The notes under the pieces: generated by a model
What the model was told of the DNA's origin: nothing
The model's database searches: none
The model's input: only the letters and a program-made list of their open reading frames with translations
NCBI RefSeq assembly: GCF_002205845.1
Contig: NZ_NISI01000006.1
Location: 372,001-436,000, forward strand
Origin: Roseateles puraquae
GTDB lineage: Bacteria > Pseudomonadota > Gammaproteobacteria > Burkholderiales > Burkholderiaceae_C
Length of the DNA: 64,000 nucleotides
Direction of reading: 5' to 3'
In this document: positions 1 to 64,000 of the stretch, piece by piece
How positions within the stretch are numbered: position 1 is the first letter of the stretch
Layout: the number at the start of each line of letters is the position of its first letter
Position numbers and translations under genes: made by a program

Positions 1-390
1 CATGCCAGCGTCTACTGGCCGGACAACGTCGGTGCGATCTGGAGCCTGCTCGGCCGCACCAGCCACTATTCACGCCTGCAAAGCGCCGGCTCCCTGTTCG
101 GCCGTGACACCGCCCTGACCTTTGCCCCCCGCCGCGCGGCCTACCGGGCCATTGACGACGCGCGCGAACAATGCGAGGCCGGGTCCTTGATCGGCGGCGA
201 CCCGCAGGCCCTCGTCCGCTGCGCCACGCCATCGCCGGTGTTGCTGGCCGACCTGTGCAGCCAGCCCCAGCGACCCGACTTCCTGGTGTTCGAGTCACCC
301 GTGCAAGCCACACCCTTGTCGGTGCTCACCGCCGGACCGCGTCGCTTCTCGCTCTACGCCTGCACCCAGTTCCAGAGGGCAGCGCCGTGA
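1..390 (+). CDS. C-terminal part of an unrecognised protein (5' end outside window)
   Basis: An open frame enters from the left edge and ends at the TGA at 388-390, giving 129 visible residues. The fragment has no obvious membrane span and contains four cysteines; I recognise no domain. Its stop overlaps the GTG start of the GtrA-like gene by 4 bases, so the two are probably translationally coupled. GtrA-like proteins usually sit beside membrane glycosyltransferases, so the missing part may be a multi-span glycosyltransferase with a soluble C-terminal tail. That is inference from context only. Confidence 0.6.
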   Translation, partial: HASVYWPDNVGAIWSLLGRTSHYSRLQSAGSLFGRDTALTFAPRRAAYRAIDDAREQCEAGSLIGGDPQALVRCATPSPVLLADLCSQPQRPDFLVFESPVQATPLSVLTAGPRRFSLYACTQFQRAAP

Positions 391-839
391 CCGCGCCGAC
401 CCGCCTGGTGGCAGCCACGCCCTTGCCCGATCGCCTGAGACAGCTGCTCCAAGAGGGCTGGCGGTATGGCCTGACGAGCCTGGCCGCACTCGTGACTGAC
501 ACGGGGGCGTACGCACTGGCCCTGCGCGCCGAAGTCCCGCTCGCCGCAGCCATCCTGCTCGGCTTTGCCGCAGGTCTTGCCGTGGCCTACGCCGGCAGCG
601 TGATGTGGGTCTTCCATCAACACCGGCTGCACGACCGTCGCGCCGAGTTCGCCGCCTTCGCGGGCATCGGTCTCGCGGGCATGCTGCTGACGCAGGCCAG
701 CCTGTGGTGGCTGGTGAGCCGGCAACACTGGCCACCGGTGCCTGCCAAACTGCTGACTGCCGTGGGTGTCTTCGCCTTCAACTTCACGCTGCGCAAGCTC
801 CTGCTGTTCACGCGCGCCGCAGGCGCCAATTCCGCATGA
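387..839 (+). CDS. GtrA-like membrane protein
   Basis: A 150-aa protein with four predicted membrane helices (roughly residues 26-46, 50-72, 85-108 and 115-135), the size and layout of the GtrA/DPMS family. These proteins help translocate or elongate undecaprenyl-linked sugars in O-antigen and cell-surface polysaccharide synthesis. The GTG start at 387 overlaps the preceding stop, and the TGA at 837-839 overlaps the ATG of the FAD oxidoreductase, so the three form one operon. The longer frame upstream of 387 would run through the preceding gene and is not used. The sugar substrate cannot be told. Confidence 0.8.
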
Positions 840-2404
840 CCCAACCCTCCGCCCTCATCATCGGTGCCGGCCCGGCCGGCCTCACGGCCGGCCTGGAACT
901 GCTGCGCGCCGGCTATCCGCAGGTCACGATCCTGGAGGCCACCGACGCCATCGGCGGCATCTCCAAGACCGTCAGCTACAAGGGCAACCGCATCGACATC
1001 GGGGGGCACCGCTTCTTCTCCAAGTCGGACTGGGTGATGGACTGGTGGCGCGATGTGCTGCCCGTTGCCCGGCCCGCTGGCGGCGGCGATGCGCGCCTGG
1101 CCTACCAGGGGCAGGAGCGGCTGCTCGGGGCCAGCCAGGCCACCGCCCGCGAGTCGGATGACGCCGTCATGCTGGTGCGCAGCCGCCAGTCGCGCATCTT
1201 CTTTGGCGGCAACTTCTTCGACTACCCGCTCAAGCCCGGCCTGGACCTGGTGCGCAACATGGGCCTGGGTCGCTGCCTGCAGTTCGCCGGCAGCTACATG
1301 GCAGCCGCCGCACGCCCCATCCAGCCCGAGCGCACGCTGGAAGACTTCTTCATCAACCGCTTCGGGCGCCAGCTCTACCTGCAGTTCTTCAAGGACTACA
1401 CCGAGAAGGTCTGGGGCGTGCCCTGCCGCGACATCAGTGCCGACTGGGGCGCGCAACGCATCAAGAGCCTGTCCATCGGCAGTGCCGCCAAGCAGGCGCT
1501 GAAGAAGATCGTCACGGGCAAGACCGACACCCAGCACACCTCGCTCATCGAGAGCTTCCTCTACCCCAAGTACGGCCCCGGCCAGATGTGGGAGACGGCG
1601 GCCGCCGAGTTCGAGCGGCGCGGCGGCCGGCTGCTGCGCGGCTGGGCAGTGGACGAGATCCATCGCCGCGAGCACCTCGTGGAGCGCGTGGTAGCGCATG
1701 ACGGCCAGGGCCAGCGTCAGAGCTTCGACGTGGGCCATGTGGTGTCGACCATGCCCATCCGCGAACTGGCGCAGGCGCTTCGCCCCGCACCTGACGCCCC
1801 GGCGCTGGCCATCGCCTCGGGCCTGGAGTACCGCGACTTCATCACCGTCGGCCTGCTGTACCGGCGCATGAGCCCGAAGGTGGCCGGCAAGGCGCGGCAC
1901 GTCAGTGACAACTGGATCTACATCCAGGAACCCGGCGTGAAGGTCGGCCGCGTGCAGGTCTTCAACAACTGGAGCCCCTACATGGTGGCCGACCCCGACA
2001 CCGTCTGGCTCGGCCTGGAGTTCTTCGCCCGCGACGACGACTCGCTGTGGGCCATGAGCGAGGACGCCCTCAAGGCCCTGGCCGTGCGCGAGATGCAGCA
2101 ACTGGGCCTGGCGGACGAGGCCGAACTGCTGGACGCCACCGTGCTGCGCCAGCCCAAGGCCTACCCGGGTTATTTCGGCGCGGCCTTCCAGCGCTTCGAC
2201 GAACTGCGCGGCTGGCTCGACGGCCTGAGCAATCTCTACCTGTGCGGTCGCAACGGCATGCACCGCTACAACAACCAGGACCACTCCATGCTGTCGGCCC
2301 GCCTGGCGGCGCAGGCCATCCTCAACGGCGGCACCGGGCGCGAGGCGATCTGGGCCGTCAACATCGACGACGACTACCACGAGGAAGCCCCGACAAAGAA
2401 CTGA
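836..2404 (+). CDS. NAD(P)/FAD-dependent oxidoreductase (amine-oxidase/UDP-galactopyranose-mutase-like)
   Basis: 522 aa. The N-terminus carries a dinucleotide-binding fold ([10 protein letters not shown], residues 7-16) followed by an acidic residue after the second strand (ILEATD). Further motifs are GGHRFFSK and a C-terminal [17 protein letters not shown] stretch, typical of flavoproteins in polysaccharide loci related to protoporphyrinogen oxidase and UDP-galactopyranose mutase. The protein is probably cytoplasmic and acts on a sugar or lipid-linked intermediate. The ATG at 836 overlaps the GtrA stop and is preferred over upstream starts in the same frame. The reaction is not determined. 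Confidence 0.82.
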
Positions 2405-2431
2405 CGGCGCCGCGTGCCATGATGCGCGCCC

Positions 2432-4162
2432 ATGTCTTCTGCGCCGCCTTCCCTGCCATCTCTCTCCGCTGAGCCGATCGAGCCCGGGGCGCTGTTGGCG
2501 ATCGTCATCGCCGCCGCGCTGCCGCCCCTGCTGGCCTACAACCAGACCCCGGCGGCCACGCTCTACAACCAGCTGCTCGCCTTGTCGGGCTGGGGTTTCG
2601 CGCTGCTGCTGTGGGCCCGCCAATCGCCCGGCTGGCTGCGCGGTGCGGGCAGCCCGGCCGCCCTGGCGCTGGCCCTGCTCTTCATCGCCCCGCTGACGTC
2701 CGTGATCTGGCGCGGCCTGCCGTCCTCGCTCGGCCTGGAAGCCGCCGCCGTGCTGGGCGCCGCCCTCGCGGTGCTGATGCTGGCCCAGGGCGTGCGCCGC
2801 GAGCAGCGCAGCCTCGCCGCCGAGGCCCTGTGCTGGGGCCTGCTGGTGGCCGGTGGGTTCAGCATCGCGATCAGCCTGGTGCAGGTCTTTGCACCTGGCT
2901 GGGCCGACGGCAGCGTCATTGCCCGCTCGGGCATCCCCGGCCGCGCCGTGAGCAACCTGCGCCAGCCCAACCACCTGGCCAGCCTGATGATGTGGGCCGC
3001 GGTCGCAGCGGTCTTCATCACCGAGCGCCGGGGCTGGCGTGCAGCCTTGGGGCCGCTGCTGTTCGCCTGCGTGTTCACGGTGGTGTTGAGCGCCTCGCGC
3101 ACCGGCTTCATCGGCATCGGCATGCTGGCGGTGTGGGGCATCGTCGACCGGCGCCTGTCACGCAGCGCACGCCTGGCCCTGCTGGCGACGCCGCTCATGC
3201 TCGGCGTCAGCTGGTGGCTGATGGCGCTGTGGTCCGCCGAGAGCGGGCATGCCTTCGGCGCGGCCTCGCGCCTGTCCGAAGGGGCGGGCTCGCCCTCTCG
3301 CCTGGCCATCCTGCGCGATGCCTGGGACCTGACCCGCGCCAACCCCTGGTTCGGCGTTGGCTGGGGCGAGTTCAACTTCGCCTGGAGCCTCACGCCCTTC
3401 CCGAACCGGCCGATCGCCTTCTTCGACCACACGCACAACCTGCCGTCGCAGCTGGCCGTCGAGCTCGGCCTGCCGTGGGCGGGCCTGGTGCTGGGGCTGC
3501 TGGGCTGGGCGCTGTGGCGAGCCGCCCGCGGTGCGGTGAAGGCCGAAGGCGACGACGCCCTGCTGCGCCGCGCGGCACTGATGATCGTGCTGACCATCGG
3601 CCTGCACAGCCTGCTCGAGTACCCGCTCTGGTATGCCTACTTCCTGCTGCCGGCCTGCTTCGCTCTCGGCCTGGCCCTGCCGGCCGATGACGGCCGCACA
3701 TCACCCGCGCCGGCGCTGCCTTGGCAGCTGGCGGGGGCGCTGCTCATCGCGGGCAGCCTGTTCGCGGTGTGGGACTACCAGCGCGTGGTCGTGATCTACG
3801 CGCCGCCGGACGAGGCCAAGTCCCTCAACCAGCGCATCGCCGAAGGCCAGCGTTCGGTGTTCTTCAGCCATCACGCCGACTACGCCGCCGCCACGAGCTT
3901 TCCGCCCGGCAAGCTCGCCCTGGCGGCCACGCGCCGCACGGCGTTCAGCCTCATCGATGCGCGGCTGCTGATGCACTGGTCGCGCTCACTGGAAGCCACG
4001 GGCGACGTCCAAGGCGCGCGCTTCGTGGCCGACCGGCTGCGCGAATTCCGCAACCCGACGGGCGACAACTGGTTCGCCAGCTGCGAGGAGGCTGCCTCCG
4101 CGCCGCCCATGCCGCAGTGCACGCCGGCCTCGGGCGTGGTGGACTGGCGGTCGCTGCGCTGA
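2432..4162 (+). CDS. PglL-family O-oligosaccharyltransferase (Wzy/WaaL-like)
   Basis: A 576-aa polytopic membrane protein. Signatures of the PglL/O-antigen ligase family are visible: RQPNHLASLMMW near residue 180, HTHNLPSQLAVELGLPW near residue 335 in the large periplasmic loop, and LHSLLEYPLWYAYFLLP near residue 392. In this family the loop histidine and the HSLLEYPLWY segment are diagnostic for protein O-glycosylating ligases, which move undecaprenyl-linked oligosaccharide onto Ser/Thr of pilins or other exported proteins. The last ~130 residues after the final helix are soluble. It lies 27 bp downstream of the FAD oxidoreductase and probably belongs to the same operon. The acceptor protein is not visible here. 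Confidence 0.85.
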   Translation: MSSAPPSLPSLSAEPIEPGALLAIVIAAALPPLLAYNQTPAATLYNQLLALSGWGFALLLWARQSPGWLRGAGSPAALALALLFIAPLTSVIWRGLPSSLGLEAAAVLGAALAVLMLAQGVRREQRSLAAEALCWGLLVAGGFSIAISLVQVFAPGWADGSVIARSGIPGRAVSNLRQPNHLASLMMWAAVAAVFITERRGWRAALGPLLFACVFTVVLSASRTGFIGIGMLAVWGIVDRRLSRSARLALLATPLMLGVSWWLMALWSAESGHAFGAASRLSEGAGSPSRLAILRDAWDLTRANPWFGVGWGEFNFAWSLTPFPNRPIAFFDHTHNLPSQLAVELGLPWAGLVLGLLGWALWRAARGAVKAEGDDALLRRAALMIVLTIGLHSLLEYPLWYAYFLLPACFALGLALPADDGRTSPAPALPWQLAGALLIAGSLFAVWDYQRVVVIYAPPDEAKSLNQRIAEGQRSVFFSHHADYAAATSFPPGKLALAATRRTAFSLIDARLLMHWSRSLEATGDVQGARFVADRLREFRNPTGDNWFASCEEAASAPPMPQCTPASGVVDWRSLR

Positions 4163-4165
4163 GGG

Positions 4166-4654
4166 CTACTCTGCGAGTTCAGCCCGCCACTCGCCCGACT
4201 TCCCGCCCTGCTTCTCCAGCACCCGCACGTTGCTGATGACCATGCCGCGGTCGGCGGCCTTGCACATGTCGTAGACGGTCAGCAGGCCAACCTGCACGGC
4301 GCACAGCGCCTCCATCTCGACACCGGTGCGGCCCAGGGTCTCGACCTGCGCGCGGCAGTGCACGCGGCTGTTCGGTTCGTCGAGTTCGAAGTCCACGGCG
4401 ACGCGGGTGATGGGCAGCGGGTGGCACAACGGCACCAGGTCGCTGCAACGCTTGGCCCCCTGGATGGCCGCAACGCGCGCCACGCCGAGCACATCGCCCT
4501 TCTTGGCGCTGCCGCTGGCGATCAGCGCGAAGGTCTCGGGCTTCATGCGGATCTCGCCGGCAGCCACGGCCACGCGGTGGGTCTCCGCCTTGGCCGACAC
4601 GTCCACCATGTGGGCCTGGCCTTGGGCATCAAAATGGGTGAGGGGAGAGGTCAT
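4166..4654 (-). CDS. moaC: cyclic pyranopterin monophosphate synthase MoaC
   Basis: 162 aa, the usual length. MoaC converts 3',8-cyclo-7,8-dihydro-GTP to cyclic pyranopterin monophosphate in molybdenum cofactor synthesis. Family motifs are present: AHMVDVS near the N-terminus, [16 protein letters not shown] in the middle, and [20 protein letters not shown] followed by MCKAADRGM, which supplies the catalytic Asp and Lys. I start at the ATG at 4654 (MTSPLTHFD), which matches the family N-terminus; another ATG four codons upstream (4666) is possible. The gene converges on the PglL-like gene with 3 bp between stops and is divergent from bepA. Confidence 0.95.
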
Positions 4655-4741
4655 GCCTGGAAACATTGGGGCAAGCGGTTGCAGGCATCATAGGAGGGTC
4701 GCCCTGAAGTGCGCGGTTGCCAAGGCCTGCCGCCCCGCCCG

Positions 4742-6334
4742 ATGAAGAAGTTCCTGCAACGTCCCCTGCTCAGCCTGCTCGCCGCTGCCACGCTGGGCCT
4801 GCCCGGCGCGCCGCTGAACGCCCAGGTCAACCTGCCCGCCCTCGGCGACTCGGTGTCACAGGACCTGGACGTCAACGATGAGCGGCAGCTGGGCGAGCGC
4901 TACATGCGCCAGATTCGCCTGGACCCCGCCGTCGTACAGGACCCGCTGCTGCAGGAGTACATGGACGGCATCTTCCAGCCGCTGGTGGCCGCCTCGCGCA
5001 AGCTCGGCCACATCGGCGAAGACATCCAGGCCCGCTTTGCCTGGGAGTCTTTCCTGGTGGAAGACAAATCGGTCAACGCGTTCGCGCTGCCCGGTGGCTT
5101 CGTGGGCACGCACCTGGGGCTGATCGCGATGACCGTGTCGCGCGATGAGCTCGCGTCTGTGCTGGCGCACGAAATCTCCCACGTCACGCAGCGCCACATC
5201 GCACGGCGCATCGCGGGCGACTCCAAGAACAGCATGATCGCCATCGCCGGCCTGCTGCTGGGCGTGCTGGCCGCCTCGCGCGGCAACATCGACCTGGCCA
5301 ACGCCGGCATCGTCGGCGGGCAGGCGGCAGCCACACAGATGTCGCTGAACTTCTCGCGCGACATGGAGCGCGAGGCCGACCGCGTGGGCTTCAACGTGCT
5401 GGTGGAAGCCGGCTTTGCCGGCAGCGGCATGGTCAGCATGTTCGAGCGCATGGACCAGGCCTACCACCTGATGGACAACGGGTCGTTTCCCTACCTGCGC
5501 TCCCACCCGCTGACGAGCGAGCGTATTGGCGACGCGCGCACCCGGCTCGCGCTGGAGCCCTTCGCGCGCCCGCGTGGCTTGGCCGAGCATGCCTTGATGG
5601 CCGCCCGCGCCCGCGTGCTGATGGACCCGCGCGTGGACGCCTGGAAGGTGCTGGAGAACTATGACGCCGGCGCCCGCAACCTCCGCGACAGTGGCGGCTA
5701 CGAGCAGCTGGGGGCACGCTACGCCGCGACCCTGGCCTCCATCAAGCTGCGCAACTTCGACCGTGCCGAGGCCACGCTGCGCAGCGCCGACGTGACGCTG
5801 CAGCTGATCAACCCGAGCCCCAGCGAGATGGCCGCGGCTCGCCGGCAGCTGACCTATCTGCGCGCCGAACTGGCCCAGGCCCGCGGCCGCCCGATGGACG
5901 GCATGGCCGCGCTGGACAGCCTGCAGGGCGAAAAGTCCCGCCCGATGCTGATGGAGCGCGTGGCGCTGTCGCTGGTGCCAGGCGCAGGCGAGGCGGCGGT
6001 GCGTGAATCGGCCGAGGCGCTGCAGACGCATGTGAGCCTGCAGCCCAAGGATTCCTTCGCGTGGTCGCAGCTTGCCCTGGTCTGGCAGAGGCTCAACCAG
6101 CCGCTGCGCGCGGTACGGGCCCAGGCCGAGGTCTACGCCGCGGCGGGCGACCTCAACGGCGCGATCGACCGCCTGCGCTCGGGCCTGCGCCAGTCTCGCG
6201 GGCCGGATGCCGACCAGGTCGAGGCCTCGGTCATCGATGCGCGGCTGCGCACCCTGGTCTACGAGCGCCAGGCCCTGCTCGCCGAGATGTACCGCGGCCG
6301 CTACATCCCGCCGGACGCAGAACTGCCGAATTAG
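4742..6334 (+). CDS. bepA: periplasmic M48 metalloprotease/chaperone BepA (YfgC) with TPR domain
   Basis: 530 aa with a cleavable signal peptide (MKKFLQRPLLSLLAAATLGL, processed after ...LNAQ). The zinc motif HEISH lies at residues 143-147, with the downstream third ligand in EREADRVGFNVLVEAGF. The C-terminal half is helical and TPR-like. BepA assists LptD and BamA assembly and degrades misassembled outer-membrane proteins in the periplasm. The ATG at 4742 is chosen because it gives the signal peptide; a start 33 bases upstream would add charged residues in front of it. The gene stands alone, divergent from moaC. Confidence 0.93.
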   Translation: MKKFLQRPLLSLLAAATLGLPGAPLNAQVNLPALGDSVSQDLDVNDERQLGERYMRQIRLDPAVVQDPLLQEYMDGIFQPLVAASRKLGHIGEDIQARFAWESFLVEDKSVNAFALPGGFVGTHLGLIAMTVSRDELASVLAHEISHVTQRHIARRIAGDSKNSMIAIAGLLLGVLAASRGNIDLANAGIVGGQAAATQMSLNFSRDMEREADRVGFNVLVEAGFAGSGMVSMFERMDQAYHLMDNGSFPYLRSHPLTSERIGDARTRLALEPFARPRGLAEHALMAARARVLMDPRVDAWKVLENYDAGARNLRDSGGYEQLGARYAATLASIKLRNFDRAEATLRSADVTLQLINPSPSEMAAARRQLTYLRAELAQARGRPMDGMAALDSLQGEKSRPMLMERVALSLVPGAGEAAVRESAEALQTHVSLQPKDSFAWSQLALVWQRLNQPLRAVRAQAEVYAAAGDLNGAIDRLRSGLRQSRGPDADQVEASVIDARLRTLVYERQALLAEMYRGRYIPPDAELPN

Positions 6335-6346
6335 GCCCACCCCCTA

Positions 6347-6440
6347 CCGGCTTCGCCGGCCCCCTCGAGGGGGCGCCGCTGGTGGACCGGCAAAGCCGGA
6401 TCCACGGCGGCCGCTAGAGGGGCGGCGGCGCTTCGCGCGC
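6347..6440. repeat. palindromic GC-rich intergenic repeat
   Basis: Just downstream of bepA lies a run of nested inverted repeats. CCGGC/GCCGG with a TTC loop is at 6347-6359, the perfect 14-base palindrome CCCCCTCGAGGGGG at 6360-6373, and GGTGGACCGGC/GCCGGATCCAC around an AAA loop at about 6381-6405. A last stem around a CTTC turn falls near 6425-6441. The arrangement resembles dispersed extragenic palindromes and could also end transcription of bepA and of the convergent gene at 6504. Copy number elsewhere in the genome cannot be seen. Confidence 0.6.
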
Positions 6441-6503
6441 CTTTCTGGGGGAGTGAGCGGCCGGTGGCGGCGAAGGGGAGTCAGCGTTGCGCGCGCTTTG
6501 ACG

Positions 6504-6857
6504 TCAATCCGATGGGAACAGCCGCTCGATGACGACGTCGATGACCATGCCGCACAGGCTGTAGATCAGCGAGCCGATCAGCGCGGCGCCGAAGCCGGTC
6601 ACGGCGAGGCCGTCGAGCAGGGTGGCAGCGGCCCAGAACACCAGCGCGTTGATGACGAACAGGAAGAGCCCCAGGCTCAGCACCGTCACCGGCAGCGTCA
6701 GCAGCACGAGGATGGGCCGCAGCAGCGTATTGAGCAGGCCCAGCACCAGCGCCGCGATCAGCGCCGAGGTGAAGCTCGTCACGACGACGCCTGGGTAGAG
6801 GTGCGCCACGAGCAGCAGCGCCCCGGCGAGCAGCAACCAACGGGTGAGGATCTTCAT
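6504..6857 (-). CDS. phage-holin-4-like (DUF360/YvlD family) small membrane protein
   Basis: 117 aa with four hydrophobic helices (about residues 5-22, 28-48, 54-76 and 86-106) separated by short turns, including the family segment LLNTLLRPILVLLTLPVTVL. This matches the four-helix proteins labelled 'phage holin family', which are chromosomal and widespread. There is no phage context here, so the holin name is historical. Its function is unknown, perhaps in envelope homeostasis. Start ATG at 6857. It is transcribed away from the tonB operon. Confidence 0.8.
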   Translation of the reverse strand: MKILTRWLLLAGALLLVAHLYPGVVVTSFTSALIAALVLGLLNTLLRPILVLLTLPVTVLSLGLFLFVINALVFWAAATLLDGLAVTGFGAALIGSLIYSLCGMVIDVVIERLFPSD

Positions 6858-6935
6858 GGCCCGAGCATATCGGGCGATGCGGTCGGGCTGGTGTCGGCTG
6901 ACCGTCGGATCGGACCCACAAGCGCCATGGCATTC

Positions 6936-6956
6936 AAATAGGAATCGTTCGCATTC
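6936..6956 (+). promoter_or_regulatory. putative Fur box upstream of the tonB operon
   Basis: The 15-mer TAGGAATCGTTCGCA (6939-6953) matches the 7-1-7 Fur consensus TGAGAAT-N-ATTCTCA at 5 of 7 positions in each half. It lies 41 bp before the tonB start, next to AT-rich sequence (TTAATATTTTT) that could hold the -10 region. The following genes are iron-uptake genes. Fur binding is inferred, not shown. Confidence 0.6.
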
Positions 6957-6993
6957 GTGTTAATATTTTTGCTTCTCGCTGCTGGAAGCTCCC

Positions 6994-7743
6994 GTGAAAC
7001 CCCTTGCCTTTGTCGCCCCCACCCCGGTCGCCGCCCCTGCGCGCGTCGGCGTGCTGCGTGCGCCGGCCACGGAGAACCCGGCACGCTTCGGTGAGGCGCC
7101 GCGCAGTCGCCGGCTGCTGCTCGTCGGCATCGCTGGCTTGCACCTGCTGGCCTTCTGGGGCCTGAGCCACATGCAGGACGTGCGCAAGACCGTGGCGCGC
7201 GTCGCGCCGGTCGTCGTGCGCCTGGTGGCGCCGGCCGAGCCGCCCAAGCCGCAACAACCCGTGCCGACGGCGCTGCCCGACATGAAGGCACCGACGGTGA
7301 CGATGATCGAACCGCCACTGATCGCCATCGCCGCAGCGCCTGCGCCGTCGCCCGTCGTCGCGGCCCTGCCGCCACCGCCGCCACCCGCGCCGGTCCAGGC
7401 CGCCCCCACGCCAGCGCCAGTCGCGCTGGTCGTGCCGCCCCCGGCGCCGCCGTCGATCAAGCGCATCCCGGCCAGCGCCGTGCGCTATGTGCGCGAGCCG
7501 CGCATGACGGTGCCGCTGATGTCCAAGCGGCTGCGCGAATCCGGTGTGGTGCACCTGCGCGTGGTGGTGGACGTCAACGGCATGCCCAAGGACATCACGC
7601 TCGCGAAGTCCTCCGGCTTCGCCCGCCTGGACGAACAGGCGCTGCAAGACATGCGCAGCGCCCGCTTCGCCCCACAGACCGAGAACGGCCAGCCCATCGA
7701 ATGGGAGGTCATCGCCCCGATGTCCTACGAAGTCGACCGCTGA
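6994..7743 (+). CDS. tonB: TonB energy-transducing protein
   Basis: 249 aa. The order is a cytoplasmic tail (about 1-40), one inner-membrane helix (RRLLLVGIAGLHLLAFWGL, about 40-58), a long Pro/Ala-rich periplasmic linker, and a C-terminal TonB domain (about 165-249) including SGVVHLRVVVDVNGMPKDI and the closing WEVIAPMSYEV. It couples the ExbBD proton gradient to outer-membrane receptors. GTG start at 6994 with GGAAG about 6 bases upstream. exbB and exbD are not in the window, so they must be elsewhere. It is the first gene after the Fur-box-like site and is followed by its probable client receptor. Confidence 0.9.
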   Translation: MKPLAFVAPTPVAAPARVGVLRAPATENPARFGEAPRSRRLLLVGIAGLHLLAFWGLSHMQDVRKTVARVAPVVVRLVAPAEPPKPQQPVPTALPDMKAPTVTMIEPPLIAIAAAPAPSPVVAALPPPPPPAPVQAAPTPAPVALVVPPPAPPSIKRIPASAVRYVREPRMTVPLMSKRLRESGVVHLRVVVDVNGMPKDITLAKSSGFARLDEQALQDMRSARFAPQTENGQPIEWEVIAPMSYEVDR

Positions 7744-7843
7744 GCCTGACCCCGTTTCCCGAGTAGCCATGCCCTGCGCTGCGCCTTGCGCCGCCGTGGG
7801 CAAAGCCATGCCTATTCATCACGATTCACTGGAGAGAAGTTCC

Positions 7844-10105
7844 ATGTCCCGCAAGAACAAGAAGGCCACGCGGCCGCTGATGCCACTGCTGCCGCTGGGC
7901 GCCCTGGCCGCCGGCTTCGGCCTGGCCTCGGCCGCGCTGGCCCAGACGGCCCCGGCACCGGCCAAGGAAGACAACGTGCTGCCCACCGTGCGCGCCCGCG
8001 CCAGCGCCGAGAAGCAGGGCAAGGACGACTACCAGGCCACCGAAACCCGCATCGGCAAGGGCAAGCAGGACATCCGCGACATTCCGCAGTCGCTCACGGT
8101 CATCACCGAGAAGGTGATGGACGACCGCAACTTCAGCAACGTCAAGGAAGTGCTGAAGAACACTGCCGGCATCAGCTTCCAGGCGGCCGAAGGCGGCGAG
8201 GAAGACGTCAAGGTGCACGGCATCTCGCTGCAGAGCACCGGCGACATCTTCATCGACGGCATGCGTGACCCGGCGTTCTACGACCGCGACACCTTCTTCC
8301 TCGACAAGATCGAGCTGCTGCGTGGCTCGGCCTCGCTGCTGTTCGGGCGCGGCTCCACGGGCGGCGCTGTCAACCAGGTGACCAAGCAAGCCCAGCTCGC
8401 CGACCAGAACCAGATCGACGTGACCGTGGGCAGCCACGGCGCCATCCGCGCCGTGGTCGACTTCGACAAGCGCACCGGCGAAACCTCGGGCCTACGCGTC
8501 AGCGCCATGACCAACACCGCCGACAGCAACGGCGCCGGCTCCAAGATCGACAAGCGCGGCATCGGCCTGAACTACCGCTACGGCGTGGACGAGACCGATG
8601 AGTTCGGCATCACGCTGTACGGTCTGCAGAACGACAACGGAATCAACTACGGCGTGCGCTGGATGCGCCAGAGCCCGACCGACACCGTCGCCAACAAGCT
8701 CAACACCAAGCTCGACCCCGACGCCTACTACGGCCTGGCCAGCGACTTCAACAAGGGCACGGCCTACTACGGCATGCTCTCGCACACACACCGCTTCTCC
8801 AAGGACACCGAGGTGGTGACCAAGGTGCGCTATGCCGAGTACACCCGCGACCAGCGGGCCACGCTGTGGAACTTCGCGGCTGCGGCCCAGCAGCCGGGTG
8901 GGCAGGTCGTGTCGCTGGACACGCTCAGCAACGCCACCGTGCTCACCCGCGGCTTCCAGCCCAAGAAGCAGGACATGCAGACGGTCACCGCCCAGAGCGA
9001 CCTGAGCACGCGCTTTGACGCCCTGGGCTTCAAGCACACGCTGCAAGCCGGCGTGGACTTCGCCAAGGAGAAGAAGCAGGTGTTCGGCCAGATCACGGCC
9101 GCGCAGGGTGGCATCGTGCCGACGCGCCCCAACACCACCATCGGCTCGCCGAGCGACGGCGCCAGCATCGACGAGAGCCTGCGCAGCTACCGCAAGACCA
9201 GCGCGTATGTGTCCGACGCTTACGGCGGCTACGTGCAGGACATGATCGAAGTGGCCCCGATGTGGAAGGTGCTGGCCGGCCTGCGCTACGACCACCTCAA
9301 GGGTGACTACGACACCTACGCCGTGCCGACCAATGCGCTGACCCCGGTCACGACCAGCACCTACCAGATGAAGGTCTCCGAGGTCAGCAAGCGCGGCGCG
9401 GTGCTGTTCCAGCCGGATGCGCAATGGTCCTTCCATCTGATGGGCGCGACCTCCTTCAACACCTCGGGTGATGCCTATTCGCTGAACGCCGCCAACCAGG
9501 ACATCCCGCCGGAGAAGTCCGTCAACGTCGAGCTGGGTGCCAAGTGGGACAGCGCCGACGGCCGCCTGAGCCTGCGTGCCAGCGCCTTCCGCAACACCAA
9601 GCTGCACGAGCGCAACACCGACCCGCTGAACGCCAACGTGGTGACGCTGTCGGGCAAGCGCCACGCGGCTGGCCTGGACTTCGACGTGGCGGGCCGCATC
9701 ACGCCGGCCTGGGAAGTCTTCGGCAACTTCACCTGGATCCCGGTCGCCAAGATCGACATCTCCAGCGCCACCGGCGGCGAGCTGCAGGGCCAGCGTCCGT
9801 CGCTGACGCCGCGCTACTCCGGCAGCCTGTGGACGGCCTACCAGGTGCTGCCGCAGCTGCGCCTGGGCGCCGGTGTCAACGCCCGCAGCGGCCAGACGCC
9901 CAACCGCAACCCGGCCAACATCTACGCGCCCAAGTTCGTCACCGCCGACGTGATGGCCGAATACACGGTGGTGCCTGACCAGCTGAGCTTCAAGCTCTAC
10001 GTCAGCAACATCGCCAACAAGCTCTACGCCGACCAGCTCTACACGAGCTTCTACGTGCCGGGCACGGGGCGCGTCACGAGCCTGACCGGCACCTACAAGT
10101 TCTGA
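7844..10105 (+). CDS. TonB-dependent siderophore receptor (catecholate type, Fiu/PiuA-like)
   Basis: 753 aa. A signal peptide (about 1-34, ending ALAQ) is followed by a TonB-box-like segment ([12 protein letters not shown]). Next come the plug domain ([17 protein letters not shown] ... [23 protein letters not shown], about 80-190) and a 22-strand barrel ending in the outer-membrane signature ...TGTYKF with terminal Phe. The start ATG at 7844 has GGAGAG seven bases upstream; upstream extension of the frame is not supported. The next gene is a PiuC-type dioxygenase, a pairing known for the iron-regulated piuA/fiu receptors that take up catecholate siderophores. The actual ligand is not known. 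Confidence 0.92.
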
Positions 10106-10130
10106 CCCTGACCGCGAGCCGAGCCACGCC

Positions 10131-10814
10131 ATGCTGCTGAAGATCCCCCAGATCCTCGACGCGGATGGCGTCGCCCGTGCCCGCGCGCTGCTGGCTGCCG
10201 CGCCCTGGAGCGATGGCCGCAGCACCGCCGGCCGCCAGGCCGCGCAGGTCAAGAACAATGAACAGCTCAGCCCCGGCAGCGACCAGCATCGCGAACTGCA
10301 GGCCCTGGTGCTGCAGGCGCTGGACCGCCACCCGTTGTTCTTCTCGGCCACGCTGCCCAAGCGCGTGCTGCCGCCGCAGTTCAACCGCTATGGCGGCGCC
10401 ACCAACACCTACGGCAACCATGTCGACCAGGCGGTGCGCTACCTGCCCGGCGGCACGCAGCGGGTGCGCACCGACATCTCCTGCACCCTCTTCCTGAGCG
10501 ACCCCGCCGACTACGACGGCGGCGACCTCGTCATCGACACCACCTTCGGCGAGCAGCGCGTGAAGCTGGCCGCCGGCGACATGGTGGTCTACCCCGGCAC
10601 CAGCGTGCACCGCGTCGAGCCGGTCACGCGCGGCGCGCGCCTGGCCAGCTTCTTCTGGATCGAGAGCATGGTGCGCGGCGACGAGCAGCGCCGCCTGCTC
10701 TACGAGATGGACATGAGCCTCATGGCGCTGCGCACCGAACTGGGCGAGACGCCGGAGCTTGTTCAAATCACCGGCACGTATCACAACCTCCTGCGCATGT
10801 GGGCCGACACGTGA
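10131..10814 (+). CDS. piuC: PKHD-type Fe(II)/2-oxoglutarate hydroxylase PiuC (YbiX)
   Basis: 227 aa, the normal length. The iron triad is visible as H-x-D in [11 protein letters not shown] and the distal His in [12 protein letters not shown], with the 2-oxoglutarate-binding Arg in [14 protein letters not shown]. The family is Fur-regulated and sits next to TonB-dependent siderophore receptors; its substrate, possibly a siderophore, is unproven. It starts 25 bp after the receptor. Its TGA (10812-10814) overlaps the GTG of the following FMN enzyme. Confidence 0.93.
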
Positions 10815-11941
10815 GCACCCCGCGCATCGAGTCCCTGCCCGAAGGCCTGGCGAATCTGGCCGACTTCGAGCCCGCGGCGCAGGCACGGGTCGACGCCCAG
10901 GCCTGGGCGTATCTGAACGGCGGCGCGGCGGACGAGATCACGCTGCGCGCCAACCGGGCGGCGTGGGACGCGATCCAGCTGCAGCCGCGCGTGCTGCGCG
11001 ACCTGGCCGGCGGCCACACCCGCGTGAACCTGCTCGGCCGCACGCTGCGCCACCCCATCCTGCTGGCGCCCATCGCCTACCAGCGGCTCTTTCATGCCGA
11101 TGGCGAGCTGGCCGTCGCGCATGCGGCGGCGGCCCAGGAGGCGGGACTCATCCTGAGCGCGCAGGCCAGCATCGACATGCAGGCCGTGGCCACGCCGATG
11201 CTCGCCGACGCCACCGCCGGGCCGCTGTGGTTCCAGCTCTACTGGCGCGACGACCGCGACTTCATGCGCGACCTGCTGCAGCGCGTGCAGGCCGCCGGCT
11301 TCCAGGCCCTGGTGCTGACGGTGGACGCGCCGGTGCACGGCGCCCGCGATCGGGAGCGCCGCGCGGGTTACCAGCTGCCAGACCACATCCGCGCCGTGAA
11401 CCTCGGCGGCCGCAAGAAGCCGCTGGACCTGCAGCCCGGCCAGAGCGTGCTGTTCGACGGCCTGATGCCGCGCGCGGCCACCTGGCGCGAGATCGACTGG
11501 CTGCGCGCGACCAGCCCCTTGCCGCTGTTGCTCAAGGGCGTGACCCACATCGGCGATGCCCGCGAGGCCCTGGACCGCGGCGTGACGGGCTTCATCGTGT
11601 CCAACCACGGCGGCCGCGCCCTCGACACCCTGCCGCCCACCGCCGCGCTGCTGCCGCCGCTGCGTGCGGCCCTGGGGCCCGAGGTGCCGCTGCTGGTCGA
11701 CGGCGGCATCCGCCGCGGCACCGATGTGCTCAAGGCCATGGCCCTGGGCGCCGACGCCGTGCTGCTGGGCCGCCCCTACGTGCATGCGCTGGCCGCCAGC
11801 GGCGCGCTCGGCGTGGCGCATGCGCTGCGACTGCTGCGCGACGAACTCGAGATCGCCATGGCGCTCTCCGGCTGCAAGACCCTCGCCGAGGCCAGCCCCG
11901 AACTGCTCTGGCCCGGCTCCTTTCCTGCCTACTTCCGTTGA
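10811..11941 (+). CDS. FMN-dependent alpha-hydroxy-acid dehydrogenase/oxidase
   Basis: 376 aa, lactate dehydrogenase (LldD)/glycolate oxidase family. Active-site elements are visible: [12 protein letters not shown] (Tyr), [15 protein letters not shown], the catalytic His-Arg region [14 protein letters not shown], and the FMN phosphate loop [27 protein letters not shown]. It oxidises a 2-hydroxy acid to a 2-oxo acid. The GTG at 10811 overlaps the piuC stop by 4 bases; an ATG four codons earlier (10799) is also in frame. Placement inside an iron-uptake operon is unusual and suggests it may act on a hydroxy-acid siderophore product or supply a keto acid. That role is inference. Confidence 0.9.
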
Positions 11942-11951
11942 AGGACTTTCC

Positions 11952-12242
11952 ATGAAGCACCTCCTCGCCCTCGCCCTGGCGCTCAGCGCCACCGCCGCCT
12001 TCGCGCACGGCAACGTCTCCTGCCCGGCCATGCCCAAGGAAGAGAAGAAGCCGCAGATGGAGCTGCAGAAGAAGCTCGAAACCGAAGGCTGGAAGGTCCG
12101 CAAGGTCCAGAACTACAACGGCTGCTACGAGGTCTATGGCTTCGACGCCCAAGGCAAGAAGGCCGAGGTCTTCTTCAACCCCAAGACCTTCGAGCGCGTC
12201 TACCCTGAAGGCGAACAGCCGGCTGCCCAAGCCGCGAAGTAA
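11952..12242 (+). CDS. secreted PepSY-domain protein
   Basis: 96 aa with a signal peptide (MKHLLALALALSATAAFAHG) and a single PepSY-type domain (about 38-85: LQKKLETEGWKVRKVQNYNG ... CYEVYGFDAQGKKAEVFFNP). Two cysteines could form a disulfide in the periplasm. Small PepSY proteins of this kind often stand next to cytochrome b561 genes, as here (3 bp gap), and may interact with or regulate the membrane oxidoreductase. It follows the FMN enzyme by 10 bp. Confidence 0.85.
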   Translation: MKHLLALALALSATAAFAHGNVSCPAMPKEEKKPQMELQKKLETEGWKVRKVQNYNGCYEVYGFDAQGKKAEVFFNPKTFERVYPEGEQPAAQAAK

Positions 12243-12245
12243 GCG

Positions 12246-12791
12246 ATGCGCATCCGCGTCTGGGACGCGCTGGTGCGTGTTCTGCACTGGACGCTGGCCG
12301 CCGCCGTGGCCACCGGCCTGATCAGCGGCCACTGGCCACCCAGCCATTTCGACGACTGGCATCACACCGCCGGCTACGTCGCCGCTGCGGCCGTGGTGCT
12401 GCGGCTGGTCTGGGGCATTCGCGGCAGCCGCTATGCGCGCCTGTCGCAGTTCGTGCGCAGCCCTCGCCAGGTGCTGGCCTATGCCCGCGCGCTGCGCGCC
12501 GGAGACGAGCCGCGCTACATCGGCCACAACCCGCTCGGGGGCTGGATGGTGCTCGCCCTGTGGGCCACCGCTGCGGCGCTGGCGCTCACCGGCTGGCTCT
12601 ACACGACCGATTGGCTGTGGGGTTATGAGTGGCTGTCGGACCTGCACGCAGGCTTGGCCTGGGCCATCGTGGCCCTCGTCACGGCTCATCTTGGCGGGGT
12701 CGCGATGACGAGCTGGCGGCATCGCGAGAACCTCGTCGGCGCGATGTTCAGCGGCGCCAAACGCGCGCCTCAGCCCGGAGATATCGACTGA
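12246..12791 (+). CDS. cytochrome b561 family membrane protein
   Basis: 181 aa with four transmembrane helices. Candidate haem ligands sit in VLHWTLAA, FDDWHHTAGY, LSDLHAGLAW and VTAHLGG, the usual pattern of the b561/NiFe-hydrogenase cytochrome b fold. It carries electrons across or within the inner membrane. Together with the PepSY protein and the iron receptor operon it could serve as a ferric or ferrisiderophore reductase component; that is inference from position. It is the last gene of the operon starting at tonB. Confidence 0.88.
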   Translation: MRIRVWDALVRVLHWTLAAAVATGLISGHWPPSHFDDWHHTAGYVAAAAVVLRLVWGIRGSRYARLSQFVRSPRQVLAYARALRAGDEPRYIGHNPLGGWMVLALWATAAALALTGWLYTTDWLWGYEWLSDLHAGLAWAIVALVTAHLGGVAMTSWRHRENLVGAMFSGAKRAPQPGDID

Positions 12792-12856
12792 GTCGAGCCC
12801 CGCGCGCCGCGCACGCCATGCATGCCTCGAGGCCGCTCAGAGGCCCCGAATGATGC

Positions 12857-12877
12857 GGCCTCGCGACATGCGAGGCC
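12857..12877. other. perfect 8-bp hairpin after the iron operon
   Basis: GGCCTCGC (12857-12864) and GCGAGGCC (12870-12877) enclose GACAT. There is no following T-run, so it is at best a weak terminator or an RNA 3' end. It stands in the 256-bp gap before the SWIB gene, where I see no gene. Confidence 0.5.
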
Positions 12878-13047
12878 TCAAAGGTCCGATTTCATGGGCC
12901 TGTGCGGGTCATCCCCTCTATGAAAGCCTTCTTTTTCCCCAGGGAGCGCAGTACCATCGCCGACGCAGGGTGCTAGAGAGTATTGAAGGCTTACGCGGCC
13001 TTCACCCGGACCCGGCACATCAACAACTTTTGATGGAGTGAATCGAC

Positions 13048-13497
13048 ATGGCAACTGCGACTAAGAAGGCCGCGCCCGCGAAGAAGGCCGCCCCGGCCAA
13101 GACAGCGGCAAAGAAGGCCGCTCCGGCCAAGAAGGCGGCAGCGCCTGCAAAGGCCCCGGCCGCCAAGAAGGCAGCACCGGCCAAGAAGGCCGCCACGCCC
13201 GCCAAGAAGGCTGCGCCGGCCAAGAAGGCCGCTGCTCCCGCCAAGAAGCGCACCCCCAACGCCGCCTTCATGAAGGCCCTGACCCCCTCTGCTGCCCTGG
13301 CAGCCATCGTCGGCTCGGCTCCGCTGCCGCGCACCGACGTGACCAAGAAGGTCTGGGAATACATCAAGAAGAACAAGCTGCAGGACGAGCTGCAAAAGCG
13401 CGTCATCAACGCCGACGCCAAGCTGAAGGAGATCTTCGGCAAGGCCAAGGCCGACATGTTCGAGATGACCAAGCTGATCAACAGCCACCTGAAGTGA
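13048..13497 (+). CDS. histone-H1-like Lys/Ala-rich tail fused to a SWIB/MDM2 domain
   Basis: 149 aa in two parts. Residues 1-67 are almost only Ala, Lys and Pro, in repeated KKAAPAKKAA units like the C-terminal tails of eukaryotic H1 and bacterial histone-like proteins. Residues 72-149 form a SWIB/MDM2 fold (LTPSAALAAIVGSAPLPRTD ... KKVWEYIKKNKLQD ... FEMTKLINSHL). The tail should bind DNA through charge; the SWIB domain is a protein-interaction fold of chromatin-remodelling factors also seen in chlamydial topoisomerase. Likely a nucleoid protein. An intrinsic terminator follows 33 bp after the stop, so it is monocistronic. Confidence 0.88.
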   Translation: MATATKKAAPAKKAAPAKTAAKKAAPAKKAAAPAKAPAAKKAAPAKKAATPAKKAAPAKKAAAPAKKRTPNAAFMKALTPSAALAAIVGSAPLPRTDVTKKVWEYIKKNKLQDELQKRVINADAKLKEIFGKAKADMFEMTKLINSHLK

Positions 13498-13530
13498 TGC
13501 GGCGCCGCGCAAGCGGCCTGCGAGAAGCGA

Positions 13531-13554
13531 AGCCCGGCTCTGCCGGGCTTTTTT
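13531..13554 (+). terminator. intrinsic terminator after the SWIB gene
   Basis: AGCCCGGC (13531-13538), loop TCT, GCCGGGCT (13542-13549), followed by a T-run to 13554. A perfect 8-bp GC-rich stem plus U-tract on the + strand. The next gene is convergent. Confidence 0.9.
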
Positions 13555-13585
13555 ATTGCCCGCTCGTCGGCGAGCGGGATGGCGT

Positions 13586-13978
13586 TCAGCCGATCAGCCG
13601 CTGCAGCGCAGCCTGGAGCTTGGGCACATCGATGGGCTTGAGCCAGTAGTCGTCGAAACCGGCCTCGCGCGCGGCACGCACCACGCTGCCGGGGTCGTCG
13701 GCCGACAGGGCCACCCAGCGCAGACCTTGCAGCGCGGGCGCCAGGGCCGCGTCGGCACGCGCGTGGGTGATGAGCTCCAGGCCGGTCATGTCGGGCAGGT
13801 GCATGTCCACCAGGGCCAGCATGGGCCGGCACTCCGCCAGAGCGGCCAGGGCCTCGGCACCGGTTTCGGCGCAGCGCAAGGCCCAGCCGGGCAACAGGCG
13901 AAAAACCTCTTCCATCAGGATGAGGTGGATGCGGTCGTCTTCGACGTAGAGCACCAGCGGTGCGGCACGTTCTGGCAT
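13586..13978 (-). CDS. stand-alone response-regulator receiver protein
   Basis: 130 aa consisting of one CheY-like receiver domain: acidic pair in YVEDDRIH, phospho-acceptor Asp in ALVDMHLPDMTG, Ser in VALSADDP, and Lys in YWLKPIDVP. There is no output domain, so it must signal by protein contact. I start at the ATG at 13978 (MPERAAPLVLYVEDD); upstream extension would only add a non-conserved segment. No cognate kinase is adjacent. Confidence 0.87.
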   Translation of the reverse strand: MPERAAPLVLYVEDDRIHLILMEEVFRLLPGWALRCAETGAEALAALAECRPMLALVDMHLPDMTGLELITHARADAALAPALQGLRWVALSADDPGSVVRAAREAGFDDYWLKPIDVPKLQAALQRLIG

Positions 13979-14141
13979 GGCGGGATCAGGGTACTGCGGA
14001 TGGGCCGCCGGCACGATAGCAGCAAGCCCTGGCGGCAAGACCTGGCCCGGCGACGGCTGGTTCACGCAGCGCGCGTGATTTATCTCACCCGCAACCACCC
14101 CCCTCTTCGCGGGAGGGCGTCCCCAACATCGGTTGATTCCT

Positions 14142-14155
14142 CCCTAGTATTAGGG
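14142..14155. promoter_or_regulatory. palindrome upstream of the MHFG PEP-CTERM gene
   Basis: CCCTA-GTAT-TAGGG, a perfect 5-bp inverted repeat in the 227-bp divergent region, 50 bp before the ATG at 14206. It resembles the short dyads bound by LuxR/NarL-type regulators. No binding protein is identified. Confidence 0.4.
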
Positions 14156-14205
14156 ACATGGCGCCCCCTCCCGGGCGCCATGTTTTTGGATCGCCCGGAC
14201 TGCCC

Positions 14206-15006
14206 ATGTCGTTGCTCGCCACGTTTGCCCTTGCTGTATCCGCCGGTGCCACGCTGCCCCAGTGCAGCTGGGACCGTCCCGGCGTCAACCCCTTCATGGG
14301 TGACGTCGTCGCGGCCGTCGACCGCTACGCCGACATCCCCGTCGCCACGCGCCAGAAGCTCAAGGCCCGCATGAAGGCGCGCAGCTATGACGACATCGCC
14401 CTCATCGAGCGCGACCGCATCCAGGGCCAGGCGGCCTATGCGCCGGAGATCCGCGACATGCATTTCGGCCCCGGTGCCGTCTGCCGCACCGTGACCCGCA
14501 GCAAGTGGACCGCGACCACGCAAGAGCGCGGCCTCGTCTACTGCGAGGACGGCCAGTGCATCCTCGTGCCCACCGTCTGCCGCAATGTGAGCCGCATCCG
14601 CCGGCTGGACAAGCCCGTGGCCGTGGCCCCGGCCCAGGCCACCAACGTCGTCTCATCCACGCGCGCCAGCGAGGACACCGCACCGCTGGAGTTCGACCCG
14701 CCGGCCGCCGGCCCGATGGCGGCGCCCGAGACCTTCGCCTCGGCCTCGGGTGTGCCCGCGCTGAGCAGCACGCCTGCTGGCAGCAGCTTCAGCCTGCCGG
14801 GCGGCACGGCCCCCACGCCCGCCACGGTACCCAGCCCGGGGCCGGGCGTGAACCTCGGCATGCCGTCGCTGCCGCCGGGCCGCGTCTCCACCGCGGAAGG
14901 CCCGCTGCCAGGCGACCCGGTGCCGGCCGTGCCCGAGCCGGGCACCTGGGCCATGATTGCCCTGGGCCTGCTGGTGGTGATGTTCCGCGCGCGCCAGCGG
15001 CGCTGA
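14206..15006 (+). CDS. MHFG-type PEP-CTERM sorting protein
   Basis: 266 aa. It has an N-terminal signal segment (MSLLATFALAVSAGA), a conserved N-domain with the tetrapeptide MHFG in EIRDMHFGPGAVC and several cysteines, and a long Pro/Ser/Ala linker. The C-terminus is a classical PEP-CTERM tail: VPEPGTWAMIALGLLVVMF then Arg-rich RARQRR. Such tails are cut by an EpsH/XrtA exosortase and belong to exopolysaccharide-producing beta- and gammaproteobacteria. I choose the ATG at 14206 over 14158 because it places the hydrophobic segment at the N-terminus. No exosortase is in the window. The gene converges on uvrA with an 11-bp gap. Confidence 0.87.
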   Translation: MSLLATFALAVSAGATLPQCSWDRPGVNPFMGDVVAAVDRYADIPVATRQKLKARMKARSYDDIALIERDRIQGQAAYAPEIRDMHFGPGAVCRTVTRSKWTATTQERGLVYCEDGQCILVPTVCRNVSRIRRLDKPVAVAPAQATNVVSSTRASEDTAPLEFDPPAAGPMAAPETFASASGVPALSSTPAGSSFSLPGGTAPTPATVPSPGPGVNLGMPSLPPGRVSTAEGPLPGDPVPAVPEPGTWAMIALGLLVVMFRARQRR

Positions 15007-15017
15007 TCAGCGCCTGA

Positions 15018-17912
<2,895 letters not shown>

Positions 17913-17985
17913 GGCAGTTTTCACAAGCGAACCGGCCATGATAGGCCGCCACAATGTTCCGGTCTCCACGACCGCCCTTGTGTGC

Positions 17986-19983
17986 ATGAAGAACTGCCTG
18001 GCTGCCGCCGCACTTGCACTGACCGCCGCACTCGGGCCCGCCCCTGCGGCAGCCGCCGCGGAGGCGCCACCCAGCGCCACGGCCTTCTTCAAACGCGCCG
18101 CCGTGCGCGCCCCCAAGCTCAGCCCGAGCGGCCGCTATCTCGCCATCCAGGCGGCCGGCAAGGACGACCGGATGTGGCTGGCCGTGCTCGACCTGCAGAC
18201 CCTGGCCCCGCCGAAGTTCATCGCCGGCTTCCATGACGCCGACATCGCCCACCACCACTGGATCAGCGAAGACCGCCTGGTGTTCGACGTGTCCGACTCG
18301 CCCGACGGCACCACCCGCGTCGCCGGCCAGGGCCTGTGGGCCATCGACCGCGATGGCAGCCAGTTGCGCCAGCTGATCAAGACCGACAAGCCCTTCGTCA
18401 CGGGCGCCACGCTGATCGCCGACCGGCGCCTGGAGGTGAACTGGGTGCTGCACAGCGTGCCGCCCGGGCTGGACGGTGCCGAGGTCATCGTCGCCCGCCG
18501 GCCCTGGATGAACGAGCGGGGCGCCGGCCTGCAGCTGGCGCGGCTGGACACCCGAACCGGCCTGACGCGCACGCTGAGCGAGGGCATCCCGGACAACAGC
18601 TGGGGCTGGGTGCTCGACTGGCGCGGCGAGCCGCGCATCATCGACACGCTCAAGGACGGCCGCAGCCGCCTGTACCGGCGCGATGACGCCGGCCGCTGGC
18701 AGCCCTGGTTCGAGGACGACCCGCAGGCCCGCCAGCACCCGGTGCCCGTCTGGCTCGGGCCGGACGGCCAGATGCTGGGCCAGCAGAGCGCGGGCGGCTA
18801 CACGGCGCTGTTCCGCCTCGACCCCGAGACCGGCCGCGCCGAGGCCCAGCCCCTCGTCTCCACGCCCGGCTACGACTTCACCGGCCAGCTGATCACCGAA
18901 CCCGGCACCGGCCGGCTGCTGGGCGTGCGCTACGAGACCGACGCGCCCGGCACCGCCTGGCTCGACAAGACCATGCGCGAGCACCAGGCCGCCATCGACG
19001 CCCGGCTGCCGGGCAGCGTCAACCTCATCGAATGCCTGCGCTGCGTGGCGGCCAGCCACCTGATCGTCACCTCGCTGTCTGACCAGCGCCCGCCGCTGTA
19101 CTTCCTGTACGCCACGGCCGACCGGCAGCTCCAGCCGCTGGCCGGCAGCCGGCCCGACCTGCCCGTGGCCGCCATGGGCCAGCGCGACTACCACCGCGTC
19201 AAGGCCCGCGACGGCCTGGCGCTGCCGGTGCTCGTCACCCAGCCAGCCGGCGGCCTCAAGGGCCCCGCGCCCACGGTCGTCCTGGTGCACGGCGGCCCCT
19301 ATGTGCGCGGCACCCACTGGTCGTGGGAGCGCGACGCCCAGTTCCTGGCCAGCCGCGGTTACCTGGTGCTGGAACCGGAGTTCCGCGGCAGCACCGGCTA
19401 CGGCTTCGCGCACTTCCGCGCCGGCTGGAAGCAATGGGGCCTGGCCATGCAGGACGACCTCGCCGACACCCTCGCCTGGGCCGTGAAGCAAGGCTGGGCC
19501 GACCCCCAGCGCGCCTGCATCATGGGCGCCAGCTACGGCGGCTATGCCGCGCTGATGGGCGCGATCACCCAAGCCGACCTCTTCAAGTGCGCGGTCAACT
19601 GGGTCGGGGTCACCGACATCGGCCTGATGAGCAGCATCAGCTGGAGCGACATGAGCGACGAGTGGAAGGACTACGGCATGAAGCGCCTGGTGGCCGACCC
19701 CGACGCGGATGCCGCCCAGATCAAAGCCACGTCGCCGCTGCGCCGCGCCAGCGAGATCCGCCTGCCGCTGCTGATGGCCTACGGCGGCGAAGACCGCCGC
19801 GTGCCGCTGAAGCACGGCACCGAAATGAAGGCCGCGCTGCGCGCCGACCAGCCGCTGGAATGGGTGGTCTACCCCGACGAAGGCCACGGCTGGTTCAACC
19901 TGAAGACGAACCAGGATTTCTGGGGCCGGGTCGAGCGATTCCTGGCCCGCCACATCGGCCCTGCCACAGCCCCCACGCCATGA
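17986..19983 (+). CDS. secreted S9-family prolyl-oligopeptidase-like peptidase (copy 1)
   Basis: 665 aa with a signal peptide ([25 protein letters not shown]). A beta-propeller region is followed by an alpha/beta-hydrolase domain. The catalytic triad reads Ser in [12 protein letters not shown], Asp in [11 protein letters not shown] and His in YPDEGHGWF; the oxyanion segment is [16 protein letters not shown] pair lies in the propeller. Probably periplasmic or secreted, cleaving peptides such as X-Pro or acylated N-termini. Its stop overlaps the start of copy 2 by 4 bases, so the two are translated together. Confidence 0.9.
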
Positions 19984-21947
19984 AGACACTCGCCACGCTC
20001 GCACGCTCCCTCTGCCTGCTGCTGGTCGCCAAGGCCGCCCACGCCGCGCCGCCCAGCATTGAAGACTTCCAACGCCCGCCGGCCTTCTCGGGGCCGGTGC
20101 TGTCGCCGGACGGCCGACACATCGCGGCCATCGTCAACCCCGACGGCAAGACCACCGCGCTGGCCGTCATCGCGACCGACAAGCCCGACGAGGCCACGCC
20201 GCTGAAAGCCTTCGGCCAGGCCGACATCCGCAGCGTCTACTGGATCGACAACGAGCGCCTGGCCTTCACCGTGCGGCCGCGGGTGGACGGCGAAGGCCGG
20301 GCCATCGGCGCCGGACTCTGGACGCTCGACCGCAACGGCGGCAACCTGCGCCAGTGGGTCAACCCCACCACCCGTGGCAGCGGAGAAAACACGCCCCAGG
20401 CCAAGCGCGCACTGGATGCCAATTGGAGCCTCTTCCAGGCCCCGGACGTGGCCCGCCCGGGCGAACTGGTGCTGCGCCATTACGTCGGCAACGGCCGGGG
20501 TGAGCTGAGCTACGTCGAGCTCGCCCGCCTCAATCCGGCCACCGGCGAGCGCCAGCTGCTGACCGAAGGCGCGCCAGACCATGTCATGAACTGGGTGCTG
20601 GATGCTGCCGGAAATCCCGCCTTCGCCTTCAGCACGAATGGCCGCGGCGGCAGCGTCGTGCATTGGCGCACGCCCGAACGCCGCTGGGCGGTCTGGCATG
20701 AAGTTGCCAGCGGCGAGCCCAACCGGCGCCCACTGGCCATCGACCGCGCCGGCCGGCTCTATCTGCTCGTGAACGAGAACGGCCGCATGGCCCTGCACCG
20801 GTCGGACAGCCTCGCGCCCGACGCGCCGACCACCCGGCTGGTGGGCTCCAATGTCTACAGCGTCTGGCCCCAGTTGCTGCGCGATGCCGACGACGATGAC
20901 CTGATCGGCGTGCAGTTCGAAGCCGATGTGCCGCAAACCGCCTGGTTTGCCCCAGCGCTGGCTGCCGCGCAGGCCGAGATCGACCGCCGCCTGCCCGGCG
21001 CGGCCAATCTGATCAGCTGCCAGCGCTGCCTGGCGGTGCCCACGGTGCTGGTCACGTCCTTCAGCGACCGCCGGCCGGTGCGCTACTTCCTGTTCAACCG
21101 CGAGACCGGCCAGCTGACCGGCCTGGCGTCGTCCATGCCCTGGATGCCCGAGGGCCGCCCGCGCCAGGTGGCCCGCACGGCGGCCCGCGACGGCCTGCGC
21201 CTGCCGCTCGTCATCACCCACCCGGCGCTGCCCGCACCGGGGCCGGCGCCGACCGTGCTGCTGGTACACGGCGGCCCCTGGGTGCGCGGCAACTTCTGGG
21301 AATGGCAGGCAGAGCCGCAGTTCTATGCTTCGCGCGGCTACCTGGTGCTGGAGGCTGACTTCCGCGGCAGCGCAGGCTACGGCGTTCGGCACCTGCGGGC
21401 TGGCGACAAGCAGTGGGGCTTGAAGATGCAGGACGACCTCGACGACGCCGTCGACTGGGCGGTCAAGCAGGGCCTGACCGACCCCAAGCGGGTGTGCATC
21501 GTCGGCGCCAGCTACGGCGGCTATGCCGCGCTGATGGGGCTTTCGCGTGGCCGCGTGGCCTGCGCCGTCGCGGGCCTGGCGCCCACCGACCTGACCAAGC
21601 TGACGTCCCGCCACTGGGCCGACTTTGGCCAGGAGAGCCTGACCTACAGCCTGCCGCGTTACCTGGGCGACCCGGTGGCCGATGTGGCGCTGCTCAAGGC
21701 CAACTCTCCCATTCAACTCGTCGACCAGCTACAGGGCCCGCTGTTGATGCTCTACGGCGCCCTCGACACCCGCGTGCCGCTGGCCCACGGCACCGAGCTG
21801 CGCGACGCCCTCACCGCTGCCGGGCGCCCGCCGGAATTCGTCGCCTACCCCAACGAGGGCCACGGCTTCTACAAGTGGGAGCACCGGCAGGACGCCTGGC
21901 GCCGCACGGAGGCCTTCCTGGCGCGGTATCTCGCCCCGCGCGACTGA
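19980..21947 (+). CDS. secreted S9-family prolyl-oligopeptidase-like peptidase (copy 2)
   Basis: 655 aa, clearly paralogous to the gene before it over its whole length: same signal-peptide/propeller/hydrolase order, and CQRC in place of CLRC. Catalytic residues are intact: [12 protein letters not shown] (Ser), [11 protein letters not shown] (Asp) and YPNEGHGFY (His). The ATG at 19980 lies inside the stop of copy 1 (ATGA overlap). A tandem duplication with intact active sites suggests divergent peptide preference rather than redundancy. Confidence 0.9.
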
Positions 21948-21956
21948 CCGTTCATC

Positions 21957-21984
21957 GCGGGCGCCTGCAGCTCACGGCGCCCGC
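21957..21984. other. perfect 9-bp hairpin after the S9 peptidase operon
   Basis: GCGGGCGCC (21957-21965) and GGCGCCCGC (21976-21984) around a 10-nt loop, 9 bp after the stop of copy 2. No T-run follows. It probably stabilises or ends the peptidase mRNA. Confidence 0.55.
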
Positions 21985-22086
21985 CCGGCGGTTCATCGCA
22001 GCGCCGTGGCGGCGCGGGCATCGGTTGCCGAAACTGCTTCCATCGACACAGCAATTCCGCTGATCGAACCCCCGAAAGGAAGCACC

Positions 22087-22329
22087 ATGAAAGCCACCGT
22101 CCTGATCCAAGCCGCCGCCGTCGCCGCCTTCGCGTTCACCGCCTTCGCCGCCAGCGCCGCCCCGCAAGAAGTCCAGAAGCTGCCGCGCGTCGTCATCACC
22201 GGCAAGTCCACCCAGGCCGTCGCTCAGGTGCAACAGCTGCCGCGCGTCGTGGTGACCGGTTACGCCGTGCGCGACGTCGCCCAGGTCGAGCAACTGCCCC
22301 GCGTCACCGTCACCGCCCGCCGCGCCTGA
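22087..22329 (+). CDS. small secreted protein with three TonB-box-like repeats
   Basis: 80 aa: a signal peptide (about 1-25, ending ASAAP), then three copies of a V-x-x-L-P-R-V-x-[VI]-T-[GA] unit at residues 29-39, 48-58 and 67-77, spaced exactly 19 residues apart. The unit resembles the L-P-x-V-x-V-T-[AG] stretch at the mature N-terminus of many TonB-dependent receptors, which includes the TonB box. There is nothing else in the protein, no barrel and no plug. AGGA precedes the ATG at 22087 by 8 bases. A related 94-aa gene lies at 35291. I do not recognise a named family. A TonB-binding role is inference. Confidence 0.75.
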   Translation: MKATVLIQAAAVAAFAFTAFAASAAPQEVQKLPRVVITGKSTQAVAQVQQLPRVVVTGYAVRDVAQVEQLPRVTVTARRA

Positions 22330-22367
22330 GCCTCGATCTGACGATGCGGACCCCGAAAAACACCCGA

Positions 22368-22420
22368 GCCGAGTCGCCGGCGCAGCAGGCCGGCCGGCCG
22401 GGCTGCGCCGACGAGTCGGC
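22368..22420. other. large imperfect stem-loop (19-nt arms)
   Basis: Arms 22368-22386 and 22402-22420 pair at 17 of 19 positions around a 15-nt GGCC-rich loop, in the 152-bp gap between the small secreted-protein gene and the cyclase-like gene. No U-tract follows directly. It could end the upstream transcript or be a structured RNA or repeat. Confidence 0.55.
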
Positions 22421-22481
22421 TTGTCGTGAACAATTCACGCCACTCTGAAAGACAATCCGGGCTACTGACAGGAGCCCGCTT

Positions 22482-23732
22482 GTGAAAGAAGAGCTGCGCA
22501 AACGCCGGTCGTGGCTGGATGGCTTCATGGCCTACCCGGCCCCACCGGGCCTGAGCGAAACCTCGCTGCGCGACAACATCATCCTGCTGGACCAGGCGCT
22601 CTACGCGCTCTGGAACCTCGGCGACAACCTCATCTACGCCTGGACGCCCGTGCCGCGTGGCCTGCGCGTGCTGGTCGCGCCGCACCAGATGCTGACCGAG
22701 TACGCGCTGGGTGACGGCACGCTACCGATGACCGAGGTCACGCGCCGCACCAAGCTGCTGGACAAGCTGCTGTCCAACCAGGAGCACCTGGACGCCCAGG
22801 CCTTCGACGCGGTGGCCGCGGCGCTGGACATCACGCCCGAGCTCATCAGCCTGCCGTTCTCGCCCGAGCGCGGCCTGGGCCTGCCGCTGATCGCCGCCAT
22901 CGCCGCGCGCTACGGCATCCGCCTGGTGGAAGACCGCGCCGTCATCTTGTTCGACGCCGTCGGCTTCTCGCTGCTCACGCCGCTGCAACAGGTGGTGCAG
23001 CTCAACAGCCTGTCCTGTTCGGTCAACGCGGCCTACGCCAAGCTGCTGGACCGCGAGATCAACATCAATTTCGCGCGCACCACCACGGGCGACGGCTTCT
23101 ACATCTGGAACCGCATGCGCGGCGTGGAGGCCAACGTCGAGCTCTACCAGCTGATGCAGTTCATCCTGGCCGACAACGCGCTGGCGCGCGAGCGCGCCAC
23201 GCGGCCCGAGTCGGTGCCGCGGCTGCGCGCCTGCTTCCATGTCGGCTCGCACTACGAGTTCTATCAGTCCGAAGGCCTGAACCCGACGTCGTTCAGCTAC
23301 TTGGTGGGGCAGGTGACCATCGAGCTGGCCCGCATGATCGAACGCGCCCAGCCGGGGCAGATCCTGGTGGGCAAGTTCAACACCCTGATGCACGACGAGA
23401 CCACGGGCGAGGACGTGCGCATCGACAGCCTCGATTTCGTCGAGCGCACCCGTGCGCCGCTGCGCAGCCTCAATGGCCTGAAGCTCGCCGGCTCCGAGGT
23501 CGACGAGATCGCCTGCTACCTCACCGGCCGCCGGGATGCGACCGGCCTGTGGGGCATCAGCGAATACCACATGGCCGACAAGCACGGGTTGATCCACCGC
23601 GTCTACAACGCCAAGATCAACATCCACCGCCGCAACGGCGAGCCCATCTACCTGGGCCTGCGCGAGGAAGACCTGCCCGACGACGCCCCACGCACCACGG
23701 CGGACACCGATCTCAGCCCGATGCAGGCCTGA
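22482..23732 (+). CDS. class III nucleotidyl-cyclase-like protein (degenerate catalytic domain)
   Basis: 416 aa. Residues 1-150 match no domain I know. Residues about 152-330 look like a cyclase homology domain: RAVILFDAVGFSLLTP (metal Asp158), ARTTTGDGFYIW (metal Asp204), and ELARMIERAQPGQILVG, where the usual V-N-x-A-A-R reads as T-I-E-L-A-R. The transition-state Asn thus appears lost while the Arg is kept. It may be inactive, a nucleotide sensor, or use another substrate. GTG start at 22482 with AGGAG 7 bases upstream. It lies 94 bp before a full cyclase-ATPase gene, suggesting a functional pair. Confidence 0.65.
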   Translation: MKEELRKRRSWLDGFMAYPAPPGLSETSLRDNIILLDQALYALWNLGDNLIYAWTPVPRGLRVLVAPHQMLTEYALGDGTLPMTEVTRRTKLLDKLLSNQEHLDAQAFDAVAAALDITPELISLPFSPERGLGLPLIAAIAARYGIRLVEDRAVILFDAVGFSLLTPLQQVVQLNSLSCSVNAAYAKLLDREININFARTTTGDGFYIWNRMRGVEANVELYQLMQFILADNALARERATRPESVPRLRACFHVGSHYEFYQSEGLNPTSFSYLVGQVTIELARMIERAQPGQILVGKFNTLMHDETTGEDVRIDSLDFVERTRAPLRSLNGLKLAGSEVDEIACYLTGRRDATGLWGISEYHMADKHGLIHRVYNAKINIHRRNGEPIYLGLREEDLPDDAPRTTADTDLSPMQA

Positions 23733-23826
23733 CCCCGCGCGCCGCGCCCGAGCGTGCTGGAGTGCCGCCTCCAAAAGCACGCTTTTCAACACTGGCGTCA
23801 ATCACAGCCGCTAGCATCCCGGCGTT

Positions 23827-26790
23827 GTGACCGAGTCCCCCGTCTCCTTCGCCGCCAGTCCCAACGCGGCCGGCCAGCGCCGGCTGCTGACGCTGCTGTT
23901 CGTGGACCTCAGCGGCTCCACCGCCATGGCCGAATGGATGGAGGCGGAGCACTACGCGGCCATGCTGGCCGGCCTGCGCGAGCTCTACGAACGCATCGTG
24001 CCCCACCATGGCGGCGCCATTGCACGCATCCAGGGCGACGGCATGCTGGCCGTCTTCGGCTACCCCGAGACTCGCGAAGACGATGGCCGCCGCGCCACCG
24101 AAGCCGCGCTGGAGCTGCACGCCGCCGTGCGCGGCCTGCTGCCGCCAGGGCCGCGCCCGGCCGATTTCGCCGGCCTGACCCTGCACAGCGGCATCCATGC
24201 CGGCATCGTGCTCGTCAACGAGGGCGACCAGATGCGCGGCCGCTTCGAGCTGCTGGGCAACGCCCCCAACATCGCAGCGCGCCTGTCCGAGGCCGCCAAG
24301 GCCGACGAGATCATCGCCAGCGAAGAAAGCCTCGGCCTGCAGAGCCAGTTCTTCGAGACCGGCCCGCGCTTCTCGCTGCAGCTGCGTGGCCGCGCCACGC
24401 CGCTGGCGGCCTACCGGGTACATGGGCGCGCGGCCGTGGGCCGGCGCTTCGAGGCCAGCGTGCGGCGGGGCCTGGCGCCCTTCGTGGGCCGCTGCGGCGA
24501 GCTGGCCGCCCTCGACCGCGCCCTCGGCCGCCTGCTGGCCGGCCACACGCTATGGCTGAGCATCCGGGCCGGTGCCGGCGTGGGCAAGACGCGGCTCACC
24601 GAGGAATTCCTGCGCCACGCGGCCGACCAGGCCGACCAGCCCGTGCAGATCCACCGCGGCTACTGCGAGAGCTATCTGAGCGCCGAGCCGCTGCAGCCTT
24701 TCCTGCAGATGCTGCGCGCGCTCGATGGCCTGCATGACGCACCGCCCGAGCTCTTCGCCGCGCAGCAGAGCGCACCCGCCCAGCGCGCCGACGCGCTGCT
24801 GGCGCTGCTGCTGGCCCTGGCGCGGCGCACGCCCCAGCTGGTGTGCATCGACGACCTGCAGTGGGCCGACGATGCCTCGCTGCGCCTGCTGCACCGGCTG
24901 CGCAGCAGCGCCCAGGCCCAGGGGCTGCCGCTCTTGCTGCTGACCGCCAGCCGGCCGCAGCCCAGCCTGCCCGGCGGCCATGACGGCGACGCCGAGCTCA
25001 TCGAGCTGCCCCCGCTGACCGAGACCGAAGCCGCCCGTGCCGTGCAGCAGCTGCTCCCGCAGCACGACCCCTTCATCGCCTCCGAGGTGCAGCGCCACGC
25101 CGGCGGCAACCCGCTCTTCATCGAGGAGCTGTGCCACGCCGCGGCCGATGCCGGCGGCGGCCTGGGCGAAGGCCAGAGCAGTTCGGCCTGGCTGGCCGCC
25201 CTGGTGGAGTCTCGCGTGGGCCGCCTGCCGGCGGAGCAGGCCCAGCTCGTGCGGGTGGCGGCCGTCATCGGCAACGTCATCCCGGTCTGGCTGCTGGAGG
25301 CGCTGACCGGTTGCGGCGAGCGCCACCCGGCGGTGCTGGCCCTGGCCACGCAAGACTTCATCTTCCCCGACCAGCGCCCGGGCCATCTGCGCTTCAAGCA
25401 CGGCATCACCCGCGATGTGGTCTACGAAGCCACCGGCCTGCATGAACGCCAAGCCCTGCACCGACGCATCAGCTTCGAGCTGGCGTCGCACGGCGGGCCC
25501 GACGGCCAGTTGCATGAGCAACTCGCCTATCACGATGCCGCCGCCAACGACTGGCCCGCTGCCGCCCACCATGCGGAGTCCGCCGGCGACCAGGCCCTGG
25601 CCGCCTCGGCCCTGGACCGCGCCAAGAAGCAGTTCCGCGCCGCACTCGCCGCGCTGGAGTTCCTGCCCGACGGCGTGGACCGCCGCCGCCGCTGGGTGCA
25701 CATCGCCCAGCGCCTGGGCATGGCCTGCGTGTTCGACGCCTCGCAGGACGACCTGCGCGTGCTCAAGCACGCCGCCAGCCTCGCCCAGGCCGACGGTGAC
25801 CCCGGTCTGATCGCCCGCACCGAATACTGGCTGGCCTACGTCGGCTTTGCGCTGGGCGAAACCAAAGACAGCCTCGGCCACGCCCAGGCTGCGGTGCAGA
25901 CGGCCCAGCTCTGCAACGATCGCGCGCTGCTGGCCCAGTTGCCCGGCACGGTGGGCCAGCTCAAGGCGGCCGCGGCGGCCTACAACGAGGCGCTGCCCCT
26001 GCTGGACCTGGCCATCCACCTGCAGCGCGACCGCGCCAGCAAGAGCTCGGCCAACCGCATCGGCCTGGCCTACTCGCTGTGCTGCCGCGCCTATGTGCTG
26101 GCCGACCAGGGTCACTTCAGCGACGCGCACGAGATCTTTGCCGAGGCGCTGGCCCCCTTCGATGGCCGCGGCCACGCCGTCGAAGCCAGCATCCAGGGCT
26201 GGCGGGCGGCCGTGCTGCTGTGGCAGGGCCGCTGGGCCGAGGCCCGTGAGGCCGCGGCGGTCGCGCACCGCGTGGGCGCGCAGGTGCGCAGCATGTTCAC
26301 CTGCGCCATGGGTCAGGCCGCGGGTGCCTATGGCGCCTGGATGCAGACCGGCGACCCCGCCGCCCGCCAGCACATCGTCGACGCCATTGCCTGGCTCGCG
26401 CCACGCGGCGGTGGCCTGTACAGCAGCTTCAACCATGGCTGGCTGGCCGACATCCTGGCCACACAGGGCGATGCCGGTGCGGCCCGCCACCAGGTCGCGC
26501 TGGCCTTGAAGCGGGGCCGCCAGCACGACTGGATCGGTGGCGCCATGGCCTACCGTGCCGCGGCGCGCCTGGCCGCCCGCGTGGGCGACACCGACCGCGC
26601 CAAGCGCTACCTCGGCCTGGCCCGCGGCGCCGGCGAACAGCGCAACTCCGCCCACGAGGCCGCCGTCACCGCCCTGGTCGAAGCCGAGCTGCGGCTGGGC
26701 GACCGCTGGCAGGCCTCGCTGGATCTGGCCCGCGCCGAGTTTGCCCGGCTGGGCATGACCGGCTTCCTGGAACGTGCCCGTTCCCTTTGA
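23827..26790 (+). CDS. adenylate/guanylate cyclase - AAA ATPase - TPR regulatory protein
   Basis: 987 aa. The N-terminal class III cyclase domain (about 18-200) has metal residues Asp27 (FVDLSGST) and Asp71 (IQGDGMLAVFGYP) and the N-x-A-A-R transition-state pair Asn148/Arg152, so it should be active. A P-loop ATPase follows (AGAGVGKTRL, about 249-258; Walker B VCIDDLQWADD, about 339). The remaining ~500 residues are helical repeats of TPR type. This cyclase/AAA/TPR layout is common in Burkholderiales and resembles STAND regulators in which ligand binding to the TPR region gates activity. GTG start at 23827. Confidence 0.88.
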   Translation: MTESPVSFAASPNAAGQRRLLTLLFVDLSGSTAMAEWMEAEHYAAMLAGLRELYERIVPHHGGAIARIQGDGMLAVFGYPETREDDGRRATEAALELHAAVRGLLPPGPRPADFAGLTLHSGIHAGIVLVNEGDQMRGRFELLGNAPNIAARLSEAAKADEIIASEESLGLQSQFFETGPRFSLQLRGRATPLAAYRVHGRAAVGRRFEASVRRGLAPFVGRCGELAALDRALGRLLAGHTLWLSIRAGAGVGKTRLTEEFLRHAADQADQPVQIHRGYCESYLSAEPLQPFLQMLRALDGLHDAPPELFAAQQSAPAQRADALLALLLALARRTPQLVCIDDLQWADDASLRLLHRLRSSAQAQGLPLLLLTASRPQPSLPGGHDGDAELIELPPLTETEAARAVQQLLPQHDPFIASEVQRHAGGNPLFIEELCHAAADAGGGLGEGQSSSAWLAALVESRVGRLPAEQAQLVRVAAVIGNVIPVWLLEALTGCGERHPAVLALATQDFIFPDQRPGHLRFKHGITRDVVYEATGLHERQALHRRISFELASHGGPDGQLHEQLAYHDAAANDWPAAAHHAESAGDQALAASALDRAKKQFRAALAALEFLPDGVDRRRRWVHIAQRLGMACVFDASQDDLRVLKHAASLAQADGDPGLIARTEYWLAYVGFALGETKDSLGHAQAAVQTAQLCNDRALLAQLPGTVGQLKAAAAAYNEALPLLDLAIHLQRDRASKSSANRIGLAYSLCCRAYVLADQGHFSDAHEIFAEALAPFDGRGHAVEASIQGWRAAVLLWQGRWAEAREAAAVAHRVGAQVRSMFTCAMGQAAGAYGAWMQTGDPAARQHIVDAIAWLAPRGGGLYSSFNHGWLADILATQGDAGAARHQVALALKRGRQHDWIGGAMAYRAAARLAARVGDTDRAKRYLGLARGAGEQRNSAHEAAVTALVEAELRLGDRWQASLDLARAEFARLGMTGFLERARSL

Positions 26791-26814
26791 CGCCACCCGG
26801 TACTGCACCCGACC

Positions 26815-27240
26815 ATGCGCCTCCTGCCTCCCCTGCTGCTCCTGGGTGCCGCCAGCCTGGCGGCCGCCGCGCCCCAACCCTACACGGGTGCCGACTACTC
26901 CGGCCGCTACAGCTGCCAAGGGCTGGACGACCATGAAGGCCCCTACACCGGTACCGTCACGCTGGCCCTCGTGCGTGAGCAAAGCAGCGGCCGGCACGGC
27001 GCCTACCGCTTCGAGCTGGAAGTGCCCGGCTACGGTCGCTACCCTGGCCAGGCGGCCAGCGACGGCGCGCAGATGGCGATTCACTTCGCGCTGACCGACC
27101 CGTCCACCCAGGACTACGGCACCGGCATCGCCCGCTTCAGCAAGACGCGCGACGGCCGCTGGCAGTTCAGCAAGTGGTACTACCAGCCGCAGTTCAAGGG
27201 CGGCAACTTCGGCAGCGAGACCTGCACCCAGGTGAAGTAG
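26815..27240 (+). CDS. small secreted protein of unknown function
   Basis: 141 aa with a signal peptide (MRLLPPLLLLGAASLAAAAP). The mature part looks all-beta, with repeated aromatic/Gly strands (YSGRYSCQGLDDHEGPYTG; FSKWYYQPQFKGGNFGSETC) and two cysteines that may bond. I recognise no family. It begins 24 bp after the cyclase-ATPase stop, so it may be in the same transcript. Confidence 0.7.
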   Translation: MRLLPPLLLLGAASLAAAAPQPYTGADYSGRYSCQGLDDHEGPYTGTVTLALVREQSSGRHGAYRFELEVPGYGRYPGQAASDGAQMAIHFALTDPSTQDYGTGIARFSKTRDGRWQFSKWYYQPQFKGGNFGSETCTQVK

Positions 27241-27337
27241 CGCGGGCGGCCGGCGACGGTCCTCAATTCAAGCCCTGAATCCGTGGCTCCGGCGCACGAG
27301 GTGGCCGCCCGGCCCGCCGCCGCCCACAATCGGCCGC

Positions 27338-28459
27338 ATGCCCACGGCCACCGCTCTCCCCACCGCCGCCACCGCATCTGACTGGCGCGGCTGGCTGCCC
27401 CCGCGCGACGTGCTGCGCATCTACGCGCTGGCCTGGGCGCCGGTGCTGTTGATCTACCTGATCGCGGTGGAGACCGACGGCGTCTGGTCGCGCGGCTTCA
27501 ACTTGCTCAGCGCCCTCCACGGCACGGTGCGCAACATGGGCCCGCAGTTCCTGCTGCTGTTGCTGCTGTGGCCGGCCACCGGCTGGATGGAGGCGCGCCG
27601 GCTCACCGCCGTGAAGCAGGTGGCCGCGCATGCGGTGCTGTCGGTGGGCTTCGTGCTGGTCTGGTATGGGCTGCTGTGGGTGTGGATTGCGCTGGAGAAC
27701 GGCATCGCCTCGGCCGAGCGGGCGCGGGCCAACTGGTTCATCTGGCAGCTGGAGTTCGGCATGCTGGCCTATGCCGCGGCAGCCGGCGGCTTCAGCGCCT
27801 ACCGCGCGGTGCAGCGGGCGCGCAGCGAGGCGGCGGCGGCGGCGCAGGCGCAGATGCTGCTGGCCCGCAGCGAGCTGGCCGCGCTGCGCAACAAGCTCAA
27901 CCCGCATTTCCTGTTCAACACCCTGCACAGCATCCTGGCCCTGGTGCGCAAGGACGCCCGCCGCGCCGAAGACGCCCTCTTCACCTTCAGCGAAATGCTG
28001 CGCTACCTGCTCGACACCGAACGCAGCGGCGACGACCAGGTGCTGCTGCGCGACGAGCTCACCTTCACCGAGCAATATCTGGCGCTGGAGGCCATCCGCC
28101 TGGGTGAGCGGCTGCAGGTGGACTGGCAGGTCGACGAGGCCCTGCTCGGCCGCAGCGTGCCCGCGCTGAGCCTGCAGCCGCTGGTGGAGAACAGCATCAA
28201 GCACGCCTTCAACCCGCGCAGCGAGCCCGGCCGGCTGCGCATCTGCATCGACCTGGCGGGCGAACAACTGCGCATGGCGGTGTCCGACGACGGCCCCGGC
28301 GCGCAACTGCCCGCCGACGGCGCCCTGCCGCCCGGCACCGGCCTGGGCCTGCGCACGGTGGCGCGGCGCCTGGCGCTGCGCTGGGGCGACGCCGCGCGGT
28401 TTGACGTGCGCTCACAACCCGGCCAAGGCTTCACCGTCGAAATGAGGATGCCCACATGA
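27338..28459 (+). CDS. LytS/YehU-type sensor histidine kinase
   Basis: 373 aa. Four N-terminal transmembrane helices (about residues 28-160) lead to a short coiled segment and a His_kinase domain with the phospho-acceptor in LNPHFLFNTLHSILALV. N-box LQPLVENSIKHAF and G-boxes DDGPG and GTGLGLRTV follow. It has no extracytoplasmic sensory domain, so the membrane part senses. Its TGA overlaps the ATG of the LytTR regulator by 4 bases. A second, paralogous pair is at 53369-55224. Confidence 0.92.
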   Translation: MPTATALPTAATASDWRGWLPPRDVLRIYALAWAPVLLIYLIAVETDGVWSRGFNLLSALHGTVRNMGPQFLLLLLLWPATGWMEARRLTAVKQVAAHAVLSVGFVLVWYGLLWVWIALENGIASAERARANWFIWQLEFGMLAYAAAAGGFSAYRAVQRARSEAAAAAQAQMLLARSELAALRNKLNPHFLFNTLHSILALVRKDARRAEDALFTFSEMLRYLLDTERSGDDQVLLRDELTFTEQYLALEAIRLGERLQVDWQVDEALLGRSVPALSLQPLVENSIKHAFNPRSEPGRLRICIDLAGEQLRMAVSDDGPGAQLPADGALPPGTGLGLRTVARRLALRWGDAARFDVRSQPGQGFTVEMRMPT

Positions 28460-29196
28460 CCATCCGCGTCGTCATCTGCGAAGACGAACCGCTCGCCCGC
28501 GAGACGCTGCGCGACTTCATCGCCGCCACGCCGGAGCTGGTGCTGGTGGGCGAGGCGGCCAATGGGCGCGAAGCCTTGCGGCTGATCCAGGCCCTGTCAC
28601 CCGAGCTGGTGTTCATGGACATCCAGATGCCCGAGCTGACCGGCCTGGAGGTGGTGCGCCAGCTGCCCAGCGTGCCGCCGCTGATCTTCACCACCGCCTA
28701 CGACCAGCATGCCGTGACCGCCTTCGAGCTGCATGCGCTGGACTACCTGCTCAAGCCCTTCACCCAGGCGCGCTTCCAGGCTGCCGTGCAGCGCGCGCTG
28801 CAGGCCCCGGCGCCAGCCACCGAGCGCAGCGAGGCGGCGGTGAGCGCGCTGCAGAGCCAGCCCGGCGAGGCGCTCGCCCGCATCCTGGTGCGCGACCGCG
28901 GCCGCATCTTCCCGCTGGCGCTGGGCGAGATCGAACACCTGCGCGCCGACCTCAAATACACCCAGATCACCGCCCGCGGCGCCAGCTTCCTGGTGCGCAT
29001 GCCGCTGACCGACCTGGAAGCCCGGCTGGACCCCACCCGCTTCCTGCGCGTGCACCGCAACGCCATCGTCAACCTGGACTTCGTCGAGTCCATGAAAGCC
29101 GACGACCAGAGCCAGCTGCAGATCCTGATGCGCGACGGCACCGAGCTGCTGGCCAACCGGGAGGCGAGCAAGCGGTTGAGGGATTTGTCGATCTAG
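28456..29196 (+). CDS. LytTR-family response regulator
   Basis: 246 aa. Receiver domain (acidic pair CEDEP, phospho-Asp in VFMDIQMPELTG, Thr in FTTAYDQ, Lys in YLLKPFTQA) followed by a LytTR DNA-binding domain (about 140-246; IEHLRADLKYTQITARG ... RFLRVHRNAIVNLDFVES). Phosphorylated by the overlapping kinase gene. Target promoters would carry paired LytTR repeats; none was identified nearby. Confidence 0.93.
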   Translation: MTIRVVICEDEPLARETLRDFIAATPELVLVGEAANGREALRLIQALSPELVFMDIQMPELTGLEVVRQLPSVPPLIFTTAYDQHAVTAFELHALDYLLKPFTQARFQAAVQRALQAPAPATERSEAAVSALQSQPGEALARILVRDRGRIFPLALGEIEHLRADLKYTQITARGASFLVRMPLTDLEARLDPTRFLRVHRNAIVNLDFVESMKADDQSQLQILMRDGTELLANREASKRLRDLSI

Positions 29197-29434
29197 AGCA
29201 GGGGCACCGCGGCTTCAGGCCGGCAGCACTGCGCAAGCGTCGGCGCGGGTGAGCAGTGACCGCGCAAGCCGGAGAGCGGGCTTCAGCGCGCGCCTGCCAG
29301 AAGGGCAGCTATCGACCCTGAGCGGTCTGCCGATCCACGGAAATCGCGGCCGGAAAGCAGCCGTTAAATTGCTCGCTAAGGCGACTCGTCGGGTCGCCCC
29401 CCCTCAATGCTCCCCTGCATCGACCGGGATGGAC

Positions 29435-29528
29435 GCGGGCAGCGGGGCGGGCCTGATGCTCCATGTCCCCCGGTCCGCTGCGCGGCCCTCCTCCTCTACT
29501 TGCGCATCAGGCCCGCCCCACTGCCCGC
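29435..29528 (-). repeat. structured repeat, copy 1
   Basis: Two 25-nt arms (29435-29459 and 29504-29528) are reverse complements at 24 of 25 positions and enclose a 44-nt core (29460-29503). Read on the minus strand, the core matches copy 2 at 38 of 44 positions. The arms share no clear similarity with the arms of copy 2. Inside the core, GGGCCGC and GCGGACC can form an inner stem with one mismatch. Confidence 0.85.
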
Positions 29529-29575
29529 TTGCGCGACACCCGGCTTGTTCGTCGAAGAAAACCGACGGTGCCTGA

Positions 29576-29668
29576 GTGGGACGCGGGGGGACGCAATTGC
29601 GAAGGTAAAGGAGGAGGGCCGCGCAGCGGCCCGGGGGACACGTAGCAATTGCGTCCCCCGCGTCCCAC
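29576..29668 (+). repeat. structured repeat, copy 2 (inverted relative to copy 1)
   Basis: A 25-nt left arm (29576-29600) and 24-nt right arm (29645-29668) are complementary except for one extra G. They enclose the 44-nt core (29601-29644), which contains GGAGGAGGG and a perfect inner hairpin GGGCCGC-GCA-GCGGCCC. Core sequence is conserved with copy 1; arm sequence is not. Not associated with any transposase here. Confidence 0.85.
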
Positions 29669-29970
29669 GGCCATCCCGACAAGCGTGGAAGCAGACCTCC
29701 GCAGCTGACCGCTCCTGGCCGAAAAGCGCCACCGTATCACCGCCTCGCGACCCACGGCAGCGGCGGCAACGCTGAGGCGGCTTCGCCATTGCACAGGACG
29801 GCAGGGCCGGTGAACATTGGTCTGTAAGGATGCCGACCCGGCCGCCGACCACGGTCCTGGCGGCTTTGCATCCAAACCCGTACGTTGTGCGTACGCCAAG
29901 TTGCGTCATGGGGTCCGCGCCGCGGGATCTGCGTGATGTGCCGTCTCTCAACCCTTCCAAGGACATCCGC

Positions 29971-30969
29971 ATGAACGCTCACACCTTTAGCCTGCTTCTG
30001 GCCGCCGCCGCCGTCGGCGTCGCCACCTCCGCCTGGGCCCAGGTCGACCCCACCAAGCTCGTGGACGCCCAGGAGGCCGCTGGCGGCAAGTTCGAGGGCT
30101 ACCGCCGCTCGGGCGCCAAGGGCGTGTGCGCGATGGCGGAATTTGTCGGCAGCCCGCAGGGCCGGGCGCTGTCCAGCGCGTCGGCGTTCAATGGCAAGCC
30201 GGTGCCGGTGGTGGCCCGGTTCTCGATCGGTGGCGGCAACCCCAAGGCGCCGGACAACGCGCGCAGCCAGCGCAACCTGGCGCTGCAGTTCAACCTGCCC
30301 AAGGGCGAGGTCTGGCAGATGGGCAACATCTCGGCGCCGGTGTTCGGCGCGGCCACGCCCGAGCAGTTCCTGGGCCGGCTGGAGTCGCTGATGCCCGACC
30401 CCGAAACCAAGAAGCCCAACCCCGAAAAGGTCAAGGCGTTTGCCGAGGCCAACCCTGAGGTGCTGCTGCAAGGCAAGTACCTCGCGAGCCAGCCGGTGCC
30501 GGCCAGCTACGGCGCGGTCAACTACTGGGGCGTGCATGCGTTCGCCTTTGTGGATGCCAAAGGCAAGAAGCAGTTCGGCAAGTGGATCTTCGAGCCGGCG
30601 GGCGGCACCCAGAGCCTGACGGACGACGAGGCCAAGGCCAAGGGCCCGGACTTCCTGATCGACGAGCTGCGCCAGCGCGTGGCGGCCAGCACCGTGGCCT
30701 TTGACTTCAACCTGCAGCTGGCCGAAGCCGGCGACAAGCTCGACAGCGCGGTGACGCCGCTGCCAGAGGATCGCAAGAAGGTCACGCTGGGCCGGCTGAC
30801 GATCAAGTCCGTCTCGCCCGACGCGACCGGCCCCTGCCTGGCCATCACCTACAACCCGATGGTGCTGCCCAAGGGAGTCGAGGCCGGCCCGGACCCGATG
30901 CTCGCCGCCCGCGCGGCGCCTTACGGCGTCTCCCTGGGCCGGCGACTGACGGAGGGCGCCAAGCAGTGA
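29971..30969 (+). CDS. periplasmic catalase-family peroxidase (SrpA-like), distal His apparently missing
   Basis: 332 aa, the length of small catalase-related peroxidases, with a signal peptide (MNAHTFSLLLAAAAVGVATS ... AWAQ). Matching features are PVVARFSIGGGNPKAPDN, NLALQFNLPKGE, and the C-terminal haem-ligand segment RAAPYGVSLGRR (Tyr318). The family normally reads R-R-x-H-A-K-G near the N-terminus, where His is the distal catalytic residue; here it reads RRSGAKG (44-51), with Gly48 in place of His. Catalase or peroxidase activity is therefore doubtful, and haem binding may serve another reaction. ATG at 29971 with AAGGA upstream. Confidence 0.85.
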   Translation: MNAHTFSLLLAAAAVGVATSAWAQVDPTKLVDAQEAAGGKFEGYRRSGAKGVCAMAEFVGSPQGRALSSASAFNGKPVPVVARFSIGGGNPKAPDNARSQRNLALQFNLPKGEVWQMGNISAPVFGAATPEQFLGRLESLMPDPETKKPNPEKVKAFAEANPEVLLQGKYLASQPVPASYGAVNYWGVHAFAFVDAKGKKQFGKWIFEPAGGTQSLTDDEAKAKGPDFLIDELRQRVAASTVAFDFNLQLAEAGDKLDSAVTPLPEDRKKVTLGRLTIKSVSPDATGPCLAITYNPMVLPKGVEAGPDPMLAARAAPYGVSLGRRLTEGAKQ

Positions 30970-31015
30970 GGCTGGCGTCGGGTGGTGCGCACCGCCTGGC
31001 GGGTTGCGCCTGCGG

Positions 31016-31492
31016 CTAAACGGCCCTACCTGACTGCCGTATCGCGGTCAGAAAGGCATCACGCTCGGACGACGACGCGAACGCCCGGTTCGGGATGACA
31101 TGCGCCAGCTGCGAGGAGATGTACACCGCCACGAATCCGGGCCGTGTGACCACCTTGGCGATGCCCGCCCATTGAACAAAAGTCCGCGTGAGTTGTGTCT
31201 CCTCAGCAAGACCGTCGAGCTGCAATTCAATGGCATGCCGCGTGATGACGTTCCCGTTCTTTCTGGACACCAGGTACAGCGCGTTGAAGGCGAACTGCAC
31301 CGTCCAAATCAAAGCGTAGGCGGCAATCGCCATGAAGGCAGCATCTGCGGCAGGCGAGCCCGCGCTGGACTCCGCATGCCAGAAGAACCAGGCAGCCAGA
31401 AGATAAAGACCCTGCACGGCCGGCGAAAGGAATTGATGAAACGCCTGGAAGAGCAAGACGTCCGTGAACTTGAGGTCGTACTGGATGCGCAT
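31016..31492 (-). CDS. YcxB-like membrane protein
   Basis: 158 aa with two membrane helices (about residues 23-40 and 50-72) and a C-terminal YcxB-like domain (ITRHAIELQLDGLAEETQLT ... IPNRAFASSSERDAFLTAIR). The function of this family is unknown. I start at the ATG at 31492 (MRIQYDLKFTDVLL), where family similarity begins; no good ribosome site is visible, and the frame stays open upstream to 31549. It lies 64 bp downstream of the DyP-P450 gene on the same strand and converges on the catalase-like gene. Confidence 0.75.
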   Translation of the reverse strand: MRIQYDLKFTDVLLFQAFHQFLSPAVQGLYLLAAWFFWHAESSAGSPAADAAFMAIAAYALIWTVQFAFNALYLVSRKNGNVITRHAIELQLDGLAEETQLTRTFVQWAGIAKVVTRPGFVAVYISSQLAHVIPNRAFASSSERDAFLTAIRQSGRAV

Positions 31493-31556
31493 GACGAATT
31501 GAAGCGGACAAGCCAAGCTCTGGGGCGGCATTCTGGGCCCACGGCACAAGCATGCC

Positions 31557-34500
31557 CTACACCCCCAACGCCACCACCGTCGGCGACCCCGTGAACCGCA
31601 TCACCCCCGCATCCAGCACTGCCGCCACGACGCCCAGCATCACGCCCATGCCCATGCCGTAGCCGGGGCAGGCGTGGGGTGGGGCGCCTTGTGGGTCGGC
31701 GCGGTCGCCGCCGAAGGCGACGTGGTGGCGCAGCGGGTCTTGCTGAGTGGCGGAGCCCAGGCCGACGATGACGGTGTCTGACGTGGTCACGTCCACCTCG
31801 CCCAGGCGGTGGTTGCTGAGCACGCGGCGCCAGATCTGGAAGGGCGTGGGGCGCAGGTTGAGCGTTGCCACCAGCGCCGGGCGCAGGCGGGCCACGGCCT
31901 CGGTGTAGCGCTGGGCGTCGGTGACCGATTCAGGCACCTCGTGCCAGACGGGCTGGAGGTCCCAGAGCTTGCGCGTCTGCACCCAGCCGGCCAGCACGGT
32001 CAGCAGGTTGCCATGCGTGGTGGGCGGGAAGCCGAGCATCACGCCGGCCAGCGTGCGGGCCGCGAGGTCGGCGGGGGCGCCCGGCACGCGCTCGGCGGCT
32101 TCGACGATCTGCCGGGTCAGGTCGGGCCAGTCGCCGCGCGGCGTGGCCTGCAGCCAGGCGGTCGTGGCCTGCAGGAAGCTTTGGCCGGCCATGCGGCCCT
32201 GGGCGCTGACGACGTCGCTCGGATGCGGGCCGAACACATGCCGCGACACCTGGAACAGCGCGCGCGGGCAGCGCGGCGGCTCGGGCTGCGTCGGCGGATG
32301 CAGCTCCGTGCCCCACACCAGGCGGCCGTCGGGCAGGCCGAACCACTGGCGGCACAGGGCCGCGAGCACGTTCTCGCTGAGGCGCTCCAGGTCCAGCGGC
32401 GTGTCGGCCGGGATGCCGTGGGGCTTCTGGCCGTCGGGGAAGGCGGCCAGCAGGCCGAGGGCCTCGGCCTTGAGCTGCTTCATGCCGCCGCTGGCGATGG
32501 CGTAGGCCCGCGTGAAGGCTTCGGCTTCGCTGATAGCCTCCAACGCGCGGTTGACCTCGGGCGCCTGTTCCTTGTGGCCGTTGTCGTCGTCCATACCGAG
32601 GAAGCCCTCGCCGATGGAGTCGCGCATGCGGTCGCCATAGCCCTTGTTGGAGTAGCGCAATTCGCGGTTGCGCAGCACGTCGCAGACGCGCTCCGGCGCG
32701 CCTACCAGCACGCCATAGGCCGTGCGAGCCACGCCGCCGGGCTGGGCGCGCACCCAGGCCCAGGCGGCGTCGCGGGTGTTGGTGTCTTCCAGCCAGCGCT
32801 GGCAGGCGGCGAAGTCCTGCAGGTCGGGCGTGCGCAGCGGGGCGGGTGTCGCCGGCGGCAGGGGCAGCGGCAGCTCAGCCAGCCCGGGCAGGGCCTTCAG
32901 CGCGGCGATCGACGGCACGAAGAAGTAGGCGCCCCACTGCAGCGTGACGAAGGGTTCGTCGCCGAGTTCGATCTCATACGGCTTGCCAGCATGCTCGAAG
33001 GGGTAGAGCCGCTTGCCCTGGCTCGGGTCCACCACGCCCAGCAGCGGGTCGCTCTGCGCGGAGTAGCCGCCGCTGGCGTTGGCGCCGGCCATCCAGCGCT
33101 GCACCACCTCGAACTGCTCGGCCAGGTGGGCGTTGTAGGCCATGAAGACCAGGCCGCGGTCTTCCTTGTCGTTGGGGTTGAGGCGGTCCGGCGGCGGGCC
33201 GTAGCTCATGCCGCGTCGCAGGATGCGCGGCATGCGCTTCGTGAGTGCGGAGTCTTCGGCCTGGTCACGCGGGTTGGCGCGGCGGATGTGCGCGTGGAAG
33301 GGGCACATCGAGCCACGCTTGTCGCGCTCGTAGTTGAAGTCGTTGCCGTCGGTGCTTTCGTCGGCCAGGGCCTTGCCGTCCAGGCGGCGGCCCATGAGCT
33401 TGGCCATCAGCAGGTCGGCCGGCAGCTGGGTGCGCTTGGCTTCGCGCTGGATGCGGTCATGCAGCCGGCCGGTGTACTGGCGCAGCTTGCGCACGACGAG
33501 GAAGCTGCCGCAGTCCAGCAGCGCATCGGCCTGCTCGGGCACGGGCCAGCCCTTGTCGCGCAGGGTCGGGAAGCCCTGCACGATCTCACCCTCGGGCACC
33601 TGGTCGTCCCAGTATTTGTGCTCCACCTTGTCGAGCGTGGGCTGGCTGATGCCGTCCTTGAAGCCGAAGTTCTCCTTGTCGCCGCCGTTGCTGCGCATGG
33701 GCTCGATGGCCATCAGCGCCAGGCCCGTGCCCTCGGTGAGGGCCTTGGCGGCGGCGTCGATGCGGGCGCGGTCATCGTCGGTGACGGCCTCGCCGCCGGC
33801 CGGGTTGTGAAAGCGCACCTGCACCAGCAGATGCGCGCCTGCGGGGTCGAAGCGGTCACGGCGGTTGACGTGCGGCGCCAGCGCCCAGTGCGTCGGGTGG
33901 TTGTGGCGCACATCGCCCAGCAGGCCGGCGCGGGCGGCCATGCCTTCCTTGAAGGCCTGCGGAAACCGCGCCAGCCGCGCCTCGGGGATGCCGAGCGCCT
34001 TCAGGCCGGCCAGCGTCAGGGCCAGCTGGCGCCACACGCCACCCGGGCCGGCCTTGCCGCCTTCGGCCTCGACCGGGGCGGTGGCCAGCCAGGCCAGCGC
34101 GCGCGCCGGCTGCTCGATGCGCATCAGCAGCAGCGCGCCGCGGTTGGTGGGCAGCTTGGTGAGCATGCCGGCCTGCAGCTGGTGGCGGTCGAGCTTCAGC
34201 CGGGCGGCGGGGGTGTCGACCGGCGGGAGCGTGCTCTCGAACCAGGCCAGCATCTCGTGGTGGCGCAGCCGCAGGCGCTCGCCCGGCGTGAGCTGCTCCG
34301 CCGGCTTGCCCGGCGCGGGGAAGGGGAACTGGGCGCGGGTGTCGAGCTGGGTGAGCTCGAACAGCACGTCCTGCGTGGCCCGCAGCAGGCAGCCGCCGTC
34401 GGGCGCGCCGGGGCGGAAGAAGCGCTGCAGCGTGAACAGCCCGGCCAGCGGCACCAGGCCGCGGGCCGCCATGGCAAAGCGCTCGGCGGGCTGGTCAGGG

Positions 34501-35087
34501 CCCGGCAGTGGCCGCACCTGGCCGGAGGACGGCGCGCGCAGGCGGTCGGCCTTGAGTTCGTCGGCCTGGCCGCGCTGGCTGGCTTCCAGCAGGGCGAGGT
34601 ACTCCGCGTCGGCCACGGTGCGGCCGGATTCAATGAACAGGAAGTCTGCCGAGATCTCGTGCTCGCGCACCCAGCGCGAGTAGGTCTCGAAGCTGCAGCG
34701 GTTGGAGAGCTGGTAGCCCTCGGTGTGGCAGAGCATCAGGTCCAGCGTGGACCCGAGCTGGTCCCAGATGACCCGCATGTACGGCTCCCAGCCACCGTCG
34801 AAGTTGACGCACAGCAGCAGCCGGTCGGGCGCGCCGTTCTTGCCGTCCACCACGGCCCAGCGGAAGGAATGCACGATGCGCCAGCGGGCGACGATGTCGG
34901 TGTAGGGCGAGGCCGGCGCGCTGCTCTCGCGCGAACCCAGGCGCAGGCCGTTGAGCGTGCGCAGCACCTTGCGCAGGCGGTCGACATGGGTCACCACCTC
35001 CAGCGCATCCACGAAGCCGGGCTTGATGTCGGCGAGCAGCACCAGGTCCGTGATGCCGCCGAGTTGAACGTCGTTGCCGCGCGCCAT
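31557..35087 (-). CDS. DyP-type peroxidase / cytochrome P450 fusion protein
   Basis: 1176 aa in one unbroken frame. Residues 1-300 are a ferredoxin-like region without clear haem motifs. About 305-735 form a dye-decolorizing peroxidase: GxxDG motif FGFKDGISQP (Asp478), haem-binding His600 in FHAHIRRANPRD, and Arg624/625 in RILRRGMSYGPP. About 752-1176 form a P450: I-helix-like segment near 1013-1024, and Cys loop FGGDRADPQGAPPHACPG with thiolate Cys1140. The K-helix position that should read E-x-x-R reads A-T-L-N (1074-1077), followed by the expected RPTPFQIWRRV. There is no signal peptide, so it is cytoplasmic. ATG at 35087 has GGGGAGG 7 bases upstream. Confidence 0.88.
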   Translation of the reverse strand: MARGNDVQLGGITDLVLLADIKPGFVDALEVVTHVDRLRKVLRTLNGLRLGSRESSAPASPYTDIVARWRIVHSFRWAVVDGKNGAPDRLLLCVNFDGGWEPYMRVIWDQLGSTLDLMLCHTEGYQLSNRCSFETYSRWVREHEISADFLFIESGRTVADAEYLALLEASQRGQADELKADRLRAPSSGQVRPLPGPDQPAERFAMAARGLVPLAGLFTLQRFFRPGAPDGGCLLRATQDVLFELTQLDTRAQFPFPAPGKPAEQLTPGERLRLRHHEMLAWFESTLPPVDTPAARLKLDRHQLQAGMLTKLPTNRGALLLMRIEQPARALAWLATAPVEAEGGKAGPGGVWRQLALTLAGLKALGIPEARLARFPQAFKEGMAARAGLLGDVRHNHPTHWALAPHVNRRDRFDPAGAHLLVQVRFHNPAGGEAVTDDDRARIDAAAKALTEGTGLALMAIEPMRSNGGDKENFGFKDGISQPTLDKVEHKYWDDQVPEGEIVQGFPTLRDKGWPVPEQADALLDCGSFLVVRKLRQYTGRLHDRIQREAKRTQLPADLLMAKLMGRRLDGKALADESTDGNDFNYERDKRGSMCPFHAHIRRANPRDQAEDSALTKRMPRILRRGMSYGPPPDRLNPNDKEDRGLVFMAYNAHLAEQFEVVQRWMAGANASGGYSAQSDPLLGVVDPSQGKRLYPFEHAGKPYEIELGDEPFVTLQWGAYFFVPSIAALKALPGLAELPLPLPPATPAPLRTPDLQDFAACQRWLEDTNTRDAAWAWVRAQPGGVARTAYGVLVGAPERVCDVLRNRELRYSNKGYGDRMRDSIGEGFLGMDDDNGHKEQAPEVNRALEAISEAEAFTRAYAIASGGMKQLKAEALGLLAAFPDGQKPHGIPADTPLDLERLSENVLAALCRQWFGLPDGRLVWGTELHPPTQPEPPRCPRALFQVSRHVFGPHPSDVVSAQGRMAGQSFLQATTAWLQATPRGDWPDLTRQIVEAAERVPGAPADLAARTLAGVMLGFPPTTHGNLLTVLAGWVQTRKLWDLQPVWHEVPESVTDAQRYTEAVARLRPALVATLNLRPTPFQIWRRVLSNHRLGEVDVTTSDTVIVGLGSATQQDPLRHHVAFGGDRADPQGAPPHACPGYGMGMGVMLGVVAAVLDAGVMRFTGSPTVVALGV

Positions 35088-35094
35088 GCTTTGC

Positions 35095-35114
35095 CCTCCC
35101 CAGAAAAGGGGAGG
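35095..35114 (-). promoter_or_regulatory. hairpin that can mask the ribosome site of the DyP-P450 gene
   Basis: On the minus strand CCTCCCC (35114-35108), loop TTTTCT, then GGGGAGG (35101-35095), a perfect 7-bp stem. The second arm is the Shine-Dalgarno of the DyP-P450 ATG at 35087. Folding would hide the ribosome site. Whether it is regulated (temperature, protein, small RNA) is not known. Confidence 0.55.
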
Positions 35115-35290
35115 AGTATCCCGGCGCCGCGTGACGGTGGCGTCAGGGACGGCCCTCAAGATTGACGACGGTCCCGCTGATCGCGGCCAGCCGCAATTCA
35201 TCCGGCAAAACCGGCAACCTATCGCAAACCCTTAGATCCGGACGCTCCTCTTCCAGACACTGGCGACACAGACAAAGAGAGGAAAGCACC

Positions 35291-35571
35291 ATGAACCGCA
35301 TCAGCACCACCACCGCCCGTACCGCCCGCCTGCAAGCCGTCAGCGCCGCCGCCCTGGTGGCGATGATCGCCCTGACCGGCGCCGCCTGGATGACGATCAC
35401 CGTCCCGGCCGAGGCGCCCGAGGTCGTGAAGCTGGAGCGTGTCGTGGTCAGCGGTGTGCGCACGCCGGACCCGACCGTGGCCCAGTTGCCCCGCGTCGTC
35501 ATCGAAGGCCGCCGCAACCAGGCCGGCGACGGCACGCAGGTGGCCAGCGCCTGCGTCGCGCCGCAGGTCTG

Positions 35572-35575
<4 letters not shown>
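35291..35575 (+). CDS. small exported protein with two TonB-box-like repeats
   Basis: 94 aa with a positively charged N-terminus and a hydrophobic segment (about 15-38) that is a signal peptide or anchor. Two repeats follow, [13 protein letters not shown] (45-57) and [13 protein letters not shown] (63-75), 18 residues apart, and a tail with Cys88 and a C-terminal Cys94. The repeat is that of the 80-aa protein at 22087, and both genes share an A/G-rich leader ending GCACC before the ATG. It is divergent from the DyP-P450 gene (203 bp), and its stop overlaps the recQ stop by 4 bases on opposite strands. Family unknown. Confidence 0.72.
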
Positions 35576-37455
<1,880 letters not shown>

Positions 37456-37492
37456 TCAACCGCCATTGTCCCAGGAGCCTCACGGAGCCCTC

Positions 37493-37978
37493 ATGCCTTC
37501 CCCCACCGAACTGCGCCAGCGCCTGATCCGCAACTTCCACGACGCCCCGCGCGAGCCTTTCGTGCGCGCACCGCGCTACGACACCGAGGGCGCGTCACTC
37601 ACCCAAGGCACCGCCGCCCAGCAGCTCGGCGCCCGCATCGACGTGGTGGCGCCGGGCCACCAGAGCTGCCCCTACCACTACCACTTCGCCGAAGAAGAGA
37701 TGTTCATCGTGCTTCAGGGCGAGGGCACGCTGCGCGTGGCGGGCGAACTCGTGCCGGTGAGGGCGGGCGACGTCATCACCATCCCGGCCGGGCCCGAATA
37801 CCCGCACCACCTGCTGAACACCTCCGACGCGCCGCTGCACTACCTGTCGGTCAGCACGAACAAGACGCCGGAGATCTGCGTCTACCCGGATTCGGGCAAG
37901 GTCGGCTGCTACGGCCCGGGCCTGCGCATGCTCGTGCCGCAGGACGCGGGTGTGGACTACTGGGTGGGCGAGCCCTGA
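37493..37978 (+). CDS. cupin-domain protein
   Basis: 161 aa with one double-stranded beta-helix cupin. Motif 1 contains CPYHYHFAEEEMFIVLQGEG (metal-type His and Glu residues) and motif 2 PAGPEYPHHLLNTSD. It is likely a small-molecule-binding or isomerase-type metal protein; the substrate cannot be told. The ATG at 37493 has GGAG 6 bases upstream and is preferred over an upstream in-frame start at 37466. Confidence 0.85.
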   Translation: MPSPTELRQRLIRNFHDAPREPFVRAPRYDTEGASLTQGTAAQQLGARIDVVAPGHQSCPYHYHFAEEEMFIVLQGEGTLRVAGELVPVRAGDVITIPAGPEYPHHLLNTSDAPLHYLSVSTNKTPEICVYPDSGKVGCYGPGLRMLVPQDAGVDYWVGEP

Positions 37979-37982
37979 ACGC

Positions 37983-38204
37983 TCAGTAATGCGGCGGCAG
38001 CTCGTCACGGAGGCTGCGAAAGCCGCCCGGCTCAGCCGCCGCCGTGGCCTGGTTGCGCAGCTCGACCAGCTCCTTCACGAGCCGGTCGATCTGCGCCTGC
38101 TGTCGCACGACGACCTGGTTGAGCTGCTCTACCGTGTCTTCGGCGAAGCTGGCCTTGATCTCCAGGTCGGTGATGCGCTGTTCGAGGGCTTGCAGGGTGT
38201 CCAT
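37983..38204 (-). CDS. slyX: SlyX family protein
   Basis: 73 aa, almost entirely coiled coil: LEQRITDLEIKASFAEDTVE then QLNQVVVRQQAQIDRLVKEL and a P-P-H-Y C-terminus, which is the SlyX signature. Function unknown. It starts at the ATG at 38204 and follows dabA on the same strand with a 38-bp gap. It converges on the cupin gene with 4 bp between the stops. Confidence 0.9.
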   Translation of the reverse strand: MDTLQALEQRITDLEIKASFAEDTVEQLNQVVVRQQAQIDRLVKELVELRNQATAAAEPGGFRSLRDELPPHY

Positions 38205-38242
38205 GGCCGCTATGGTGCCTGCTTCCGGGCTTGTCGGCAGCC

Positions 38243-40789
38243 TCAGGCGGCCACCGCCTCCCAGCGCCCCCGCACATAACGCTCGAAACCGCCGCCCTCG
38301 GCAAAGCGCCACAGGTGCAGCCAGTCGTGCTGCAGCAGCTGGGCGACCACCGCATGCGCCGCGATCACCCGCTCGATGGCCTCGGCGGGCGCGTCGATGA
38401 CGGTGGTGAGCCGCAGCGGCTCGTGGCGCCAATGCTCGCCGTCATGCAGGGACTGGCGGGCCAGGCCGATGCGAAGGTCGCCGCCATTGCCCTCGAACAC
38501 GCCGATGCGCCCGCCCACCACGTTGTGCAGCAGCTTGTTGCCGCTGCCCAGACGCTGCGGATCGCAGGTGGAGGCGTGGTATTGCCAGTTGATCCAGTGC
38601 GTGACCAGCATCGGCGCGGTCATCAGCAGCTCCAGCACACTGCCGTCGGCGTCGTTGGCGGCGTCGTAGTCGTGCAGGAAGACGCGGCCGTCGAGCACCG
38701 CGCCCTGGCTGCGCGCGCGCGGCGCGATCAGGAAGGCGGCATTGCCGGTCAGGCCCCACTCGGGGCGGGTCTGGGCGCCGTCATTGGCGCGGCGGCGCAG
38801 CTGGTCGAGCAGGCTCGCATGCGGTGTGCGCGGGTCCAGGCCCAACGTGGGCGCGCGTTCGCGGCGCACCTGGTCGCCGGCTTGCGCCCAGGCGGTGGCC
38901 AGGCGCGCCCAGCGGGCCTGGCCCCAGGCGGGCAGCAGGTCGAGGTCGAAGGCCTCGATCTCGTCGGTGGTGGTGTTGTGCAGGGCCGCGACGAAAGCCA
39001 CGTCACCCGGCAGCGCCAGGCCGCGGGCGCGCAGGCCGGCCTGCACCTCGGCTTCGTTCAGCAGCCGCGCCAGCGCGCGGGCATTCACCTCGCCGGTCTG
39101 GCCGCAGCAGGCGCCGCAGTCCAGCGCGGCGGCCTGCGCGTTGTTGGCGCTCTGGCTGCCGTGGCCCACCAGCACCACCAGCGGCGCCAGGCCCCGGTCC
39201 ACGCCCATGGCGTGCAGCACGCGGGCGGCCAGGTCGACCTTGGCGTTGGTGTCCAGGCCGGCGAGCACCGGCCGGCAGACCGGGCGGTAGCGGGGCGACA
39301 GGCCTTCGCCATCGAGCGAGCGACGCGCCGCGGCCGAAGGACGCAGCCACTGGCCCAGGCGGCCGAGGTAGCCGGCTCCCACCGCCTCGACCGACGAGAA
39401 GGCCGCGTTCGGCCAGCGGCTGCCGGCGCCCCAGCGCTCGGTGCGGGCGAACTGCGCCAGCCGCTGCTGGCGGGCTGGCGCCTGCAGCCGTGCGCCGGCG
39501 GCGCCGAAGTCGGCCACGGTGGGGGCGATCTGCTCGGTCACCTCCAGCGCCGGAGCCAGCAGCCCGGGCAGCTGCGGCCGGCGCGCCTCGGTGGCCAGCG
39601 GCGTGTAGGCCACCGGCAGGCCGAAGAAGCCGGCGAAGCCCACCGTCTGCACACCCGGCCACGCGGCCTCCAGCGCGCGGCGCAGCGGCTCGCTGCGCAC
39701 GTCGATGCAGAAGGCGGCCTGCACTTCCACGGGGGCCGCCGGGTCGGCCGGCAGCGGCGCCACGGCCTGCAGGCGCCGCGCCAGGTCGCGCTGGTAGCCG
39801 ACCTCGTAGGCGGTCTGCCAGAGCTCATCCACCTGCAGGGCCGCCTCGGCCTGCTGCAGGCGCTCGGCAGCGCACTCCCACTCGACCTGCAGGGCCGCGA
39901 AGGCGCGCTGGGCGGCCTGGTCGTCGCGGCACTCCAGCAGCAACGCGCCCCAGGCCAGGCGAATGGCCAGCAGGTCACGCAGATGGGCGTCGCCGCGGCC
40001 CTGCTGGCGCGCCTCCCAGCCGAGGTAGGCACACCACGACGCCCAGCCGTTGACGGTGAGCAGCACCGCCTCCAGGTAGTCGGCCCAGGCCTCGGCCGGC
40101 AGGCCCAGGCGGCGCAGCACCCAGCGCTCCGCGTCTTCCCGGGTGGCGGGCAGGGCGGCCAGGCCGCGCCCCAGGTCAGGCAGGCCCATCAGCACGCCGA
40201 CGCCATGGTCGTGCGCCACGGTGTCGCGCCAGAAGGCGTAGAGGCTGCCGGCACGCTCGGGCTGCCAGTCGGCCTGGTGGTGGTCGAAGTAGGCGGCGCA
40301 GACCTGGCTCACCTGGTGCGTGACGGCCTGGCGCCACGACAGCCGCGCGCGGCCTTCGGGGTCGTCGTCGAGCACGTCGATCAGCAGCGGCAGGCTCGGC
40401 ACGGCCAGGGGCTGGTGCAGCGCCGCGATGACCTCGGGGGCGCCGAGCCCGCTCGACTGGCGCGTCAGCGCCTCCTGCAGGTCCGCCGGCTGGATGCGGC
40501 CGCCGGCCCAGGCCTGCTGCAGGTGCTGGCGCGACGGGAACACCGCGATGCCACCCAGCACCGCCATGCGCGCCGCCACTTCGCGCACCGGGCGGCCGAT
40601 GCGCTCCCAGTGCGGATTGACGGCGATGGCGCGGTCCAGCGGCCAGGCGGGCGCGATGGCGCGGCAGGCCTGGGCACAGGCGCCTTCGACGCGGGCGTTG
40701 AAGTCGGCCTGGGTCTCCAGCACAGGGCCGTGGGAACGCGGCGTGGTGGCCTGCGCGGCGCGGGTGTGGGTCAGCGTGTGCATGGGCAT
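38243..40789 (-). CDS. dabA: inorganic carbon transporter subunit DabA (UPF0753/DUF2309)
   Basis: 848 aa. The zinc-site residues of DabA, a beta-carbonic-anhydrase-like site, are present: Cys361 and Asp363 in AAFCIDVRSEP, His543 in VGHGSQSANN and Cys558 in LDCGACCGQTG. The spacing (2 residues and 15 residues) is as in characterised DabA. With the membrane subunit DabB it hydrates CO2 to bicarbonate in one direction, driven by cation flux, and so accumulates inorganic carbon. It follows dabB by 14 bp in one operon. Confidence 0.93.
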   Translation of the reverse strand: MPMHTLTHTRAAQATTPRSHGPVLETQADFNARVEGACAQACRAIAPAWPLDRAIAVNPHWERIGRPVREVAARMAVLGGIAVFPSRQHLQQAWAGGRIQPADLQEALTRQSSGLGAPEVIAALHQPLAVPSLPLLIDVLDDDPEGRARLSWRQAVTHQVSQVCAAYFDHHQADWQPERAGSLYAFWRDTVAHDHGVGVLMGLPDLGRGLAALPATREDAERWVLRRLGLPAEAWADYLEAVLLTVNGWASWCAYLGWEARQQGRGDAHLRDLLAIRLAWGALLLECRDDQAAQRAFAALQVEWECAAERLQQAEAALQVDELWQTAYEVGYQRDLARRLQAVAPLPADPAAPVEVQAAFCIDVRSEPLRRALEAAWPGVQTVGFAGFFGLPVAYTPLATEARRPQLPGLLAPALEVTEQIAPTVADFGAAGARLQAPARQQRLAQFARTERWGAGSRWPNAAFSSVEAVGAGYLGRLGQWLRPSAAARRSLDGEGLSPRYRPVCRPVLAGLDTNAKVDLAARVLHAMGVDRGLAPLVVLVGHGSQSANNAQAAALDCGACCGQTGEVNARALARLLNEAEVQAGLRARGLALPGDVAFVAALHNTTTDEIEAFDLDLLPAWGQARWARLATAWAQAGDQVRRERAPTLGLDPRTPHASLLDQLRRRANDGAQTRPEWGLTGNAAFLIAPRARSQGAVLDGRVFLHDYDAANDADGSVLELLMTAPMLVTHWINWQYHASTCDPQRLGSGNKLLHNVVGGRIGVFEGNGGDLRIGLARQSLHDGEHWRHEPLRLTTVIDAPAEAIERVIAAHAVVAQLLQHDWLHLWRFAEGGGFERYVRGRWEAVAA

Positions 40790-40803
40790 CTCCTTGGTTC
40801 AGG

Positions 40804-42345
40804 TCATTGCGCGGCGGCGGGGGTCCAGCGCGCTGGCCACAGGCGCAGGGCGGCCCGGGTCACGAACTCGTCGACGTAGAAGCCCGCGTAGCTCCAGCGG
40901 CGCCAGCCCGAGAGCAGGTCGGGGCGCGTCTGCATCAACGTGAGGCTGAGGTAGAGCAGGGCCATGCCGGCGAGCGCGACCCAGCCGGCGGCGGCCAGCG
41001 GGGCATCGCTCACGCCAAAGGGCAGCGCATGGCCCACGCAGGCCGCCAGCACCAGGCCGGCCACCATGGCCGCCCCGGTCAGCGCGCCGCGCCAAGCCGG
41101 CGGGGCATCGGGATGGCGCTGTGCCGGCTGCCACAGCAGCGGCGCCCAGGCCAGGGCCAGCAGCGCCGTCCACCAGCCGGGCCAGCCGGCGCCGGGCAGC
41201 ACCAGCGCCACGGCGCTCAGCACCGCCCACAGCACCGCGCCCACGACCAGCGGCGCCACGACGACGCTGGCCAGCGACGGCGCCACGCTGCCGCGCATCA
41301 GGCGCAGCCGGGTGTCTTCCACCGCGCCGGAGGCCGCCAGGAAGGCATGGGCCTTGTAGAGCGAATGGCCCAGCAGGTGCAGCAGCGCCAGGGTGTACAG
41401 GCCCAGGCCGCACTCCATCACCATGAAACCCATCTGCGCCACGGTCGACCAGGCCAGCCGCACCTTGATGCTGATGCGCGTGAGCATCACCAGCCCGGCC
41501 AGCACGGCCGTCAGCAGGCCGGCCACCACCAGCAGCCAGCGGGCCACCGGCGCGGCTTCCAGCAGCGGCGCGAAACGGATGAGCACGAAGCCGCCCAGGT
41601 TGATGACGCCCGCATGCAGCAGGGCCGACACCGGCGTGGGCGCCTCCATCACCTGGATGAGCCAGCCATGCACCGGCAGCAGCGCGGTGCGCAGCACCAC
41701 GGCCAGCGCCAGGCAGACGGCGCTCAGCTGCAGCGGCCAGGCGGCCGGGCCGGTCGCCAGCGTCTGCCACAGGGCGGACAACGAACCCGAGCCCACCTGA
41801 TGCCAGGCCAGGGCCGCGGCGGCCACCAGCAGCAGGTCAGCCAGCCGGTCGGCGACGCGCTTCTTGTGCGCGGCCAGCAGGGCGAAGGGGCGATCGGTAT
41901 AGAAGCACAGCAGATGCTGCAGGGCCAGGCCCACGGCCGCCCAGGCGGCGATCAGCACCAGCCAGTGGTCGGCCAGCAGCAGCAGGTGCACCGCGGCCAG
42001 CACGCCGCCCAGGGCGGCCACGTAGCGCGGCTGGCCGGGCTCGCCCTCCAGATAGCGCGAGGAGAAGGCCGCGATGGTGGTGCCCAGCAGCTGCACCAGC
42101 ACCGCGATCCAGGCGCCGGCCAGCGTCACACCCAGGCCGGCCGGCATGGCGGCCGCAACCGCCCCGGGGGCCACGAACTGCGCCCCCAGGCTGGCCAGGG
42201 CGCCGGCCAGCGCCAGCCAGGCCAGCGCCCGGAAGCGCCGCCAGGCCGGCGCTGCCAGCCCGCTGCGGCGATGCGGCACCGCCGCCAGCATCAAGGCGGC
42301 GGGCAACAGGCTGCAGGCCAGGGTCAACAGGGCGGGCGGATTCAT
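40804..42345 (-). CDS. dabB: inorganic carbon transporter membrane subunit DabB (NuoL/MrpA-like)
   Basis: 513 aa, about 13-14 membrane helices. It is related to proton-pumping Complex I subunits: HGWLIQVMEAPTPVSALLHA with the conserved His/Glu, and STVAQMGFMVMECGLG. It is short for NuoL, as DabB is. It probably conducts H+ or Na+ to drive DabA. I start at the ATG at 42345 (MNPPALLTLACSLLPAALML) with GGAG upstream; an earlier in-frame ATG at 42408 lacks this. Divergent from the LysR gene, its likely regulator. Confidence 0.92.
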   Translation of the reverse strand: MNPPALLTLACSLLPAALMLAAVPHRRSGLAAPAWRRFRALAWLALAGALASLGAQFVAPGAVAAAMPAGLGVTLAGAWIAVLVQLLGTTIAAFSSRYLEGEPGQPRYVAALGGVLAAVHLLLLADHWLVLIAAWAAVGLALQHLLCFYTDRPFALLAAHKKRVADRLADLLLVAAAALAWHQVGSGSLSALWQTLATGPAAWPLQLSAVCLALAVVLRTALLPVHGWLIQVMEAPTPVSALLHAGVINLGGFVLIRFAPLLEAAPVARWLLVVAGLLTAVLAGLVMLTRISIKVRLAWSTVAQMGFMVMECGLGLYTLALLHLLGHSLYKAHAFLAASGAVEDTRLRLMRGSVAPSLASVVVAPLVVGAVLWAVLSAVALVLPGAGWPGWWTALLALAWAPLLWQPAQRHPDAPPAWRGALTGAAMVAGLVLAACVGHALPFGVSDAPLAAAGWVALAGMALLYLSLTLMQTRPDLLSGWRRWSYAGFYVDEFVTRAALRLWPARWTPAAAQ

Positions 42346-42391
42346 CGGCGCACTCCAATTCGCAATGGGCGGCATGGTGCGCAAGTCCGAG

Positions 42392-42419
42392 CGTTCCGTA
42401 AAATTCAATGTTCGGAACG
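42392..42419. promoter_or_regulatory. putative LysR-type operator between dabB and lysR
   Basis: CGTTCCG (42392-42398) and CGGAACG (42413-42419), perfect 7-bp arms around 14 AT-rich bases, centred in the 93-bp divergent promoter region. The form fits a LysR-type recognition dyad. The adjacent LysR-family gene begins at 42439. Confidence 0.6.
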
Positions 42420-42438
42420 AATCGATCTATTAAACAGA

Positions 42439-43398
42439 ATGCTTCAGATCGAACAGCTCAATTTCCACCACCTCTTCTACTTTTGGCGGGTGGCCAAGAC
42501 GGGGCACCTGACGCAGGCGGCCACCGAGCTCCATGTGTCGCAATCGGCGCTGTCCAGCCAGATCCGCCAGCTGGAGGAGCGCATCGGCGAGCCGCTGTTC
42601 GAGCGCAGCGGGCGGCGCCTGCTGCTGACCGACACCGGGCAGCTGGTGCTGTCGTATGCCGAGAACATCTTCGGGCTGGGGCGGGAGATGCTCGGCCGGC
42701 TGCAGGGCCGCGGCGAGGGCCTGACGCGGGTGCGCGTGGGCAGCGTGGCCACGCTGTCGCGCAACTACCTGGAGAACTGGATCCGGCCGCTGCTGGCCGA
42801 CCCGAACGTGACGCTGTCGCTGGAGTCGGGCCTGTTGGACGACCTGCTGCGCCGGCTGTTCGAGCACCAGCTGGACGTGGTGCTGGCCAACGAGGCCGCG
42901 CCCGCCCGACCCGACCGGCCGCTGCACTGCCGCTTCCTGGGCAGCCAGGCGATCTCGCTGGTGGGCCCGGCCGCCACCTGGCGCGGCCGCAGCCTGCGCC
43001 TGCCGGAAGACCTCGAAGGCCGGGAGCTCGCCCTGCCCGGCCCGCGCCATGCGCTGCGCGGCGAGTTCGACGCCCTCTGTGTGGCCGCGGGCGTCACGCC
43101 ACGCCTGCGCGCCGAGGTCGACGACATGGCCATGCTGCGCCTGGTGGCCCGCGACAGCGGCTGGCTGACCGTGCTGCCCGAGGTGGTGGTGCAGGACGAA
43201 CTGCGCACCGGCGTGCTGGTGCGGGTGGGCCGCTCCACGCAGCTTCGCGAGAACTTCTACGCCATCACCACGCTGCACCGGCACCGGCTGGAGCGACTGG
43301 AGCAGCTGCTGGCCCACACGCCGCTGGCGGTGGACGACGACACGCTCACGGCTGCAACTGGAACTCCACCCGCGCCCAGCGCCCTAGGCCGTCCATGA
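42439..43398 (+). CDS. LysR-family transcriptional regulator (NhaR-like), likely controlling dabBA
   Basis: 319 aa. The N-terminal winged helix (LNFHHLFYFWRVAKTGHLTQ, ATELHVSQSALSSQIRQLEE) is followed by a LysR effector domain (about 90-300), nearest in style to NhaR. Divergent transcription from dabB with a dyad between suggests it senses an inorganic-carbon or ion signal. The ATG at 42439 has no Shine-Dalgarno; the message may be leaderless or weakly translated. Its last 53 bases overlap the 3' end of pbpC on the other strand. Confidence 0.9.
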   Translation: MLQIEQLNFHHLFYFWRVAKTGHLTQAATELHVSQSALSSQIRQLEERIGEPLFERSGRRLLLTDTGQLVLSYAENIFGLGREMLGRLQGRGEGLTRVRVGSVATLSRNYLENWIRPLLADPNVTLSLESGLLDDLLRRLFEHQLDVVLANEAAPARPDRPLHCRFLGSQAISLVGPAATWRGRSLRLPEDLEGRELALPGPRHALRGEFDALCVAAGVTPRLRAEVDDMAMLRLVARDSGWLTVLPEVVVQDELRTGVLVRVGRSTQLRENFYAITTLHRHRLERLEQLLAHTPLAVDDDTLTAATGTPPAPSALGRP

Positions 43399-45703
43399 CG
43401 GTCAGGCGGTGGGCGCCGGGGCGGCTCACCTGAAGCACCTGGGCGGCCGAGGCCACGTCGCTCGCGGCCATCCACTGGCCGTCGAGCAGCCAGGTCGTGC
43501 CCTGCTGCGCGCCGATGGCCTGCAGCCGCAGGGTGACCTCGCGCTGGCCCGGCGTAGGCCGCAGCACGGTGCCGGGCTCCAGGCCCACCACGCGCAGGCG
43601 GTGGGCCACCGGCTCGCGCGGGGCGCAGTCGGCACGCCAGGGCAGGCGCTCCAGCGGGTGGCGCTGTTCGGCGTCCAGAAACGGCCCGAGCAAGGCGGGC
43701 CAGCGCACCGCCTCGAAGCGCTCAGCGTCCGCCGCACAGCCCGGCTGCACCCGCTGGCCGGCCAGCACCCACACGGGCTCCACCAGCGGGCCGGAGCGCA
43801 GGCGGTCGGGCAGGGTGGGCGGCACCGCGCCGTCCAGCGTCCAGGCGGTGCGGTGCTGCAGGCACAGCCCGGGCTCGGTGGCCGATTCGGCCAGCCCCTG
43901 CGGCCAGCAGATGGGCACGGCCGCGACGCTGGCGGGCTGGCGGCGCGGGCCGAGCTGCTGGCGTGAGTCGCCGGGGCCGAGCGCGGCGGCCAGGTCGCGC
44001 AGCAGCGGCGCGGCGGAGTTGGCGCCGAAATGGCCGGGGTTGGGCGTGCCGTCGGGCCGGCCGATCCACACGCCGAAGGTGTAGCGGTCGGTCACGCCCA
44101 GCGCCCAGGCGTCGCGAAAGCCGAAGCTCGTGCCCGTCTTCCAGGCCACGCGCTGGCCGCTCTCGCGAAACGGGTTGCCGGGCCGGCCGCCGTTCTCCAG
44201 GATCTCGCGCACGATGAAAGCGGCGCCTTCGCTCATCAGCCGCGTCTCCTGCAATGCGGCGCCCGGCGTGAGGTGGGGGCGCGCCGCCACGCCACCGCGC
44301 GCCAGCGCCGTGTAGGCGCCCACCAGCTCCTCCAGCGTGGTGCTGCCGCCGCCGAGGATGAGGCTCAGGTTGGGCGCCGCGTTGGCGGGCATGCGCAACT
44401 TCACGCCCGCATTGCGCAGCCGGCCGGCGAAGCGCTCGGGGCCGATGCGGTCGAGCAGGTCCACCGCCGGCACGTTGAGCGAGCGCTGCAGCGCCTCGCT
44501 CACGCTAACCGGGCCGGAGAAGTCCGCCTGGAAGTTGCCGGGCGCATAGCCGCCGAAGTTCTGCGGCGCGTCGATCAGCAGGCTCTCGGAATGGATGAGG
44601 CCGTCATCCAGCGCCATCGCGTACAGAAACGGCTTGAGCGTGGAGCCCGGCGAGCGGCGGGCGCGCACCATGTCGACATGCGCGCCGCGGCGGGCATCGG
44701 TGAAGTCGGCCGACCCCACATAACCACGCACTTCCAGTGTGCGGTTGTCCACCACCAACGCCGCCATGGAGACGGCATCGGGCAGGCTGTTCAAGCGGTC
44801 GGTCAGCAGCTGCTCCAGACGCGCCTGCAGGCCGGCGTCGAGCGTGCTCTGGATGACCGCCGGCGTGTGGCCCTGGCGGCGGGCCTCCTGGCGCAGGCGC
44901 TCGGCCGCCAGCGGCGCCAGCCAGCGGGCGCGCAGCGGCGGGGCGAAGACGCGCTCCAGCTTGGCGTCGGCGACGTCGGCGGCCGTCCACACACCCAGGG
45001 TCCGCATTCGCGTGAGCACCTTGTCGCGCGCGGCCTGGGCCGAGGCCACCGCGCGGTCGGGCCGCAGCCGCGTGGGGGACTGCGGCAGCGCCACCAGCAG
45101 CGCGGCCTCGGCCTTGGAGAGGTCACCGGCCGACTTGCCCAGGTAGGCGCGGCTGGCCGTCTCCACACCCTCCAGCGGCCCGCCCATGGGCGCCAGGTTG
45201 AGGTAGAGCGTCAGGATCTCGTGCTTGCTGCAATGCAGCTCCAGTTGCAGCGCCCGGGCGATCTGGCGCAGCTTGGCCGGCACGCTGCGGCCGGCGGCTT
45301 TGTCGTCGACGAGGCGGGCCACCTGCATGGTCAGGGTGGACCCGCCCGACACGATGCGCCCGTGCCGCGCCCACTGCCATGCGGCCCGCACCAGGGCCAC
45401 AGGGTTGACACCGGGGTGCCAGTCAAACCAGCGGTCTTCGTAATGCAGAAGCGCCTGCAGGTAGTAGGGCGAAACGGCTTCGGGCGTGGTCGGGTGGCGC
45501 TGCGCGCCGTCGTCCCCGGGCCAGGCGCGCAGCGGCGTGCCGTCGGCAGCCAGCACGGTCAGCGTGGGCGAGTCGCTCGCGGGGGTGGGCAGCGGGAAAG
45601 CGAAGTCGAGCGCGAGGACGAGCAGCAGGATGGCGGCGAGCGTGAGCTCGAAGCGGCGCAGGCGGCTCACGCGCGACCCTCTCGCAGTGCGCGGCTGCGG
45701 CAT
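43346..45703 (-). CDS. pbpC: penicillin-binding protein 1C
   Basis: 785 aa. One N-terminal membrane anchor (about 18-36). A GT51 glycosyltransferase domain includes YEDRWFDWHPGVNP and GGSTLTMQVARL. The transpeptidase domain has SPGSTLKPF (Ser nucleophile), SLN and KTGTSFGFRDAW, and a C-terminal PBP1C domain follows. It polymerises peptidoglycan. A GTG at 45670 has a better ribosome site (GAGAGGG) and may be the true start. PbpC genes usually pair with an alpha-2-macroglobulin gene; here that partner follows at 47452 after three small genes. Confidence 0.94.
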   Translation of the reverse strand: MPQPRTARGSRVSRLRRFELTLAAILLLVLALDFAFPLPTPASDSPTLTVLAADGTPLRAWPGDDGAQRHPTTPEAVSPYYLQALLHYEDRWFDWHPGVNPVALVRAAWQWARHGRIVSGGSTLTMQVARLVDDKAAGRSVPAKLRQIARALQLELHCSKHEILTLYLNLAPMGGPLEGVETASRAYLGKSAGDLSKAEAALLVALPQSPTRLRPDRAVASAQAARDKVLTRMRTLGVWTAADVADAKLERVFAPPLRARWLAPLAAERLRQEARRQGHTPAVIQSTLDAGLQARLEQLLTDRLNSLPDAVSMAALVVDNRTLEVRGYVGSADFTDARRGAHVDMVRARRSPGSTLKPFLYAMALDDGLIHSESLLIDAPQNFGGYAPGNFQADFSGPVSVSEALQRSLNVPAVDLLDRIGPERFAGRLRNAGVKLRMPANAAPNLSLILGGGSTTLEELVGAYTALARGGVAARPHLTPGAALQETRLMSEGAAFIVREILENGGRPGNPFRESGQRVAWKTGTSFGFRDAWALGVTDRYTFGVWIGRPDGTPNPGHFGANSAAPLLRDLAAALGPGDSRQQLGPRRQPASVAAVPICWPQGLAESATEPGLCLQHRTAWTLDGAVPPTLPDRLRSGPLVEPVWVLAGQRVQPGCAADAERFEAVRWPALLGPFLDAEQRHPLERLPWRADCAPREPVAHRLRVVGLEPGTVLRPTPGQREVTLRLQAIGAQQGTTWLLDGQWMAASDVASAAQVLQVSRPGAHRLTVMDGLGRWARVEFQLQP

Positions 45704-45750
45704 GCATCGCCGCCTGCAAAATCCTCGCGACGACGCCCGCCACCATTCCC

Positions 45751-46341
45751 ATGCAGAAGCAAGCCTGGAAGCTCTTCCCCACCCTCGTGCACCGCTACAC
45801 CGAGGTGCTCACCGCCGATCAGCTCGACACCATCCTGGCTCATTGCCTGCAGTCGGAAGCCGGCCGGCACGGCGCCCTGCTCGGCGACGCGCAATCGACC
45901 TTCGACAAGGATGCGCACTTCATCGAATCCCTTGAAGCAGCCCACGCCCATCTCCAGGGCCTCACGCAAGGCCTCGCGCAGCTGATGGACGCCTACGCCC
46001 GCGAACTGGGGCTGGACGGCGCCCGGCTGTCCAACTCGTGGTTCAACATTCAGCGCCCGGGCAGTGTGCTGCGGCATCACACCCACCCCGACTCGCGCGT
46101 GTCGGCGGCCCTGTGCATCGCCAGCGACGATGCCAGCAGCAAGCTGCACTTCGAGAACCCGAATCCGCTGATCGGCTTCATCGAGGCGGCGCAGCCCACC
46201 GAGTTCAACATGGAGATGGCCAAGTTCAAGCTCGCTCCAGGCGACCTGCTGCTGTTTCCGTCCTGGCTCAAGCACGGCTCCGGCTTCGAGGCCAACCAGT
46301 CGGCGCTGCGGGTCATGATCAGCCTGAACGCGGGAGCGTGA
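45751..46341 (+). CDS. putative 2OG-Fe(II) oxygenase (TIGR02466-type)
   Basis: 196 aa. The sequence carries the family signature SNSWFNIQRPGSVLRHHTHP followed by DSRVSAALCI, giving iron ligands His and Asp. A later LFPSWLKHGSG supplies the distal His, with Arg in ALRVMISLN for 2-oxoglutarate. It hydroxylates an unknown substrate. It is divergent from pbpC (47 bp between the pbpC ATG and this ATG) and converges on the DUF5329 gene with a 15-bp gap. Confidence 0.85.
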   Translation: MQKQAWKLFPTLVHRYTEVLTADQLDTILAHCLQSEAGRHGALLGDAQSTFDKDAHFIESLEAAHAHLQGLTQGLAQLMDAYARELGLDGARLSNSWFNIQRPGSVLRHHTHPDSRVSAALCIASDDASSKLHFENPNPLIGFIEAAQPTEFNMEMAKFKLAPGDLLLFPSWLKHGSGFEANQSALRVMISLNAGA

Positions 46342-46356
46342 CGCGGGCCATCGCGC

Positions 46357-46743
46357 TCAACGAGGCGCGGACGCCGCCCGCGCCGCCCTCACCTGCTGCA
46401 GCTCCGCCTTCAGCCACACCGCGCTCTGCACCGGCGCCTTGCCCGCACAGCGCACCAGATAGGGCTTGCCACTCATGCTGCTGGCCGACGCGCCGCGTTC
46501 GATGAACTGCTCGGCCGTGCTGACCATGTCCTTGCCTTCGAGGTAGTCGAGCTTCTTCAGCAGGTGCGCCTTCGCCTCGGCGCCGGCGTACCACGTGCCG
46601 TTGCGGTTGAACTCGCAGCCGGAGGTTTGCAGGCGGGTGAGGAGCGCGTCGACTTCGGCGCGGGCGGTCGGCAGCAGGGGCGCGGCGGAGGCCACGAGAG
46701 CTGCACCACAGGCGATCAGCAGCATGAACCAGGGGCGAATCAT
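46357..46743 (-). CDS. DUF5329-family secreted protein
   Basis: 128 aa with a signal peptide (MIRPWFMLLIACGAALVASA). The mature part shows the family pattern: LLTRLQTSGCEFNRNGTWY, AKAHLLKKLDYL, AEQFIERGASASSMSGKPYL, and a second Cys in VRCAG that probably bonds with the first. Function unknown. I start at the ATG at 46743; the longer frame has no signal peptide at its start. Confidence 0.82.
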   Translation of the reverse strand: MIRPWFMLLIACGAALVASAAPLLPTARAEVDALLTRLQTSGCEFNRNGTWYAGAEAKAHLLKKLDYLEGKDMVSTAEQFIERGASASSMSGKPYLVRCAGKAPVQSAVWLKAELQQVRAARAASAPR

Positions 46744-46798
46744 GGAAGGACTCAACGGTTGATTGGAAGCGGCAGGTGCTGCGGGCTGCTCAGCAGGG

Positions 46799-47455
46799 CT
46801 ACTCCGTCGGGGAAGCGGCATCGTTCACGATGGTCGCCTTCAGTCGTTGCCCGTAGGTGCATGCTGGGTCTTCCGGTCCGTACTTGCACGACTTCTCCAA
46901 GACCTTCAGCGCCTGCTGGCGATCCTGCCTCACGCCGAGACCGCGGCTGAGGTGCAGGGCTTGCATCGTGCATGCCCACGGGTCATCGGCCTGACAGGCC
47001 TTGTCGTAGGTCCGGGCCGCACAAGCCTGCACTTCCACATCGTCTCGCCGTTCTTCAAACAGCCCCGCTGCCCGGTTCGTACAACCTGACGCGATGCCGA
47101 GTTGGCACGCTCGCTGAAACAGGACTACGCTGGCGTGGGACGCGACGTGCGCCTCCTGCAGCGCTTCCGCAAGCCAGTAGCACGCGCCGGCATCGTTCTG
47201 CGCACATTCGGCAAGGCAGGATTGCATCTGGCCCGGTTCGCACTGCTTGCGGCCCAGATAGACGAGTGATTGAACCTGCGGCATCAAGGAAGCAGGACAG
47301 CGCAGGGCCAGCGCCCGCCAGTCCCCACGATCCAAGACCTGCCCTGAAACAGCCAGGGCCTCCTTCGACGGCGGCTGAGCCGTTGCCAAGCCTGCCAGCG
47401 ACAGCAGGGTCACGACGGCACCGAGACGCCGCCAAGCGCATCCGCTGCGGGTCAT
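46799..47455 (-). CDS. secreted Cys-rich Sel1-repeat-like protein
   Basis: 218 aa with a signal peptide (about 1-26, ending LATAQ). The mature protein has many cysteines in helical repeats of Sel1/Hcp type (NDAGACYWLAEALQEAHV; RACQLGIASGCTNRAAGLFE; KACQADDPWACTMQALHLSR), where paired Cys residues lock each helical hairpin. Probably a periplasmic scaffold. Its ATG overlaps the stop of the alpha-2-macroglobulin gene, so the two are translationally coupled and probably work together. Confidence 0.8.
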   Translation of the reverse strand: MTRSGCAWRRLGAVVTLLSLAGLATAQPPSKEALAVSGQVLDRGDWRALALRCPASLMPQVQSLVYLGRKQCEPGQMQSCLAECAQNDAGACYWLAEALQEAHVASHASVVLFQRACQLGIASGCTNRAAGLFEERRDDVEVQACAARTYDKACQADDPWACTMQALHLSRGLGVRQDRQQALKVLEKSCKYGPEDPACTYGQRLKATIVNDAASPTE

Positions 47456-50400
47456 CGTTTGTCCACCACCGTGATCTCCCCTTCCGCCTTGCCGATGCCT
47501 CGCACCTCCGGCCGGTACATGTCCTCGGCAAAGGTGGCAGGCACCACGTAGCGGCCTGGCGTGACGGCACGCACCAGGTAGAAGACGTCCAGCGTCTGGC
47601 CCAGGGCCGCCGCGGCCACGAAGCGGTCGTCGCGGTACTCCATGTGGGCGATGCGTTCGTTCGCGTTGGCCTGGGCGATGTTGACGCCGTCCACCGTGAA
47701 CTCGCCGGCCTTGGGGCCCTGGCTGAGGTTGAGGTTCTCGATCTCGAAGCCGGCCGGGATGCGGTCCACCACCAGGCCGTCCTTGATGCTCTGGCTGGCC
47801 TTGACCCGCAGGCGCACGATGAACATCTCGCCGGTGGCGAACTGGCGCGCGGTGACGGGCTTGCCGTCGGTCGAGAACATCGCGCGCTCCACCGAGATGC
47901 GGTCGCTCGTGGGCGGCAGCGGCTTGACCGGATAACCCTGGGCCGACACCTCCACGTACAGCGGCGCGCCGCCTTCGTTCTTCAGTGACACGCCGGACTT
48001 GAGCTGCGCGAGCGTGAGGCTCTGCTGGCCCACGGCCGTGCCGGTCCAGGCGTCGGCCTTGGTGCCGACGGTGAGGGCGGTGGTCCAGGCCGCGTCCTTG
48101 GCGGTGCCGTTGGTGGCGGCCTGTACCGCCAGGAACAGCGCCAGGCGTTCCTGCGTGGAGTAGTAGTTGCGGCGGCTGAAGTCGTCCGACAGGTCGAACA
48201 GCAGGTTCTCGCGGCGCTCATGCGCGACCTTGTGCCGCAGCAGCAGCGCATAGGCCAGCGCGCGGTCGCGCACCTTGCTGCCGTAGTCGCCCAGCCACTG
48301 GCTCCAGTAGTTGCCGGGGTCATCGGGCTGGTAGCCGTAGCCGCGGTTCATGGCGTCGTCGAAGGCCTGCTTGGCGCGGGCTTCGTCGCCCATCAGCTTG
48401 AGCGCCAGGCCCAGATGCACCAGCGGCAGCGGCGACAGCGCATGGCTGCGGTACTGCTCGTGCAGGGTGCGCAGCGTGGCCAGCGGTGCCTTCTGCTCGC
48501 GGGCCAGGATGTAGCCGGCATGCGCCGCCTCGGCAAAGCGCTGGTGGGCCAGGCGCAGGGTCTCGGCATCGCGCCAGTCGGCGATGCGGCCCTTGTCGTC
48601 GCGCTTGGGGTCCTTCGCGGGCGTGGTCTGCTGCGAGGGCGCGCGCTGGAACTGTTCCAGCAGCCCGTCCATCGAGCGCTTGAGCTGCGCCTCGGGCACC
48701 GCAAAGCCTGAGTCGCGCGCATCCTGCAGGAAGCCGGTGACATAGGCGCTCAGCCAGCCTTCATACGGGCTGCTCGCCGCCCACAGGCCGTAGCCGCCCT
48801 TGGGCTGCTGCATGCTGGCCAGGCGGGCGAACGCACCCTCCAGCCGTTTCGCGCGTTCTTCCCGAGGGACGGGCTTCAGGCCCCAGCGCTTGGCCGCCTC
48901 GTCATCGATGAACACGAGCGGGTAGGCGCTGGAGGTCGTCTGCTCCAGGCAGCCGTAGGGGTACATCAGCAGGCCCTGCACCTGCTCCTTGATGTCGATG
49001 GGCGGCGTGTTGGACACACTCAGCGTGACCCCGGCCGAGCCCGCCCAGAAGGCGTCGAGCAGGGTCTTGTCCAGCGTCTGCGTAGCGCCGGGCTCCAGCC
49101 GCACGCGGCGGCCCTCACGCACCAGTGGCGTGACGGGTTGCACCTGCAGCGCCGCCTCGCGCGTCAGGCTCAGCGGCCCGGCGCTGACCTTGACCTGGAT
49201 CGGCGCCAGGCCCCAGGCATCCAGCGCCTCGGCCTGGAAGCGCAGGATCTGCCGCTGCTTGTCGTTCAACTTGATCGGCTCCGCGCTGCCGGTGATCTTG
49301 ACCGGGCCGGTCGACGTGACGGCCACGCTGACCGTCTGCGGCGCGCCGCTCAGGTTGGTCACGTCCAACGCGATGGTGGCCTTGTCGCCGGGCGACACGA
49401 AGCGCGGCATGTTCAGCTCCGCCACCAGCGGCGCGGCCACGACCGTCTCGGCTTGCGCCGAGCCGTAGCTGTCGGCGCTGCTGACCACCGCCATCACGCG
49501 CAGCGTGCCGTTGAAGTCGGGCAGCTTGAGGTTGATGGTGGCTTCGCCCTTGGCGTCGAGCTGCACCGGCCCGCTGAAGAGGTCCACCAGCAGCACCTTG
49601 CGCGGCATGCTTTGTGAGTCGCGCTTGCCGGCGTCGCCGCCGAAGCGCTGCTTGGCCATGTTGCCGTCCATCTTCTCGATGAGGCGGCCGTAGAGGTCGA
49701 GCATGTCGGCGCCGTAGCGGTGCTTGCCGAAGAAGAAGTCCTGCGGGTCAGGCGTCTTGTAGTTGGTGATGTTCAGGATGCCCACGTCCACCGCACTGAC
49801 CGTGACGATGGCCGGCTTGCCGGCGAGCGAGGGCGCCTTGACGGTGATGGGCAGCGGCACCGACGGCTGGGTCTTGGCCGGCACGGTGAGCGCCACCTTG
49901 GCCTTGCGGTCCTCGCGGTAGAGCGGCAGGTGCACCAGGCCCAGCGCGCGCGCCGGTGTGACCTTGTCGCCCTGGCTGCCGGGGCGGAAGGCGGCGACGG
50001 TGATGTAGAGGTCGTGGCGCGCCCAGGCGGCATCGACCGGGATGTCGAGGTCGGTGCCGCTGGCCTTCACGCCGATGCGCTTCGTCCACAGCACGCGGTC
50101 GCCTTCCACCGTGACGATGGCCTCGCCGTCATGCGGCGGCTTGATGGCCAGCTTGGCCACGTCGCCCGGCTTGAAGGGCGCGCCTTGCAGCTTGAGCTGC
50201 ACGCGGTCGGGGCGGTTGCCGATGTCGTCGGCGTCCTGCGCGCCGTAGCCGGCATAGAAGCCATAGCGCAGGGCCAGGCCGGTGTCGGGGTCGGTCACCT
50301 CCAGGCGGTAGCGGCCCCAGCGCACCGGCAGGGCAACCTTGGTGCGCTCCTTCAGGGCCAGCGTGCGAGCTTCCACCAGCTCCTCGGTGGTGTTGAAGCC

Positions 50401-52524
50401 CGAATGCCAGCCGCGGCCGTCGTCATAACGCCAATACCACTGGCGCTCTTCGTAGATGAGCTTGAGCTGCAGCTCCTTGGCGGGCTTGAAGTTGCCGGCC
50501 GCATCCACGCGGGCCAGTTCGAACTCGGCCAGGCCCCCTTCTGGTGCCACGTTGCGGTCGAACAGCGGGCGGGCGCCCACCAGCACCGGCGCGGGCCACC
50601 AGGTGCGCTCCAGCGTGCGCACCACCGGCCGGCCGCCGCTCTCCAGCAGGCTGAAGGCCGCGCGGATGCGCATGGGGCTCTTGCGCTCGCCAAAGGCCGT
50701 CTTGATGTCCATGCCGGCCTTGCCGTCGGCGTCGAGCTCCTGCTCTTCCAGGTCCTGGCGGTTCTTGGCCTTGTCGTCAGCCAGGTCGCCGAAGATGAAG
50801 CCCGGCAGCTTGGCCGGCAGCGGCATCAGCAGCCGCTCGGAATAGGCGCTGCCCTGCAGGCGGTTGCCCGCGGCCGGCGCCCCGTAGAGGTAGTCGCCCT
50901 GGGCCTGCACGGTCAGGCCGCCTTCGCCGGTGAGCACGCCCTCGGGCGCGGTGAGCGCGAGCTTCATGCGCTCGGGCAGGAACTCTTCGACCTTGAAGGC
51001 CCACTGTGCGTCGGGCTGCTTGGCGGCCGGGTCGATGCGCGCCTGGACCGTCCAGCCGCCCGTGGGCGCATCCGCCGGCAGGGTGACCGTCTGCTGGTAG
51101 TAGGCAGTGCCGGTCTTGCCCGGCTGCACCAGTTGCTCGACGAGCTTGCTGCCGTCCGGCTTCTTGACGGTCAAGGTGACCGGCAGAGGCTTGGGGAAGG
51201 GCTTGCCGTCGGCATCGCGGGCCAGCACCGACAGCGGGAAGCTCTCGCCCGGCCGGTACAGGTCGCGGCCGGCGTAGACGAAGAGCTTGTTGCTGCGCGA
51301 GGGATGGCCGGTGGCGTCGAACTCGGAGAGGTCCAGCGCCGCGTCGCGCAGGCTCAGGATCGACATCTCCTGGTTGCCGCGGCGGGCCAGCACGGCGCGC
51401 GCCTTGTCCAGCTTGCCGGTGAACACGGCATGCCCGTCACCGTCAGTCTCGGCCTGGCCCACGGCCTTGCCGGCTTCATCCACCAGGCTCAGCTCGATGC
51501 CCTTGAGCGCGCCGCCGCTCTTGAGCGAGGTGGCGAAGACGTCGATCTGCGCGGCATGCCGGCGCAGGTGCAGGCCGATGTCGGTGACGTAGTAGTGCGT
51601 GACCTGGTAGTCCCAGCCGAAGCGGCCGGGCTGGTTCATGATGGCCACGTAGATGCCGGGCTCCTGCAGCTCCTTGACGTTCTCCACCGGCAGGAAGCTC
51701 ACGTTGCGGCGGTTGGGCCGCGCGTCGGTCGTGAAGCGGCCCAGGTACACGCTCTGGCTCATGGCGCGCAGTTCGTCCAGCACCCAGCCGCCCACCGTGC
51801 CCTTGAGGCGGCGCTGGTTGTCGCTGTAGCCGTCGTAGTAGTAGCCGCCCTCGCCATCCTCCTCGCCGCTGTTGACCTGGCGCTCGCGCCGGCCACCCAC
51901 CTGCTCCAGGAAGGCGGGCAGCGACTCCGGCTTCACGCGCAGGAACTGCACGTCCACCTCAGGCGTGTTGACGGTGACCACCGGCAGGCCGCCGTTCTGG
52001 CCGGCCGGCAGCACGAGGCCGCGGCTGGCGAAGTAGTAGCTGTCAGGCATGGCCTCGCTGACCGCGTCGCAGGTCTGGGCCGTGGCCAGCTTGCCGCCTG
52101 AACGCGCCGCCAGCTCGGGCTTGAAGGCGAACTTGAAGCTGCGGTCGGGCGTCACGAAGGGCAGGTAGAGCACCCGCGGGTTGTCGCCCACCACCCAGCG
52201 GGCGGCCACGGGCTTGTAGCTGGCGTCGGCCGCGGGCACCTTCTTGCCGTCGGTCTCGGTGGGTGCGCCGCCTTCCTGGGCGGTGACGAGGGCACCGAAG
52301 TCCTGCTTGCCGTCCAGCGGCTGCGTGAAGCTGATGGCGATGGCCGGTGCGCCGTCAAACAGGCGCGGCTTGCAGTCCAGCAACGCAAACGCCGCCTGCT
52401 CGCCGCCCACCTCGGCGCTGCTGGGCAGGCCGGGCGAAGCCAGCTTCTGCGTGGCCCACCAGCCGCCCGCCACCACGGCGACTGCACCAACTACGCCGAG
52501 GACGACCTTCTGCCACGCCACCAT
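47452..52524 (-). CDS. yfhM: bacterial alpha-2-macroglobulin (YfhM type)
   Basis: 1690 aa. An N-terminal membrane anchor (QKVVLGVVGAVAVVAGGWW) takes the place of the usual lipobox. Tandem MG domains follow, then a thioester motif CLEQ in YPYGCLEQTTS (near residue 1190) within an alpha/alpha toroid, and a C-terminal receptor-like domain. The protein traps proteases that breach the outer membrane and works with PbpC in cell-wall repair. I start at the ATG at 52524 (MVAWQKV), 7 bases after GGAGAG; the upstream GTG at 52539 is less likely. Confidence 0.92.
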   Translation of the reverse strand: MVAWQKVVLGVVGAVAVVAGGWWATQKLASPGLPSSAEVGGEQAAFALLDCKPRLFDGAPAIAISFTQPLDGKQDFGALVTAQEGGAPTETDGKKVPAADASYKPVAARWVVGDNPRVLYLPFVTPDRSFKFAFKPELAARSGGKLATAQTCDAVSEAMPDSYYFASRGLVLPAGQNGGLPVVTVNTPEVDVQFLRVKPESLPAFLEQVGGRRERQVNSGEEDGEGGYYYDGYSDNQRRLKGTVGGWVLDELRAMSQSVYLGRFTTDARPNRRNVSFLPVENVKELQEPGIYVAIMNQPGRFGWDYQVTHYYVTDIGLHLRRHAAQIDVFATSLKSGGALKGIELSLVDEAGKAVGQAETDGDGHAVFTGKLDKARAVLARRGNQEMSILSLRDAALDLSEFDATGHPSRSNKLFVYAGRDLYRPGESFPLSVLARDADGKPFPKPLPVTLTVKKPDGSKLVEQLVQPGKTGTAYYQQTVTLPADAPTGGWTVQARIDPAAKQPDAQWAFKVEEFLPERMKLALTAPEGVLTGEGGLTVQAQGDYLYGAPAAGNRLQGSAYSERLLMPLPAKLPGFIFGDLADDKAKNRQDLEEQELDADGKAGMDIKTAFGERKSPMRIRAAFSLLESGGRPVVRTLERTWWPAPVLVGARPLFDRNVAPEGGLAEFELARVDAAGNFKPAKELQLKLIYEERQWYWRYDDGRGWHSGFNTTEELVEARTLALKERTKVALPVRWGRYRLEVTDPDTGLALRYGFYAGYGAQDADDIGNRPDRVQLKLQGAPFKPGDVAKLAIKPPHDGEAIVTVEGDRVLWTKRIGVKASGTDLDIPVDAAWARHDLYITVAAFRPGSQGDKVTPARALGLVHLPLYREDRKAKVALTVPAKTQPSVPLPITVKAPSLAGKPAIVTVSAVDVGILNITNYKTPDPQDFFFGKHRYGADMLDLYGRLIEKMDGNMAKQRFGGDAGKRDSQSMPRKVLLVDLFSGPVQLDAKGEATINLKLPDFNGTLRVMAVVSSADSYGSAQAETVVAAPLVAELNMPRFVSPGDKATIALDVTNLSGAPQTVSVAVTSTGPVKITGSAEPIKLNDKQRQILRFQAEALDAWGLAPIQVKVSAGPLSLTREAALQVQPVTPLVREGRRVRLEPGATQTLDKTLLDAFWAGSAGVTLSVSNTPPIDIKEQVQGLLMYPYGCLEQTTSSAYPLVFIDDEAAKRWGLKPVPREERAKRLEGAFARLASMQQPKGGYGLWAASSPYEGWLSAYVTGFLQDARDSGFAVPEAQLKRSMDGLLEQFQRAPSQQTTPAKDPKRDDKGRIADWRDAETLRLAHQRFAEAAHAGYILAREQKAPLATLRTLHEQYRSHALSPLPLVHLGLALKLMGDEARAKQAFDDAMNRGYGYQPDDPGNYWSQWLGDYGSKVRDRALAYALLLRHKVAHERRENLLFDLSDDFSRRNYYSTQERLALFLAVQAATNGTAKDAAWTTALTVGTKADAWTGTAVGQQSLTLAQLKSGVSLKNEGGAPLYVEVSAQGYPVKPLPPTSDRISVERAMFSTDGKPVTARQFATGEMFIVRLRVKASQSIKDGLVVDRIPAGFEIENLNLSQGPKAGEFTVDGVNIAQANANERIAHMEYRDDRFVAAAALGQTLDVFYLVRAVTPGRYVVPATFAEDMYRPEVRGIGKAEGEITVVDKR

Positions 52525-52565
52525 GAATGCTCTCCCCACAAGTTGCGGGGGAGTTTAGGCAGGGC

Positions 52566-53372
52566 TCAGCGGCTGTCCACGGAAGGTTTCTTCTCGCCGC
52601 GGGCGGTGATATTCCCCATGCCCGACACCGAACGCTGCACGGCCGGGTTGCCGAAGTAGTCCACCGACCCGATGCCGGAGATGTGGGCGTTGAGGTCCTC
52701 GGTCACCCACAGCACCACGTTGCCCAGGCCGCTGACGCCGACGCGCGCCCGCTGGGTCTGCAGCCGGTCGGCGATGACCTTGCCCTTGCCCGAGATCTGC
52801 AAGGCCAGCTCGTCCACCCGGCCGCCGAGCTGGCCGTCGCCCGCTCCGGAGATGGAGAACACCAGCTGGCGCGCCTGCAGCTGGTCAAGCTTCACATTGC
52901 CTGCGCCGCTGATGCTGAGCTTGAGCTGGTCGGCGCGCAGCAAGCCCGGCGCCTGCACATCGCTTGCGCCGGACACCGACAGCTGGCGCAGCTGCCGCAT
53001 CTCGACTTGCACATAGACCTTGGCCGAATGCCAGAACTTCCAGCCACCGCTGGGGCGGATGATGAGCAAGCGGTCCGACAGGTCGACATCCACCGACTTC
53101 TGCACGTCGGCGTCCCCCGCCACGAAGACCTGGTCACGGTCGCCCTGCGTCAGCACCACCCGCGCGGCGCCGGCCAGCTCCAGGCGGTCGAAGGCGCCGG
53201 GCGCGTAGACGCGCCCCACCTCGGTCGGCGGGGCGATCGGGGCCACCGGTGCTGGAGGCGCTGGCGGTGACGCTGGCGCAGGCTGGGCCGGCGGCACCGT
53301 CGGCCCGGGTCCCATCTGGGCTTGGGCCAGACCGGCCACCAGCAGCCCAGGCAGAGCGCGCCACAGGTTCAC
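52566..53372 (-). CDS. secreted GIN-domain (DUF2807-like) putative auto-transporter adhesin head
   Basis: 268 aa with an N-terminal signal segment (VNLWRALPGLLVAGLAQAQ) and a Pro-rich linker. A right-handed beta-helix domain (about 60-260) follows, with repeated SGASDV, SGAGNV, SGAGDG, SGKGKV, SGLGNV and SGIGSV turns typical of the GIN domain. These proteins are thought to be envelope adhesion or stress proteins. The GTG at 53372 overlaps the LytTR regulator stop by 4 bases, placing it as third gene of that two-component operon and suggesting feedback or output linkage. Confidence 0.82.
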   Translation of the reverse strand: MNLWRALPGLLVAGLAQAQMGPGPTVPPAQPAPASPPAPPAPVAPIAPPTEVGRVYAPGAFDRLELAGAARVVLTQGDRDQVFVAGDADVQKSVDVDLSDRLLIIRPSGGWKFWHSAKVYVQVEMRQLRQLSVSGASDVQAPGLLRADQLKLSISGAGNVKLDQLQARQLVFSISGAGDGQLGGRVDELALQISGKGKVIADRLQTQRARVGVSGLGNVVLWVTEDLNAHISGIGSVDYFGNPAVQRSVSGMGNITARGEKKPSVDSR

Positions 53373-54124
53373 AGCGACTGCTCCCGCAGCATCTTGGACA
53401 CCTCGCGGTTGGCCGTGATGCGCGTGCCGTCGCGCAGCTGCACCACCAGCTGGGAGTTCTCGTCCGGCGTCATGCTGTCGACGAAATCGAGGTTGACGAT
53501 GCAGCCCCGCTGCACGCGCAGGAAGCGGCTTGCATCCAGCCGCGCCTCGAAATCGGCAATGGGCAGCCGCACCAGGAAGCTGCGGCCCTTGCTGGTGATG
53601 GCCGTGTACTTGTTGTCGGAGCGCAGGCACTCGATGTCGGCCACCTGGAGCGGAAAGATCTTGCCCTGGTCGCGCACCAGCAAGCGCGTGAGCGGCGCAT
53701 CGGCCGGCGCGCCCAGCGCCTGGGCGACTTCGGCCGGGCTGGGCGCCGCATCGCGCAGCGCATGCCGCACCGCCTCTTCGAAGCGCTCGCGCGAGAAGGG
53801 CTTGAGCAGGTAGTCCACCGCATGCAGCTCGAAAGCGGTCAGCGCATGCTGGTCGTAGGCGGTCGTGAAGATGATGCGCGGCTGATGGCCTGATCCCCAA
53901 TCATGGCCCTGCAGCGCCTGCACCACTTGCAGCCCCGTGAGGCCAGGCATCTGGATGTCGGTCAACACCAGGGCGGGCTTGAGTGCGCGGATCTGGGCGA
54001 GTGCGTCCTCGCCGTCTTCGCAGACGGCCACGAGTTGCAGCCCCGGCGTGGCCTTGACCCAGTCGGCCAGGGCCTCGGCGGCGAGGTGTTCGTCTTCGGC
54101 GATCAGAACGGTGGTCATGCTCAT
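53369..54124 (-). CDS. LytTR-family response regulator (second pair)
   Basis: 251 aa. Receiver (IAEDEHLAAEAL; phospho-Asp in LVLTDIQMPGLTG; FTTAYDQHALTAFELHAVDY with Lys in LLKPFSRE) and LytTR DNA-binding domain (IECLRSDNKYTAITSKG ... RFLRVQRGCIVNLDFVDS). It is a close paralogue of the regulator at 28456. The ATG at 54124 overlaps the kinase stop; a second ATG two codons on (54118) is possible. Confidence 0.92.
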   Translation of the reverse strand: MSMTTVLIAEDEHLAAEALADWVKATPGLQLVAVCEDGEDALAQIRALKPALVLTDIQMPGLTGLQVVQALQGHDWGSGHQPRIIFTTAYDQHALTAFELHAVDYLLKPFSRERFEEAVRHALRDAAPSPAEVAQALGAPADAPLTRLLVRDQGKIFPLQVADIECLRSDNKYTAITSKGRSFLVRLPIADFEARLDASRFLRVQRGCIVNLDFVDSMTPDENSQLVVQLRDGTRITANREVSKMLREQSL

Positions 54125-55224
54125 ACCTGAGGAATGAAGAGGTCGACGCGGAAACCCGCGCCCGGAGCCGTGTGGATGCGCAGCCGCGCCTGGCCGTCGT
54201 AGTCCAGCGCAAAGCGCTTCTTGAGGGCCGCGAGACCCACCCCGCGGCGCTGGCCCGGTTGGGGCTCGAGCGCGGCGGGGTCGCAGCCGGGGCCGTCGTC
54301 GGCCACGGCCAGGTCCAGGCCGTGGTTCAGGCCGTTGCGGCGCGCGGAGATGGTCACCGTGCCGCCGCCCTTGCGCCCGGCCACGGCATGCAGGATGGCG
54401 TTCTCCACCAGCGGCTGCAGGGTCAGCGGCGGCAGCTCGTCGGCCAGCACGCGCTCCTCCAGGTCCCAGTCCACCCGCAGGCGCGGGCCCAGGCGCAGGG
54501 CTTCGAGGGCCAGATAGTCGCGCAGGAAATCGATCTCGTCGGACAGCATCACGCGGTCCTCGGCGCCACGCTTGGTGTCCAGCACATAGCGCAGCATGGA
54601 CGAGAACTTCAGCAAGGCCGCCTCGGCCTGGGCCGCGTCCTTGCGCGTCAGCGCGATCAGCGAATTCAGCGTGTTGAACAGAAAATGCGGGTTCAGCTTG
54701 CCGCTGATGGCCGACAACTCCGCCTTGGCCAGGGCGCTCTCGGCCTGCGCGGCATGCACCGCAGCCGCCCGTGCGGCGCGCGCCTGCAGCACGGCGGTGA
54801 AGGCGGTGGCGATGGCCGCGTAGACCACCAGGCCCCACACCGAACGCCACAGCAGCCCGGCCACCAGCACGGCGCCGGCGTGGTCGGTGCCGAACAGCAC
54901 CGCATTGACCGCGAACTCGCCGGCCTGCCAGAGCGCACTGAAGCTGAAGGCGGCCATGCCGTGCGCCAGCGCGGTGGCGGCGGTGCCGTTGTCGGCCGCA
55001 TGCAGCCGGCGGGCCACGGGCCACACCGCCACGCCCAGCAGCATCGGCGCCCACAGCGTGGTCGTGGCCTGGTAGACGGCCAGCCAGAACGGGTCCAGCC
55101 CGCGGTCGAACTCGCTGCCGGCCAACACGTACAAGCACCAGGCCAGCGCACAACAGCCGGCATAGGCCAGCCACAGCCGGCGGTTCGACCGGCGGTGGGG
55201 TAGGCGGGGGTCCAGGCTGTCCAT
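54121..55224 (-). CDS. LytS/YehU-type sensor histidine kinase (second pair)
   Basis: 367 aa. Four transmembrane helices (about residues 18-36, 50-70, 82-108 and 118-140) precede a His_kinase domain with LNPHFLFNTLNSLIAL, LQPLVENAILHAV and DDGPGCDP. Same organisation as the kinase at 27338, and probably an ancient duplicate. It is the first gene of the operon kinase, LytTR regulator, GIN-domain protein, all overlapping by 4 bases. Confidence 0.92.
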   Translation of the reverse strand: MDSLDPRLPHRRSNRRLWLAYAGCCALAWCLYVLAGSEFDRGLDPFWLAVYQATTTLWAPMLLGVAVWPVARRLHAADNGTAATALAHGMAAFSFSALWQAGEFAVNAVLFGTDHAGAVLVAGLLWRSVWGLVVYAAIATAFTAVLQARAARAAAVHAAQAESALAKAELSAISGKLNPHFLFNTLNSLIALTRKDAAQAEAALLKFSSMLRYVLDTKRGAEDRVMLSDEIDFLRDYLALEALRLGPRLRVDWDLEERVLADELPPLTLQPLVENAILHAVAGRKGGGTVTISARRNGLNHGLDLAVADDGPGCDPAALEPQPGQRRGVGLAALKKRFALDYDGQARLRIHTAPGAGFRVDLFIPQV

Positions 55225-55369
55225 GGGCTCATCTTAGGGAGGCGGGCCGCGCGGCCGGGCCGGCCGGAGACGAAGTGCGGGCCCCGGGGTGCGGGATGCG
55301 GGACGGCAGGCATGGCGCCTGGGTCGCCCGGCATAATTCGCCCCCTTCCCCACCGAATTCGGACGAGCC

Positions 55370-55894
55370 ATGGCCAGCGTCAACAAAGTCATCCTCATCG
55401 GCAACCTCGGCCGCGACCCCGAGGTCCGCTACAACCCCAATGGCGGTGCCTGGTGCACCATCAGCCTGGCCACGACCCGCAACTGGAAGAACCGCGAGAC
55501 CGGCGAACGCCAGGAAGAGACCGAATGGCACCGCGTCGTCTTCAACGATCGCCTGGCCGAGATCGCCGGCGAATACCTGAAGAAGGGCCGCCCCGTCTAC
55601 GTGGAAGGCCGCCTGAAGACCCGCAAGTGGCAGGACAAGGAAGGCCGCGACACCTACACCACCGAGATCATTGCCGACCAGATGCAACTGCTCGGCGGCC
55701 GTGAAGGCGGCGGCGGTGGCGACGACATGGGCGGTGGCGGTGGCTACAGCCGTGGCGGCGACGACATGGGCGGCGGCGCCCCCCGCGCCGCGGCCCGCCC
55801 GGCCGCCCCCCGCCCGGCGCCCCAGCGCGCCCCGGCGCCGGCGCCCAAGGCGTCGACCGGGTTCGACGACATGGACGACGACATTCCGTTCTGA
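55370..55894 (+). CDS. ssb: single-stranded DNA-binding protein
   Basis: 174 aa. OB fold (1-110; [54 protein letters not shown]), a Gly-rich then Pro/Ala-rich linker, and the acidic C-terminal tip DDMDDDIPF that recruits repair and replication proteins. Complete and of normal length. A terminator follows 31 bp after the stop. Confidence 0.97.
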
Positions 55895-55924
55895 GAAACG
55901 CCTCCCGAGGCGTTGCCCACCTCA

Positions 55925-55954
55925 GGCCCGCAGCCCGACAGCTGCGGGCCTTTT
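55925..55954 (+). terminator. intrinsic terminator after ssb
   Basis: GGCCCGCAG (55925-55933) and CTGCGGGCC (55942-55950), a perfect 9-bp stem with an 8-nt loop, followed by TTTT and a T-rich stretch. Confidence 0.9.
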
Positions 55955-56071
55955 GCTTTCTTGCGGGTCGATGCACGTCGTCGCCGACCCTGAACGACGC
56001 CAAGGGATGCTCGGCCCCGTGCTGGCCTCTCAGACGGCCACGGCCGAGTCGTTGGACAACCTCGGCAGATG

Positions 56072-56120
56072 TACAAATAGATTTGCCCGCCAATAGCTAT
56101 TTAGCTATATTTTATTTGTA
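56072..56120 (+). promoter_or_regulatory. AT-rich operator/promoter of hipBA
   Basis: Nested dyads: outer arms TACAAATA (56072-56079) and TATTTGTA (56113-56120), and inner arms ATAGCTA (56093-56099) and TAGCTAT (56102-56108). The segment is far more AT-rich than its surroundings. The outer right arm runs into the hipB ATG, and there is no Shine-Dalgarno, so the transcript may be leaderless or nearly so. Probable HipB autoregulatory site. Confidence 0.65.
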
Positions 56121-56488
56121 TGCCCAAGCCTGCCCGCGCCATCCAGCAGCTACCGCCCTCCACGATCGCCGCGCTCGACAAGCTTGGTGCGGATCTGGCC
56201 GTGGCCCGGCTGCGTCGGAAGGAGTCGCTGAAGACCTGGGCCAAGCGCATGGGCGTGACCGTGCCGACGCTGCTGCGCCTGGAGTCGGGCGACCCGACCG
56301 TCAGCCTGGGCATCGTCGCGTCGGCGCTCTGGCTGCTCCAACGCGACGGCGAACTGGCGAATCTGGCAGCGCCAGAATTCGACCGGGGCGCGATCGAGAT
56401 GGACATCAGGGCCGCGATCGATCTGGGCAAGGCCCGCGCCCAGGCATCGGCTGATGCTCGCCTGCGCAAGCAGGGCAAGGCCGCCTGA
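56120..56488 (+). CDS. hipB: HipB-like XRE-family antitoxin
   Basis: 122 aa with a helix-turn-helix (about 28-80: DLAVARLRRKESLKTWAKRM, VTVPTLLRLESGDPTVSLGI) and a charged C-terminal helix. It should bind the dyad operator upstream and neutralise HipA. It lacks a ribosome site. The stop overlaps the hipA ATG by one base (TGATG), the usual coupling of such modules. Confidence 0.87.
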   Translation: MPKPARAIQQLPPSTIAALDKLGADLAVARLRRKESLKTWAKRMGVTVPTLLRLESGDPTVSLGIVASALWLLQRDGELANLAAPEFDRGAIEMDIRAAIDLGKARAQASADARLRKQGKAA

Positions 56489-57810
56489 TGCGCTACGACA
56501 CGCTCTACCTCTGGTACCTCGCTGATCCAGCCGCGCCGCGATACGTCGGTGTCTTGCAGCTGGTCGCCGCCGGGAAGGGCGTTTCCTTGCGCTACGGCCA
56601 GGAATGGCTCGAGACGGGATTCCCGCTCAGCGAGGACCTGCCGCTCATCGACACCGAACACATGCCTCCCGGCCGCCTGGCGGGGGACGCGCGGGCCGTC
56701 GGCGCGGTCGATGACGCGCGCCCGGATCGCTGGGGCGAGAAAGTCATCCGCTTCGTGGACAAGCCGAAGCGCGCCTCGCTGATGGAGTACCTGTACTACG
56801 CCGGTGATGAGCGCTTCGGCGCTCTGGGGGTGTCCACCTCCGAGACGGCCTACAGCCCGCGTCCCGGCGGCCCGTTGCCGCGTCTGGCCGATGCCCAGGT
56901 GCTCAGCGAGGTCGTGGCCAAGATCGAGGCGGCCGAACCACTGTCCGCGCTCGAGGCCCGGATCATTGCCGGCGGCGGCAGCCCGCTGGGTGGTGCCAAA
57001 CCCAAGGCCCTCATCGAGATCGAGGGCCAGGAATGGGTCATCAAGTTCTTCAACAACGAACCCGTCGACACGCCGCTGATTGAGCACGCGTCAATGACCT
57101 TGGCCCGAAAGGCGGGCATCAACACCGCGGAGACCCAGGTCGTGAGGCTCCAGGAGGGCAACGCCCTGGCGGTGCGCCGCTTCGACCGCACCCCCGGCGC
57201 CAGAACGCACAGCATCTCCGCCGGCACGGCGATTCGTGCGGCGACGGCAAGCGGTGCCGAGCCGGAGATGGGTTACCCGGCCCTCGCGCGCATCCTTCGC
57301 CGCACGGGCGTCTCGACAAACGACGCCCACTTGCGAGACGCGCGCGAGCTTTTCCGGCGCATGGTGTTCAACATCCTCATCGACAACACCGACGACCACG
57401 AGAAGAACCATGCCCTCCTGGTGGTGAGCCCTCGCGACAACGGCCGCCTGAAGCTGGCGCCGGCCTATGACGTGCTGCCGACGAACTCCGGCCAGGGCTT
57501 CCAGGAGTTCATCTGCGGCGCCGAGGGGCAGGCCTCGACGCTCACGAACGCGATGTCGCAGTGCGACGCCTTCGGCTTGCTCGCCACCGAAGCGGCCCAA
57601 GAGGTCGCTTCTGTCATCCAGGTGGTCAACGGCTGGCGCGAGCACTTCGCAGCGGTTGGCGTCACCGAGCGTGACATCGCCAGTTTGGCTGAGCGAATCG
57701 ATGCGGGCGAATTGCGTCTGCAGCGAGACCGCTTCGACGCGTCTGCCTACCCAGCCGCTGCGGCCAAGCCCAGGCGGGTCCGTCCATTCTTCAAGTCGGA
57801 TCCGCGCTGA
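56488..57810 (+). CDS. hipA: HipA-family serine/threonine kinase toxin
   Basis: 440 aa, full length for HipA. The N-terminal subdomain (about 1-110) is followed by the kinase: Ser165 in the loop GGGSPLGGAKPKA (autophosphorylation region), Lys186 in WVIKFFN, the catalytic segment NTDDHEKNHALL (Asp302/Asp303) and the metal Asp328 in APAYDVLP. E. coli HipA phosphorylates glutamyl-tRNA synthetase and halts translation, giving persistence; the target here is unproven. All catalytic positions are present, so it is probably active. Confidence 0.92.
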   Translation: MRYDTLYLWYLADPAAPRYVGVLQLVAAGKGVSLRYGQEWLETGFPLSEDLPLIDTEHMPPGRLAGDARAVGAVDDARPDRWGEKVIRFVDKPKRASLMEYLYYAGDERFGALGVSTSETAYSPRPGGPLPRLADAQVLSEVVAKIEAAEPLSALEARIIAGGGSPLGGAKPKALIEIEGQEWVIKFFNNEPVDTPLIEHASMTLARKAGINTAETQVVRLQEGNALAVRRFDRTPGARTHSISAGTAIRAATASGAEPEMGYPALARILRRTGVSTNDAHLRDARELFRRMVFNILIDNTDDHEKNHALLVVSPRDNGRLKLAPAYDVLPTNSGQGFQEFICGAEGQASTLTNAMSQCDAFGLLATEAAQEVASVIQVVNGWREHFAAVGVTERDIASLAERIDAGELRLQRDRFDASAYPAAAAKPRRVRPFFKSDPR

Positions 57811-57813
57811 CTC

Positions 57814-58380
57814 CTAGCCCCACAGCCGCTCACCCCGCCCGCAAGCCTCGATCAACTGCGCCAGGCGCCGGGCGCGGGTGTCAGCGCGCTTGGCGCTGAT
57901 GACGAGCCAGATCACCTTGCGCTGGTAGCCCGGCGGTGTGGCGCTGAAGAAGCGCCAGGCGGCGCGGTGGGCCTTGAAGGTGCGCAGGTCTTCCGGCGGC
58001 AGCGCGACGGTCTCCTGCTCGTAGGAGGCGCGGCGTGAGCGGGCTTCGGTGCGGGCCTCGAAGGCGGCCAGGCCTGCGGGGGTCATGCGGCCTTCAGCCT
58101 GAAGTTCAGGCACGCGCTTGATGTTGACCGCGCTCCAGTGCGAGCCGGGCTTGCGGGGCGTGAAGCGGATCTTGTAGTGCTCGTCGTCCAGGCGATGCCG
58201 GATGCCGTCGATCCAGCCCACGCACAGCGCTTCGTCGACCGACTGCGGCCAGGTGAGGCCGGCGCGGCCGGTGGCGCGCTTCACGAAGCCGACGATCAGC
58301 TCCGTTGACGACGCCGCGTGCTGTGTGAACCAGTCACGCAGCGCCTCGGGGCTGTCGAAGAAGTGCGGCGCGGTGGCCAT
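57814..58380 (-). CDS. YdeI/OmpD-associated family protein
   Basis: 188 aa. The conserved features are the N-terminal FFDSPEALRDWFTQH segment, the WPQSVDEALCVGWIDGIRHR block and the C-terminal RAAWRFFSATPPGYQRKVIW ... ISAKRADTRARRLAQLI. This is the YdeI-like/bacteriocin-protection family; its biochemical role is unknown. It converges on hipA with a 3-bp gap. 12 bp separate it from the M20 peptidase on the same strand. Confidence 0.87.
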   Translation of the reverse strand: MATAPHFFDSPEALRDWFTQHAASSTELIVGFVKRATGRAGLTWPQSVDEALCVGWIDGIRHRLDDEHYKIRFTPRKPGSHWSAVNIKRVPELQAEGRMTPAGLAAFEARTEARSRRASYEQETVALPPEDLRTFKAHRAAWRFFSATPPGYQRKVIWLVISAKRADTRARRLAQLIEACGRGERLWG

Positions 58381-58392
58381 GGCGGGGCGGGC

Positions 58393-59712
58393 TCAGCGGG
58401 TGAGGCGGTAGATCAGCAACGCGGCGCGGATGGCGCCGCGCTCGATGGAGGCGATCTCCAGCCATTCATCCGGCGTGTGGGCGCCGCCGCCCGCAGCACC
58501 CAGGCCATCGAGGCTGTCGATGAGGGGCGCCACGAACTGCACGTCGCCCGCACCGCGCTGGCCGGGCGGAAACGCCACCACCGGGCCGAGGCCGGCGTCG
58601 GCGCTGGCGCGCGAATAAGCCTCCAGCACCTTGAGGTTGCCCGGCGTCGGGGCCATGGGCGGATAGGCCTCATGGAAGCTGATGCGCGAGCGCGTGCCCG
58701 GCAGCGACTGCTCGACGATGGCCTGCATGCGCTCACGCGCCCGGGCACCCTGCTCGGCGGTCAGGTAGCGCAGGTCGCCCCGCACCTGTGCATCGCGCGG
58801 GATCACGTTGCTCTTGCCGAACGCCTTGCCCTGGCTTTCGGCGTCGTCCCACTGGGCGCTGGTGCCGGCCACGAGGGTGGCGGCATTGAAGGTGAGGTCG
58901 GGCTCGATCAACTGCTCGCGAAAGGCATTGACCACCCGCGCCGCCTCATACACCGCACCGAAACCGTCGCGGCCGAACACGCCGGCCGAATGGCCGGTGC
59001 GGGCGGTGACGCTCAGGTGCCAGCCGCCCGAGGCTCGGCGGCCGATGGTGGCGGCGTCGCGGCCCTGGTCGTCCTTGGTGGCGCCTTCGAAGGCGAGGGC
59101 CACGTCGCTCTGCCGTGCGGCGTCGATGAGCGCGGCCCGCGCCACCTCGCTCGGGCTGCCCACGCGCTCCTCGTCGCCGGTGAACACCGCCCGCACCGTG
59201 CGGCCCTGCAGCGCACCGATGTCGTTCAGCGCGCGCAGCGCCAGCAGCACGATGACGTCGCCACCCTTCATGTCGGACACGCCCTGACCGCGCACGCGCC
59301 GGCCGTCGCTCTGCCAGGGCGGCACGGGGCTGTCCTTCTCGAACACGGTGTCCAGGTGGCCGATGAGCAGCACGCGCTTGCCCTGGTCGCCGGTGCGCTC
59401 CGCCACCAGGTGGCCCGCGCGCCGCATCTCGGCCGGCATGTCGACCCAGCGGGTCTTGAAGCCCAGGGCGTCGAACTCGCGCGCGAACAGGCTGCCCACC
59501 TCGCGCACCCCAGGCGGGTTCAGGGTGCCGCTGTTGATCAGCACGCTGCGCTCCAGCAACTGCAGGGCGGCCGGCGTGTGCTGGCGCACGAGCGCGACCA
59601 GGCGCGCCTCCTCCGGGCTCAGGCTCTGGGCGGCGGCGGTGCCCGAGGCGGTCGCCGCCCCGAGGATGAACAGCGCGGCCAGGCCGCGGCGCAGGCGGGA
59701 ATGGGTTTTCAT
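58393..59712 (-). CDS. secreted M20-family metallopeptidase (glutamate-carboxypeptidase-like)
   Basis: 439 aa with a signal peptide (MKTHSRLRRGLAALFILGAA ... TAAAQ). Zinc-site motifs are LLIGHLDTVF (His, catalytic Asp), GQGVSDMKGG (bridging Asp), FTGDEERVGS (general-base Glu) and a C-terminal AHTPDEWLE (His). A dimerisation domain lies at about 220-330. It probably hydrolyses C-terminal amino acids such as glutamate from peptides in the periplasm. The ATG at 59712 is chosen for the signal peptide. Confidence 0.9.
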   Translation of the reverse strand: MKTHSRLRRGLAALFILGAATASGTAAAQSLSPEEARLVALVRQHTPAALQLLERSVLINSGTLNPPGVREVGSLFAREFDALGFKTRWVDMPAEMRRAGHLVAERTGDQGKRVLLIGHLDTVFEKDSPVPPWQSDGRRVRGQGVSDMKGGDVIVLLALRALNDIGALQGRTVRAVFTGDEERVGSPSEVARAALIDAARQSDVALAFEGATKDDQGRDAATIGRRASGGWHLSVTARTGHSAGVFGRDGFGAVYEAARVVNAFREQLIEPDLTFNAATLVAGTSAQWDDAESQGKAFGKSNVIPRDAQVRGDLRYLTAEQGARARERMQAIVEQSLPGTRSRISFHEAYPPMAPTPGNLKVLEAYSRASADAGLGPVVAFPPGQRGAGDVQFVAPLIDSLDGLGAAGGGAHTPDEWLEIASIERGAIRAALLIYRLTR

Positions 59713-59776
59713 GGCGTCAGTGTCCAGCGCTCTCACGGCCGCGCCCATCGGGCCGGACCCCGGGGACAGCGGCGCG

Positions 59777-62700
59777 TCAGCCGCCCGAGCTCGGCAGCGG
59801 CCGACTGCTGGCGATCTGCAGGCGTTTCTCGGCCGACCACGCCGCCGGATCGGTCGGGGCCTCGCGAGGCGACAGGCCGCTGGCGCGCACCGCGCCGACG
59901 AAGCCGTCCCGCCCCTGGGCCTTGGCCACGTACAGCGCCGAGTCCGCCAGGCCCAGGCAGGCACGCCAGTCCCACAGGCGCGGATGGCGCGGGTCCAGCG
60001 GGAACGCGCAGAAGCCGATGGACACCGTCACCTGCACGGTTTCGCCCGGGCCGATGTCGAAGGGCTTGTCTCGCACCGCCGCGCACACCCGGGCGGCGAG
60101 GTCGGCCGCGTCCTGCCGATCGGTCTCGCGCACCAGGACCAGCACCTCCTCGCCTCCCCAACGCACCAGGGAGTCGGTCTCGCGGAACACCTGGCGCAGC
60201 CGCTGGGCGAGCTGCACCAGCACGGCATCCCCCGCGGCATGGCCGTGCAGGTCGTTGACGCGCTTGAAGTGGTCCAGGTCGAGCAGCATCAGCACCAGGT
60301 CGGCGGCGGGGCCAAACCGAGGCTCTAGCTCGCTTTCGCTGGCACCCTCGAAGCGCCGCAGGCACAGCCGCAGGTCGTCGTCCAGCCGCAGCTCCAGGTA
60401 GCGGCGGTTGCGCAGCCCGGTGAGGGCGTCGGTCAGGCTGAGCTCGCGCAACTCGGCGGTCCGCTCGTCGACGAGCGCCTGCAGTTCGGCCTCGCGGCGG
60501 CGCAGCGAGCGGGTGCGCCAGCGCATCCAGCCCCACAGGCCCGCCATCACGACCAGGCCCGCGCCCACCCGCGCCGCATCGGTTTCCCACCAGGCCGGTT
60601 GCAGCTCGATGGGCAGGTCCAACTGCTCCGTACCCCACAGGCTGTGGTGGGCCGTGGCACGGACCTGAAGCACGTAGTGGCCCGGGTGCAGAGGGCCGAA
60701 GCTCGGGTTGCGGCCGCTGGCGTCCACCCGGGTCCACTGGCTGTCCAGGCCCTCCAGCCGGTATTCGTAGCGCAGCCGGCTCGGGTCGGCATAGTCCAGC
60801 GCCGCAAACTCGACCGACAGCGTGCGCTTGCCGGGCGCCAGGTGAATGCCGTCACGCCAGGCGTGGGGCTGATCGTGCGGTTGGCCGTTCACGCGCAGCG
60901 CACTGACCACCAGCGGCGGATCGGACGGCAAGGCCCGCCAGGCGTCCGGCTGCACACGCAGCAAGCCGCGGCTGCCGCCGAACAGCAGCGCGCCGCCGGG
61001 CAGCTCGGTGCTCGCGAAGAACCAGAAGCTGCCAAAGCTCGCACCCTCGGCGCTGCCGAAGCTGTCCAGCCGGTCGGCGGCAGGGTCGTAGACGTAGAGC
61101 TGGCTCCAGATGCGCCCCTGGCTGTCTTCATGCAGGTTCCCGCCGAACACACCCTCGGCGCCCAGGCGCTCGCTGATGCGCTCGAAACGGGCGCGGCCGG
61201 CGCCGTCCCAGCCCTTGAGGCGGTGCAGGCCGCTGACCGGCGTGTCCACCCACAGCCGGCCATCACGCCCCCATAGCAAGCCCATCACGATGGGGCTGGC
61301 CAGGGCTTCGTCGGGGGCCTGCGGCACCGGTGCGAGCAGGCCACTGCCCGGCGCCTGCTCGCGCAGCAGGCCGGGCTGGCCGCCCACCCAGAGCCGGCCG
61401 TCGGGTGCGGTCTTGAGCACGTAGATGCCGCCATGCAGGGCCGCGCCGCCGTCGGCACCGACGCGCACGAGGGCGGGTGCGGTGCTGCTGGCCAGCCGGT
61501 ACAGGCCCTCCTGCATGCCGACCCAGACGCTGCCGTCCGACCGCAGCAGCAACTGCTGGGCACGGCCGCCGTCCAGTGGCCAGTCCCGCAACAGCCGGCC
61601 TTGGGGCGAGCGATGCTCCAGCCGGCCAGCCGCCGCCATCCACAGGCTGCCGTCCTGGGCCTCGGCCAGGATCTCGACCACGGTGCGGCGCTCGCGCGGC
61701 CACACGCCGAGCGTGGCCAGGTCTCGGCCCGGCCGGCCGTCCAGGCGCACGACCTGGCCGGTCTGCGTGGGGGCCAGCACCTCGCCGTTCTTCAGGGCCA
61801 GCACCGCCCGCACATCGGGTTCGGCCAGCGGGCTGGCGGGGTCGGCGTCCGGCCCGCGCACGGCGAGCGCCGGGTGGCTGAGGTGGCGCTGCACGCCCAG
61901 GCCATAGCCGCTCACCCACATCGCGCCGCTCTGGTCGCGCAGCACGCCGCTGATGTCGTTGCCGGCCAGGCCCATCGCCCGGCGCGGGTCGCGGCGCAAG
62001 GTGGCCTCGATCTCGCCGCTGGCCGGATTGACCCAGAACAGGCCCACCTTCGCACCCACCCACAGGCGGCCATCGGGCGCCTCGGCGACCGCGTTGATGG
62101 GCATGTGCAACGACTGCACCCAGCGCACCTCGGCCTGCTCGATCACGCCCAGCCGGCCGTCCTGCGTGCCCAGCCACAGCCGCCCCGTGCGGTCTTCCGC
62201 CAGGGCCTGCACCGGCACGCCGTCAGGCACGCCGGGCAGCGGCACGTCCTGCCAGCCGGCCTGGGTGCGCCGTGCCAGCCCACGCCAGTGCCCGGCCCAG
62301 ACGGTACCGTCACGCCCGACGCGCAGGGCCAGCACGCGGGTCTCGTCCTGGTCGTGCCAGCGCAGTGCCTGCGGCTGGTACTGGCGGCTTGCCGGGTCGT
62401 AGCGGTACAGGCCGCTGCCCAGCGTGCCCACCCAGACCGCGCCATCCGGCCCCTCGGCCAGCGCACGGATGCCGGGGTGCGGCCCGCGGCTGCCCTGGGC
62501 GCTGCCGTGCTGCTCGACCCGGTCATGCGCCGGGTCGTAGGCCACCAGGCCCTGAAACTCGGTGCCGATCCACAGGCGCCCATCGGCCCCCGGCGCCATC
62601 GCCCGCACCCAGCCCAGGCTGCGGCGGGCCGCGGTATCGCCGGGCAGCTCGATCGGGCGCAGCCGGTAGCCGTCGTAGCGGGTGACACCCTTGTTGGTGG

Positions 62701-62878
62701 CAATCCACAGGAAGCCGGCCTTGTCCTGCGCGATGGCCGGCACGGAGTTCTGCGGCACCGTCACGCTGCGGAACTGCACTTCCATCGGGCCGAGGCCCGC
62801 CGTCGCACGGGCCGCGCCCGCGCCGAACAGCCATGGCAGGCACAACAAGCCCAGGATCAGGAAGCGCATGCCGCGCAT
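59777..62878 (-). CDS. membrane diguanylate cyclase with two-component-regulator propeller sensor
   Basis: 1033 aa. A signal peptide leads to two periplasmic seven-bladed propellers of Reg_prop repeats (e.g. LWIGTEFQGLVAYDP, VWVGTLGSGLYRYDP), a Y_Y_Y domain (YEYRLEGLDSQWTRVDASGR), one membrane helix (about 775-795), a coiled linker and a GGDEF domain. The active-site loop is GGEEV rather than GGDEF/GGEEF. DLDHFKRVND supplies metal binding, and an inhibitory RxxD (RETD) lies five residues before GGEEV. It makes c-di-GMP in response to a periplasmic, often saccharide, ligand. An alternative ATG is at 62869. Confidence 0.9.
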   Translation of the reverse strand: MRGMRFLILGLLCLPWLFGAGAARATAGLGPMEVQFRSVTVPQNSVPAIAQDKAGFLWIATNKGVTRYDGYRLRPIELPGDTAARRSLGWVRAMAPGADGRLWIGTEFQGLVAYDPAHDRVEQHGSAQGSRGPHPGIRALAEGPDGAVWVGTLGSGLYRYDPASRQYQPQALRWHDQDETRVLALRVGRDGTVWAGHWRGLARRTQAGWQDVPLPGVPDGVPVQALAEDRTGRLWLGTQDGRLGVIEQAEVRWVQSLHMPINAVAEAPDGRLWVGAKVGLFWVNPASGEIEATLRRDPRRAMGLAGNDISGVLRDQSGAMWVSGYGLGVQRHLSHPALAVRGPDADPASPLAEPDVRAVLALKNGEVLAPTQTGQVVRLDGRPGRDLATLGVWPRERRTVVEILAEAQDGSLWMAAAGRLEHRSPQGRLLRDWPLDGGRAQQLLLRSDGSVWVGMQEGLYRLASSTAPALVRVGADGGAALHGGIYVLKTAPDGRLWVGGQPGLLREQAPGSGLLAPVPQAPDEALASPIVMGLLWGRDGRLWVDTPVSGLHRLKGWDGAGRARFERISERLGAEGVFGGNLHEDSQGRIWSQLYVYDPAADRLDSFGSAEGASFGSFWFFASTELPGGALLFGGSRGLLRVQPDAWRALPSDPPLVVSALRVNGQPHDQPHAWRDGIHLAPGKRTLSVEFAALDYADPSRLRYEYRLEGLDSQWTRVDASGRNPSFGPLHPGHYVLQVRATAHHSLWGTEQLDLPIELQPAWWETDAARVGAGLVVMAGLWGWMRWRTRSLRRREAELQALVDERTAELRELSLTDALTGLRNRRYLELRLDDDLRLCLRRFEGASESELEPRFGPAADLVLMLLDLDHFKRVNDLHGHAAGDAVLVQLAQRLRQVFRETDSLVRWGGEEVLVLVRETDRQDAADLAARVCAAVRDKPFDIGPGETVQVTVSIGFCAFPLDPRHPRLWDWRACLGLADSALYVAKAQGRDGFVGAVRASGLSPREAPTDPAAWSAEKRLQIASSRPLPSSGG

Positions 62879-63020
62879 CCTAAAGGTGACGGTTGACGAC
62901 TTGCCCGGGTGGGCGTTAGGCGCGCGAAGGCTTGCGCGAACAACGCACGATCAACGCCCGAACGCCACAAGAACAGCCGCCGAAGCCGCGTCCCTCATCG
63001 GCGTCGTTCATCGGCGTCGT

Positions 63021-63704
63021 TCAGCCCCCGGCGGCCAGCGCGTCCACGACCACGCGGCCGTCATGCAGGCGCAGGGTGCGCGAGGCCTGCGCCGCGTGTT
63101 CCAGCGAGTGGGTCACCATGACCAGCGTGGTGCCCTCGGCGTTGAGTTCGCGCAGCAGCCGCATGACCTCGGCGCCATGGGCGCTGTCCAGGTTGCCGGT
63201 GGGCTCGTCGGCCAGCAGCAGGGCCGGTCGCGCGGCGATGGCGCGGGCAATCGCGACCCGCTGCTGCTGGCCGCCGCTGAGCTGGCTGGGACGGTGTGCG
63301 GCGCGGTGCGCCAGGCCAAGGCGCGCCATCACCTCGGCCACCCGCTCGCGCCGCGCGCGGCCGCCCAGCTCGCCGTATTCCAGCGCCAGCCCGATGTTCT
63401 CGGCCACGCTCAGGTCGTCGATCAGGTTGAAGCTCTGGAACACGAAGCCGATGCGGCCGCGGCGCAGCGTGTTGAGCTGCCGCTCGCCCCAGCCCGCCAC
63501 GTTCTGGCCGTCGAACCAATACTCCCCGGCCGACGGCGCATCCAGCAGGCCCAGGATGCCCAGCAGCGTCGACTTGCCGCAGCCTGAGGGCCCGGTGATG
63601 GCCAGGTACTCGCCGGCCTCGATGTCGAGGTCGATGCGGTCCAGCGCCGTGGTCTCGATGTCGCCGGTGCGGTAGGTCTTGGTCAGGTGGCGGAGTGTGA
63701 ACAT
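63021..63704 (-). CDS. MacB/LolD-type ABC transporter ATP-binding protein
   Basis: 227 aa. Walker A GPSGCGKSTLLGIL, Q-loop FQSFNLIDDLSV, signature LSGGQQQRVAIARAIA, Walker B LLLADEPTGNLDS and H-loop VTHSLEH. This is the MacB/LolD/FtsE class, which powers periplasmic mechanotransmission rather than classical uptake. It follows the adaptor-protein gene by 3 bp; a permease gene is expected but not seen in the window. Confidence 0.93.
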   Translation of the reverse strand: MFTLRHLTKTYRTGDIETTALDRIDLDIEAGEYLAITGPSGCGKSTLLGILGLLDAPSAGEYWFDGQNVAGWGERQLNTLRRGRIGFVFQSFNLIDDLSVAENIGLALEYGELGGRARRERVAEVMARLGLAHRAAHRPSQLSGGQQQRVAIARAIAARPALLLADEPTGNLDSAHGAEVMRLLRELNAEGTTLVMVTHSLEHAAQASRTLRLHDGRVVVDALAAGG

Positions 63705-63707
63705 GGC

Positions 63708-64000
63708 TCAGCGGAGTTGAAGGGTGGTGGCGCCGGCAAAGGCGCGGTAGGGAGAGACGATGACCTGATCGCCCGGCTGCAAGCCGCCAAGCACCTCGAT
63801 GACCCCATCGGCGCGCCGGCCGAGCTGCACGGGGCGGCGGTGTGCCCGCTGGCCGTCGGGGTCCAGCACGAAGACCCAGGCGCCGCCGGTATCTGCGAAG
63901 AAGCCGGCGTCGGGCAGCAGCAGCGCCGGTGTGGCGTCGCCGAGCGTCAGCCGCAGGTCCAGGCCCTGGCCCACCTGCAGCGGCGGGGGTTCGGCCTCGA
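63708..64000 (-). CDS. C-terminal part of a periplasmic adaptor (MacA/HlyD/RND-type), cut by window end
   Basis: 97 visible residues from the window edge (...EAEPPPLQVGQGLDLRLTLG) to the stop at 63708. The sequence is the beta-barrel and membrane-proximal end of efflux adaptor proteins (LLLPDAGFFADTGGAWVFVL, RRPVQLGRRADGVIEVLGGL, QPGDQVIVSPY). The N-terminus lies outside. With the ABC gene it forms a MacAB-like export or lipoprotein-handling system. Confidence 0.85.
   Translation of the reverse strand, partial: EAEPPPLQVGQGLDLRLTLGDATPALLLPDAGFFADTGGAWVFVLDPDGQRAHRRPVQLGRRADGVIEVLGGLQPGDQVIVSPYRAFAGATTLQLR

Follow-up and report, generated by a model that had tools for sequence, protein, structure and literature searches.

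On the minus strand of the window (the whole 64,000-nucleotide stretch of Roseateles puraquae DNA that was analysed), positions 31557-35087 form one unbroken reading frame of 1176 codons, in which an N-terminal domain (N-domain) is followed by a dye-decolorizing (DyP-type) peroxidase domain and a cytochrome P450-like domain. The preliminary description had reported this frame without its strand, and the residues it named (the GFKDG Asp, His600, Arg624/625, Cys1140 and A-T-L-N at 1074-1077) all check. The features of the locus are as follows.

31557..35087, minus strand: whole gene, N-domain - DyP - P450-like; 1176 aa from ATG 35087, alternative ATG 35201
34212..35069, minus strand: N-domain and linker, residues 45-330 in 1214-numbering (alignment, domain map)
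32886..34190, minus strand: DyP-type peroxidase domain, residues 338-772 in 1214-numbering (Pfam, TIGR01413, phmmer, Foldseek)
33654..33656, minus strand: GxxDG Asp (Asp478); Asp in 46 of the 47 rows that have data, Glu in the remaining one
33288..33290, minus strand: His600, taken as the proximal haem ligand; 47 of 47 rows with data
31560..32849, minus strand: P450-like haem-thiolate domain, 430 aa (AlphaFold2 model, Foldseek)
32016..32033, minus strand: I-helix motif GFPPTT, with Pro where the compared ordinary P450s have Asp or Glu
31857..31868, minus strand: K-helix A-T-L-N (residues 1074-1077) replacing E-x-x-R
31668..31670, minus strand: Cys1140 (HACPG), taken as the thiolate ligand; 48 of 48 rows
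23827..26790, plus strand: class III adenylate/guanylate cyclase - AAA_16 ATPase - TPR protein, 987 aa (Pfam; TPR match below cut-off)

Domains of the fusion protein

An alternative upstream ATG at 35201 would yield a 1214-aa product, 38 residues longer. The ATG at 35087 is preferred because it is directly preceded by GGGGAGGG, because the 38 additional residues are not alike in relative L035, and because the frame of relative L034 starts with the same MARGN as the product of ATG 35087; residue numbers such as His600 and Cys1140 are accordingly 1214-numbering minus 38. No leader peptide is visible by eye in the 1176-aa protein, which is thus probably cytosolic.

The middle part of the chain belongs by sequence family match to the DyP-type superfamily, scoring 29.2 bits against PF20628 (cut-off 20), 92.7 bits against TIGR01413, just below its cut-off of 100.5, and E 6e-39 against DyP 8re3 in phmmer. 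The GxxDG Asp, His600 and Arg662 (the last kept in 47 of 47 rows with data), presumably the aspartate, proximal histidine and distal arginine of the DyP site, are all in place, and family match and conserved residues together bear out the original assignment of this part. The first part, previously regarded as a further domain of unclear role, is indeed a separate domain, but a recurring one, with a conserved stretch IHSFRW...FDGGWEPY, and it occurs elsewhere as a free gene adjoining DyP. A Pfam search of the N-domain gave chance-level matches only and no convincing family. Its predicted order of strand-helix-strand-strand-helix would suit a ferredoxin-like fold, the full-length model (pLDDT 65.8, pTM 0.44) being too poor to fix one or to show how the two haem sites lie to each other.

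The C-terminal domain keeps the P450 fold, as judged from an AlphaFold2 model (pLDDT 79.4, pTM 0.83) for which all 50 Foldseek matches listed against the PDB are P450s (prob 1.00, TM 0.51-0.61). PF00067 found no match in the fusion at E 0.1, nor at 0.01 in the whole-genome search. A bridge is provided by the ExxR-bearing P450s of DyP operons, which hhalign pairs with this domain at prob 99.3 and whose own matches to solved P450s reach E 4e-40. In the search of Pfam and structural models that the preliminary description had proposed, Pfam finds the DyP domain and misses the P450, and the predicted model matches solved P450s. By the usual marks of membership, the fold and the Cys-ligand loop are those of a P450, and the PF00067 match and ExxR are missing.

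Motif counts are taken from a 49-row alignment whose rows are related (20 of 49 from one genus), so that they are not independent. It leaves out L033, L034, L035 and L037 as duplicates of L088, L090, L089 and L119, and L138 and L139 as ordinary P450s; L107 (G384) has no match in it. ExxR occurs in 0 of 48 aligned C-type rows, none of which has both residues. The preliminary description had asked whether AxxN is conserved; it is found in only 15 of the 48 rows, all from the window's genus, as one among many replacements, and what is conserved is the absence of ExxR. The claim that the broken motif alters fold or activity stands as to the loss of ExxR and fails as to the fold, which the predicted model and Foldseek indicate is kept; a loss of catalysis could follow. 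By contrast with ordinary P450s, in which the I-helix acid position is D or E in 26 of 26 rows (near copies included, from 8 genomes, and leaning to canonical motifs because 24 were picked by Pfam score), the C-type domain has Pro in 46 of 48 rows and Ala in 2, in a register set by HMM and MAFFT alignments. The Thr after this Pro is kept in 43 of 48 rows and the [WY]R following the K-helix in all 48. The Cys-ligand loop, which contains an insert, is intact as first described: HxC is present in 48 of 48 rows, the next-but-one residue being G in 44 and A in 4.

Relatives and linked genes

The preliminary description had named a frameshift or assembly join near residue 750 as what would undo it; this was looked for and excluded. 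Every one of the 20 genomes surveyed from the window's genus, its own included, has a match to the P450 module (in G212, G216 and G218 the frames are clipped by contig ends and only fragments remain), and the chain is a single frame in well-assembled genomes such as G347 (a one-contig assembly; 1243 aa) and G274 (three contigs; 1180 aa), so the join is real. The dN/dS of the P450-like part lies between 0.055 and 0.47 in 10 of 10 pairs, some with a sequence in common; set against the DyP part it is higher in 6 of 9 pairs and lower in 3, and always below 0.5. An assembly join, a frameshift or a decaying pseudogene would fit the broken ExxR and the invisibility of the P450 part to Pfam, but given that numerous genomes, a single-contig assembly included, share the layout, and that dN/dS is below 0.5 throughout, this explanation was rejected as having practically no chance of being right. 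Two different haem-enzyme folds are joined in one bacterial chain.

Related P450s adjoin N-domain-DyP genes or are N-terminally fused to them: P450-N-domain-DyP fusions, in the opposite order, were found at 7 loci and separate neighbouring genes at 9. Judged from sequence and gene order, the fusion is part of a wider DyP-P450 module of neighbouring genes and fusions in two opposite orders. ExxR is intact in 16 of 16 of these separate or N-terminally fused P450s, and the I-helix acid is replaced by Pro in 15 of 16. Hence the second objection foreseen in the preliminary description, that homologues would be separate genes with ExxR intact, applies only to distant relatives and fails in the close family (0 of 48). 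In a quick tree, a single branch (SH-aLRT 100) parts the 26 ordinary P450s from the DyP-linked ones; the tree is compatible with the C-type lying inside or outside the operon group, and L134 forms a long branch. At one locus, L039, a free P450-like gene adjoins a cyclase, and the locus has no DyP.

The linked nucleotidyl cyclase, rated here the strongest clue, escaped the preliminary description. In the window the cyclase gene lies 3' of the fusion, convergent and 4.8 kb off. Of 50 loci, one of which (L177) is absent from the 49-row alignment, 44 have a linked cyclase-AAA-TPR gene, convergent at 43 and within 200 bp at 27; the cyclase profile, like those for GDSL-like and Crp proteins, was built partly from the loci it served to count. 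Two C-type loci lack such a gene despite 8 kb of downstream sequence. An orthologous cyclase is present in 26 of 26 fusion-positive family genomes and in 4 of 273 fusion-negative ones, the 4 genomes that hold the cyclase without the fusion. The fusion survey scored 6 candidates per genome and the cyclase survey only 2; both were taken as the same 299 genomes, judged by identical handles and tallies, and G315, G454 and G384 (E >1e-6) were left out of the 26 and scored as fusion-negative. As a control, a cyclase occurs at 9 of 16 other P450+DyP loci (5 of these cyclases being smaller, about 594 aa, matching the cyclase part only and coming from close relatives), with none within the flanks of the other 7, versus 0 of 13 loci with DyP and no P450. 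The usual cyclase neighbour hints at an undescribed oxidation-and-signalling system.

Crp/Fnr genes show a similar distribution, at 8 of 16 other P450+DyP loci versus 0 of 13 loci with DyP and no P450, and lie near 12 of 50 C-type loci; a Crp-site scan of the window found no excess, with fewer matches than in shuffled sequence. A GDSL-like hydrolase accompanies 7 of 50 loci, as a fused domain in 5 and an adjoining gene in 2, with Pfam matches below the curated cut-off in the 4 proteins scanned. Scanning 63 loci for ferredoxin motifs, under length and codon-GC filtering by which genes may have been missed, gave 2 matches only, neither convincing (an implausible 79-aa ORF at L116, and one at L126).

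In the window a catalase-like gene (29830-30969) adjoins the fusion. It was rejected as a conserved partner, no cluster of such genes reaching 4 of 48 loci. The minus-strand ORF 24550-27084 was likewise discarded, being an antisense shadow of the cyclase gene with no Pfam match and the wrong codon-position GC. A role in anti-phage defence was also set aside: PADLOC gave no match for the fusion, P0005, P0006 or the CHAT protein, and the match of the cyclase domain to Pycsar cyclase models (best E 2.1e-15) is given little weight because class III cyclases in general are expected to match.

Possible functions of the fusion

The reading tentatively favoured here, with confidence a little short of an even balance, is that the fusion is a two-haem oxidase that is self-sufficient, driven by peroxide and coupled to cyclic-nucleotide signalling. 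The DyP site would oxidise a substrate with H2O2 or a hydroperoxide, peroxide or product would pass between the two haem sites, and the haem-thiolate site would finish the reaction with peroxide or rearrange the DyP product, by analogy with fungal dioxygenase-P450 fusions; the role of the haem-thiolate site is suggested by the loss of the usual proton-delivery acid and the lack of a convincing ferredoxin gene nearby. Less surely, the substrate may be lipid- or ester-derived, since some relatives have a GDSL-like hydrolase as a fused domain or adjoining gene, and the linked cyclase, together with Crp/Fnr where it occurs, may report the redox state or the oxidised product. Counting for this reading are the P450 fold, the homology to DyP-operon P450s, the conserved residues at both haem sites, the Pro in place of the I-helix acid, the tree branch that parts DyP-linked from ordinary P450s, the two fusion orders, the cyclase linkage, the Crp/Fnr and GDSL-like neighbours and the lack of convincing ferredoxin motifs. 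Counting against it, the loss of ExxR could abolish catalysis; the best-matched solved P450s have Leu or Ile at the I-helix acid position, so that loss of the acid is not proof of peroxide use; a redox partner might lie elsewhere; some loci lack the cyclase and 4 genomes have it without the fusion; GDSL-like domains are found at few loci; and the window shows no excess of Crp sites.

It is possible, if on the unlikely side, that the P450-like domain is non-catalytic and, attached to the DyP, acts as a haem-thiolate sensor or scaffold whose ligand would be CO, NO, peroxide or a fatty acid, in a protein that sets the activity of the linked cyclase. ExxR and the I-helix acid are absent in 48 of 48 rows while the Cys is invariant, the cyclase linkage is strong, and the free P450-like gene of L039 adjoins a cyclase without DyP; yet [WY]R, the Thr after Pro and the Cys loop are still conserved, purifying selection on the P450-like part is almost as strong as on the DyP, and P450s without ExxR are known, as CYP157 illustrates in the available text of its report (PMC3599690). 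An ordinary monooxygenase, fed by a ferredoxin or reductase encoded elsewhere, with the DyP only clearing H2O2 from uncoupling, is favoured by the ExxR kept in operon P450s (16 of 16) and by the existence of solved P450s whose acid position holds Leu or Ile. Bacterial P450s commonly rely on redox partners encoded elsewhere. Nevertheless, the change of acid to Pro in 15 of 16 and 46 of 48 DyP-linked P450s, the two unconvincing ferredoxin matches and the availability of catalase as a simpler scavenger make this reading unlikely. Less likely still is a stress protein for peroxide or xenobiotic detoxification, its haem sites acting separately and the cyclase only regulating expression: the Crp/Fnr genes near C-type loci and the adjoining catalase-like gene speak for it, but the latter does not recur, and the constancy with which the domains are combined points to their acting together.

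The two-haem oxidase can be extended, with rather low confidence, to a whole oxidation-to-second-messenger pathway, in which a hydrolase would free a lipid or ester, the DyP and the P450 lacking both acid and ExxR would convert it with peroxide to an oxidised signal, as a bacterial counterpart of oxylipin and prostanoid synthases, and the cyclase-AAA-TPR protein would answer by making a cyclic nucleotide for Crp/Fnr-type regulators to sense. Were this so, DyP-linked P450s would form a distinct peroxide-driven clade marked by G[FA]xPT. Natural substrates of DyPs are mostly unknown, and these enzymes would gain a physiological context in cyclic-nucleotide signalling.

Comparison with known systems

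The best sequence and structure matches of the DyP domain are Deinococcus radiodurans DyP 8re3, Amycolatopsis DyP2 4g2c and the ancestral D-type 7anv; solved DyPs share the GxxDG, His and Arg with the window protein, which adds the N-domain and the P450 to what are otherwise chains of 442-493 aa. CYP152 peroxygenases have Arg-Pro in place of the acid-alcohol pair, keep ExxR and are not known to be fused to a DyP. The window type shares with them, compared by description, the loss of the I-helix acid, and differs in having Pro at the acid position and mostly keeping the Thr; no CYP152 is named among the PDB matches listed. In the available text, CYP152 enzymes such as P450-BSbeta and OleT are peroxide-driven without the usual acid-alcohol pair (PMC10988616). 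CYP157 of Streptomyces, linked to conservons, resembles the window type in its genetic linkage and in having lost the K-helix Arg, and is unlike it in keeping the Glu (EQSLW, EVLW), with no DyP fusion mentioned in the portion of the report available (PMC3599690); ExxR is thus not absolutely required in P450s, and the C-type family, with ExxR absent in all 48 rows examined, can test what the motif is for.

As the preliminary description had supposed, no characterised enzyme of the N-domain - DyP - P450 layout, nor any description of a DyP-P450 fusion, was recognised in searches of the open-access literature, as far as its available text extends. The haem partner in the fungal fusions is a cyclooxygenase-like dioxygenase, in contrast to the DyP of the window protein, in which only DyP families match and a cyclooxygenase-like peroxidase/dioxygenase domain was not found. 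According to the text available, the fungal fusions (linoleate diol, allene oxide and epoxy alcohol synthases), in which the P450 isomerises a hydroperoxide, are termed self-sufficient (PMC13049297), and like them and oomycete CYP5619 the window protein combines a peroxidase-type haem domain and a P450 in one chain. CYP5619 is its opposite in motifs, with ExxR kept and CXG degenerate in the available account (PMC5919972), against ExxR lost and Cys kept. Fusions of a peroxidase-type haem domain to a P450 are already known in fungi and oomycetes, where the peroxidase belongs to a different superfamily, and a bacterial DyP version in two opposite orders would be a convergent route for handing the P450 a peroxide or a radical product.

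The DyP-P450 fusion gene and its C-terminal domain

The preliminary description had proposed one uninterrupted 1176-codon frame at 31557-35087, and this was borne out: the frame lies on the minus strand, has zero internal stops, and encodes a protein in which alignment located all of the residues that description had named. An alternative, longer frame starts at 35201, but directly 5' of the ATG at 35087 is GGGGAGGG, and the corresponding frame of L034, a locus from another genome, opens with the same residues as the fusion gene read from that ATG. Pfam matched the DyP part alone (PF20628), NCBIfam TIGR01413 also matches the protein with a score below cut-off, and the closest solved relative is the DyP of Deinococcus radiodurans (8re3). 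In the family alignment (49 rows, of which one genus supplies 20; counts are over rows with data), the conserved DyP sites are the His (47/47), the GxxDG Asp (46/47), and Arg662 (47/47).

For the P450-like domain, Pfam gave no P450 match at E 0.1, a whole-genome PF00067 search at 0.01 found one other P450 and not this domain, and a profile of 11 relatives run against PDB sequences reached a P450 at no better than E 0.057. It is structure that decides: a prediction for the 430-aa domain (pLDDT 79.4, pTM 0.83) was compared by Foldseek, the 50 matches listed are all P450s (probability 1.00, TM 0.51-0.61), and on this model the C-terminal domain of the fusion has a P450 fold. By hhalign the domain matches the P450s of DyP operons (probability 99.3, E 8.8e-21), themselves similar to solved P450s (E 3.9e-40). 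A model of the entire chain is of low quality (pLDDT 65.8, pTM 0.44), yet Foldseek with it still placed DyPs at the top and P450s after.

Distribution, motif loss, and the wider module

A three-sequence alignment of the P450 module found 10 loci in a named genome collection, distributed among Burkholderiales (including Roseateles subflavus), a beta-proteobacterial MAG, and Alphaproteobacteria (Bradyrhizobium, Sandarakinorhabdus, Novosphingobium). Counting the window's own genome, the module was matched in 20/20 genomes of its genus, in 26/299 family genomes (E below 1e-50), and in 3/398 phylum genomes at 1e-5; in one of the three (G763) the match is weak and is to an operon P450, that is, one encoded separately beside a DyP gene. 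A 97% identical copy, L033 (JAIPCJ010000156.1), lies on a contig titled Methylotenera that agrees with G216:C158 in both length and sequence; by genome search G216 belongs to the same genus as the window, and the Methylotenera name looks wrong. On Sphingopyxis plasmid pDB-1 (L030, 4959-10409), the window-type gene starts within the DyP part, abutting a Tn3 transposase, and has apparently lost its 5' portion.

The Cys of the P450-like domain is present in 48/48 aligned rows. Because ExxR occurs in 0/48 window-type rows, and dN/dS of the P450 part ranges from 0.055 to 0.47 across 10 pairs, the loss of ExxR is, judged from sequence, old and tolerated rather than the decay of a single gene. AxxN is found in 15/48 rows, all within the window's genus, the remaining rows having many other pairs; dN/dS of the P450 part exceeds that of the DyP part in 6/9 comparable pairs and is lower in 3. 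A second change affects the I-helix, where the acid column is Asp or Glu in 26/26 ordinary P450 rows from the same genomes (24 of them picked by their Pfam score, a choice biased towards canonical motifs; a few of the 26 are near copies), and Pro in 46/48 window-type rows and 15/16 P450s of operons or of N-fusions, the latter having the opposite domain order, P450-Ndom-DyP. HMM alignment to solved P450s gives the same register, with acid replaced by Pro and Thr retained. In a quick maximum-likelihood tree one branch parts ordinary from DyP-linked P450s (SH-aLRT 100), and the window type forms a single group (100), some long branches being unsure.

The N-domain, covered by no Pfam family, occurs in 26/398 phylum genomes, own included. 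Of 32 loci mapped for domains, 3 carry the window-type gene or a free P450-like relative (L030, L177, L039); the other 29 comprise 7 opposite-order fusions (L031, L173-L176, L178, L180), 9 with neighbouring P450 and DyP genes and an N-domain fused or free (L131, L132, L134, L136, L183, L189-L192), and 13 with DyP and no P450. Public annotations of two such proteins read 'cytochrome P450' and 'Dyp-type peroxidase domain-containing protein'. All 16 operon and N-fusion P450s keep ExxR. A free N-domain gene of ~230-260 aa lies directly 5' of the DyP gene in L185, L186, and L187 (for example, L187 6513-8585). A Rhizobium leguminosarum plasmid (L032, 512-7500) encodes a 976-aa N-domain-DyP protein without P450, downstream of a CHAT-domain protein; CHAT is a caspase-like protease family.

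The cyclase partner and other neighbours

Genes near the fusion in the window:
23827-26790, plus strand, class III nucleotidyl cyclase with AAA_16 ATPase and TPR-like parts, recurrent neighbour of the fusion
27338-29196, plus strand, histidine kinase paired with a LytTR response regulator, lying between the fusion and the cyclase
29830-30969, plus strand, divergent member of the catalase family, 379 aa (PF00199, 96 bits), adjoining the fusion

The cyclase is found at 44/50 window-type loci, downstream and convergent in 43 and upstream in tandem in one (L039), and in 27 loci it lies within 200 bp of the fusion, 11 of these pairs overlapping tail to tail. In the window the gap is 4.8 kb and holds the kinase, LytTR, catalase-like, and YcxB-like genes. 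Four of the 6 loci lacking the cyclase have <1.4 kb of downstream sequence; the genomes of the others, L090 and L099, encode it elsewhere, off the fusion's 56-kb contig (G214) and ~79 kb away (G217). Among rows with data, both metal-binding Asp of class III cyclases are present in 40/40, the Asn in 36/40, and the Arg in 36/41. Counting as orthologous those matches over 800 bits (the next scoring 355), the cyclase occurs in 30/299 family genomes and the fusion in 26, with both in 26. A full look at the four cyclase-only genomes found no P450 module of the fusion's type, and neither DyP nor P450 near the cyclase in three, the fourth contig being just 3.5 kb. At 1e-20 just one match to this cyclase was found in the window genome. 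As a control, fetched flanks of non-window-type loci held a cyclase in 9/16 with P450 and DyP and 0/13 with DyP and no P450, a contrast weaker than it appears because five of the nine loci (L031, L173-L176) are closely related and carry a smaller cyclase of ~594 aa that matches the cyclase part only. In a Bradyrhizobium MAG (L039, 5900-10901), a free ExxR-less P450-like gene lies directly behind the cyclase-AAA-TPR gene, and no DyP match was found in that locus.

A GDSL/SGNH-like hydrolase accompanies 7/50 window-type loci, fused C-terminally in five (L038, L115, L120, L126, L177) and adjacent in L036 and L121; the four such proteins scanned score under Pfam's curated cut-offs. Crp/Fnr genes lie near 12/50 window-type loci, 8/16 other P450 and DyP loci, and 0/13 DyP loci without P450, three of the loci counted having served to build the profile. 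Scanning 63 loci for ferredoxin motifs turned up two matches, both unconvincing, and relatives of the catalase-family neighbour formed no cluster present in at least 4 of 48 loci. Elsewhere in the window, the minus strand carries a DabA carbon transporter gene beside an NADH-quinone oxidoreductase subunit L-like gene (38243-42408), presumably the DAB pairing, and genes for a penicillin-binding protein (transglycosylase and transpeptidase) and a 1695-aa bacterial alpha-2-macroglobulin (43346-52539), which are often paired.

Possible function and relation to known systems

With conserved residues at both haem sites, the P450 acid lost, no redox partner seen nearby, and a peroxide enzyme on the same polypeptide, the fusion would most simply be a self-sufficient, peroxide-driven haem pair. 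The I-helix acid of P450s serves O2 activation. Its loss alone is no proof of peroxide use, since the solved P450s best matching the operon P450s, including CYP113A1, have Ile or Leu at that position. A rival reading, that the P450 part serves as a haem sensor and has no turnover, we consider less likely. The link to the cyclase suggests that a product or state of the fusion enzyme matters for cyclic-nucleotide signalling, and the direction might be either way, with the enzyme feeding the cyclase or the cyclase controlling the enzyme.

A self-sufficient haem pair could work by analogy with fungal dioxygenase-P450 fusions, whose P450, according to PMC13049297, isomerises a hydroperoxide and is self-sufficient; the window protein falls outside that family because its peroxidase half is a DyP. 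Titles and the starts of abstracts in the open-access literature yielded no recognised DyP-P450 fusion or DyP-P450-cyclase link. Already described are P450s lacking ExxR, namely CYP157 (PMC3599690), and a peroxidase/dioxygenase-P450 fusion of another kind, CYP5619, which keeps ExxR and degenerates at CXG (PMC5919972), whereas the window type lacks ExxR and retains its Cys throughout.
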